Part shown: one piece after another, positions 1-64,000 of the stretch
Layout of the letters: the number at the start of each line of letters is the position of its first letter
How positions within the stretch are numbered: the stretch's first letter is position 1
Assembly (NCBI RefSeq): GCF_964355755.1
Contig: NC_092675.1
Span: 24,964,412 to 25,028,411, forward strand
Direction of reading: 5' to 3'
Length of the DNA stretch: 64,000 nt
Origin: Antedon mediterranea
Taxonomy: Eukaryota > Echinodermata > Crinoidea > Comatulida > Antedonidae
Translations under genes and position numbers: made by a program
Notes under the pieces: model-generated
What the model was told of the DNA's origin: nothing
The model's input: only the letters and a program-made list of their open reading frames with translations
The model's database searches: none

Positions 1-413
1 AAATATTACGAGGAAATCTACTGATGGAACACAATAATTGTTGATCGTTTGCTAATATTCAATGACTTTAAATAATATTGCATACTTGTAAATAGTAAGT
101 CAATTGGCGCAGAAGTTCGCATAGTGAGGTGTGTTTATAAAAACGAAAACATGTATAAATAATAACATTAAAAATATACTAATATTGTGTGTAAAGTGAT
201 ACATTATGAGATAGAATGAAAATAATTAAAATTATATAGGAGTGGGGAAAAGGAGAAATATATATCTGCCACTGTAAATACTTCACGCGATCTGAAAGCC
301 ATTAGGTCATTTTAAGAACGAAGCATTATAATATACTGGTGAATGGTTGAGGAATTATTTCCTTACGTCCACAGTTAAATTAGTGTTTACATAATGTACA
401 ATACAGTGTTTAC

Positions 414-3400
414 CTGTTCTGCATCCCAGGCTATTTCTGTAGCTCGAAGACATACCGACGATTACCACTGCCGCATTCTCAACAGCCTGTGACATTGATG
501 TTATGAGATCACCTCCTAATAACATTTAAATAAAGGAAATAATAGTATAGAAAAAAACGAAGTGTAAAATAAATGCTACGGGATCGACGTTTCAAACGCA
601 TTCTAAATCATACATACAGTCAGTTATTACTAATTGCATGGCAAATAACATAACAATGGCAAGTTTATGGATGCGAAAAAGGAACCGTATTGTGTGACGA
701 TATAGAGGGTGAACACTACATATTGTATATGGCTCTAAATGTATGCTCAGAGTCGGATTCAATAAATCGTTGAAATGTGTTAATTTATAATAGATGTTCG
801 TACTTCCAATGGCGAATTAAAACAAAACCCTTTCTGGATTCAGATCAGACATAAAACATTTGTCGGAATCACAGCCTCTGAACAAACAATGTCATAGAAC
901 AGTGTTATAGTTATCGTTTTAATAGTTACGTTGCCTTTATATATTAATTTTGTATTATGTATGTGATTAAATGAAATAAAAAAAAAACAAAAAAAAAAAC
1001 AGTGTTATAGTATAATTTATTCAGTTGTTTCTACTTAGTGATTGTTAATATAATATATTTTCACTAACCTGTTTTATCTTCTTCCATCCATACATTGAAT
1101 CCATGTAACTGTATCCTTTCTTTTAATAAGCTCAATGCCATTTTTGAAGAGTCTTCGTAGCTTATCATAACATGTTCAACGATTTTTCTACTAGGTCTGT
1201 TACCACCTGTAGCCCCGCCTTCACCGTCACCTTCTAAGTCTTCTCCTTTGAAAACCTCCCAAAGAACACCGGTGCAGGCCTGCTTTATTTTGACATCTTG
1301 ATTCGTGCTTGCATTTTCTTGTAGTGCTGAAAAAATACAAAGATATATAATTATTTTTTAGTGATCCATAGAGGTAATCCTAATTACGTAACGTGGTCAA
1401 TAACGGAGAGGATCAAAGATTATAATTTTAAATAGTATAGTTCTAAAGTTAAAATATAAATAACAAATAATACAATGATACAATGCCAATAATTTTATGA
1501 AAACTGTTTTGCAACAGCATTATAATTTACATCCTGGGGTGTGCCAAGTAGGTTAATAAGATTGATTTAACAGCGTGGCAATCTTATAACAGGCAAAATG
1601 ATAACACATTGAGGCGTCGTATCGTCGTTTCAAGAAACAATTGTTTATAAATGAATAATATAGAAATTTTGCATCAATAATGTACATTTTGTTTTGAAAT
1701 TCCACGAATTAATCAAATTTTGTTTTTATTTTACAATGGCAAAAGGGCGTATACAGGATGTTCCTAAATAGTGAATCTCCAGTGTTTTACCCTAAAGAAA
1801 TACAAGAAATACAAGCACACAAGAAATAAAGATGTCATTAAAGTGAGCCACTGTTCTTGCGCAACGAGAAGGCTAAATCAATTCACTTTTAAAATTGCTA
1901 TTTTATTTCTCTGAGGGATAAGAAACTCCCGTCTAAGTCGGAATATGCCAAGGATAGTTCCAAACTGACATTATTTATATTAGTGTTTCCTTATTGAGTC
2001 AATGGAGTCACACATTAATAAATAATGAATTCACACTAAAGGTTATTGTGAGTAAAGCTAAATGTGATTAAATGTATTTCATTACCTGAGAAATGATGAG
2101 TGAATGAAATTAGTACGGTATTTCATTTTGAAACGGTCAATATTAAATATAATAATTATATAGAATATATTGTACTTAACTATGATTGATAACAACGTAA
2201 ACAATGATAATAAATACTAGGCCTTAATTAACTCATAATGACACACGATAGGGAACTGTGGCAAAATAACGACCGCCTGAACCTAGAAACTATCACAATA
2301 CTGTGTCGTGGTCGTGGAGCGAGGAAACACATCTCCAAAAAATCCTCGCATACGCACAATGAATTAACATGACGTGGGTTGTCGATCGACGGACATGTCG
2401 ACATGTAGAGTGTTACATTTACCTAAACGATGTTCTATTTTTGCTATCAAACGAAACTTCCACTTCTAAAACTAATCGTATCATTCATGATTATTACAAT
2501 GTATATAGATAAATTGAAATACTTTACCTTCAACCATTCCTTCAATGTTAAGTATAGCTTCCCTGTTTTCATCAACGAATGCCATGTTCCACATGCATTC
2601 AATAGCAACTACTTGTTCTGTCGTACTATACGAATTCTCCAACATCTTTCGGAATGATGATAGAACTCCTCTATTCGTAAGTCTTGTCTTATTTGAGTCT
2701 TTCGACAACACATGACGGAGTGCATTTATTGTTTCTCCTGCAGTGAAACCATACCGTTTCCTAACATGGTCGGGGTTTTTAAGAGCATCTTCAAGCATGC
2801 GCACTAGAAATTCAAGGCATTGGTCGTGAATTTCTTCTTCGTCGTCTTCTTCAATTATGTATGCCAGTACCAAGTAACACGTGGCTTTGACTATGAGATA
2901 AGTTGAGGAGGTGAAGCAATTGACAAGCTCAACTATGGAGTCATCTCGAAGAAGTTGTCTATTCTCAACTTGCATACGCATACAGTTGTGTAATATTCCA
3001 AGAGTTCCTTTAACAGCATGTCGACGACTTCTGTCTGTCAATTTTGGCACTTGTAATTTTGGATCTTCAAGATCTGTAAGCAATAGTGATAAGGCGCCAC
3101 ACTCTCCAAGCCGTTTACACATCAATGGAGATGCATCGGAGAAATTCATAAAACCAGATTTCATTTTTTTTAAATTCAGCAAAGCATCACGACCATATTC
3201 CTCGTCATAGAGATCGTCTGTGTGTAAAGATTGCCACATACGTGAAAATAACTCTGCGTAGCCCATATCTGCTAGGAAATCACCCAGCACTCGGCGTTCT
3301 TCATCTGGCTTATGTCTGGTCGATGTACCGTGAATTGCCTGCAAGGCCTCAAACGCAAATATAGTTGTAAAATCAGATGTGTCTTTAAGAATATCCAGGT

Positions 3401-3629
3401 TCTTTGCTAGCAACGCCTTAGACTCACCAAGAAGGTCTTCTGCAGGAAATATTCCAACGTATTCATCTTCGTCGCGTACTCTACCAATTGTACTCCGGGC
3501 ACCAAGGGCTGTCAGTGACTCATACAGGTTGAGAGTGGGCAAGTCTAGAGTGTTTGGCTTATTATTGTTGGCAAATGGCGCTCTGTCTTCTGGCTCAATG
3601 TTCTGTACTTTGGAGCATTTTCCACCCAT
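414..3629 (-). CDS. Armadillo-repeat / TIR-domain protein, partial (3' end beyond the window)
   Basis: Three coding exons can be joined: 3629-2528, 1326-1069 and 515-414. All junctions are GT-AG and all introns are phase 1, giving about 487 codons. The start is the ATG at 3629, just after a splice acceptor (TTTTTTCTCAG), so an upstream 5' UTR exon is expected. The protein begins MGGKCSK, a likely N-myristoylation signal (Gly2) with a nearby Cys for palmitoylation, so it is probably membrane-tethered. Exon 1 is helical, Leu-rich ARM-like sequence; an acidic run (EEDDEEE) lies near residue 275. Exons 2 and 3 carry the first part of a TIR domain: HVMISYEDSS (box 1-like), GFNVWMEEDK, then SMSQAVENAAVVIVGMSSSY. 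Similar ARM-TIR proteins are expanded in marine invertebrates and resemble SARM1 in build. The segment that would carry the catalytic Glu of NADase-type TIRs lies after the last visible exon, so activity cannot be judged. Membership in the ARM-TIR class is fairly sure; the orthologue is not identified. Confidence 0.82.
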
Positions 3630-4442
3630 GATTTCAGAAATTTGTCTGAGAAAAAACCACATACAAATATAATTCAGTGATGAACATTCGGATGTTGCCT
3701 CTGGCTGTTCACAGACAGACAGACAAACAAACATACTTATTGAAAACCTGACCTGCTGGTGAGTGAATGGTAGTCACCACCTCGAGTAGGTATAACCCAG
3801 CAATAAGAATTCAATTTAAAATAAGACTAAATTAAAGTAATTTTATTTAAATCAAGGTTATCCATTTAGGCCTATATTAATGAAAATTGTAAAAGTATTT
3901 AACTTTCAATGAATTAAAATGTATTAAGACATTTCAAAGTAATTTTATTTAAATAATTAATATTCAAGGTTGCTGTAAATATTAATACGTAATTAATGAA
4001 AATAACCTCGAATCAGAGGCAGTTGAATAGGATTGCAAAGAGGTGCATTCTCTTGTCGTCGGGATATGAGTCAAGATGGCCGGATGCTATTTTATACGAT
4101 GTCAAATATCTGACTTTGGCCATGTATTGTTAAAATATACGGGAAAAAAATATCTGTCCAAGTCTATCAATCTTAATTAATATTTTAAGCATATTGAATC
4201 ACTTTACCAATAAATCAATAATTCCTGGATGGTTAATCCTTGATATTTTGAAGAAAAACTCATTTACAATTGCGATAATGTCTTTGAGGGGCACACTTCC
4301 TTTAGGTTTTATATCACAAATTTGAAATATGAATGAAATGTGTATAAAATCCTACTCCAAGATCAAACAATAATCAGTACAGCATTTATACGTTTTAATA
4401 ATTTGATGTGATGTGTATACTGTTGTTACATTTTCCTTTTAA

Positions 4443-4759
4443 AGATGTATTGTCCCCTGAATAAAATAATTCTTAACATTTATTGTTGTTGAATATGCCA
4501 TTTTAATGTCACCTAATAGTTATCCACTTTGACCAAAAAATGGATCGAAAAAAATGTAATTTAAAGCAAAAAATAGTAAAATTGTCTGCCAGCTAATGGA
4601 TTTTTGGTCGAATTTATTTTTTTATTTTATAAGTGAAAACATTTTTTGTCCCGCTTTTTTTCTACGAAAGTGATTAACTTTATTAAACTAAAAAATTATC
4701 TATTCAAAGTCTGATCTTTTTAGTCTTTATTTTTCATGTTTTTGGGGGACAATACATCT
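4443..4759. mobile_element. Non-autonomous DNA transposon, family C, copy 1 (TTAA target duplication)
   Basis: A 317-bp element has inverted ends AGATGTATTGTCCCC and GGGGGACAATACATCT and is flanked on both sides by TTAA (4439-4442 and 4760-4763). It has no coding capacity. A second, diverged copy in the same orientation sits at 63657-63983. A TTAA target duplication is typical of piggyBac and Kolobok elements; which of the two applies is not determined here. Confidence 0.85.
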
Positions 4760-5454
4760 TTAAGTGTTTTGTTATTGTTGTCTTGTTCTGCCCTGAATAT
4801 GCTTGGTCCTCCAAGCTGTGACCTGGGATGTTTGTAACATTCTTATGAAGTATTTTATTTAAAATATAGAATGATTTGAGAGGTTTTGTAATGTATTATA
4901 ATGTAATATGATGTAATATTATATAATACAATATAACATAATAAATATAATAATATTACAGTATAATAATATAATAAATATAATGTGCTATTCATTCCCA
5001 GGTCCTTTTTAATGACTAACACTACAGCAAATTCGTAAAACCTTTAATGTTAACCTGACGTCTGCTTATTAGAAGACCTAGATAAGCAAAAACGTATTCC
5101 TGCACGATCCAACAAAGAAATGACTAATATTGCAGGCTGAAACGCAGCAGATTTAATCTTCCTCAAAATACAGCCATTCTGGGCACTTATCCATCACAAA
5201 CATCGATAAATACTGCTAATAATGCTACTTGGCAAAAGTAAAGTAAAATTTGTCTGCTAGCAACAAACTTTCTCAATTTCTTTTAATAATAAACGATGGC
5301 TTGTATCCATATAAGAAATAAATATTTGAAAGTTAGATCAACATTTTGTTTCTATTAATAAGGGAAGAATGATCAAAATATCGTTCATATTATGTGTTTC
5401 GGTATATGAAACACATGATATAGTTTATCCTACTAACAAACTACCATATTAGAC

Positions 5455-5757
5455 TATATTTTCCTACATAGAACAAAATAAAGCTAAAAAGTTTTCACTC
5501 TAGATGGGATAACCATTTATGCTGCCTTTGATGAAAATATTTTCACGCGTCCAATCAAAATGACGTCATGGTAGTAATATATTAATATATTAATTAATAT
5601 AATAATATTGTAATATATTGTGACGACACAAATATGTTATTGTTCTTATTGATCATCACGTCATTTGATTTATATAAAAAAGGACAGTATGGTTATCCCA
5701 TAGTTCTAGAATAAAAACTTGTTTAGCTTTATTTTGTTCTATGTAGGAAAATATATT
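5455..5757. mobile_element. MITE-like element with about 60-bp inverted ends
   Basis: The sequence TTTTCCTACATAGAACAAAA with following AGCTAAA at about 5460 recurs inverted near 5725-5753. Further in, GATGGGATAACCA at 5504-5516 is answered by TGGTTATCCCAT at 5690-5701. The interior is AT-rich and non-coding. The exact ends and target duplication are not clear. Confidence 0.6.
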
Positions 5758-5788
5758 CTCAAAAAATTTCATCTGGTTTCAAATGGAT

Positions 5789-5906
5789 ATTTAATAAATA
5801 AATGTTAACTTTTTAGTTAAACCAGTTGACAAGTACTTACTTGAAACGTAGCAAGTAAGTACTTATCAACTGGTTTAACTAAAAAGTTAACATTTATTTA
5901 TTAAAT
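5789..5906. repeat. Long near-perfect hairpin, about 55-bp arms
   Basis: The left arm (5789-5843, starting ATTTAATAAATAAATGTTAA) is repeated inverted at 5852-5906 with one or two mismatches and an 8-base loop. It lies directly beside the inverted-repeat element ending at about 5757. It has no coding content. Confidence 0.8.
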
Positions 5907-8677
5907 AGAAAAATATAGTATAGGCCTAATATTTGATATGGTAATTTTGTTTTATAAGAAAAATGTATGTATTATCTATTTATCGTCGATCGTCCTAGTG
6001 TATAGCAGCTAATTAGCATTTATGCAAATTATTCTAAATTTCTTCTCTGTCGTCAGTTCGTCACATAGATTTCTTAATGAAACGTGGCCTTGATGAGAAC
6101 AAAAATCAAAGTGCAAAAGATCGGAAGTTAGTAATTAGAAATAATTTTAAATTACCTTACAAGAATGATTTACAGTATTTACAATGAAAAAAATAACCTT
6201 CAACTTTAAATTGTAAGATTTAAATCTGGCGTTTAATGTCATTGTTATTATTTGAAAACATTTTGTTGATCAAACAGACCTCCTCTGCCAATTTAATGTA
6301 TCTTAGTATCAGTCGAAAAGAAATAAATTTGGGACGGAAACTATTTTATTGGCGTTTATTTTTCAATTTATGAAACGTTAAATGTAATTTGGAAGCAATT
6401 AAAGGCTTAGGTCAATCATAACATTTGTTGTGTTTTTTATAGCGATAAATCGAACTTTCAAGGAAAGTTAAAACATCTATCAACATCAGTTTTGGATTTT
6501 ACTGCACACATTTTCCACAATATAAGCGACTACTATCGCAATGTAACTTTTGTCTTCCGCTTTTTTGTTCTGTTATTAGTCAGGTAACTGGTGTTTGTGA
6601 TGTTTTATAATGTTTATGATTGTTGTACAGCCTCTGATCTATCTTTTTTTTTCGAATGGCGCTATATAATTATAAATAATTACATCATTATTATTATTAG
6701 AGAAGATATATATCTTCCATGGTTATATATACCGTATTTTCCGTGTTTTACTTGTTCTTACATCCGTTGGTAGGCCAGGGTTGGTTGGCAAGGCTACGTA
6801 TTGGTAGTATCATTTTAGGCCTAATCCTAAAACCTTTCAAGATGCACTGACTTATGAATATTATTTGAAATGATTTTCATGGCAACTGTTTGCCTTCTCC
6901 CACGGGATTCAATTTATGTATCATGCGAATTAAACACTCATTACAGTAACATCCAATACAGGTCATCTAGGGTATATTGCCTTAATCACGACTTATCAAC
7001 TTGACAATGACAGAGATTTTAAATAACTCAATGTAGGCCATTTTCGTGTGATTTTTTTCTTCCAAATAATTTACTATCGAAGCAAAGTGTAGGCCTATAT
7101 GCCTAATAAAGAAGTATTATTTATGAAATGGTTCTTCGTTTGAAAAAGAACCCCTTCTAAACATCACACTGTGATCATAATTTATTAGTTCTTGCAGGTA
7201 GAATCCTAAACAGTCCCCTAGAAGTCTTCCACTGTAAAGGGATTGGCCTGGTGTTAACACATTTTTGCCTGTTTTTAGGCCTGTTTTTCCGTTGAATTTC
7301 TACTCTAAAGAAACGTATTCTGTGTGCCTTCATATTATACTCCATCATCTTAGGCCTATGGTGCAATCCCCAATAACTGTCCAAATGTAAACTTCCCGTG
7401 AATACGGATTTATTTATCAAAAAGATCCAAAATATTCTCTTTTGAAGCTGCATATTGTAACACGTGATCAGCTTCACGTGTCAAGTTATTCAATTCCAAA
7501 CTGGAAAATACTGAGCAGTTTCTTGATTCAAATTGAGATCAAAATCAAAAAGAATATCTATTATAGTGATAAGGTTTTAATTAAGGTTACTTATTATAGA
7601 CTTTTATGTGTATTTCCATCTGATACAATTTTAAATTATCTTTTTTAACGATTGAACAGATGTCCCAGTAGAATATTTTCTAAAGAGTTTTGTTTTCACT
7701 TCAACAATTGGCGATGGTACCGTAAAGATAAACAGTAATACATATTGTTAAATGTGCCTTATATGCCAACGCTATGTAGGCCTACTAGTTCGTTATTTTA
7801 TAATGACATTACATGATATACTGAATATGTACGATAAAATTAAAATTCTGATTCTTATCTCTGTACTCACCACATGGCAAATTATGTATTATAGTCACAT
7901 AGTAGGCTAGCTATCACATGTGTCTGTATTACAGTATGTTGTGGTTGTAGCATAATGCTATTATAGCCAATTCCCTAATGTTGGTTATTGTATGTAGCCT
8001 AAATCGTATAATGTGTTGCCCTAATATTTAAAGTACGGGTGATCGCGCCACATTATGTATCGAGGCATTGGAAGTCCACGTCTGCTTAGATTACGGAATG
8101 ACACGATCTAGAAATATTATCATCCATCGATTATTGATTATTGTAGAATTATGGGGTATTTATGACATTATTAAACTAATTCATTCAATATTCATTTTAT
8201 TTGTTTGGACGCGTTAATGTAATTGGCTACGTACAATTATTCCGAATTTATCACGTGAACAATTGCTAATGGCTTATGAATACAAATGAGGGATTTAAGA
8301 TAATACATTGTATTATTAAAAACGGAAGTCTGCCAATTCATAATCTAAGTCAAGAGATTCCCCGGAAGTGTAGGCCTATAGGTATTAAATTAATTAGGTT
8401 ATTCTTGTGGTACACCCACATACAGTAATTGAAACAGTAATGAAAGATATAGTTTGATTAATTATTAAGACCTTTAAGAATATAGTTCTGTTGACAAATT
8501 ATAACAATAAATGTAATCCGTGCTGTGATCTCTCTTTCATACTCGTTATAACAAATGCCTAATACACCACTGATATCCAGGTCCTCCTTAAAATGACAAA
8601 ATATATAACACTTACCTAATAAAACTACATTTCATTAAAAAATATCTAGGAAAATAAAGAAAATCTTACGTTATAAA

Positions 8678-8836
8678 TCTCTGTCTACACTATCAAACTA
8701 GTTTGATAAATATGGTAGTGATATGCCAAATATGGTAGTGATATGCAAAGTATGGTAGTGATATGACATCATCATAATTATGTTACATACGTTACATTTT
8801 TTTTCACATCAAATTTGATTAGTGTAGACAGAGCTT
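8678..8836. mobile_element. MITE family B, copy 1 (CTCTGTCTACACTATCAAAC ends)
   Basis: Inverted ends CTCTGTCTACACTATCAAAC and GTGTAGACAGAG enclose an AT-rich core with repeated 'TATGGTAGTGATATG' words and a 'GACATCATCAT' motif. The core recurs in five further copies in this window (20421-20560, 21790-21904, 27390-27556, 35144-35266 and a half copy at 52349-52386). Confidence 0.8.
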
Positions 8837-9594
8837 TAGACAAACCTTTTTTAATGCAATGTAATGCTCCTAGACATTTTTAAATTTAATTAAGACAATA
8901 TTTTATTTCAAAAATAAAAATTCAAACGAATTTATATTACAAAAAAACGGGTATTTAATTAGGCTGTATAAAACAGTTGCCACTATTCTTCATGATGGAA
9001 ATCTACGAAGTATTAGTTCGATATAAGGGGTCTTTAACAAAATATGATATAGTTTAAATATGTCATTGGTATTGATAATCTGTATGATTATCATTATAAT
9101 AATTTTGAGTGATAATTTTCATACGGTAATGACTCATTAATATGTGTAATTAGATGTCTTTTGACACATGCCCTAGGTTAAAACATGTTTCAAAATGAAT
9201 CGAAGTATAAATAATTAAATTAATATAAAAAGGCGTAGTATAATGCCAAGGGATTATCGAATATTATCAGAGCTGTGGCTACAAAATTGATTGACGCGTG
9301 TCAAGAAAATCAACAACATTTACCGATGACAAGTTTTATAATTGTGTTTATGTCCCTCCTAACCACCTCTATAAATGTTTATAATATAATTAGTGTACCC
9401 ATAAGGTGGTTAATATAATTCGTACACGCGCATGTGTCATAGAAATTAACGGTGGCCATCGTACGAACTGATACACACAACTCATGGAGAAATAACAATA
9501 CTGTATACACCCGATGTAGAAAATGGAACTTTCGAAGTTGAATTCAGACAAGAGTGAATCAGTGAAGCATACCTGTAGGCCCTTGCTCTCGTAT

Positions 9595-9937
9595 GCTTGG
9601 TTACCACTAGGACGCAACGCAAGGACGTAGACGCAACGTAAAGCGTGGTTCCCACTAGCGACGCAACGCAAGGACGTAACGCAACGCAAATGAATTGTCC
9701 AATCACAAGCGATGGCTTATTCGCTTGTGATTGCTAACTGTCTATAACTTCGCTTTTCATTGGTTAAAACGCTTGCGTTGTGTTTACGTCCTTGCGTTAC
9801 GTTCTAGTGGGAACCAAGCTTTAGTGAGTTGACCAACCACAAGCGATGGATTATTGGAACTGCCGCTTGTCATTGGTTAATATGCCTGCGTTGAGTTTAC
9901 GTCCTTGCGTTGCGTCCTGGTGAAAACCAAAGCTTTC
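9595..9937. mobile_element. MITE family A: an older copy interrupted by a complete younger copy (9641-9821)
   Basis: The inner copy (9641-9821) has ends AAGCGTGGTTCCCACTAG and CTAGTGGGAACCAAGCTT and is flanked by TA on both sides (9639-9640, 9822-9823). The sequence outside it reads as the left and right parts of another copy of the same element. The family is about 180 bp, with an internal palindrome around CACAAGCGATGG, and recurs at 33187-33345, 43491-43675 and 51795-51970. A TA target duplication fits a Tc1/mariner-type origin. Confidence 0.8.
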
Positions 9938-12900
9938 CATATACATAGATCAAGTAGAGAAGTTCACGCCTACTACGCCAAAGTACGGTCACGAGAAGAA
10001 TCTAACTGCAACATGTGTTTTAAAATGTTTTTCGGAAAAAATGAACGGAAGAAAGATTTTCAGATTGTCAACCATGAGAATTGATAGTTTTAGTTTAGCT
10101 CGACGGCCACGGTCACTCTACAAAAGTGAGGTCAGCGTGTCTAAATTACTCAAAGCGGACCAGCCCCGTCGGGCTTGATCCCCAGACATAAGTCATGGTA
10201 TCAATCCTGGGTCAGGGTCAGAAACTTTTAAAAGTGCACTTTTTGTTTCGCTTAACGGCATTTAGCGCGGGATTGGAATTTTAAAATCGAGTAGGATTTA
10301 TTTTATTTCGTAATGCATTACGTTGAAATTGTTTCGAAGGAACGTGAAAACGAAAAAAAAAAATGTTTTTGTAAATATCTGAAAAATTACTGAGAGCACT
10401 GATACTTTGATAAGGTTTCACTTCATGATATTGAAATAAAAGCAGATTGCATTTATGAATAACAATGGAAAAAATTAACTAATTAAGTTAAAATACTTTG
10501 ACATCTGACGTGAGCGTATTTTATTTCACCCCCTTTATTCAATCTGACGCAAGCCACAATGGAAAAAACATGCCATTAGGTATTTCAAGTTTACGTAAGA
10601 CATCACATATTTAACATTCTCCTTTTTTTTTTTGCACAATTGCACAATCCTCATTCAATACACATTACTCTTTAATTATTAACGTTTAAGAATATTGTAT
10701 AAAAACAAAAAAGAAAGTTTGATACTTACAGCAAACTTTGACAACAGTTTCCAGATTGAAAACAACTTTAAATTAGAAAATCAAAGCAGTGTTGTGTACA
10801 GGCCTTAAGCCCCATGCATCGATACGCAGTGAGAACACCTTGGAAACAATTTCAAATCGAAGCAAATTTGTGATGGAACTTTCGTGCAGAAGACTGATCC
10901 AGCATAGCTCACAAGTAGTGACTGTACACTAGTATATATCAGCACAGGAAATGCAAATTAACTTCTCTAGGTGCAATTCGCTACAAGTCATCACTATAAA
11001 GAATACAACACACAACTCAGGAAATGCTACGTCATTTTGACGAACTGTTAATTTCCCGCCAAAATCAAGCCTCTCTCATCACAATAAATGTTCTGAACGT
11101 TCTCATCCTACGAGAAACACAAATACATTTAACGAAATTAAACACACTATAGTAGCATGGTATACATTGTGTACTGAGCAATAGCATGTATAACTACCGA
11201 TGATACAGAGATAGTGAAAACCAGAAAACATAGAGGGTGATTATTTAGCATGTCACTTAGTACGTTCTCAGCCACAAATGGTGGGAAATGATACGAACTT
11301 TATTTACCTTTTTGGGCACTAAACAATTTAGACTTACCAGAGCATGCTTATGTGACCAAAGTTACTGTTTGTAAACAACTCAGTAAGTTACCTTAAATTA
11401 ATTTAAAATACATAATGCAGGCCAAAACAGAACCAAGTGTTGAGTAATAGGCTAACGTTGAGTAAATCTGAGACAAAAATTCAATTAAGTCCTCCAAACA
11501 AGAATGTCAGACAAGTAGCGTTTAGGTTAATTGATCTGAATTAAAGTAAATTGAGCGAAAAGTGAAAATGACACTCGTTGGTAGCCTAATTTAATTACAA
11601 TAAATAAAGCATCACCTCACTGCACAAAATGACATTAAATAAGTAAGTAGAAAAACAGTTTACTCTGCCCCATTATGTCATGTCATGCACTCCTTAGGCC
11701 TACATAATAATTTGATTACAAACTAATGTAAAATTAAAATTCTTTCTTTAGATTCGGAATGTTCCATTTTGAGCGTATTTAACTTAATAGACTTGCTACC
11801 CTGGCCGACCCTGGCGCGGCAGAAATCATAGAAAGTTCTTATTTACTTAACAAGTTTGTTAAGTCATGGTATTCACACCAGAAGCAAACAAATACTGAGA
11901 TCGGGTGAATAATAGGCAGCTGTCTGTGGATCTCCAATCATTTCGGTGTAACTAATACCGTGCCATCAATGTTGTGTAGGCCTAGGCCTCGTGACGGTTG
12001 AGTACCGTATAACGTTTTCCTGTATTTCTCACATTCAAACATCATGACCATGAGGGTAAATATAAGGAATTAGAGTAATTGGGTACTGCTCTGACACAGC
12101 AGGAAGTATATATCATTAATAATGTTTATGAATTGAATTGAGAATGTTTGTCCTTAGTTGATTTACAAATACTTCGTAATGTATAAGCAAAGCAATTAAA
12201 TAAGGACGTATTGCCTACTCTAATTGAACATCCACAACGTGACTACATGCTCATATGTTTGATTCTGTTAGAATTCATCGTCTATGATTTGATATGATCG
12301 GGGAAGATCGTGATCGACTCTTCCTTGGTATTATACTTCTGCACAGTTTATAAGAAAAGCGTTGTGCCCGCGAGATAGTCAAGGAGGCTGGACGGAATCA
12401 TTACAAAACAGTATCAACGAAAAAGATTTAGTATTTAGAAAAAATGGGTTGTAAACTCGAATTGGGCATACGCACACCCCAAATTACCTGGGAGTCGAGA
12501 GGAGAGTCTATGAAAATATATTTTGATTAGGCACTTTAGTCACGTGAGATTTTACGTTGGTGGGCTCATGCGCACGAATGTTTAGGCCTACTAATTGTTA
12601 AAGAATATGATTGATAATAAATACAATAAAAGCATCATTAATGAAGAAAGAACAATAATTAAAACTGTCAATGAATCGAGCGGCGTTTTTTGTATTCTAC
12701 TTGATGAGAAGTTTCGAAAGTTAGATTTATAAGCACGCCCTCTCGAGTCACAAAGTAACTGCTTAAAAATAAGATTAATCACAAAAACCATCACAACAAT
12801 ACATTACAAAGCAAGAAGGACGACGGGCGTTGACCAGGGTGTATACTTTTTTAGTGTCAACTTAATTAATTGGTAACATAACCATTATTTTCTGAAATCG

Positions 12901-13288
12901 TGTTTAGTCAACTGAACAGTATACGTGAATATGGTAACCACTTAGTACAATGTGTTGTGAGCTAACTAAGAATAGAAAATAAGTAGTAAACATTCCTAGG
13001 CCAGCCGGGCTAGGCCTACTGGTAAATATTTTATTGGTGGCTGGCGGTCAGGTATTGCTGTGTAGTTATTTTGGTATTATACATTGTTTACGGCCGCCAA
13101 CGAAGTCGGGCACACCAATTTTTCTGTATTTCTTATTAAATTCCCGTAATCGATTACTCGCTCTCAGTTTCTAAATAGGCGTGCAGAGAGTGCATGACTC
13201 ACCTTTTTTTGCACATGTAATTATAGTATAATTATTATAATATAATTGTAATATAGATAGTAAGGAGAGTATATAGTTAAAATGTATA

Positions 13289-14087
13289 TGTTATGCGCGA
13301 TTTGAACGATTTGCGCAATTTGAAATTGCGCAAAAAAAATCCTTGCGCAATTTGAATTGAAACATGTGTTTCAAATTGCGCAAGCAACGTATTAAATTGC
13401 GCAAGTAATCTGCAAATTGCGCAAGGTTTTTCGACAGATTGTGAAATCATGCACACCCATATTTTTATAGTAATTTCTAAGAATGATTCAAAATTAAACA
13501 TAAATATCGCATTTCCTTATTTTAGTAGTGCAAATATTGTTATAAGTTAGCATACCGTCGAAGAACCGACGAAGGAAAACGAAGCGGTAGTGTTCCACAG
13601 GGCGGGCGCGGCGCGGGCGGCCGGCTATACTACTCTAGCCTAGCTAGGGTCTGGACTACTGATACTGACTAGGTTACATGGCCTAGCTTAAACTAATATT
13701 AAAAACTTAAAAAGTGAGTATTAAACATTATCTTCATTGAAATGGTCTTATTTATATAATAAAATACTAAATTTTAAACTCCTCTGCCTAGGCCTAGCCT
13801 AGCCATGTATGGGAAAATTTACAGTTCGTTTTCAAATTGCGCAAAGGTGTCATATTGCGCAAGAACTATCTTGCGCAATTTACAAATTGTGCAGCGCAAT
13901 TTAAAATTGCGCAAAGATTTTCTTGCGCAATTTGAAATTGCGCAAGTTGATTGCGCAATTTCAAATTGCGCAAAAAAATCCTTGCGCAATTTTAAATTGC
14001 GCAAGAATTCTTTGCGCAATTTCAAATTGCGCAAGGATTTTTTTGCGCAATTTCAAATTGCGCAAATCGTTCAAATCGCGCATAACA
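13289..14087. mobile_element. Palindrome-rich transposon, copy 1 (TGTTATGCGCG ends, TATA target duplication)
   Basis: A 799-bp element has terminal inverted repeats beginning TGTTATGCGCGATTTGAACG and is flanked by a 4-bp duplication TATA (13285-13288 and 14088-14091). Its ends and right half hold over ten palindromic units of the kind TTGCGCAATTTGAAATTGCG, and its middle has a GC-rich patch (about 13590-13625). The units are so symmetrical that long open frames appear on both strands; these are artefacts. A 778-bp copy lies inverted at 22372-23149. The TGTNR...YNACA ends with 4-bp duplications resemble Ginger-type elements, but no transposase is present, so the class is inferred. Confidence 0.88.
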
Positions 14088-14334
14088 TATATTATATTGT
14101 GATAATTATCACTACTACTGTACATTTCGTGAGGCACTTGTTTTTTTATTCAGAATAAATAGTGTACATTGGTCTCTAATTTTTCACATATTTTGAAAAA
14201 CATTGTTTTAAAATCAATAAATAAAATCAAGTGTTATGGTCAGTGTGTACAGTACTATTATTTATATTACATTTGATTAATATTATTACATATATTTTAT
14301 TATTTTAAAAACATTTCTTTCTTTATCTCTATAG

Positions 14335-14434
14335 ACCTCCAGATATATGGGAAGTTTACAACTATGAACCTGTCTTTTTTAAATGCTGGTTTTAAGTGAA
14401 TTTAAGTGTGAAAAGGGCGTGTTAAGAGATAGCC
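14335..14434 (+). other. IPMK: Probable 5' UTR part of the first coding exon of IPMK
   Basis: A pyrimidine-rich tract ending TTTATCTCTATAG at 14334 looks like a splice acceptor 100 bp before the IPMK start codon, so this segment is probably UTR. The upstream non-coding exon was not found. The palindrome-rich element ends only 250 bp upstream of this acceptor. Confidence 0.45.
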
Positions 14435-17400
14435 ATGCAGTCTCCTGTCCTGCAAAGTGCTGGTGGTGTACAAAAGCAAGAGGAAAATGACATCAAATTG
14501 CCAGACAGCGATTCACAAAGGCCAACAACACCACCGTTGCCCACTGATTGTGAGCCCCTCTCCCACCAAGTTGCTGGCCATGTTCATGGCAAAGGCAAAA
14601 CAAAAATTGGTATGTCATCATGAATTAGCCAAAAATTAAAATTTACTCTTTAAGAAAACTGATATGAATTCAGCAGAGTAAAATTTATGACATAAAAGGT
14701 TAAAATAAAGACTTAAATTTTGTTGCCAATTATAGTCACAATGAGGATAGAAAAAGGCTTCATCCAAAGACCAATTGTCTAATTTATCATATTTTAAATT
14801 AAAATGTTTATTTGAATAAATTAAATTTTTTTTTTTCAATAGGCATGCTTCAGTATAAGGATGGCACAATTCTAAAACCATTTCAACGGCCAAGTCGAGG
14901 GCAGAAGGAGGCTTTATTTTACCAACGTGTCTTCTCTCCGGATCCTACATTACCTTTAAAGGTTCCCATGGAAACACTACAACCATTTATACCTTGTTAT
15001 TATGGAACTGTTGCTTTTAAAGAAGATCCAAATCGTATCCTTGTCTGTGTTATACTCAATTTTTAGTTAAGTTGTGTGAGATTTGAAAATATGCGTGCGT
15101 CATATGGATGTGACCCTCCACAGAGAGGCCCTACATATAGTAATATTGTGTCCACATAGGACTGGTTTACAGGGTCTGTTTCTGCTGCATAATGCAATTT
15201 AACCGATTAGAAATGCTCTTATATATCTGTGAATCTTTTCTATTGCCTGCCATCCTTCCCCATACTTTCTCTTCCCCCCACAACTGAATAACATATCTTG
15301 TGATTTCATTCATCCACATACATGTTCACTTCTTCGTTCGACTGTCAAAACCACGAGGAAAACACACATGGTACGCGACGGTATCTGACCCGGGGTCACA
15401 ACTGTCAATCAAATAACCGTTATTTTGTGTTGCAGCTAACATTCAGTGGCGGTTTCATCGCTGTTGGTTAACAACTGAATAAAATAAAAAATAAAAAGAA
15501 TTGCTCAGCGATAACCGGTTAAACGGCGTTCTAACACCGATTTAAATTGGTGTTTTTAACCGGTGATTTTGCGCTGCCTTTTAACCACAAATTTGTCCTG
15601 TTTCTGCTGCCAAGAAAATGGAGTTAATTTATTCACACCGATTTTAACCGGTTATTTTTATGAAGCAGAAACAGGCCCACAGTTGCCCATTTCAGTTGTT
15701 TTGCTTTCTTTAACTTTGTAACAAAGTGTACTACCTCAAGCTTGAAGATGTGACCAAGAAATATAGAAAACCATGTATTATGGATGTTAAGATTGGATGC
15801 CAAACATACGAAGATAGTGCCACACAGTTCAAGAAAGAAAATGCAAAGATCAAATATCCAAATATGCTAAAAGTGGGCTTCCAGATTTCCGGTATGCGGG
15901 TAAGTTAACAGCGTACAGTTATCTCTACTAAAGATAAAATATGGGGCTTCTATTTGGGCAAGTAAACTGCCACACAATCAACTCACAAAGGTCAAAATCT
16001 TCGGCTCAGGTATGCGGGCAAGTAGAATGCATAAACAATCAACTTGCCAAAGGTTAAAGATCAAAATATAGGGCTTCCATTCGGGCAATTAAACTGCCAC
16101 ACAATCAACTAACCAAAGGTTTAAGATCAAAATATAGGGCTTCCATTCGGGCAATTAAACTGCCACACAATCAACTAACCAAAGGTTAAAGATCAAATAT
16201 GGGGCTTCCATTCGGGCAATTAAACTGCCACACAATCAACTAACCAAAGGTTAAAGATCAAATATGGGGCTTCCAGTATGCGGGCTAGTAAACTTCCTAC
16301 ACAATCAACTCAACTAATGGTTTAAAGATCAAAATATGGGGCTTCCGGTATGCAGACTAGTAAACTGCCTTCACAATCAACTCATCCAGGATTCAATATC
16401 AAAATTCGGCTTCTAGCATACGGTCAAGTAAACAGCCTACAGACAAATATTGACCCAAGATCAAATATACTGAAATTAAGCTTCTATATTTCTATACAAG
16501 ACAATATCCTGCACAGTTATTAAATTACAACAAGTGGGTTTATTATCGATGTTCTACCATACTGGCTCAAACCTACATGTTTGTACATGTTTTATTAATT
16601 TCTTAAATATAAAAACATTTCATTATTTCAACATTGTTTAGTACATGGGCCATCTAAATCCACTAAAAATAAAACAATTTGGTATCAAAACATTACTTTG
16701 CACCTACATGCATACAATTACTATTTAACATCATACAAGCCTTCAATATCAAGGAAATCAATATGCATCACTGAGGCATTTGTAATGCAGGTATTGTCTG
16801 TGTTTGGTGCAGACACAATGTATGCATGCTCAGATTCAATTGTTTGTGATGTGTCTATAAACTGCTGAATATTTTTCTGCATGAGTGCACATAAGGTTTT
16901 GTACAATTGTTGCCTTAATTCAGGGCCACTAACTGCCAGTTTAAGATGGTTCATAAGATCAAATATTAAATAGTGTTTAATCATCACAATAACCTATAAA
17001 TTCGTATGAGTTTTAAATAATAGAATGATTTAAATGGAAAGAATTATTAACAACATGATAAAAGTAAATATAATTCATACTAGAGAGTGAGTGTTGTAAT
17101 ATAAAAATAATTGTACCGTAATATCTTGTAATCCACAAAATTCATGGATAATAGGCTCGTCACAACAAGATGCCCCCCGATCTGCTAAATCGTTTTTTGG
17201 TGTATAGTTCAAATTCATTGGACCTGGTCAACCCATTATACTAAAAAGTGACACAAAAATATCAATTATTTTCAGATCTATTATGCAAATTCAAATAAAT
17301 ATGAATATTATGATAAGTCCTATGGACGTCATTTTGAAGAAGATACAGTCATTGAAGGTAGGATTATATATTTTTTTTAAATCGTTAATCATATTATTAC

Positions 17401-18502
17401 ACCAGACACCAGTCATAAATGGCCGTCATTTGTAATTTACAATCAACACATGCCATGTTTGGCCAGACGGTGTTATTGTACAGTATGTTGACCTTTAGTT
17501 GGAGAGCCACTTTACTGTGCCTTTATATTTTCTATATGTACTATGACTTTTTGATTATCATCAATATTGTCTTAAGAATATATAATTATTTAAATGAATT
17601 CCATACACTTAATTCAGTCATAATAATGTGGAAAGTTAAGTAATTAATTATATCAAAATCAAAGGTTAATGATATTGGCAAACATAAATTTCTTCAATGA
17701 TTTGCATTTTTTATTATATTTATGTATTATATATAGCGTTTAATTATTTTGTTTTTTAGGCCTTAAGAAGTTCTTCCAGTTTGACGAGAACTTTCAGTTT
17801 GAAGCTGTAACAGAAATGCTTTATCTTTTGTATCGGTTAGAAGATTGGTTTGTACATCAAAACATGTTCCATTTTATCTCCAGTTCCATATTATTTGTGT
17901 ACGAGGGAGACAAATCTGATGACAGTGTCTTAAAGGTTAAACCGTGTGATAGTATTCCAAAGTTGGTACCAAAGAATTATACATCCAAAGCTAATGAGGT
18001 ATTTGACAAGGAAGAAGTGACAACTGAGAATGGCATTCAAAACTCTTGGTATGTTGATCACTTCACCGGTAAACCAATAATTAGTGAATCTGTGCTTAGG
18101 CCAAATTGTTTATTATGTGATGACTGTTCTTGCTCATGTGAAGAACAACAATTACCAAATGATAAAATGCACACACAAATGAACAAATGCAATAATGGAT
18201 TTAGTGGGGACATTATCCTTTTAGACAGAATAAAAAACATGAAACCAAATGGTTGTCTAGAAAATAAAACATGCTTCCCAGACAAAATGAGCCTAGCTAA
18301 AAAACTAAATAGCAATTTAGAAAACGAAAAATGTGAGAATGACGAGAAAGAAAATGGTCTGAAATCAAGTAATTTAGTAGACTTGAAAATGATTGATTTT
18401 ACACATGTTATTGAAGGTAATACACGGGATAACAATTATTTATTTGGGTTAAGAAAATTAATCCAAAACTTGGAAGTTCTTAAGGGTACACAAACAAAAT
18501 AA
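14435..18502 (+). CDS. IPMK: Inositol polyphosphate multikinase
   Basis: IPMK phosphorylates inositol trisphosphate and tetrakisphosphate (and PIP2) and feeds the inositol pyrophosphate pathway, largely in the nucleus. Five coding exons join in frame: 14435-14609, 14843-15034, 15727-15899, 17276-17357 and 17760-18502, giving 454 residues (human 416). The N-terminus has EPLSHQVAGH (40-49), as in vertebrate IPMK. The family signature PCIMDVKIG (PxxxDxKxG) is at 138-146, SSSILFVYEG at 248-257 and the metal-binding MIDFTH at 418-423. Between the last two lies a variable, charged insert of about 160 residues, as in other IPMKs. It carries an unusual cluster of five Cys in 11 residues (324-334). 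The start is the first ATG after a likely 5' UTR acceptor. AATAAA occurs at 18892. Intron 3 holds a minisatellite and an antisense two-exon gene. Identity is very secure. Confidence 0.96.
15172..15678. mobile_element. MITE in IPMK intron 2 (GGGTCTGTTTCTGC ends, 3-bp duplication)
   Basis: The ends GGGTCTGTTTCTGCTGCATA and TTATGAAGCAGAAACAGGCCC are inverted repeats, flanked by ACA at 15169-15171 and 15679-15681. The interior repeats AACCGGTTA and ACACCGATTT words in both orientations and has no coding frame. A 3-bp duplication would fit a PIF/Harbinger-type origin, which is only an inference. Confidence 0.65.
15930..16480 (+). repeat. Minisatellite of about 65-bp units in IPMK intron 3
   Basis: Eight to nine units, each starting near AAAGATCAAAATATGG and running through GGGCTTCCATTCGGGCAATT and CACACAATCAACTAACC, occupy most of the first part of the intron. 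The three middle units are nearly identical; the outer ones are diverged. The same order of words occurs in the last 60 bp of the preceding exon (AAGATCAAATATCC, GGGCTTCCAGATTTCC, GGTATGCGGGTAAG), so the array looks derived from the exon end and its donor site. Confidence 0.85.
16721..17218 (-). CDS. Unrecognised 124-residue protein, two exons, nested antisense in IPMK
   Basis: I do not recognise this protein. Exon 1 (17218-17117, 34 codons) starts at an ATG with an in-frame TGA 12 bases upstream and ends ACG|GTACAA. Exon 2 (16993-16721) follows a TTTATAG acceptor. Both junctions are phase 0 and the joined frame is open for 124 codons. The product is mildly acidic and probably mostly helical (DLMNHLKLAV, LRQQLYKTLCALMQKNIQQF), with no signal peptide or membrane segment. 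AATAAA lies on this strand at 16596-16591, 125 bp past the stop. The gene fits wholly between IPMK exons 3 and 5 (15899 and 17276) on the other strand, and its start codon is only 58 bp from an IPMK exon. Codon-like composition, a clean splice pair and a polyadenylation signal favour a real gene; no homologue is named, so it could still be chance. Confidence 0.55.
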
Positions 18503-18688
18503 TCAATTTAAAATAATATGCATAATCATTTTTTTAAATACAATTAATTGATTAAAATATTACATAAAAATACACTTTAATCTAATCTACTTATTACATT
18601 AAAATATATATTATTACTTCCAACACAATTAGTAACGTACGGTAATGTAGGGGCCCTGCAACGCTGGGTAGTTGCATCGGGGCTCATG

Positions 18689-18779
18689 CTCTGGGGCACT
18701 TAAGTTCTGGGGCACTTAAGTTCTGGGGCACTTAAGTTCTGGGGCACTTAGGTTCTGGGGCACTTAGGTTCTGGGGCCC
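18689..18779. repeat. Tandem repeat, 16-bp unit TTCTGGGGCACTTAAG, about six copies
   Basis: Units read TTCTGGGGCACTTAAG or TTCTGGGGCACTTAGG in direct succession; the last passes into CTGGGGCCCTGGG. The array stands out by its GC content in AT-rich surroundings, about 190 bp after the IPMK stop codon. Confidence 0.9.
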
Positions 18780-20420
18780 TGGGTTTAATCGTTACGTCAC
18801 TAGCATTTAGGGTATGGTAAAAATATCATAATATAAAGAAAATATATTTTTGTATACATTACACTTAACTGAATTAATTACTGTATATTAAAATAAATTT
18901 AATATAGATTATAAAAATAACAATGATGTAAGAATTATAATTATGTAAATATAATAATAGAAATGAATAATAATAATGGGTTAGATTTTACATAACCAAA
19001 TTTATGAAAAATATAGTAATAGTTAGAAATTGATCACTATGGATTATTGATTAATGTACTATTGATTATTGATTAATATAAAAGCATGGTCAAAAAAATA
19101 TATTGATTTATTTGTAAAAAAATATTACAATTTATTACTAAATGAGAAACTACCAATATTTTAATTTAGTGAACTCTATTAATGTAAATTGAGATATAAG
19201 GAAATCTCTTTCATTTATCATTTACACAATAAGTGTACAAAAAGTAAATTTTTATTTAAATATATTTTCACAAAACATAGGATAAATACACACAAAAAAA
19301 GTACCAAAAAACAACTTATTTCTGTAATTATCCCACATAAGTTTATCAGTTTGTATATTAATACATATTTTTATTTTTTTAACATTTTTAAAACTTAAAA
19401 AGAAAGTATGTAGTGCCTTAATGTGACCAATTGAATAGAAACATAGAGTAGTAGTCGACTCTATATATATATGCCTGAATTTCTCAATACAATTGTATTA
19501 ATTTAATATTCTTTATCAAATTTGGATTTGGGCAAGAATTTGTTAGGGGAGAGTTGTTAAGTTTAACTACAATAGGTATATGCATGTATATTTATCTTAC
19601 TTTGCCTTCCTGCCACTTACAGGGTACTAATAGTTAGATTTCTTAATATTTTAGTAAGAAACTCTACTTTTTAAGATGTGAAGGGAACTTGCCACATTAA
19701 GGGTAACTGTTACCAAATTTGTAAACAAATGGATAAACGAATACCAAAAATGCTTTATTTTTATTCTTAAACAGAGTGATTTTATACTAATTATATTTTA
19801 GTTGATTGCTACTATTTTATTTATTTCTGTACATTAGATATATACAGTATTTTAATTTTTAAAATACTTATATTAAATTATCATTTTCACCCCCGCAGAT
19901 TGTCTATTTACCATTTCATATTTAATCATTATTTATTGAAAACTGCCAAACATTTCACACTGCGACGCTACTATTTAATAATAACCTCATTAATATTAAT
20001 TAACAACAAAATAAAGACAGGTGGCCGCTGCACACAAGAATAAATAACATGCAATAAATTTCATATTGTAAATGTTTATTTTTACCATGGTATAAAATAC
20101 ATAAAGGCTTGCCTATGGCACTGCAGCAAGCAACGCACTATATGGCTATAGACTCGTTTGAGTTAAATATTGTACTCCATAGATTACTAATTAGTATTTA
20201 CTGTATTCATAGAGATATTATGGTAAATATGTACTATAATATCTCTATGTAGTATTATTTGTTGAGCTACTGATAGAATATTCAACCAGTGAAAGTATAT
20301 ACTGTATATGTTGGTGTCCTTAACAATTTCAGATGACACAATATTGTTTATATTTTACAATACAGTAGAATGGTTTGCATTGAAATAATAGGATTAAATA
20401 CTGATTAAATAATTCTTCTA

Positions 20421-20560
20421 AAGCCCTGTCTACACTATCAAACTAGACAAAAAGGTGCGATGTGCCCAAATATGGTATGGTAATATGGTATCACCATGTC
20501 CATATATGGGCATATCACATTTTTTTATCACATAAAGTTTGATAGTGTAGACAAGGCCTA
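20421..20560. mobile_element. MITE family B, copy 2
   Basis: The ends AAGCCCTGTCTACACTATCA and GATAGTGTAGACAAGGCC are inverted repeats, with TA on both outer sides. The core shows the family words CCCAAATATGGTA and CATGTCCATATATGGGCAT. Confidence 0.8.
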
Positions 20561-21156
20561 AAAAATCAATTTTCAATATAATAATTATTCAATATGGTGA
20601 ATTATTTTTCATTTAAGTTTGTACTGTAAGTTTAATGTATGTTCCTAATATAAGTTATAATATTTGAAGTTATGTTTTGCTATGAAGATATTTATTTTAC
20701 TTTATGAAATGTATTCAAAAGCTTTTTGTTTTAACGTCCACAACCAATAACAAGTTTATGTAGTGTCAATAGCTGTGTAATATACTGCTATGAAATGTTA
20801 TTTATAGGGTGCATAAGTACAGTAAGTTTATAAAAACCAGGTAGGCAATCAAAAGATTTAAATAACGCTATGACATATTGCAATCTGGTAATGGTAACAA
20901 CTTTCTAGTATCATTTCATATATTTATAACAATTTTCTTACAAATTTCATATCCTGTATAGCTGTTGAAAAGCAGAATTGTAGGCTTTACACAATAAATT
21001 AATTTTGTTTTTATACACGGATTTGTTTTATCATTTTGTTAGTAAGTGAAATTAGGATACAGTATTTGATAGGGACTTTACGAAAGATGACGGTTAGGGG
21101 AGGATGACGAATATCACGTCTCACTACATTATTTAAATCAGCATAGTGCCTTCCTG

Positions 21157-22229
21157 TCATGAATCTTTAAGATTTCTGTCCTTAGTCTCTCTTGCTTTCC
21201 CTCCTAAACATTTTGGTGAGTTCGAAACAATGGCATCATTATCATTCCACTGTTCTGGTGAAAATGCCTGTATAACAAAATAAAATTTATAACAACTACC
21301 GTATATTCTCGTGTATAATCTCACTAAAAACAGGCATATCTGCAGGTATAGTGCCAGTATTGACTTTTGGTCTAGATGTGGGGCCTCTCTCTAGCCAGTT
21401 CAGATGAGTTATGCTTTAACAATCATTTTTTTCCTGAAACAAGGTTTCTCTGGGTATAGTCTCGCACTTTAAAGTCAGCCCAATTTCGTGTTTTAGGGGG
21501 TGGGATTATACCAGTTGGTATATGGTAGATATTTTGAATTTAAAGCAATGAACTGTATGCTTCTTGTATGTAAATTAGTATGACCCACCTGTATAGACAA
21601 TGCATGAACATGTCCACTTAATTCCTCCTTTAACGTATCATTCACCAAACGATGACACTGCACAAGTTTTTTATCTTTGAATTTCTCTGATACTATAACT
21701 ACTTTGAAATGAGTCTCTGAACCATGGGGTACGTTGTGCATGTAACTTTCATTGGAAACATCCAAAACTGAAGGCTGAGAAAACAAAACAGTGCAAAAGT
21801 GCCCAAATGTGGTACAATAGTGATATTCCAAAATATGATAGTGATATGACATCATCATGTCCATGGGCCCATCACATAAAGTTTGATATTGTAGACAGAG
21901 CTTAAGATCCTATAAATTTAGAGTCAATTTGTTTAAAATCATAACACTGAATACTAATAGTATTATTAAATGCAATGCAATGTATATTTAGAGGGAAAGG
22001 TACTGTATTTTTTGTGTCTAATGCAGTTTTTAGCTTGAGCATTAAAATGTTTGGAATGTAAATAAATAATATTTATAACATTCATAATTTTCACCAGTTA
22101 TTTTTTATTGATTGATACCTGAAGGTGGTGAACAAGTTTGTTGATTATAGTCTTCTCCACCACTCCACTAGCATTGCTAAACTTAGCTGAGTTTGGATTA
22201 AACAGCAACAGTCTTGTTGTTCGTAACAT
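21157..22229 (-). CDS. BOLA1: BolA-like protein 1, mitochondrial
   Basis: BOLA1 is a small mitochondrial protein that works with glutaredoxin 5 in iron-sulfur cluster handling and redox balance. Three exons join in frame: 22229-22119, 21774-21589 and 21267-21157. All junctions are GT-AG and phase 0, giving 135 residues (human 137). Residues 1-20 are Arg/Leu-rich without acids, a likely mitochondrial targeting segment. The BolA fold covers about 25-100, with PHGSETHFKVVIVS and CHRLVNDTLKEELSGHVHAL. That includes the conserved His in the HRLV motif, a likely cluster ligand. The C-terminal tail (AFSPEQW, SPKCLGGK) matches the BOLA1 subfamily rather than BOLA2 or BOLA3. The start follows an AAATATAG that could be a 5' UTR acceptor. 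A family B MITE sits 15 bp upstream of the exon 2 acceptor, inside intron 1. Identification is secure. Confidence 0.95.
21790..21904. mobile_element. MITE family B, copy 3 (one end missing), beside a BOLA1 splice acceptor
   Basis: The right end (AAAGTTTGATATTGTAGACA and GAGCTTAAG) and core (GATATGACATCATCATGTCC) match the family. The left terminal repeat is absent; the sequence passes within 15 bp into the polypyrimidine tract of the BOLA1 exon 2 acceptor at 21775. Confidence 0.75.
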
Positions 22230-22371
22230 TTCTATATTTAGAGATAAATAATTTTTTTAAATTTATACTTGTATTTATAATGAATTGGATTGTTTGTAAC
22301 ACAACAAGCCTACACTTACAGCACTATCTAGGCCTACCTCAGCTCAGCCAGGCTAGCTTATTCTAAGCCTA

Positions 22372-23149
22372 TGTTATGCGCGATTTGAACGATTTGCGCA
22401 ATTTGAAATTGCGCAAAAAAATCCTTGCGCAATTTGAAATTGCGCAAAGAATTCTTGCGCAATTTAAAATTGCGCAAGGATTTTTTTGCGCAATTTGAAA
22501 TTGCGCAATCAACTTGCGCAATTTCAAATTGCGCAAGAAAATCTTTGCGCAATTTTAAATTGCGCTGCACAATTTGTAAATTGCGCAAGATAGTTCTTGC
22601 GCAATATGACACCTTTGCGCAATTTGAAAACGAACTGTAAATTTTCCCATACATGGCTAGGCTAGGCCTAGGCAGAGGAGTTTAAAATTTAGTATTTTAT
22701 TATATAAATAAGACCATTTCAATGAAGATAATGTTTAATACTCACTTTTTAAGTTTTTAATATTAGTTTAAGCTAGGCCATGTAACCTAGTCAGTATCAG
22801 TAGTCCAGACCCTAGCTAGGCTAGAGTAGTATAGCCGGCCGCCCGCGCCGCGCCCGCCTGGTGGAACACCACCGCTTCGTTTTCCTTCGTCGGTTCTTCG
22901 ACGGTATGCTAACTTATAACAATATTTGCACTACTAAAATAAGGAAATGCGATATTTATCTTTAATTTTGAATCATTCTTAGAAATTACTATAAAAATAT
23001 GGGTGTGCATGATTTCACAATCTGTCGAAAAACCTTGCGCAATTTGCAGATTACTTGCGCAATTTAATACACATGTTTCAATTCAAATTGCGCAAGGATT
23101 TTTTTTGCGCAATTTCAAATTGCGCAAATCGTTCAAATCGCGCATAACA
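22372..23149. mobile_element. Palindrome-rich transposon, copy 2 (CCTA target duplication), inverted relative to copy 1
   Basis: A 778-bp element has the same TGTTATGCGCG ends as the copy at 13289-14087 and is flanked by CCTA (22368-22371 and 23150-23153). Apart from a 21-bp internal deletion removing one GCGCAATTT unit and a few substitutions in the GC-rich middle, it is almost identical to copy 1 in reverse orientation. It starts 143 bp upstream of the BOLA1 start codon, probably inside a 5' UTR intron. Confidence 0.88.
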
Positions 23150-23159
23150 CCTAGATAGG

Positions 23160-23480
23160 TGGGTGATGTAGATCAGGAAGGCCAACAGTAGCTAATTAGT
23201 CCAAGGCCTAACTAGCTATCTATTAGGACCTCTCTATCTAGATAGAGAGGAGAAGGCTAGCTATACTAGCCTACCTAGGCCTGGCCCTAGCTAGTAGGCC
23301 TAGCTAAGTAATCCGGCCTAGCTAGGGCCAGGCCCTACTCTACTAGCCTATATAGGCTATAAAAGGCCTATAGGCAGGCCTACTTAACTAGCTAGGCCTA
23401 GCCTAACTAATTACTATGTAGGCTTACTAGGCCTAGGCCCTACTACTAGGCCTAGTAAGAACTAGCACCGTTATTTTATA
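23160..23480. repeat. Low-complexity CTAG / AGGCCTA-rich tract
   Basis: About 300 bp consist almost entirely of overlapping CTAGCTAGGCCTAG-type words in both orientations. Such words recur throughout the window and usually mark transposon-like or intergenic sequence here. A similar tract lies at 23800-23990. No coding frame is visible. Confidence 0.7.
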
Positions 23481-23560
23481 TTAATGACCTGTATTTTATT
23501 ATGTTACAAATAAAACGTTAAATTTATATAAATTTGTTGTAATATAGGCCTAGGCCTACC

Positions 23561-23657
23561 TTCTTCGCGTACCACACACCGTGTGACCAAAACAAAACGT
23601 AGATAACATAGCGCCCTCTTTAGTCACACGTGCTTTTATTTTTGTTACGTAATCGTC
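23561..23657. promoter_or_regulatory. Candidate bidirectional promoter of BOLA1 and RNLS
   Basis: On the minus strand GAAGAAG|GTAGGC at 23560 could be the donor of a BOLA1 5' UTR exon. On the plus strand GTC|GTAAGT at 23657 could be the donor of an RNLS 5' UTR exon. Both genes have an acceptor-like sequence shortly before the ATG. The roughly 100 bp between the donors is less AT-rich than its surroundings and carries CACCGTGTG, AGCGCCCTC and CACACGTG. This reading rests on splice-site logic only. Confidence 0.3.
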
Positions 23658-24247
23658 GTAAGTCTATTTTGATTTTCTTACTTCTTAATTTACTTTTTGC
23701 CACTAATACGTTTATTAAATGTATTTAGTTGTTACAATAGGGTCTATCTGAGCTTAAAGAACATGTATGCGTCAGAATCTAGGCTAGCTCAGGCCAGGGA
23801 GTTGTTACAACTGCTAGGCCTAACATTAATTAAAAGCCATCATGTGGGCCTAGCCTATAGCTAGGCTAGGTACGTCCTAGCCTCAGTTAGTAGGCGCGCC
23901 TTCTATGAGATAGGGTAGCTGCTACCTCTAGGCTAGGTAGAGGCTAGCCTACCTAGGCCTCCTACTCTCTAAGTCTTGAAGAAAGGTAGGGATCGCCTGC
24001 TTGGCTAGCCTCTCATGATTAATACCAGTTCAGCAGCAAGCAAGGTCAAAGGAAGTTGAGGTAGAGTGTAAGAGAGCAATTATAGTAGGTCTAAATTAAA
24101 AAAGAAAGTCTTGATTGATAATGTTTTGATAAACTAATTTCGACATTTTAATTTGATTCTTAACCCAAATATTAAAACATGGAGTTATAACATTATGAAT
24201 AAAATGTATCTTTTTTGTATTTAGGTTTAGTATTAGCCTATTTCAAC

Positions 24248-28582
<4,335 letters not shown>

Positions 28583-29599
28583 ATAAATATCTTTTATATT
28601 TATTTAGACATATTAATTAACACAAAAAGAACACAGGCACACAGTTGTTTAAATATTGTATTTTCAATCAGGAAAGCGTGACATTTCACTATTCTCTGGT
28701 TCATTTGATGATTTACTGGTATTTTACAGGCATGTATGTGAAAACAAGTATTTGAAAACGGAGAAAACTTTTTTTTTCTTTATTTTTTGTGATATATTGT
28801 GTGGTTTATAATGATAATAGTAGTTTGATAAGCTCTCTGAAGCAAATCAATACTGTATTAAAACAAAATTAAAATAAAATAAATAACTAATACTAACTTA
28901 ATAGTTTCATTGTGTGTCTTTTAGGTCATAGGGATTTGTTGTGAATCCTATTTAATCGGAAAATTATATTCCAGAGAACACGGACTTATTTGTTATATAA
29001 ACTAGATTGGTAGTACATACATGTCCAGACTGTACATTTTTGTATCAGTCTTACTCTGTGGTAAACCATAATCCTGTATAATTCACTGTAAAGCGTATTA
29101 TAATACAGGAATAGTTCAACGTTTATCAAAGCCACAAATACAGATATAGGTCTACATTAATCGTATTCTCAAATGTTACGTTTAATTCGAGACAAATCAC
29201 CTACAAACTTAATAGGCCTATGGCTAATTGCTTTCTTTCTTCAAATGTATATTTTCAAAAGGGACAATATGTCTAACATGATAATAGTCCTAATTTAAAC
29301 TGTTTATGACGATCTAATTGTTGCAATAATGTGTGAGTGTACGTTTTAACATTCGACATGTCGGCTTATAACTCGATGTAGTGGGGAACCTAATGTAATT
29401 CCGTGAGATTTTAATACTCAAATTTAGTTCTAGGCAGTTTTGGAATCCTTAGGACTAGTAGAATTCATTGCAACTCGGGCCCAATTTTTCCCAACCCTAT
29501 TTTGGTCGCCGCATTGGATTTCAAAATGGCCCTCATTTTTACTCAAAACTGATAGTAGCTCCTATTTTAAACCATGTACGAACGTAATTTGTGTGACAA

Positions 29600-30480
29600 A
29601 TTTTATTTATTTTATTTATTTTATTTTATTCAGTCAAAACCAACAGCGATAAATACCGCCACTAACAGGTTTGAAACATAAAACAATACAACATCAAAAA
29701 CGGTTAACAATAAAATACAGATAAAATATATATATATATATATATATACAGTATATAACATAGATCGGCATGCCATAAACAATTTCAATTAATCAAACAG
29801 GTTATGCAAGCTGTTCAAGAAGTGAACACATAATCGTCCTCTTAAAATAACCAAATCTATCATTAAAAATATCGATATGATTGCTATTTAGATTATTAAA
29901 TGTATAAGCTAGTCTATGAAAAAGTCCCCTCTTAGTACAGTCGACACGGCTAAAAGGAATATGCAATAAATGTCTATTTCGTGTACGACCAGGAACATTT
30001 AAACTAAATAGTGAAATTAATGAACAGTCATATTTAGAATTTAAAATATTATATAGAAAAACCATATCAGATATCGTTCGACGATTGCTGACAGAATCAA
30101 TGGAAAAGGCAAAATTAACACAGTTATAAGACAGGAATCGTACAAACTTCCGTTAAACAGTGTCGATTCGACGGGCCTGACATGGAGAAATTGAATTGAA
30201 AATTACGGAAAAATATTCAAGGTGAGGACGTATAATAGATTTGTATAAAGATAAAAGTGCCCTGCCGTCGTTCATAAACCTACAATTTCTCCATATCAAG
30301 CCCATAAATCTTAGAATATTATGATAAATCAGTCCAATGGTACAATTTATATATGGTAATGGTATGGTATATTTATAATAATAGCATATGGCAGCCATAT
30401 TTTGATGATTAAATACATAAATGCATACATTATATACGTTTTTAATGGCGGTCATATTGGAATCCAATATGGCTGTCATA
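29600..30480 (-). pseudogene. 5'-truncated, frame-broken LINE (Jockey/CR1-like reverse transcriptase C-terminus)
   Basis: On the minus strand a frame from about 30300 reads ALLSLYKSIIRPHLEYFSVI, the typical end of the reverse transcriptase domain of Jockey/CR1-type LINEs, and closes at a stop near 30150. The continuation is in another frame: RTISDMVFLYNILNSKYD, then RTRNRHLLHIPFSR and a stop at 29802. That indicates at least one frameshift. A 3' tail of TTTTA/TTTA units on the plus strand (29598-29632) is the A-rich end. The element lacks most of the polymerase and is dead. Confidence 0.8.
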
Positions 30481-30526
30481 TACTATTATTATAACTTGTA
30501 CCATTGGACTGATTTATCATAATATT
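30302..30526. repeat. Nested hairpin in the middle of the composite repeat
   Basis: ATTATGATAAATCAGTCCAA at 30317-30336 is repeated inverted at 30500-30519. Inside, CATATGGCAGCCATATT and AATATGGCTGTCATAT form a second layer. It sits at the truncated 5' end of the LINE fragment. Confidence 0.65.
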
Positions 30527-31225
30527 GTAAGATTTGTCACACAAATTACGTTTAAAATAGAAGCTACTATCAGTTTTGATTAAAAAATGGAGGCCATTTT
30601 GAAATCCAAGATGGCGGCCAGGATAGGGTCGGGAATTCTACTAGTCCTAAGGATTCCAAAACTGCCAAGAACTCAACTTGAGCATTAAAATCTCACGGAA
30701 TTACATTAGGTTCCCCAATAGTCCTGATTTAAAGTGTTTATGACGATCTAATTGTTGCAATAATGTGTACGTTTTAACATTCGACATAATTATGTCGGCT
30801 TATAACGCGATGTCGCCAGGCATGTCTTTTTTTTTTTGCCAAACATCCTTCTTTCACATATCTTTTATCACCAGCCATCCTTTTACAACTCGATGTTGCC
30901 TTCCGATGGTTTGTCACCGACTATTCTTTTTAGTCGCGTACAAACGCGACTCTACAGCTCACTATGTCGGTCGGTTGGTTGGTCGGTCGTTCAATAAACA
31001 CTAACTCAATTTGCGCACGCGACTCAGCGATGTATATGGCCTTGTTAAATTTCACCCAAGTTGTTCCCCCTATTTGTCATCAGCCAGTCGTCTGTCACTC
31101 GTGGTTCCATTATTATTATAATAGATAGGCCTACTATGTTTGTAAAGAATTAACAAGAGAAATCTCTCTTCCTTTACCTCCCTAATGTCATTTTAGTTTT
31201 ATGCTTGTTTTTGTATTATTTTAAC

Positions 31226-31289
31226 TTTAGATCTCATTTCATTCAATTATGGTGTAAAATTTACACCATAATTGAATGAAAGGAGATCT
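31226..31289. repeat. Near-perfect palindrome, 32-bp arms without loop
   Basis: ACTTTAGATCTC followed by TTTCATTCAATTATGGTGTA meets its own complement at the centre (GTAAAATTTAC). A second short palindrome, GGGAAGAGTTAACTCTTCCC, follows at 31319-31338. Confidence 0.8.
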
Positions 31290-32189
31290 AAAGTTGCATA
31301 GTTGTTTGTTCTATTCCAGGGAAGAGTTAACTCTTCCCTGTTCTATTCAAACGTTTTATCATTCAGCAAAATTGTATTCCATCATGACAGTTAATGCAAT
31401 TGATTACCTTTTGTACAAGATAAAAACATAAGAAAGTCTGATATTTCTAGTATTTTTATATATAAAAAAGTAAATGTGAAACTCATTCGATAGGCCTACC
31501 CTGGAGTTTACTTCTAAAACCCCCGTGCTGATATAATAAAATAGCAATAACGAGAGAAATAGCAGTAAGCGTCTTATCTAGGTCGACTTGATCAAAGGCC
31601 CTGTAGGCCTGTAGCGAAGGCAATGTGTGGTTAGATCGCAAGCCCAGTAGGTGATGTCCCGGAAACCTTGGTTTTAAAGATTTCTCAGCTTATCTGAAAA
31701 TGATTTAACCGTAAATGCAGGTGAGAGAAGTGAAAGGCAGTATTGTCCTACGGTACCTCTGAGATAACAGGTTACTCAATTCAATAAATATACACTCTGA
31801 TTCATTATAATATATTGAAAATGTGTGTGTAAACGATAATACATGTTACATATTAGTTCTATAGTTCATTTAAATAGGTCATAAAAAATATGTGATAGGA
31901 AAAACCATACATCGGGAACAAAGAGAAAATATTGTCAAATCATAAATACAGTAATGCATACACAGATTAAAGAAGTTATTAGTTCAATATATTTATGGAA
32001 TTTGATATATTCTAGTAGTTATTTTGTGGAAAAGTTTACAGATCTGGAAGATTAACAACAATTCCAGTTGAATCAAATAGAAATAAATGTTCATTCTTAC
32101 CTAGCGCTATTACAATGAGTTCCAAAGATAGGTAATTAGGTCTTTTGTATTTTATATTGCTTGATCAGTTGTTAGTTCTGTCATGGAGG

Positions 32190-32750
32190 TTTTTAACAGG
32201 AGTTTGCTTAAATTATAAATGAATCCCCTTTTCAATTCAATACAATGATATCATTCTTTACACTAGACCTTCTATTGATTCAAGAACTCGAAATTTAACA
32301 GGAATCCGTTTGCTTCAGGCTATAGGCCAACTTTAAGACAATTCACCATGGTTCTATGTTGATCATGAATGTAAATTGTATGTGTGTATTGTTTTGTTTG
32401 CGTTTTTCTGCCAAGAAAACAATTATCATTGTACTATATGTATGAATGACTTGAATGAATCTGTATCATCTTCTGAATAGTAATTGGATATCACTTAAAC
32501 AAAAGGTGTCAACATTGTGCAACAGTTGCCTTAGTCCCTTCGTCATCATCGTCTTCAGCAAACGTTTTATGTAGTGAACATATTGTAGCATTGTAGGATT
32601 TTTAACAGGAGTTTGCTTAAATTATAAATGAATCCCCTTTTCAATACAATGATATCATTCTTTACACTAGACCTTCTATTGATTCAAGAACTCGAAATTT
32701 AACAGGAATCCGTTTGCTTCAGGCTATAGGCCAACTTTAAGACAATTCAC
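32190..32750. repeat. Direct duplication of about 155 bp (32190-32346 and 32599-32750)
   Basis: Both copies run from TTTTTAACAGGAGTTTGCTT to ACTTTAAGACAATTCAC. They are identical except for a 5-base difference in CAATTCAATACAATG. The 252 bp between them are unrelated. No inverted ends or coding frame are seen. Confidence 0.85.
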
Positions 32751-33186
32751 TTTGTGAATACAGTATTGAAGTCCCTTTTCGATCCAAAAGTCTATTTTTT
32801 TGTTTATTCTGATCGTATTCATGTGTGTTTTTGTATATTATTTCAATGATTCAGATCAAAGTTATAGGATGCGCATCTACACGCTGCGAAATCACTTATT
32901 GGGTTTCAAACTGTTCAGTGGGAGGTACAAAATGATGTGGTTATACCTATCCATTTTTTAACTAGGGTTTTATATGCTACATTACAAGTACAATGTTGTC
33001 TGTTACGCGTGTAATCTTTTAACAATGTGTTGTCTGTTGAATAATGACGTCATGTTTTGTAGTAATGTGTTGCCATTACGAGTCCCAATTACACAGTTTC
33101 TTAACATTTAAGTTGTTCGGTACATTATTCCGTTTGTCTAATCGAATACTTTTCGTATTGAATACAGTACTCTGTGGCTTTTATAA

Positions 33187-33345
33187 TGCTTGTTTCCAAC
33201 TAGGTCGCCACGTAAGGACGTAAGCCGCAACACAAGCGAATTGACCAATCACAAGTGATGGATTATCCCAATTGTCGCTGATGATTGGTCGATTCGCTTT
33301 CGTTGCGGCCTACGTCATTGTTGCGTTGTAATGGGAACCAAGCTT
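33187..33345. mobile_element. MITE family A, diverged copy
   Basis: The sequence GCTTGTTTCCAACTAGGTCG at the left and AATGGGAACCAAGCTTA at the right, with the internal ACCAATCACAAGTGATGGAT, match the family. It is the most diverged copy in the window. Confidence 0.75.
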
Positions 33346-34513
33346 AATAAACATGATATTTAGTTGGCTAAAAACAACACATACTCATGTTTACCACCAG
33401 TGTTTTCTATTGCAACGTTTATTAGCTTTTTTTACATGGTTATAGGCGTACCCGTCCTCCATATTCACGTCACCGTCGTAGCTCTCGAGTAGTATTTCCA
33501 AGATATATTTGAGCACAGTCAATATTGAGGGGTCTCTCATCGTACAAATCGCTATCTGACATTACTGTGGAAATTCACAATTCATGAATATTTATTGCAC
33601 AGTATTTTTGCATAGCTGCAAGTCCACTTTGACATTTATAAAAAGTTTTTTTTTTAAATTATCATTATTATTTTTGACTTCACATGCGATAAGTGCCCAA
33701 ATACACCTAAGATATACTGTATATACATATTCAGATCTTTCTTTCTATACAAATCCTCAATAAATAATTTCAGTTAAGAGCTTAACATAACCGTTCATAA
33801 GCCTTTAAGAATAAAATGAGCTTGTTTACTATTTCTTTTTATGTATAATTTATAAGTTAAATTGTTCATTGTGTGAGCAACAATTGTCCACTGTCCCGGT
33901 ACCTGTCCGGGGCGCCCATTTATCCAAGGTTTATATAAGGTATTATTCGTATATTTTACAAAGTAAATAATAGACTACACGAATTGATTTAATATTTACA
34001 AGCATAGCTATGCACATGGCAAGCTTAAAATAGATTTAATATTTGAATAAATACATTAAAATAACCTACTATTTTGTAGGGAAACTTGAATACTGTCGTT
34101 ATATTATGTACCACAAATATTGTACATTGAATGCAACAAGCCAATGATAAATTTGGATTGAATGACGTAGTAAGGTATTTTGGTCCTGCTTTTAGTATCA
34201 CAATACTAACAACCCAATATGCCATTTTGAGTGTACATGATTTGTAGATAAAAACGATGATGAATACGACATAAATTAAATAAACACCAAAATGGCTTAA
34301 GGTACATTCGATGCGATATATTATAAGATACACTTGACTTCTAGTGGTCTCCTTCAGATTGAAAATAAAGTTCAGCTGCACTACATGATAACATGAGGCT
34401 GATATTGTTAAGATTGATGATGAGTAATTTACTCGTAACGAGAATATCACATCACATTTTGTACAAAACAACAGATAAGTACAGAAACATAATTTGGCGC
34501 CTTGTTAACAAAA

Positions 34514-37220
34514 TCATGGAATAGGAAGATCGTCTGCTGTCTGTGCTTCATCTGAGTCTTGTATTACTGCCGCACTTCCATCACATGTCACACAGCAGAT
34601 TTCTTCGTACCCCTCCAGTCCGCAATACAAATGCCGTAATTTAGGGTTGCACAGCAGAGAGCCTGAGACGGGAACGCATTTTTTGCTTTTTACTTCTACA
34701 GGTAAAAAAAGAAGAAACACGTTTAATTATATTGTCAATATCGAATCCAAAAGTCAGAAAAGCTTAGGTGATTCCAAAAATTGTATTGTGATTTAAAAGT
34801 AATTCCAAAAACTGATTGAACTTGTCAATGTTTATGAGCAAGTAAAATTGGTTTAACTTGGTAAAGTATGTGTGTAATATACCCTTTATCTTTAAGTATT
34901 TCCCAGTTTTTAGCATCATTATTATTATTTTGGGAAATAAAGAAACATAATGTTTATCTGTTTTCAGAATATCCTAAACCAATTGTTCATAAATTTGATG
35001 ATTCTCGTATTGTGGAAATTTAAAAACATTTTTCACGTGTTTTCTGAAAGTGGTGACAAAGAGTATATCCTAGAAGATGACACTTATTTGTAAGTGTCAT
35101 CCCGATTAGATGCAATTGAGTGGTGTGTGGGGCTTCATGTATCATGTCTACACTATCAAAATAGTGTGTCAAAAAAGTGTGATATGCCCAAATATGGTAG
35201 TCATATGACGTCATCGTGTCCATATGTGGGCACACCAAGTAAGGTTTGATAGTGTGGACAGATCTTTACTTTGAACAAACATGCTACATACATGCTACAA
35301 ACTACAACCAATTAACGGTACCTACGCTTGCTAGCACATTCACCCATGTCGCATTCACTGCTACTCTCTGGTTTGGTTTCAGGACATTGGTAATCTGAGC
35401 TTCGCATTGAAGGAATTGAGCAGGTTACAGTTCGTGTCATGACTCCAAGACCACAAGAAACTGAACACTAAAGGTAAAGAGCCATGCTTAGTCACAAACA
35501 TGTGTCGTACTAGTTCTAGACACTGAATTGCACGCATTTATAACACTCTGAAATTCCTAATGTCCATTTAGACTATCGTGCGGTATCATGTATTATAACC
35601 AATTCTTTATTAACTCTCACCGTACGTTACAGTATTGTCATAGAAAACAAATAACAAATGGCACAGAACGAAAACAAACAAAAAATAAAATCAAAAAATA
35701 TATATACGTATATATATACATATAGGCCTATAAACACATTAGGCTTGAAACATAAATATAAATATATATATAACCATGCTACAAGACAGGCTACATCATC
35801 CTATATAAAACGAAGGTACCGTCAGCAGAAACGATTTCTATCATGATCTTAACGTTCCTTTTAAAACTGTATTACTACAAAAATGCAAAAACTTGTTATT
35901 GAATAGGCACTATTGTACTAACCTCACTCCATTCTCCCGTCCTCCATACCAATGGGCACGGGTCGTTGTTGCATGCTTGACTATTTGCTGGCATTGGACC
36001 CGGGCATTTTCTATTGTTTACTGTATTTGCCCTCCCCTTGTCAACCTTTATGCAACGCACGCCACGAATTTGGATACCTCCACTACCACATGTTCGAGTA
36101 CAATGTTCCCATGGATCCGTTTGCCATTCGAATCTGTACAATAAACAGTTTAATTATTTTGTTTGTCAAATTATCGAGAGTCATTCTTTTTCAATAAACA
36201 TACAGTACTTTAAAATTGTGGACAAAAACAGTCAATTCCATCGATTTCAACTTAGAACCAAAACTCTACAAGAGAAGCATGTTTTCGTTTTGAACGGAAT
36301 ACACGAGGACGAATGTTAAATCGACCAACAATGCAGTCCTGATAATGAAACAAATGATACTGGGGTGTATACGCCCATTGCCACGTTTCTCTTTTGTATA
36401 AATTACGTCACAAATAACAAATTCACCAGGCATAGACGAATACATATCTATGTATAAGTACTGTATATTACCGTTTTTGTTTACATGGTTGTGTATTACA
36501 GAGTCTTCTGCTATTTATTGGATCATAATCTGCTTTTCCACAAAGTTCATTACCAACAATTTGATTGTCTGATTGTCGTCTGCATTCAAATGACTGGGTT
36601 TGCCATCCTGAAAAAATGAATCAATGCATTCATTTGATGTATTGGTGCATGCAGTTTTACAATAGTTTACATTTGCAATATTTGTTGGTCAACTTCGTCA
36701 TGATAATAAAATCAAGGCTTAGCCATAATTTCACAACAAAATGTACGCGCGTTCTGGAGACACGTTTCTGGTGATAAAGTCTGAATGGCGGATGTAAAAT
36801 AACGTCATAATTACAGCCGAATCAATAGCACTCCCACTACCAGATTTTGTTTGTTTGTAAGTCTAGACCAGACGGATTAAGAAGTTCAATATTCGTATTA
36901 ATGGGTCAAGAACAAATGTTTTTCCGGTTTAGAAGTAAAAATTAATTGAAAGGGGTTGTTGTATTTCGGTCAATATTATACCTCCCATCACCCCCGTATT
37001 TTGAGAATCATACGCCCCTTTTATTTATACGTAGGCGCATAAATTGCAGTTTGAGAAAAGGAACAAACCACTTACCTCCTCCACATTGTTTATTGCATTT
37101 TGACCATCCTACTTCTTGCCACAAGTATAAATCATCACTCCTTGATACTGCTAGGTCTTCAGACGGTAGCACGTATTTGTAAGTGAAATTAGCTCTTCGT
37201 TGATCTTTTGTACTGAATAC
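34514..37220 (-). CDS. ADAMTS C-terminal TSR2-4 and PLAC-like domain
   Basis: Exon 37220-37076 ends the spacer ([13 protein letters not shown]) and opens TSR2 ([16 protein letters not shown]), completed in 36607-36472 ([10 protein letters not shown]). Exon 36133-35923 codes TSR3 ([27 protein letters not shown]) and the start of TSR4 (WRTGEWSE). Exon 35467-35326 completes TSR4 ([16 protein letters not shown]). The last exon (34695-34514) has a PLAC-like Cys pattern ([26 protein letters not shown]) and ends with TGA at 34516-34514. Four TSRs plus PLAC is the layout of ADAMTS2/3/14. The C-terminal Pro-rich extension of the vertebrate proteins is missing; only about 20 acidic residues follow the PLAC region. 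Confidence 0.92.
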
Positions 37221-40200
37221 CTAGAAGAAAAGTATACATAATATTTAGGCCTAATATCGTTGATACACAGTAGAACGCTTCATTTGGGCCACCCCTATCC
37301 AGGATTCTCGTATGAACGTACGAATGAGGGAAAATATTGTGCTTTGACATTACGATCAATCCCTATTCAGGATACACCCCTACCAATGAAGCACTTTGCT
37401 GGATGTCCCAAAGATGTCCCTCTAATAGGAGTTCCACTACTGCTATCCTATTTCATTGTTTTCACATTCATTTAGGGAAAAAATGTTATACTGGCCAAAT
37501 ACGTATTATTTCTTTCTTCCTTATTATTTAAACATTTGTTCGACGTCACGTGTTGCGTCTATGCATAACATAACACACGACGAGCAATGGTTCTACGACC
37601 TTACGCATGTCGCCTTATGGTATCATTTTACAATTATGGATTAAAAGATCGAAAACAAATCTTCTGAAATCCCTGATATCCCAGTCGTCCTTAACTCGTC
37701 ATAATTCACTCATTTGCAGTAATGAATTTATAATGAAATTGTCACGTACCATAAGTAACATGGATTGAGATATAGGTCCGTATGTTACGAGTTTCTCTTC
37801 AAAGCCGTCGTTTACATAGACAAAGTGGGATGCAACGTCCACGAATTCTTTTGACTGCGATTGCTTACCCATACCATTCAAAATCCAGCTTGATTTCTCT
37901 GGATTTTTTAAAGCTAAAAGAAATAAACCCATAGTGTTGAATTGTAACATGTATAAATTGAACATTTAATTGTGTTATGCTGTATTAAATTAATCTATTG
38001 TATATAATACTGGTACTATTCATTACTCTATTATATAATACTATTATTTACCGAAGAAATGTTTTGTATTTGTTACTTCAGTAATTTCAATGTGACGGGC
38101 GCCAGCTGGAATAACTACCACTCGCTGGTATTCTATAAAAAAAAAGCATAATTATTCAATTATTATTCTTCGACGACAGGACAATCAACTGTAATGAAAC
38201 ATCGCAAGGTGTGTGTTAATGTTTCCTGTATTAACTGTACTTGGACAGTTCGTAGTTCAATAACCCTAATAAGTAATTAATAGGTGTGTCTCTGGTTACG
38301 AATACAAAAAAGGAGAAATAGTTTATAAAATGTGTTCTTGTTTCATAGGGACTTGGATTTGATGACAAGTTATTAGGTGTGGTTTTCGTGTATCGGTTTT
38401 TATACAGGGAGAACAGAAAACGATACAAAGGCTTAATAGTTTGTAGGCCTAACACGGTCTTGTCTACGTTGCCTGGATATACACAACTATTTTAACCACT
38501 TTTTCAAAATGAAACTTACTCTTCTTTTTAGATTTCACGTAAGATCCCGTGACAGAACGACATTTAGAATTGTCACCCTCACAGATTCCACATAAATCCT
38601 CTGTCTTCCCCGATTCCAATACACTGTCACAACCAATTTCCTGTAATGAAAACAGAAGCGTTAAGACAATTTTATTTTCAATTACAAACAGAAAATCTAA
38701 TTGCATATCAGGAAGAATATACTTGTGATCCTCCCCTTATGGTGTCGCACCTCTACCCCGAGCTGATGAACGTGTTTGCACATATCCTGTCATCATCGTT
38801 ATCTTATATTGAATAGGGGAGTGTCCGAAATGTCCGCTCATCAAATCCAATTACTTGAGTTCATAACCGCAAGGAAAGTACGTTTGTATGATAACAGTTA
38901 TAATAGTTGACCTACATAACACCTGAGGCTCTTATTCAATTTTAAAACATGTATGATTATGCATAATATCAACAATATTAAAACACTCACAAACTAATTT
39001 GCCTATTACTTTGTTTCGTTAATAGCGACCTTTCGTTTTTCACAACGCGCCACTAGACTATCACAAGGCGCATGCTCATAATCATCTAAGAACGGTAGTT
39101 TCGTCGTTTTGCTTGTCACATCGTGAAACTAGAAATCATTATTTTTTTCTTAAAGTGTATGTCTTTTTCATTAAAATGTTAATGTCCTTTTCCTCAATAT
39201 ATTCTTTGAAAATTTATTATGATTTTACTTTAATTTACACTTATATTTCTAATATATCATCCGTATTTTAATCTATCACTTTTGTTTTTGTGTCGTTTTA
39301 AGGTCAGTGGAGGTTATTGCAAAGTAATAGAAAATAATTCATGTTTTTATAAAGTGTATTAAATCAAATAACAGTACCTGACATTTTCCTTGTACGCAAA
39401 TTCCATTAGGGTTGTCATAGGAACATCTGGTACCATCTATGACGTCATATTCTGATACTACAACATCTCCAGTGTTTTTAGACATGCATGTTAGACGACA
39501 TTGCAGAGAGCCTTTAAGACAATACGAAATTGATTAGAAAATGCAAATGTTTTACATTGCCATCTACAGTATTGTTTATGAGCTTTTAGTTTGAAATTAG
39601 GAAATAAATGAGGTATATTACTTTATATAAAAAAATTGTTAACCAGAGTGTTTTATACAGACTAAAAATAGAAATAATAAAACCATTGAACTTACTGTTA
39701 AGGTTTTCCATTGGTGCCCATGAATGCAGACGATCAAGGTAGCGCCAGTTAGACAGTTTATCTTTACATTGTGCTGCTCTTACGTCAGTCTTCTTTCCTA
39801 AGCAAGGCTAGAAATGGAATTAAGAAGCAAACGAATATTAAATAATAATTCCACATTCCACGTTGTTGTGTTATTAGCCAAACTATGGTAATACTGGTTA
39901 GTACTAACCTCAGCATTACACACTTTGAAATCTGTACTGCTACCGATACAGTCGGCACCTCCATCAGCAGGCCTGTGAAATTATCAATGTAAATTTAATA
40001 ATTTAAGTAATTTAACTGTCTTAATTTAACATTTTAAAGTTATTCAAACCATATTAATTTACTTTACCAATATGATGCTATAATAATATATACTATATAG
40101 GAAAGTCTCTTATACGCATGTGTATAAATATAAATACATCCTTTAGATACAAGTAACACATACTTACGCTGGGTTGTTACATTGTCTTGTTCTGATGGCG

Positions 40201-43200
40201 ACACCGGTTCCACAGGAGAATGAACATTCGCTAAATTCACTATATTCACTCCAACCCCCATTCACAACTGTAGACGTCACTATAGTTGTCGTCTTGACAT
40301 TTCCATTGTTCTTGGGTTTCTTTACACACTCTCCTTGCATACACCACTGAAAATACAATTATAATTATTAATTAATTATATTTATATTTTAAATGTCTGA
40401 TGTAATTGTTAAGCGTTGTGTGCTGAACTCAATTATTATTATCAGTTGTTTTGAAGCCGGATACAGGACCGGTTCTTTGTAAAGTTACAAAAGTAAAACT
40501 AAAATTTAGATAAAATATCACTTAATAGCAACATCAAAAAGCGCAACAAAATTACAATAGGTAAATAAATATAAATTTAGGTTCAGTCACATGTAAAAAA
40601 AAAATTAGAAAATACTACAAAGAATTGATCAAAATGGAAGTCAACAAACATTTGCATGAATAATCATAGACTCAAAGAAAACAAATTGTTGTAGAGAACA
40701 GTTCAAGAGAAAGAAAAACCTGCATTCAAAACAAAAATAGTAGGCCTACTGTACAATTTGTAGACCTACTATTTACAACCAATAAACGAATATTTGCAGA
40801 TTCATAGTAAAGTGAGAAACAAAACACTTTTTAGTGACATTTCGTAAAAGAAAAACATCAAATTATTTCAAAATCAATTTCTTAATCAAATATATTATAA
40901 AAATATCATAAAAACAAAGATCACACAAAAAGTATAGAAAAGTAGAAAGTATAAATATTAGGTCATTAAAAGTTAACTGAAGAATTGCTGGCATTGCACA
41001 TGCGCTCAATTATATATTTTTCAAATCAAGCTTTTTTGCACAAATGAAGTATAAGAGAACGAGATACAAAAACGGTTATTATAAATATTTTAAAAACTCT
41101 ACCTTTCAGTGGGCATATCTGCTGCTTTTAAATCTCGTGTACTTAATGTGTGTACGTTATGTTGTTTGTATGTTTGTTTAGATAAGATAGAAAAGTGTGT
41201 ATGTATGTATCTTGATGTTCAATATGTTTTAGTACTATATAGGGTACTGTACAAATATCACCATTGTGATTTTTCACTATTGATAGAGTCTATCTATCAC
41301 TAAAATCATCATCTATTTGCTGTAACTAAATCATCAACATCATCATCATTCATAATCATCACCATCATAAATAATAGGAAAGCAAACTAGCCTTCATTTA
41401 TGTTGTGTATATAATAATTATTATAAGATAAGTGTGTTTGTCTAACTAAACGAAATACCATTTTACAATAATTTATGTTAATTATTGCCATTGTTATAGA
41501 TACAAATCTAATTGCTGTTATTGTTATTAGTGTTGTTAGCAAAATTAACGTCAGACAGAATTATTAGAAAGATTATAGTTAGTAAACTTATAATACATGA
41601 ATTATGTTGGCAGCTTTACATTAAGTTCAACATGTTTTTCACTTCTTACACCATTTAAAAAAGGAATTCAACTAGGATCAAGTCTGGGGTCAGTTTATTC
41701 AATTACGTAATCTTACAACATTTGGCGGCAGCCTTCGTTATTATTTAACACATTAAATATATATAAACATCTGTTACAATTACAATTTATTACAGTTTAC
41801 AGAAGAAAACAAGTTACAAAACTGCCTGATTCATGACCAAAAAACATGCATTACACCTAGTGCTCGCAGTTTGTTTGAATGACGTCAGGAACGGGACGTA
41901 ACAACACTTATTGGCCAGGTAATATTGAGGTGATGTGGAAAACACCAGTTGATTAGGTTAGTATGTAAGTCATATCACTGACTGTTTTTCTTTTTATATA
42001 GATTATAATAACATTGTTCAGTTTTGGCCAACTTTGATGGAAACTTTCAAGTGATTTTGTTTTGTTTTATTTTAATAAAATACTGATTGTCAAAAGTCTG
42101 ATGGAGAGTTAGGAGAAATTTGGCTCGGCACACGGTTTAGAATTTGCTTTTCTTGCTCAATTCTCTCTTGGACTTCTTTACACATTTTCCGGCCATACAC
42201 CACTGGAATTTGGCATGGAATAAATGTAATGTTAGTATGTTAGTAGAGAACAACAATTAGTAATATTAGTTTCTACAAAAGTATGGCATTAATTACATAA
42301 CATCATATATAATAAAAAATACTTGTATATAAGGTAAGTATGTGTAATTTAAACGTTCGTAAATACTGTATTTCCCTAATATGCATTAAAATGTATTAAA
42401 GTATATACATTTCTTAATATATACAGAAAAAAAAACATTTTTAAAACAAATATGTAATAATGAAAACAAAAGTTGTATTGCAATGGATTGGAAAGCATGA
42501 ACTGAAAGTGTCGAATTCCTAAATCCAATAGTAATCCATTTCCACAACTAAACCTCAGATGTAAACACACAGAACTGGATAGATAAATTCATAAAGATCG
42601 CAATTCAAATCTTTGACCTAAATATTAATCTTAACAATTACGTTTGAAAAATAACCGGAAATAACATTCTCTTCCAAGAACAAGATAGTGTACCATACCA
42701 TTTCTTAGTTACATTTTATATAAAAGTTAAACGAAACAACGTGGAAATATATAAATCGCCGGATGTACATTATTCATGTAGCTGATGGAGTGACACAGGT
42801 GAAGTAGAATATCTAGAAAGAAAATGAAAGTCTTCCCAACTGACTATACAAACCACAAAGTCGAGTACCAGCTTATCAGCTAAAAGCAAAGTACTAAATT
42901 GTTTAGTGAATAGTCTTGAGTTTTAAAGGAGCAAGTTTAAACTGCAACGGAAATTATAAATATTGAAAAACTAAAAACAAGTTCACCAGCATGGACCGAC
43001 ACACAGACAAATCAAACTTTTGATAATTTCTTTTCTTAAAATTCTTCTTCTTCTTCTTATACTTCTTATACTTTGAACTAAGCCAATCCAAAGCTAACAT
43101 AATATTTCCTTTTAATTGATAATCATACAATTTAACATGATGGCTACCGACAAACAGTTTACAGAAAAACCGTTCCACTTTTTTTTAAGTTCTAAGCTTA

Positions 43201-46200
43201 AAACACTGTAAAATATATTGTTGAATATAGTAGGCAACACTGTCAAATATGGAATACATTTGTTGAACCTTAGAGGTAAAACAGTAAACTTGACTTCAAC
43301 CTCAAACACAACATGTCGTATTCACATGTGGATCTAGATAGCCAGTGGCACTTTGGTTTTCCCATTTATAGAATACATCAATGACGTCAACAACATATTC
43401 GCCTTTTTACCTAGTGATATATATTTAGATCTAGAGTACCTTGTGATGTATTTTAAAATATACGTGAGAGACGTTCAAACCGTGACTTCTTAAGCGTGGT
43501 TCCCACTAGCGACGCAACACAAGGACGTAACGCAACGCAAGTGAGTTGACCGATCACAAGCGATGGCTTATTCGCTTGTGATTGCTAACTGTCTATAACT
43601 TCGCTTGTCATTGGTTAAAACGCTTGTGTTGCGTTTACGTCCTTGCGTTACGTTCTAGTGGGAACCAAGCTTTAGATAAATGACCTGTTATTTTTAGTTA
43701 AGCTGCAATATATGTTGAACTACTGTATAAAGAAAATCATAGTTTTCTAATATGTGCAACTGCGCAAACGAAAAATGAAATCAAAACAATGTTAAAAATA
43801 GCCACGTAACAGGTATATTCCTGTCGTCAAAAGCTGGTGAATGGTTATACAAAAGTGGACAAACACCAGTCTTACCATCCCAGAGCCACATGAGCTACCC
43901 GGAAGAGCATAACCTAAATAATATCCATACCACGGGCTGGAACTATGTGAACATATCAGCTGGGAACAAACATCAAAATTGCACTGTAAAAAGTAAAGAA
44001 AACTATTACTTAAATGATGTTATGTTTTTCTTACCGACTTCTTGCGGCAAAATGTTCCATCAAGAGCTGGTCCTTTCTTGGTTTTACAAAAGAATGGATT
44101 TGAGGGTTGGGCACACCACAGTTGTCCACAAGGATCCATGGCACCGAACTAAAGAAATCATTTCAATAAACAATAGAAACAAAAATATTAAATCTATAAC
44201 ATAATAATTAAAGGTGGAATTATAATCACGTCTGGTGAACAATTCACAATTATTTGGAAGTTGTACATAAGTACACATATTAATATAACAATACAAGAAA
44301 ATAACAGTTATTTACCGCGGTACAACGTCCGAATTTATCACCGAAGTCAAATCGGCACTGGTCGTCAAGAGAGAATTTTTCGCCTGGTAATCCTGATGGA
44401 GCTTCGTATTCGGTATTACCACTATCATATGGGTTGTCATTCATACAAGTGTAGGAACTGTAATAAAAACATAGTGTTAATAAACTTACAGGCACGATGA
44501 TTCATGTTAAATTGTCAGATATTCCAACCCTCTTCTATTCCCTCCTAAAACAACTTCCATATAAACACGGAAATTACGCAGTTAGCTGGACACAAAAAAA
44601 GTACATTTTAAAGTGTTTATCTATTTTGTTTATTCAATTGTATTGTATATTAAAACAAAGAAAAAACTGCTGTAGTTTATATTATTAGGCCACAAATTTG
44701 TTTAATGCTATTGATAGTTTTTGAACAAAAAATACGGTATGCCTAGTTTACAAGTTCATTTAATCGAATGACAATGCGTTTTACGATATTAGAAGAAACG
44801 TTATGACCTGGTTTTTTATATATTCACAAAACACTATCATTTGATAGAACAAATCAACGTCCCGACGATTCTAATTGATACATTTTCAACTTTATAAAGT
44901 AAGTATTCGTACTTAAATAGACAAATATACTGAGTTGAATTACGATAAAATATTCTCCAGTCGATTTATCTGTTTATGTAATTAAAGAAATTTAATTTAT
45001 TAAAACAGGCATTGGGGAAACCAGGAAATTGTCATTATTTAGCAATTGTAATGTATGTCTATTGGGAAAACTTAAATACCGTACGCTGACAGCAACGTAG
45101 CTTGACAGGTGTAAGTAAACTGAACAAATTTTATATTTGAACTGACAAATTATTTTAATATTTTGAGGTAAAAATTAATTAGGATAATACTATTTTATCA
45201 GTAAGATAGATTTTGAAAAAAACATGTGAGGCGACACTGACACTCCGTGAATCCCAAGTCCATTCACAGCAAGAACAGGAAATTGAATTAAAACTTGAAC
45301 GTCGAGGTCACAAAATGTCAGTTTGCTCGGATTGGACGAATAAGTCGCGATCAACGATTTCACAACAAATAGATTACTTCGAATCTTAATTCAATAATTC
45401 GCTCAGACTGGGAGAGGTAAATATACGCGACAAGTAAAACATCCCTGTAGTATTATGCATCAAATTGTTTAATTATTTCTTTAACTTCAGATCTTTATCG
45501 GCAGTTGAGTAAAAATGCATAGTTTCAATAAACTATCTTTTCATTGCGTTGAGAGGTAACAATTCCCGACAACTAAACACCCTGTAGAATTATACCTAAA
45601 CGTGTTTAATTAGATCTTCAGATATGCATCTCAATTTGGGTAAAGGGCACGTATTGATTAACCTGGGCCAATTTCATACTACGAATTTTCCAAACACACA
45701 GTGCATAATCATCTGATATCATATTGTCTATAATACTTTATCTCTATCCTTATTGGCTTAATCGCAATTAAGTTAAATAGGAGTTGTATATCAAGGTGGG
45801 CTAGCTAACAGGTGAGTTTATCACTAGGTCAAGTCTCCGTAGATTCGAGGTAACAAATAATTCGCCAGCCAATCAGAGACTGTTGTTAAAATGACAAGTA
45901 TTGCATCTTTCCCACACAGATACAGTATAGCATTATGTTATTTCTCGATCTCTTGCTAAATTACACTTTAAGTTTGTTCCCGTTTGCACCTACCATTACA
46001 GCTCAGCTCAACTAGGGCTAGGGTGTCCCGTGGTTCTCATACATGGGTTCCATTGTTTCTATGACTAATTTGACATGTGGCAACCAAATGCATGGTAATG
46101 TACACTTGTCAGATTAAATGCAAAACGTTACAATGGAGTTTAAATGCCTTACGCCTACCGTACTTTAAACATTTAAAATCTCGACAAATCGTAAGATATT

Positions 46201-49200
46201 TTACTTTTTTACTTCTCTGTTGTTAATGTTAACTATGAAGGATTAATTTGACAGGACATTTCATCCCAACTATGGTTTCAATTATGTGATATCCCACTTA
46301 CCTAAAATATTGTTAAATATGCCAGTAAGCACCGGTCGTTTGTGCCAACTAGTACTATACTAAAGTCTGACCTTCTCGGGTGAATTAAAAGGAGGTTTTA
46401 ACTAGGATACAAATAATAATCAATTTATGGATTGAATTGAAATACTACAAATAAGACAATTTCAATTAAAACAAGGGTCTGAAAAGATATATGCAATATG
46501 CTTTTTTATATTAAATTATTAATCGTCATTAAATTCATATTAAAATTCTTTTCATTCGTAAGAATAAATTAAGAATTGCAAAAAAGCTGCCAAGTCATGC
46601 ATGGGCTAGAAGACACGTATTGATTGATTGGATACACATTTGAAAAGTTATCAAAATGATACGAAATGACGGGTCGATTAGATGAACATGACAGTTACCG
46701 TACCAATTGACAAATACAAGTTTTAGTGCATATACTTCTCATTTTCTGTTTGATTTAGTACCGTATCTATTTGCCAATTATTCGTTTTTTAAAAGGAAGA
46801 CTGACTTTCAACTAGGTTGGAAGTCTCCTGCAATGTTCATTTTTAGCAAGAAAACAGCTGATTTACTACAAGTACAAATCAAGCAGAACTCCTGACATTT
46901 GCATTTCGGTCCCATGCAGAATAAACAATAATGTATCGTGCTCATGCTCGGGGGCTTATATGTTTAAGACTTGTAATACCCATGTCCGCGAGTTTTTAAC
47001 GTTTAACAAAGAAAACATGGTATTAATTTGCATAATAATTAGCATTTCATTGGCAATCTGAAAACAATAACGTCACGTTCTATTCTGTAAACCTTATAAT
47101 ATTGTTTTCTCTTAACACCATACTCAAAACTTTACAATATACAAATTACATTAAGCTACAAACTCGAAGAGTATGGCAATACTTTTTTTCAGTTTAATCT
47201 ATTAATTTGGACGGCTCTTAGTATTGTTGAGACCCAATGTACACAGATTAATAATATCATTCACATTTCTTTTGCCAAGTAATAGGTCTACAGAAAATTA
47301 AGTAACCCAACACCTATAACCAACTAAATGACGACTGAACCAAAAAACAAAACGATAACTACTATTTATTTTAAATTACTAATTTTGATGCTTTTTGTTA
47401 ATTGATAGTTTTTAATTTGACGAGAGTTTATATAGTGTATGTTAAAATTAATTCATTTTAGGATATATTAAAGAAAATATTTGTTGCTAAAAATAAAGTT
47501 TACTGTATTTAACCATTTAATATCTCAGACATATCATTTATCAGATTGAAAGTTAAAGTCATTAAATTTTCTTTTCCTGATGTCGTAAATTTCACTTGAA
47601 GTTTGTGGGGCGGCTGGCGATTGAAAAATAAAATTGTGAATGTCAATTGCGATAAATCATTAGTCAATTCTCTTTCCTCCTCAGATTCCTCATTGATCTT
47701 TATAGCAGTATTAGCTTTATACTGATATAGCCAGGGTATGACCAGCCATTAGGGCCAAAATAGTGATGATGAATAATGAAAAAAAATGACGTTACGACAA
47801 TTTGTCTTTTTGTTTTTCTTTATTTTGACCATATTGGCTGCCCATGTTACAACTCTTAGAAATAATACGAAAGTAGACAACTACCAAAAGGGAAATAATA
47901 ATTTGGTTACATTCATTAAACTGATTAGTCTTAATTCGAAAGAGGCTAAAACAGAACGGAAATGAAAGGAAAGAAATAAAACTATATAATTGGGTAACTT
48001 TGTTCAATAATAGCATTACAGAAGTAATTTTGACAGTCTGCAAAAAAGTGTAAAATTCTAATGATGAATGTGTTTGATTTGTATAGGTATGTTGGTGTAA
48101 GGTAACAACTATTTTAATCCATGTCAAATGCCATTTATTATAGGCTACTTTAAAAACACGGTATGTTAATATAAATTAAGAAATTAAAATTAAAAGTACA
48201 TACAATCATGTTTTTCTGTTGGAAAATATTTCAAAATTAAGTCAAATTAAATTCGTATCCTGTTTGTAGTGTGCTATGACAGGTTGGGATTATTAATTTC
48301 GTTATAAAAATATGTTATTCCTGGGCTGAGGTTCCTTAAAGAGGTGTGTCGGCAATGCGAGATTCAAACGTTACTAATAAAATATGATACAGTATGCCTC
48401 CATTGAAAACCCCTTTCTTAAATCTTTTTACTCAACTACAACGTACCGAAACCTGAAAATACGTAGTTTTGTTCCCAAAAATATATGATAGAAATTAAAT
48501 CTGACTGATTGAGAAGTCAATTAACCGTTATCAACGTAACGTAACTACCGTTATCAACGTAACGTAACTACCGTTATCAACGTAACTACCGTCTGTATTA
48601 TAATTCTATTTCTCTAATATTCCAAAGTTTCTATTGTAAAGTCATGGCACATTGGAGGTATTTGGAAATGTTAGATTACCAAATGCGATATCAGAACGAA
48701 AACCGAATGTAATGTGTGTTTAGATTGACTGATAGTATTTAATTTGAAAGTGAAAATAACTTACTTAAGGTTGCTCTCAAGTTCCTTTTTGCTGCACGAT
48801 GACCAGAAGTATTTGTGGTACGTAGCTGTGACAAGAGGGGCCATGATACTACCTTTGTTTGCATCTTTTTTGCAAGCATTGCCCTGTCCGTCGTGGTCCA
48901 TTCCAAGCCTGAGAAACATTAAGTTAATTATGTTAGGGAAAGAGTATATCATATTTCTTCTATTCTAGACACCTCTATACGGTACCTACTTCATGCTATC
49001 GTAAAAAGGTGATATTTGCACACAATATAAACGTATTTAATGTGAACTTTGTTATGCTAGTTAGGCTTATAGCAACAGTTAGTGTAGATTAGTTTAACTT
49101 CACTTTTTTTTCAGGTTAAAATCTCAGAAGAGAACCTGATAAAGGCCAAGAGACAGAAAAGGTAATACAACTTTTTGTAAGTTAAATAAATGTATATAAT

Positions 49201-52200
49201 ACTAATCAGTGGCGAATTTGTGTTAACATTTTAACGAACAGTAGCGGTGCCGCGTGCCAAAATAGTTCTCGGAAGCGACGCTGACCAGTTAAGTTGTTGG
49301 GTCATTTTAGGCCGCGAAGCTCCTCATTTGCACCGCAATTGTTTGTGTTTAAATAAACTTACGTGTGTCCAACTTCGTGAACAGTTACAAAGCTTGTGAG
49401 CATACCGTCATCTTTCATCAAGCCACAACTTCTCATTGAGCACATGCTACCCAATGGTGCGTATCCTTAGTGTGCAAGCATGCATTTAAAAGAAGTGCGT
49501 GATGGGTTAGTATAGTATATTAAAAACCTAAATTGGAACCAGTTTGGTCCCATCAATGTCTATAAATATCATATTAAGTTCGTTAAGAGATTTGTCACAT
49601 AACATCTCTTTCTGTTGGAGAGTGCGGATTACAGATTCTAATACGTTTTACCATACGAATAACCTTTGAGAAGTATTGGCAATAATGCTTCAGGAGATCA
49701 AACGCCTAAATACAATAACTTTATAGAAATCAACACTCCCATAAATCAACAATTATTCTAATATTATGAATTAATAATAATCTGATAAGAGTTGTATTCA
49801 AATTATAATATAATACCAAAGTCATATTGGCGGATTAGTATACTAATTCGTAAACGTCTGAAAATTTTCAAAAAGGTCAATGACAGCAATTATCCGAGTT
49901 AACATTTTAAATTGTTATCGGATTTTTTTTAAAGTTCAAATTATATATCATTACGTTATAGTGAAAGGTAAGTGATCGTAGTGTTTTAATCTGATCATCT
50001 TCGAGATTTGGGTCTGAATTTTTAGGTCATCTTGATTCTAGATTTTTGGGTGACCTTGGTCTTGAGTCTCGCTTTAAGTTATTTGTGGTCTATCGCACTG
50101 TTAGGTAGTGAGTCTTTGGTCATCTGGGTCCATAGCCTAGCCTAAGTTATTTGGTTTATCGTACTGTTAGGTAGTGAGTCTTTGGTCATCTGGGTCCATA
50201 GCCTAGCCTAAGTTATTTGGTTTATCGTACTGTTAGGTAGTGAGTCCTTGGTCACATAGGGTCCAGAGCCTGGCCTAAGTTATTTGGTATATCTTGCTGG
50301 TCTAGATTGTTTGGCCATTTTTGGTATAGAGTCTGGTCTAATGCGTTTTATAAATTTGTATGAAAGTGGTTTGGTTGGGTGTATTGGTAACATTTTAGTT
50401 GTGTCAGGTTGCATTCTAAATAACTACCCGGATGTGTCTGAAAGTAAGCTGAACAAACTTAATTTATAATCGTTAAGAATCTTGATCTTGTCGTCCAGGT
50501 ACTGATTTTTCATTAGAAAACAATGAAACCTATTTATTTTAACGTACGTTAGTGGGCTTTTAACACGGGTCACAACACTGGTCTATACTATAGATTATAT
50601 TATTAGCCTAAGTGGACGATTCGAAGGCATGCTATAACGGAAAGCGCCAGGCAGGTTAGGCAACGTTTGAGTACTTACAGGTGTTCAGATGAACTTTAAT
50701 CGTAAATTTTTGTTAGATCATAAATTGAAGTTGTTGAAAGAAAGATAGACTGGGGCTTAATACGTAAGTGTTAGAGTGCAATGGTGTTAGAGGTTACTTA
50801 ACATTGAGGAAATTAGCAAGGAATTTGATAAACTTTGACAAAGTCCTTCAGGCAAACTTCATATTTTACTGTTAATCACGAAGTTAATAAGCATGGTGTT
50901 GTCTATCTAGCTTTCTTTCGGTGAGTGGGTTAGTAATGGTTGCATGTTTTAAAGGAAATCCCACTTACACATGGCCCACCTCGTGTGAGGCTACAAATGC
51001 CGACAAAAGGCCTTCATCTCGGGTGAGGGCACAACTTCTGGGACTATTACACATACCCCTCACAGGGCCATATCCTGAAAGCATTCAACGTATTTTGTGT
51101 TAAAACTAGATAAAACACAAACTGACACAACGCCGTATGACATGATCTTATCAACCTTCAAATCGAAATATTGCGTTGTCTTACGTCACAGTTAAAATAT
51201 GTGCAATGTTCTCTTACCTGCTGGTCCGAAGCTGTCACGTGTGAAGAAGAGAGCCAGATCATGATGTTCCTTATTGCTATCGTCTGGGTGGTTTGCTTTG
51301 TAAGCCCATGTGCATACTTTTCTCAAACTGGCGGCTGGTGAACCACTGATCATTCCGCTTGACTGTGGAGACAAAACAATTAAGTTTAAATATTTTCTAT
51401 ATAACATAAGTAATACATGTGTTTTTTAACTTGAGATTCATGGATATTTAATATTTGTTAATGAGCTATTTTAAAAAATGTATATATTACCTGTGACTTG
51501 CTGAGCATTACAATTCTGATGACAGCAACTGTGACATCGATGTTCAATGATTTGTGGTGGTATGCTTCATTTACCTAAACAACAATAATGCAATAGTTCT
51601 ATTTAGTTTTAGTTATGCATTATTTAACATAGAATAATTGCGTAATGTATACAGTATACGGACGGCGGTTCAGACGTGTTCCCATCCTTCATTGCTGGTC
51701 GCTTACCGGCAGATCGGTGCTTGTAATACGGACCATCGTTGTTTTAAATACGAATGAATTTAACTTTATGTCATTACTTTGTACTTATTGTTACTTAAGC
51801 GTGGTTCCCACTAGCGACGCAACACAAGGACGTAACGCAACGCAAGTGAATTGACCAATCGCTTATTCGCTTGTGATTGCTAACTGTCTATAACTTCGCT
51901 TGTCATTGGTTAAAGCGCTTGCGTTGCGTTTACGTCCTTGCGTTACGTTCTAGTGGGAACCAAGCTTTACATGATAATTTCAGACGGCGTTATTTTAAAT
52001 ACTGTTAAACACGTTATGTACATCATAATATCAATAAATATCGGTAAAATATACCATTCATATTCATGGCACACGATACAAACGTAAGTGATTCAATATC
52101 ATTACATATTAACGGTAGGCTTATTACTTAATTGAATCTATTTGTGCTTTGTCACGAAATTTGTAAAAGCCTAATAACATACGGAAAGTGAAAACATACT

Positions 52201-55200
52201 TATTTAAAATGTTCAAACAAAAGTTATCAAAACAATTAGATTATAGACAAAGGTCAATATTTAGAGACTGTAAAGTTCATCATTAGATAGATGAACTCAA
52301 TATCACAACACGGTACAGTATAATTATCTTCTGTGGGTACATGTTCCTTAAGCTCTGTCTACACTGTCTAACTAACTAACACTACTTATGTCTACATTCC
52401 ATTGTACATTAAGACACTTTCCGTTTCGTTTGAGCTGTTTATTCTTACTCCAGTAAGAAACCAATGTAAATATTGTATGGGTAAAGTACTTACGATGTTC
52501 ATCATGGTAAGAAGGTAAGTTGGAATGTTTTCTTCACCGTGGAACTCTACCATTGTGTTGTCAACAGCAAGCATTGTCTCAATGAAGTATTTTCCTCCCG
52601 ATCCACGCTTAACTCTTCCAGTTTCCATTGCAACGTCTTTCACCTTTTTTACAACTTCTTCTGCCGAATCTATATAATCAGTTAGGATCAAATTTATGCT
52701 TCGCCTCACACAAATTAACGTGCTCATGATCAAAACATTAATTCATCGTGCATAGTTTGATCATGACCAACTCTGTGCCAACTAATATTCAATTTGGATT
52801 TTTTTTTTTTATGTAAAGATTTTTTTAAATTAAATTTGAGAGTGATATTTTTAATATTTCATTTGTAATCGTAAAAATACACATTAGGTAATAAATTAAA
52901 AATAGTATTTCAAAAAATGGTTTTAGTTATCTTATCTTAACTACTTTACTTATAGAATCCCCACATCCTATATCTATTTGACTTAAAGGTCCCTAAAGAT
53001 CCATCTCAGCATTAACTGATACTTTTATGTGGTTTTCCTTCCTCATATGTTGAATTTTGAATATTAAATTAAACAATTCAACTGGAGGAACCAAAAGAGG
53101 TGGTTGTAAAAATTGTAAATTAGATGTATATTGTATTGAAGAAAATTATACGATTTGATTCCAATTCAGGCGGTCGGTGTTGGAGTTTGTATTTACGTTT
53201 TAAATAAATCTCAGAAAATTAGTATTTCTAGGTTGATATACTCGTCAGTGGTTTTGTATTAAATGTATTACTCGGCTATAGTGATATTATTCTTACCAAA
53301 ATCACCGAATTTTGAGCCGTCTCTCTTGACAAGAGCACTTCTTTCGTACACGATGTGGGTCTTGCCTGCCTCAGGGTTGTTTGATCCAGTCTCAATTGGC
53401 TCAACTATCTTTTCGTTGCCATCCTTATCTTTAAATATACCTTGCTGAAATAAGAACAATTTAAGGTATTAATTAAATTATTTATATTTTTAAAAGTTTA
53501 TTAGTAATTATGGAGATAAAGTGTAAAAAGTTCTTGTTTTTTTTTGTTTTGATAAAAACTGAATGAGTAAATCTAAAATAAAAATTCTAAAAAACCACAA
53601 ATTGCAATACCACTTACTATAACCGGAACATAAAATGTCCAGTTTCTTTAAATCGTCCACTTTATAGTATGTTTTTGTAACCTGTAATATTTCTTATTAA
53701 CAATCCGGTTACAGTAACAGTTTTTAATACTTCCTTATCCCATCGGATCATCATATAATTCAAATTAAATTGATACTTGGAAGAGTTCGTAACAATGCAT
53801 TTTTAGATTTTATCAGTGGAGTCATTTTATTGAATAATAATATAGATATTTTTGAATGGTGTACTTTATGAGTCACGTGTATTGTTTCCCGTTGCATTCC
53901 CAAGTGTCTATCATCTGACTCAGTGTCGTTCAAGACATGTTTATCTACAGAGGCATATACAACCGAGGAAACGTTCTGTTTTATCGTTTTCATTCAGACC
54001 CTATTCTCTCAACGAGGCTTTTTACTATGGATTGTCCAATCATCGTTACCAACATAAAATCTAGGTCAACATAAATTTTCTTTCAAAGAATTTAATTAAA
54101 AGTTGCACAAAACTATTGTGCTTTCATAATTAAAAGTATGCGTTGTATTGTAGGCCTACTTTTAATCTAGATTTACAGACCTGTACAGTTTCGTATTTAC
54201 ATTTAATAAATGTTTATTTTCTTTTTCTTTAATATTTGGCAATATTTGGAGTTTTTAATCAGGGTACTGGCACTAGGATGTGATTAAAGGTCCTGATCCG
54301 GTTGTAGTAGTTTGTAAAGAAACTTATTTTATATACACTAATGTATTTCGTACTAGGGTTTTTTAATAGTATATATCACATTTGTAAATCAAGTATTTTT
54401 AGTGAAAGAATGGTTCTCTTTGTAAGCCGCTTGCTTGAGAACGACGCGCGCGTATATGTGTACAGTTAATTTTCGGAGATGTAGGCCGCACAGTCATGTA
54501 CGTTTACGATACGTTTACGTGTTTTGCTAAATGCTGCTAAACAGTGCAACTGTCCCTTTAAGTACAAAGTGACGTTGAGGTTGTTGAGGTCAGCTTTTTT
54601 AACCAAGTTATTTCATGAGTAGGACAATGCAAGGTGCTATTCCGTTAATCACAGTAGTCGGTGTGGTGTTGATATAGAACCACTGATTCATACATGAATG
54701 TACAACCTCCCTATAAATTGTGTACAGTCAACAAAGTGCTGTTTTGTTCTATCATTTATCACGAGGCGTAAAATGTGGAAGGTAAACGGATGTGTGGTTA
54801 GCCTCACCGTTTAATAGAATCACCTATTCAAAAATGTGGGACAAGAAAATTATCGTTATCGAAATCCTTTAAATGTCACATGTTGTATAAAACCATTAAT
54901 ACCTTTCATAATTATATAGGCCATGTTTCACTTTGTCTGGCATGGTGGAAATCGCACGCTGTATACAAATACATAAAGTCCGCTAACACAATGACTTCGC
55001 CCCATGGGATGATGTCCGCAAACACCTTACGGACAGATAGAACTTGTTCGCCACAAAACAGTAGCAATTCCCATAGCTAATGCACCCTTCATTGTTCCTT
55101 CCTATTAATGTGTAATTTCCTATGCAATCGATAACGGCTTATAAAGCAATTGAAAAATGTCCATAGAACTGTTTGATGTTTGTAGTCTGGGGATGCAAAC

Positions 55201-58200
55201 TTTATATATTACTGTTATTTGGTCCCAGTTGAGTCGATATATTATTAGTCACTCAGCTATCCACGTGACCACTGTTACTATTTAACACGAAGGTCAGGGA
55301 TTTTCTAGCCTTTACTTTTAAATATGAAATATTATTCATTGTGAAACTAAACATTATCATAATACGGAATGTCATAGGTTGTAAATGAATACCATTCACC
55401 TATCACTTGCCCTTTTTAAAACCTCATATAGGCTTTTTAATCACCCTCATTTCCTTTAAATTAATCGTTTTTTGCTGGAAGAATTAATTTAATATTAATT
55501 GATTGGTGATATGATTTGTTGAATTCATGACTAAATAAACAAATTTGTATTTTAAGTAAACGGATTGACCTACTGCCTTAAAGTATTGACTTAATTAATA
55601 CTAGGCCTCTGAAATTGATACCCATGAAATGACCTAGTACAAGGTAGGCCTACTACCAAATAAATATTGTTTATATTAGGTGATAAGCATTGTTATATAT
55701 ATATATGCTGTAATCAATGTATTTATCGTCATATTTACTAACTACTGATGCAGTTCCATATTAATTCAAACACAAATTATTTTTAATAGGTCTAAGCACC
55801 ACTCTAAAAAGTAATACATATTTATAAATTATAGCACATTGATCTGCGTTTTGTGCCAGTAGGAGCCAGAATATGCCACTTTTACATGATGCACAAACGT
55901 GTCTATGTGTAACGGTGGCATGGAACAAACACGATGGTGTTCTTTCTAGTGGAACTTCAAGAATAATTATGTGAATTTGCTTATATAAAAACCATAATAA
56001 TCTTCGCTACTTAACCATTATTCCCGTCAATTTAAAAACGAAGAGGCCTAAATGAGTAGTGTAAAAAAAAAAAAGCTGTTACATTTAACCGAACCGTATC
56101 AGCCGTAACTCATCACGTGATGCATAGCGTTTTGAAACTTATTATTTTCAAGAAATGAAGTGGAACATCTTGTTCGAAAATAGTTGTAGCAATTTATCCA
56201 CGCTAATTAGGTTAATGGTATTATTACCATTGGTTTTCACGCATCATTCCATTGTTGAATCAGTGCGCATGATGATATTTGATTTTTATAACGTTTAGGA
56301 TTGGTTTATGTTTAGTTATTGTTTCCAAATACCATAGTGAAATTATAATAAAAAATGAATTTCTTTTTAAGCTGTGTAGGCCGCAATACTTAAATTAATA
56401 TTGGCGCTCTTTTTGTAATTTCGGATGTTGTATTCCCAACAAGAGAAACGCATTTCGCGCTATTTAAATCACTTCATTAAACCAATAAATGCATTATCTG
56501 TTTTCGTATTGTTTTTCGTAACATAGCATATTCGACGTTTTTGTTTTGCATAGTTTTGACGCCACTGGACTATTTACCTCACATCCCAGCTCGTATAACC
56601 CTCTGCATTCGTAAATTCGATATTTTCATCAACAGTAGGCTTTCCTAACCATATAACTCCACTGGTACAGTATTAGGTTACGCACGCCAACCGAGCGCCT
56701 AATTTTTTCTGCGAGCACATGCCGAGCGGGAACAAGTCAACGTTCTATTATCCAATTATTAAAGCGGCGGAGACGATGGTGTTATACCGTCACGTTTCTT
56801 CGTGCAAACCTATCACTTTCTTAGCAAGAGCACTATGGGAGATGGGCAACCGTGGAGATAAACATTTTTGCCCAACGACTTGTGAGATTGATCCGTTCAA
56901 AGTTGGTAGCTTTCCGGGTAGCTTTCTCATGAAATTGAAAAGTAGATTCTATGCAAGAAATATACGAGTATACGAGTCGCGCTACTATCGCAGCCAATGG
57001 TACTTATATACAAGGACAACTTTTAGAAGCTATGATTTTTACCTATTTTATCCATTATGTAGCCTATTAAAATAAATAACGTACATTAACGACTTTCTGA
57101 ATGACATTGAATAGTTAATAAGTTCAATTATATTGTAGTTAGCCGGGGGTTTGTTGAAATATCACGATTTAACGCAGACAGAATGATACACAATGTAAAC
57201 TAAATGATGAAATCATAAACTAAAATGCCCGATGATTATTAATAGTAAATAATGTTAACATCCTTCATCGTGATTATATTAACGATAATTTATTCGATTG
57301 GCTTTGCCGATGCAATCGTAAGATAAGTAAGTGATGTAATAGTAAAATCGAGGTTTAGTTGCTTTATATGGACAGATCACAGAAATCAGTGACTAAATTT
57401 CACATTTCTACGTTATCTTTAGTTAACAAAAATCCTTCATTCGTTTTTAATATAACCAGGTCATCATTACATCGATTCAAATTTGAAATGTAGCTATGAA
57501 TACAGTAATCTGTAAAGAGTTTGTTATAATCTAGGGGAGAGTGCGTGTAATAATGCTCTGGAATTCCACTTTCTATATTACACGTGTACATGTCTAGTAT
57601 CTACCACATGAGATCTAAAACAGTATAAACGTAGCATGTTTGTAAAAAGGTGTGGGGGGGGGGGGTGAAATAAGTGGTGACATTTTGATGAAAGGTTGAG
57701 AAGTAGGAGCATTTTATTGGGTAATCTATTAAGATTATCAGAACATATATAATTATTATATTCTTGTTTTCATCCATCACTCATGGATGTTATAAAAATA
57801 AATGCATCGTAAATGTACACATAACTTGATAACTCGATAAGGAGCTAAAAACGATTTGTGTTTTTTTTATAACAGAGAATAAAAAATGAAACGAAACCAT
57901 TAAATTTCTCATTGTTGATAAATGAAATGTGATTCTAAAATGTTTTACTGTGATAGCCTCCCTTGTTCAAGTTGTTACTGTGCTAGCTAGCTACCACACA
58001 GGCTCGTACGATTACCGAACTGGGAGATTTGGCCTCATTTCGGCCGATGACGTCATAAAACGGCTATAATGTAAACTCAATTTGGCATTCCAACTCTTGC
58101 CAGCAAACTATCTTCTCCCCGGGAGAAATCTGTTTTTTTTCTCTTCGTCCCATTTGTCTGCTTCGATTGACACCGTGGGAGGCATTTTTGCACGCATCAG

Positions 58201-60349
58201 TTCGAAGCTTTTTATTGAAAATGGTAAACTTTTGTATTACCATTTTCAATTTCCCAACTAAATTTCTTCTATTTTTTTTTAACAGTTTTATACAATTTTA
58301 ACTCTAATTTACACACGCATTAGCTTGTTATCTTTTTATCAAAAAACCTATTTATATTTCTCAAATAAAACTGTTTTTAATCAAATGTCATACTTCTCAT
58401 CTGAAACCTTTTACATTAATGTTTTTATACACTATATCAGTGGGCACATCCTTGCAATTATTGGCCACTTAAAGTGTCAGAAAATATGAAATCTTGTATC
58501 ATTTTTTGTTGTTGTTGTTAATATATCAGTACATTGCTTGTACTGTATGTCAGACGAACACATAGATGTATGTATTTTGCTATCTCTTTACTAAATTCTG
58601 TTAAATCCACCAATGAACAAAGTATAAGCAATACTTACCACTTCATCTCCACACTTAACAATAGCCATATCTTCGCCTTCGTAGCTTTTGCAACGTTCAT
58701 CAACTTTCTCTTCATCGATGGTTCCATCTTCATTCTGTTTTTCAACTATTATGTCACTATTGAATAATGGTGTTGGGTTGTTCAGATCGACTGTCGTTGG
58801 CACTCCACCGGGATTAACGGTCATATATTCACCATCGTCTTCATCAGCCTCTTCTTCGATTCCGGCTTCTCGCTTAATTCGTTTGTATTCTGCCTTTTGA
58901 TTTGAGTATTCTGTATCTGAAAAGTCGTAACTAATGAATTCTCCGTCTTTTGTGGATCTGTAGGGTCGTACTAAGTGGTAGTCTTCAAGGCGATTTATTA
59001 AGTCAACTGAAAAAGAAGAACAAATGATTTATTATTAATCTAAATTACCAGTAGTTTTTTTTTAAATAGTACGATAAGTTATCATTAATTCTGTACATTC
59101 ACTAATAGTTTTAGATCTGAGAAAATATATCTCTTGTACTGAGGTTAATTTTTGGCAGATTATTCGTATACTGTACTTTTTATTGGTGTTTAGGAATTAT
59201 TTTTGCTCACACCTAAGTTGTACAGCAATGTAAGTAGTATTTTCAATCCATAAAATTGAGTATAAAAAATAGATACAATGCAAAATAGTTTTAAGTTCAT
59301 CATACTTTTAATCGTAAGCATTTATGTAATCGATTAAAACAAGACATCATACCACATGCCGGATTTATATTTTTAATTCAATTTCGTGTAGGTTACAAAC
59401 AAACTCTGTATTGGCTGGTATTCAATTTTAGCTTTAACGATGTATTGCACCATCGTGAAATTGTCTATAGGTTCAACCCATGTTGTACATTAAACCTGGA
59501 TCGTAGATACACAGAAAAAACCATTATCATTTTTGAGAAACTACTATGAAAAATAAAAAAGTAATGTTTTTAATAATACCATGTCTCTTGTGTAGATTCC
59601 TGGGCAACTCTACTTTTCCATAAACCTGTATAAACAATAATAATGCAATAACTATTTTATGAACACTTTTATAGTGTTATCTCATTTTTTATTTTACGAG
59701 ATGCTGTTTATACCTTCTGAAGAAAAAAATGTTGGTGCCATATTCGGTATTCAATTTCAAAGAAAGCCTCCTGCGAACAGCCACCACAAAGCCAAAGGGA
59801 TACATCAATTCGCTATGGAACTTTGCCATTGAACGAAATGTACAGTTTATCATAATATGAATGAGGGTTTTCTTTAGTCAGCTTCAGGTACATTTAGAAG
59901 TAAGAAAAGTAAATCAATATGCTTATTTATTTGTTTAGTAGAAAAGTACGCACCGGTGATAAGCTATTATAAATTGGTGTTATTGTAATATAAAAAAAAA
60001 ACATTTGACAAACGAAATGCCAAAATTAAAGTTGTATAAAACGTTACGATTATGGTTCATTGATAATTTACCGGGGTTAAAGAAAAACTTCATTTTGTCA
60101 TTGTTGGCCTTGTCGTAGTCAATCCCAAGAACTCACGCATCATTGCAATCATAGGGGAGGAAGTTGGATCGATCGTCTTCAATTATAGTACTGTGTAAAT
60201 GATACCACAATATAGGCCTATCTATCTACTATATCAACATAATAAATTTATCTATTGAATATATACGCAGGAAAAAAAGATATAAACCTTACCTGAACTG
60301 TGATTGCCACACATACAAACAGTAATCCAAACATGATTCTGTTCGCCAT
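34514..60349 (-). CDS. ADAMTS2/3/14-like procollagen N-proteinase with duplicated alternative exons
   Basis: This is a secreted zinc metalloprotease of the family that removes the N-propeptides of fibrillar collagens. Exons, 5' to 3': 60349-60293, an unresolved exon 2 ending at 60072, 59006-58639, 53444-53297, 52669-52494, 51574-51491, 51362-51218, 51074-50969 or 49465-49363, 48908-48765, 44457-44316, 44148-44035 or 43983-43876, 40346-40168 (or terminal 42202-42137), 39972-39909, 39807-39696, 39511-39378, 38640-38520, 38132-38052, 37913-37750, 37220-37076, 36607-36472, 36133-35923, 35467-35326, 34695-34514. All junctions after exon 2 are GT-AG and phase-consistent; the long form is about 1,085 residues (human ADAMTS2: 1,211). 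Domain order is signal peptide, propeptide, RVKR furin site, metalloprotease, disintegrin-like, TSR1, Cys-rich, spacer, TSR2-4 and PLAC. The segments [21 protein letters not shown] and [16 protein letters not shown] match the 2/3/14 clade closely. Confidence 0.93.
35144..35266. mobile_element. MITE family B, copy 5, in the last ADAMTS intron
   Basis: The ends ATGTCTACACTATCAAAATA and TTTGATAGTGTGGACAGAT are inverted, and the core GATATGCCCAAATATGGTAG matches the family. Confidence 0.8.
37750..40346 (-). CDS. ADAMTS TSR1, Cys-rich and spacer exons
   Basis: Exon 40346-40168 carries the end of the disintegrin-like domain and the first thrombospondin repeat ([28 protein letters not shown]). Exons 39972-39909, 39807-39696 and 39511-39378 supply [56 protein letters not shown]. 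Exon 38640-38520 closes the Cys-rich region with [20 protein letters not shown]. The spacer begins in 38132-38052 ([16 protein letters not shown]) and continues in 37913-37750 ([10 protein letters not shown], then [14 protein letters not shown]). The Cys spacing follows ADAMTS2. Between TSR1 and the metalloprotease half lies the 1.8-kb intron that contains the short terminal exon's poly(A) signal. Confidence 0.92.
41332..41372. repeat. Interrupted ATC microsatellite
   Basis: ATCATCAACATCATCATCAT is followed by further CAT/ATC units. It lies in the ADAMTS intron after the short terminal exon. No other structure is seen there. Confidence 0.7.
42137..42202 (-). CDS. ADAMTS alternative terminal exon ending the protein after the disintegrin-like domain
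   Basis: After the acceptor AAATTCCAG the exon codes [20 protein letters not shown], one more residue, and TAA at 42139-42137. It is clearly related to the start of the normal next exon ([12 protein letters not shown] at 40346). AATAAA lies on this strand at 42071-42066, 66 bp past the stop. The product would be a short protease without thrombospondin repeats, spacer or PLAC and with a basic C-terminus. The related start, stop and polyadenylation signal support a real terminal exon over a decayed duplicate, but transcript evidence is absent. Confidence 0.72.
   Translation of the reverse strand, partial: WCMAGKCVKKSKRELSKKSKF
43491..43675. mobile_element. MITE family A copy in an ADAMTS intron
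   Basis: The ends AAGCGTGGTTCCCACTAG and CTAGTGGGAACCAAGCTT are complete inverted repeats and the interior is about 90% like the copy at 9641-9821. It lies between the second disintegrin exon and the short terminal exon. Confidence 0.85.
43876..44457 (-). CDS. ADAMTS disintegrin-like exons: common exon plus two alternatives
   Basis: Exon 10 (44457-44316) codes the start of the domain ([12 protein letters not shown], then [18 protein letters not shown]). Two phase-0 exons follow. The first (44148-44035, 38 codons) is canonical: DPCGQLWC, then [18 protein letters not shown]. The second (43983-43876, 36 codons) starts [15 protein letters not shown] and ends [12 protein letters not shown]; it aligns with the first along its length. 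It has four Cys like the first, but lacks the one in FFCK and gains one at its start. The intron between them is only 51 bp. Confidence 0.88.
44458..48764. other. 4.3-kb ADAMTS intron (metalloprotease to disintegrin)
   Basis: No exon or transposon with clear ends was found. Two related stretches at about 45412-45530 and 45552-45655 (GAGAGGTAA, then CCTGTAG, then TTTAATTA, then CAGATCTT or ATCTTCAGAT) look like a decayed direct duplication. A 23-bp tandem repeat is at 48524-48591, outside exon sequence. Confidence 0.5.
48524..48591. repeat. Tandem repeat, 23-bp unit CCGTTATCAACGTAACGTAA + CTA, about three copies
   Basis: Two complete units and a third lacking ACGTA follow each other directly, about 170 bp downstream (in gene direction) of the exon coding LGMDHDG. 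Confidence 0.85.
48765..53444 (-). CDS. ADAMTS exons 4-9: end of propeptide and catalytic metalloprotease domain
   Basis: Exon 4 ends the propeptide ([18 protein letters not shown]). Exon 5 has the furin site GRVKR|GS and starts the catalytic domain with [19 protein letters not shown], then YLLTMMNI. Exons 6 and 7 continue with [20 protein letters not shown] and [19 protein letters not shown]. The next exon, present in two versions, codes the region from GY.P through HEVGH. Exon 9 (48908-48765) completes the zinc site as LGMDHDG, so the motif reads HExxHxxGxxHD. It also has the Met-turn GSIMAPLV and ends with [10 protein letters not shown]. Every residue expected for zinc binding and catalysis is present in both versions. 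Confidence 0.92.
49363..49465 (-). CDS. ADAMTS alternative active-site exon, version 2 (HE-2)
   Basis: The 103-bp exon has the same entry and exit phases as version 1. It codes 35 residues with [20 protein letters not shown] and VHEVGHT, keeping both Cys, the catalytic Glu and both His. The donor is GTAAGT; the acceptor CACACTAAG is weaker than that of version 1. Joining version 1 to version 2 gives a TAG after six codons, so only one can be used per mRNA. Confidence 0.87.
50035..50290. repeat. Tandem repeat of 66-bp units between the two active-site exons
   Basis: About three units start TTAGGTAGTGAGTCTTTGGT at 50101, 50167 and 50233, preceded by a diverged partial unit. Each contains CATCTGGGTCCATAGCCTAG. 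The array lies wholly in the intron separating HE-1 from HE-2. Confidence 0.9.
50969..51074 (-). CDS. ADAMTS alternative active-site exon, version 1 (HE-1)
   Basis: The 106-bp exon enters in phase 1 and leaves in phase 2. It codes 36 residues with [20 protein letters not shown] and the zinc-binding SHEVGHV. The acceptor is GCTTTCAG and the donor GTAAGT. It aligns residue for residue with the exon at 49363-49465, apart from one extra codon. Its likeness to vertebrate ADAMTS2 (TGMC..PRSC and HETGHV) is at least as good as that of version 2. Confidence 0.88.
51795..51970. mobile_element. MITE family A copy upstream of ADAMTS exon 6
   Basis: The ends AAGCGTGGTTCCCACTAG and CTAGTGGGAACCAAGCTT are complete; about 12 bp around CACAAGCGATGG in the interior are deleted. 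It is otherwise nearly identical to the 43491 copy. Confidence 0.85.
53445..58638. other. 5.2-kb ADAMTS intron within the propeptide region
   Basis: No exon is supported. The longest frame (56719-57075, plus strand) has no recognisable domain. A poly-G run lies at 57653-57664 and a small hairpin (ATTGAAAATGGTAA and its complement) at 58214-58250. The sequence is otherwise AT-rich and featureless to me. Confidence 0.5.
58639..60349 (-). CDS. ADAMTS exons 1-3: signal peptide and propeptide
   Basis: Exon 1 starts at ATG 60349 and codes a short signal peptide ([19 protein letters not shown]) ending in phase 0 at CAG|GTAAGG (60293). Exon 3 (59006-58639) enters in phase 1 and codes propeptide sequence with EDYHLVRP and [10 protein letters not shown], an acidic stretch, and a paired-Cys segment ([15 protein letters not shown]). 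An exon 2 ending at AACCCCG|GTAAAT (60072) carries [17 protein letters not shown] in the right frame to join exon 3. Upstream, however, that frame has a TGA, and the frame open from exon 1 is shifted by one base. So the exon 2 start is unresolved, and either an indel or an unrecognised exon is involved. Confidence 0.7.
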
Positions 60350-60577
60350 GATTGCGATGGTGTCTCCTTTCGGTAGCCTTGTGTCGTTACTTTACCAACT
60401 CAGTCGCTGGCTTCAATCAAAATAAGTTATAACTGTATAAGTTCCAAGTAAACTAAAAAAGGACAAGATAGCGGAGTGTAACTAAAAAGAATACAGGCCA
60501 AAAGATTGTTCTGAAGAGTTAATATACATAAAACGAATAACACTTAGCACACTCCGCCGAAGTGGAATACCGAAAGG

Positions 60578-60660
60578 TCTGGCAACACACAAGTTGACTG
60601 TCGTGTCTTATAAGCAAACTCGCCCACTGACTACTATGAGAGATGACGTTTATGACGTGT
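60578..60660 (-). promoter_or_regulatory. Candidate TATA-type core promoter of the ADAMTS gene
   Basis: On the minus strand GCTTATAAGACACG (TATA-like element at 60612-60607) lies about 260 bp before the start codon, preceded by ACGTCAT (CRE half-site-like). A start site near 60578 would leave a 5' UTR of about 230 bases with no intervening ATG-rich stretch. No other support. Confidence 0.35.
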
Positions 60661-61416
60661 AGGTATATGCACCGCCTAGTTTTCTAGCGACAAACGTTGT
60701 TATTGGTTAAAGCAGCAATGCCTACACTACTCAATAAACCCACGGTACTTCAAACTCAATGACATTTCCCTTCAGGGACTTTCTTTTAGTAAAGCTTTTC
60801 CTTACGTTTTATCTTTTTTTTTTTCTAATTACACATTTTTCCATCCACGCTTTAATATTCTTATAAAACGATTTGAATTTCTGTTTCTTTTTAGTATCGT
60901 ATTCAGTAATATTACCGATCAGTACTATTACCGGTTACAGATTTGGTATATTTATATAATATAGATAAGTTCTATTTGAGTAGGCCTACGAGAGTTTTAA
61001 TTGTAGTGATAGGGATTCGTTGGTCATCTTCTTAGCATGGTTACAATAAATAAAAGTTGCATTTGAATAGAGCTTAAAACTTCAGCAAATAAGCACATGG
61101 TTACTTTTATTCTAATGTCTAAAGTTTAACATCTCCTTAACGAAAGCGATTTGTTATAACATGATTTATTTATGAATTATAGAATTAAACTTGCTGTCAA
61201 ATTAATTCCTGAAATGAAACTAAGTTAAGATACCTTCTGGGGACAACAAATAAATAGGCTACAGTGTGTTCGTAAAATATTTAGTATAGGTTTATGAAGA
61301 GTGTGACTAAAGGCGGCGGCAAACACGCTCTTTAACAGGTAGAGTAATTAATAACCTCCGGAACTTTTCACTTTGCGGGTTAGGTTCATTTTTCAATTAG
61401 TTCATAGAATGCATTG

Positions 61417-61483
61417 AAAGAAAGGTGAACAAACACGTTAACATACAATGTTTATGTTAACGTGTTTCTTCACCTTTCTTTCA
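61417..61483. repeat. Hairpin with about 30-bp arms
   Basis: GAAAGAAAGGTGAA plus AAACACGTTAACATA on the left is answered by TATGTTAACGTGTTT plus TTCACCTTTCTTTC on the right, with a 6-base loop and a one- to two-base bulge. Confidence 0.8.
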
Positions 61484-63656
61484 CGAAAATTCTATTATTG
61501 TTTAACTTAAGTTACGAAGGCAAACAATAATGGTATTGTTTAATACTTCGACGAATGGATCATTCTTGGTTTTCTTTTTAAACATGAATTGTTGTCCTAG
61601 TTATTAGGTTTAGTATGCGTGGATAAGACATACTCAAAGAGGCCTAGTGTTAGGTGTGGCAATAACAATGACGTGCCTGCTCCATATGTTGCTTGTCTGA
61701 AAGCGTGAAAATCAAATGCTCTGTGAATTCATGACGCGTTTGCTACAACCGAACTGAGGCAATTAAAGGCGAAAATAGCTACTAAGATGATTACTTTACT
61801 TTAGTAGGCAATTACACTTGACTTTTATGAACACCCTATGTTAAAATGCTCATGCTTTTAACCATTATGCAATGTTTTGTAACGAATTCTATGATTTTCT
61901 TTAATAACAAAATACAAATTTTGCAAGGGTAATTCGAATGCACCAGTTCATAAATCAAAATGCAACATTGCGCGTTAGGATATTAGGATAGTGCGAAGGT
62001 ATAACAATCTTCTATGTCATTTTGTATTTGGAAACGAAACAATATGGCTATTATGTATACCTAGTTGTATACGGTATACAGCTCTTTATTTAGATGCCTA
62101 ATATGCATTTAGACACAACACCAATATATGTTACGTAACGAAGATGAAATCGCAACGTTTTAGAAACGAATAACCTATAACGTGAACAAGTTTAATGACG
62201 ATGGTGATTTTAAACTTTAATTATAAATTAAATTTATTGTCTAATCATCAAAATAATTCGAACAGATTTTGGTGGTTGTCAGTTTCATAGAAAACCCTTT
62301 TAATTTACAGAAATAATTGTGGCTCAATAACGAATTCTATGATTTTGTTTAATAGGATTGCTTAGATATATTGCTCTTATCATACCTATAAGTAAGCGGA
62401 CTATTATTAACTTTTTACCCATCTCATTGGTAATTTTCCCTGTTATATAATTTCAAAATCTACTAACATGTTTTTATTAATCTATGCAAAATCTTTTAAC
62501 AGATCGCCCAACGAATGTACTGTTGTTTTGAATTGTTTTAATGTTCTACACATGTATTTTCTCTAAACTGTAGTTCGGTGTAGATACTATTTGTAGTTTT
62601 CTTTTGAGTATAGACTTGTACTTGTCTGGTATTCAACGACAGTATATTGGTAGACATGACATGATGTCATTAAGGCAAGTGGTCTTGAAGATGGCAACGA
62701 TCCATTGCTCCTTTGGGTATTACTATGTTTTCCAAAAATAAAGAACCAATATGGAAATACCATTACTAAGGAAATTATTTCATTACTATTCATATCGGAT
62801 TGTTCCCAACACGAATGGTGATGTAAGGTCTGCTGGCGTCTTATAGTCAGTCATACTTTGTATCAATGGACTATTTTTGGAGGGTTCCACCAAGTATAAT
62901 ACATGATAACTGAAGTATACATTGGTGTACATTATTATCTCTGTTAGGTGTAGGCTCTAATACTGTGACGTAATCTGGAAGCTATCAATACTGTAATGAA
63001 AACGATTATTATATTTTCTTTTTAATTAAAACTTATTTTAAAATGTGAATGCGTTGAATGCAATGAAGACCTATTTGTTGATAATTGTTTAAACTAAAAT
63101 ACCCCACTCCTAAACTTAGTTTGTAAGCACGATAAATTGTAGGGTTTCTCGCTGTTGAATTCGTGAAATAGTGTATAGGTCAGATAGGAAATATAATAAG
63201 AAAATGCAACAGGGTGTTTCTCTTAATAAAGCAATCCTTTCTCATCCCGTTATTTCAACCCAATTGCAGCTTCGGGAGGATGGAGGAATGACATAACATA
63301 GGCCTTAATCTAACCAGTTGACATTATGGATATTTAGTTTTATTTTATGTTTCTATTTATTTATTTATTTTATTACGGCACATGTAGTAAACTAAACTTT
63401 CCAAACAATGACACATTGATTCCTGGTTACAGATCCGTCAATCGGATTTGGTTATACGTTCTTCTACTATAAATCGGATATACTGTAAGCTTACTCACAA
63501 TAAAAAAAAAAGCCCAAGACAGTATACATGCATTGTATTTTCCTATTATTAAAATATGATGTGATAATTCCGGTCAGGTCCGTATATGGAAGTAATGTAT
63601 TCACTAATATTTCTTTCTAAATCCGGGGTTTGCATTTTAGTAACTACGATAATTAA

Positions 63657-63983
63657 AGATGTATTGTCCTCTGAAAAGTAATTCTTAACATTTTTGTTGA
63701 ATATGAAATTTTAATGTAACATAGCAGTTATCCACTTTGACCAAAAATTGGATCGGAAAAAATGTATTTACCTGGAAAAACTGTAATTTAAAGAAGAAAA
63801 TGATCAAATTGGATGCCAGCCAATAGATTTTTGGTTGAATTTAACCATTTTATTTTGTCATTTTATAAATTAAAAATTGTTTTCTACAGAAGTGATTAAC
63901 GTTATTAAAACTACAAAATAACATATTCAAAGTCTTATTTAATTATTCTTCATTTTCATTGTTTTTTGGGGGACAATACATCT
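63657..63983. mobile_element. Non-autonomous DNA transposon, family C, copy 2
   Basis: The ends AGATGTATTGTCCTC and GGGGGACAATACATCT are inverted and flanked by TTAA (63653-63656 and 63984-63987). The interior follows copy 1 at 4443 (TTATCCACTTTGACCAAAAA) with several small indels. Confidence 0.85.
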
Positions 63984-64000
63984 TTAAATTTATCATCTGC

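Follow-up and report, generated by a model that had tools for sequence, protein, structure and literature searches.

Two intact, phase-matched exons for the HExxH segment of an ADAMTS gene in the crinoid Antedon mediterranea, probably used as mutually exclusive alternatives

A long ADAMTS gene lies on the minus strand of C6:24964412-25028411 (NC_092675.1) in the genome of Antedon mediterranea, which comprises 354 Mb in 18 contigs. This stretch of 64,000 nucleotides, analysed as a whole, is called the window here. Open reading frames and Pfam matches give the gene a propeptide-like exon, a reprolysin domain, a disintegrin-like/cysteine-rich region, TSP1, CR_3 and spacer-like modules, more TSP1 repeats and a PLAC-like end. 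The disintegrin-like/cysteine-rich, TSP1 and CR_3 modules were recognized by PF17771, PF00090, PF19030 and PF19236, all above their cut-offs; the matches to PF01562 (propeptide), PF05986 (spacer) and PF08686 (PLAC) are below the Pfam cut-offs. The catalytic domain is assembled, in order, from an exon ending at 52494, exons 51574-51491 and 51362-51218, one of two alternative exons called A and B, and exon 48908-48765. The features, in window positions, are as follows.

58639..59006, minus strand: propeptide-like exon (Pep_M12B_propep, E 0.0049, below the Pfam cut-off)
52494..52592, minus strand: start of the catalytic domain, the 3' part of an exon with RVKR just upstream (read from the sequence)
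51491..51574, minus strand: catalytic exon common to both forms (aligned to ADAMTS1 and ADAMTS4)
51218..51362, minus strand: upstream catalytic exon, common, 145 bp, ending in phase 1 (..TRDSFGPA G, then gtaaga; frame reading)
50969..51074, minus strand: exon A, 106 bp, acceptor ctttcag, donor gtaagtg (splicing frames, paralog profile)
49506..49512, minus strand: TACTAAC, candidate branch point for exon B; the branch A lies 42 nt away from that exon (motif)
49363..49465, minus strand: exon B, 103 bp, acceptor cactaag, donor gtaagtt (splicing frames, paralog profile)
48765..48908, minus strand: downstream exon, common, 144 bp, with the third zinc His and the Met-turn (sequence, frame reading)
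44316..44457, minus strand: next exon, start of the disintegrin-like/cysteine-rich region (PF17771 once joined to the following open frame)
34517..44315, minus strand: remaining pieces of the gene, namely cysteine-rich, TSP1, CR_3, spacer-like, TSP1 repeats and PLAC-like end (open frames and Pfam; exon ends approximate)

The RVKR just upstream of the catalytic domain is presumably a furin-like site. The catalytic and disintegrin-like sequence may resemble the procollagen N-proteinases ADAMTS2/3/14 most; ADAMTS2/3/14 were absent among the solved-structure matches listed for the spliced catalytic domain. The common exon at 51218..51362 has counterparts at five of 12 paralogous loci, with identities of 31-46%. 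Elsewhere in the window there is a 701-nt inverted repeat (13389-14089 and 22370-23070), 99% complementary with its arms 8.3 kb apart, which may be a mobile element or have arisen by inverted duplication in recent times.

The first-pass annotation of this DNA had described two exons about 1.5 kb apart that code for one and the same segment, with identical intron phases, two Cys and an intact HEVGH in each, and lengths of 106 and 103 bp, neither divisible by three. Re-reading of the sequence confirmed all of this. Each exon continues from 51218 in phase 1 and leads into 48908 in phase 2, and the two are separated by an intron of 1503 nt, which contains a 66-bp tandem repeat of 3.3 copies at 50075..50293. 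All three introns are GT-AG, with the donors gtaaga, gtaagt and gtaagt. Counting shared split codons, A and B encode peptides of 36 and 35 residues, a difference of one codon. Both Cys and HEVGH are kept in each, and identity is 54% across 35 columns; 14 of the 33 codons compared differ in the residue encoded, in addition to the one-residue deletion. With either exon spliced in, PF01421 (Reprolysin) is above its cut-off, at 62.6 bits with A and 64.9 bits with B. The HExxHxxGxxHD motif reads HEVGHVLGMDHD and HEVGHTLGMDHD in the two spliced forms, and the Met-turn is SIMAP.

When the exons were joined in silico, mRNAs with A only or B only had an open frame across the next two exons. The statement that inclusion of both gives an in-frame TAG and omission of both a frame shift was borne out: A followed by B reads CAT GTG ATA CGC ACC ATT GGG TAG, ending after 89 codons when counted from the first base of exon 51362-51218; with both left out, a stop comes after 101 codons from the same point. 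Since the TAG lies in the middle of the catalytic domain and the other error shifts the frame, mis-spliced mRNAs would enter nonsense-mediated decay (NMD).

The likeness of A and B is beyond chance, because each found the other in a search of the genome and none of 20,000 neutral copies, described below, kept the observed identity. In the genome search each exon with the downstream exon served as query (84 and 83 amino acids), and the other exon was matched with E values of 1.2e-5 and 2.3e-5. A third copy was not found in the 64-kb window, where the next-best match to the paralog profile, on the opposite strand, reached 11.0 bits (E 0.11), and the other four catalytic exons had no convincing second copy within the window. 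The DNA flanking A and B shared short matches alone, with E values of 0.3 or worse.

Over 33 codons, pS between A and B was 0.825 and pN 0.317, third-position identity was 0.33, and pN was lower than pS in 2000 of 2000 bootstraps. Synonymous sites between the two exons are saturated. Because a pN below pS in this pair alone could reflect constraint on A only, each exon was also compared with 12 paralogous exons from the same genome. The mean pN to these was 0.374 for A and 0.401 for B, and 0.382 among the paralogs themselves (66 pairs). B is thus about as far from the paralogs as they are from one another, which indicates that it evolved at about the pace of the corresponding exons of other genes. 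Of 20,000 copies of A changed neutrally to an equal nucleotide divergence, 18% were free of stops, 0.035% retained both Cys and HExxH, and none retained the observed amino-acid identity. Against a profile built from the 12 paralogs, A scored 56.5 bits, inside the leave-one-out range of 48.5-64.7, and B scored 44.7 bits, below the lowest paralog (48.5). B's score was reached by none of the 1832 neutral copies scored (2000 were made), the best of which had 25.7 bits. Long-lasting constraint has therefore acted on both A and B, and B does not appear to be simply decaying.

In a tree A and B grouped together with support 88/81, and in 86% of 200 bootstrap trees; the branch leading to B was the longer (1.56 vs. 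1.02 for A). Duplication within the gene is likely, with some uncertainty because the tree comes from an alignment of 36 columns and none of its branches is starred. At 10 of 12 other ADAMTS loci of the same genome, judged by eye, an acceptor in the corresponding position leads into the segment; at C7:20480616 and C7:21165009 no upstream intron was seen at that position. The exon thus appears to be an old unit of the family, copied once more here. In the stretches covered, each of the 12 other ADAMTS loci had one whole copy of the HExxH exon and no second one; coverage included the downstream exon in 11 of 12, an upstream exon in five of 12, and part of the introns. Three further matches (C4:2459011, C6:2539567 and C7:9445673) were left out of the 12, as their matches began only in the later part of the segment.

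The paralogous loci have features of their own. Contig C6 holds most of the ADAMTS matches in the genome. One paralog (L009, 3011-2901; C6:27014546) reads AQEIGH at the HExxH position; its first zinc His is gone, and it is probably without protease activity. Another (2340-2230 of its locus; C6:25050411), about 22 kb past the high end of the window and in the same orientation, lacks the second Cys of the segment and has NLQENTV where most paralogs have Cys. At C9:24.684 Mb (minus strand, ~2780-2530 of the locus) the end of the exon, ..SAFTIAHELGHV with its donor gtaagtatt, is repeated head to tail several times. These repeats sit in the following intron, cover the last third of the exon and form a row of donor-like sites. 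Two tandem ADAMTS genes, with their own catalytic exons each, lie within 9.5 kb at C6:5147000-5156500 (L017). The match at C6:5148340 was rejected as an extra exon copy, being part of a tandem gene that is complete, flanking exons included.

Two structural routes to exclusive splicing, incompatible splice sites and a short intron, were considered and set aside. The donors gtaaga and gtaagt do not point to incompatibility between U12 and U2 splice sites, and the intron between A and B, at its length given above, is not too short to be spliced. Long-range pairing among the three introns did not rise above shuffled sequences (38 of 60, 38 of 60 and 16 of 25 shuffles were equal or better) in a comparison that has little power with a single genome.

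The acceptor of B scored lowest of 27 (-0.5) and was equalled or beaten by 36% of the 3136 minus-strand AGs in the window, and that of A ranked 19th of 27. Weak acceptors are common in regulated exons, and likewise in dying ones. The sequence 3' of the TACTAAC, toward B, is CACTTCTTTT, and no further AG occurs in the 60 nt that precede B's own. Among the window's 6229 AGs on the two strands, seven, B's included, follow a TACTAAC by 18-60 nt and have no AG in between; this is a count for a motif that was picked after it had been seen upstream of B. The choice between the exons might be made by proteins that control how two weak acceptors compete, with the reading frame as a backstop. In the portions of PMC5740500 seen, human mutually exclusive exons are given three routes, of which NMD after a frame shift is one, and it is a recognized safeguard of such exons.

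The reading that best fits these observations, and one we hold to be quite probable, is mutually exclusive splicing of A and B to give two catalytic isoforms, with frame shift and NMD as the backstop. A single HExxH exon would have been duplicated inside the ADAMTS gene, and selection would have retained both copies, each as an alternative exon; a functional mRNA would contain A or B, never both and never neither. Two intact, homologous exons of matching phase, the consequences of joining or skipping them and the constraint on each are observed. The splicing of both, a regulated choice between them, removal of errors by NMD and a difference in function between the isoforms are inferred. The proposal of mutually exclusive HExxH exons made in the first-pass annotation thus stands as the reading best supported by anatomy and selection as seen in the DNA.

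Several findings count against this reading: B has the weakest acceptor of the set, its profile score is under those of all 12 paralogs, its branch in the tree is the longer, the introns showed no pairing above shuffles, and the tree is short of columns and starred branches. Together with the one-residue deletion, the first three would suit a B that was formerly used and selected and is now a silent relic, skipped in splicing, with A the sole working exon. Such a relic would hardly be expected to have an open frame, two Cys and HExxH intact, a consensus donor (gtaagt), a candidate branch point and an AG-free zone. As the pN of B to the paralogs is like that of other genes, any loss of B must be recent. 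We consider a relic unlikely.

It is also improbable, in our estimate, that both exons are used and that one isoform is inactive or dominant-negative, binding without cutting. The residues flanking HEVGH do differ between A and B, and the paralog with AQEIGH suggests that inactive ADAMTS probably exist in this genome. Against this, HExxH is present in A as in B, and the third His and Met-turn are common to both forms. Still less credence can be given to B, or A, serving mainly as a poison exon, so that joining of both, with its in-frame TAG, would set the level of enzyme through NMD rather than make two enzymes; a poison exon needs no kept HExxH, Cys pair or constraint at the protein level, and B has all three. 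That A and B are the remains of tandem genes or an assembly error is the least credible explanation, for while the genome does have tandem ADAMTS genes (e.g., the two in 9.5 kb at C6:5.15 Mb), a single exon is clearly doubled in the window, and the divergence of A and B, with synonymous sites saturated, is too high for an assembly artefact.

Mutually exclusive exons are known from other families. According to the parts of PMC3228551 consulted, neighbours that share length, frame and homology made up 90 of 16,180 exons and were found in 6 of 1705 fly X genes. The mutually exclusive reading is supported because, by these figures, few ordinary exons match a neighbour in all three. Like the exons of Dscam, dynein and myosin heavy chain, as those are described in sections of PMC3228551 and PMC5740500, A and B are adjacent, homologous, of similar length and of the same phases, and their joint inclusion breaks the frame. 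What sets Antedon apart is that the piece to be swapped would be the catalytic zinc helix of a protease. The pair probably joins these tandem exons as a member of the same, already known class, and its location is unusual.

For the ADAMTS family, the first-pass annotation knew of no member with a switchable active site. That was too strong, for passages of PMC549037 report that in human ADAMTS6 the exon right after the catalytic site is alternative, and that ADAMTS10 is predicted to be so. Beside the catalytic site both genes have exons of a consensus and a non-consensus type, the missing partners having been predicted by the authors. The likeness lies in alternative versions of an exon at an ADAMTS active site; the difference, as far as those passages go, is that theirs is the exon following the catalytic site, whereas in Antedon it is the HExxH exon itself. 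A 2021 review of ADAMTS regulation covers, in the text seen, splicing of ADAMTS2, 4, 6, 7, 9, 13 and 17 (PMC8275829). Those ADAMTS forms too are altered by splicing, but the cases detailed in that text (ADAMTS4, ADAMTS17) change the spacer domain, not the active site. Alternative HExxH exons in an ADAMTS were not found among the matches listed in a search of open-access titles and the starts of abstracts on ADAMTS, proteases and mutually exclusive exons, and the term "ADAMTS" is absent from the main text, as seen, of PMC5740500 and PMC9741552.

The exon encodes an edge strand, a disulphide bulge and the zinc helix that carries HExxH. In alignments to ADAMTS1 and ADAMTS4 it starts directly after the S2'-loop stretch, which is CGVSTCDT in ADAMTS4 and short in the Antedon gene, and ends just past HExxH. 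The match to ADAMTS1 is 118.7 bits with A and 119.1 bits with B. The two exons differ in GYGPVR vs. GYAPLG, in the bulge that the two cysteines enclose, and around the zinc motif, in AS-HEVGH-V vs. TV-HEVGH-T. We place the S1' loop in the downstream common exon. The ADAMTS13 residue Arg193 presumably falls just before the stretch encoded by A or B, and Asp217 inside it. These two are, with Asp252, the gatekeepers of ADAMTS13 in the portions of PMC6706451 consulted. Both that latency and the S2' loop of ADAMTS4 (PMC9620172), in so far as the extracts seen describe them, involve the same part of the catalytic domain in setting the opening of the cleft; they are conformational switches of one protein, whereas in Antedon the sequence itself would be exchanged.

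Since A and B differ in these places, an altered subsite preference or latency is plausible, and the two forms may differ in substrate. The specificity of ADAMTS proteases is generally attributed to their ancillary domains. As a tentative extension, doubtful at present, exclusive splicing of the HExxH exon may be tightly regulated by tissue or stage to give two active sites, with an origin separate from that of the ADAMTS6/10 exon; splicing would then set the specificity of the protease and not its location alone. If the two-isoform reading is true, the only difference between the proteins would be the active-site exon, a natural experiment that separates the cleft from the exosites, and mutually exclusive splicing would be able to swap the zinc helix of a metzincin with the fold kept.
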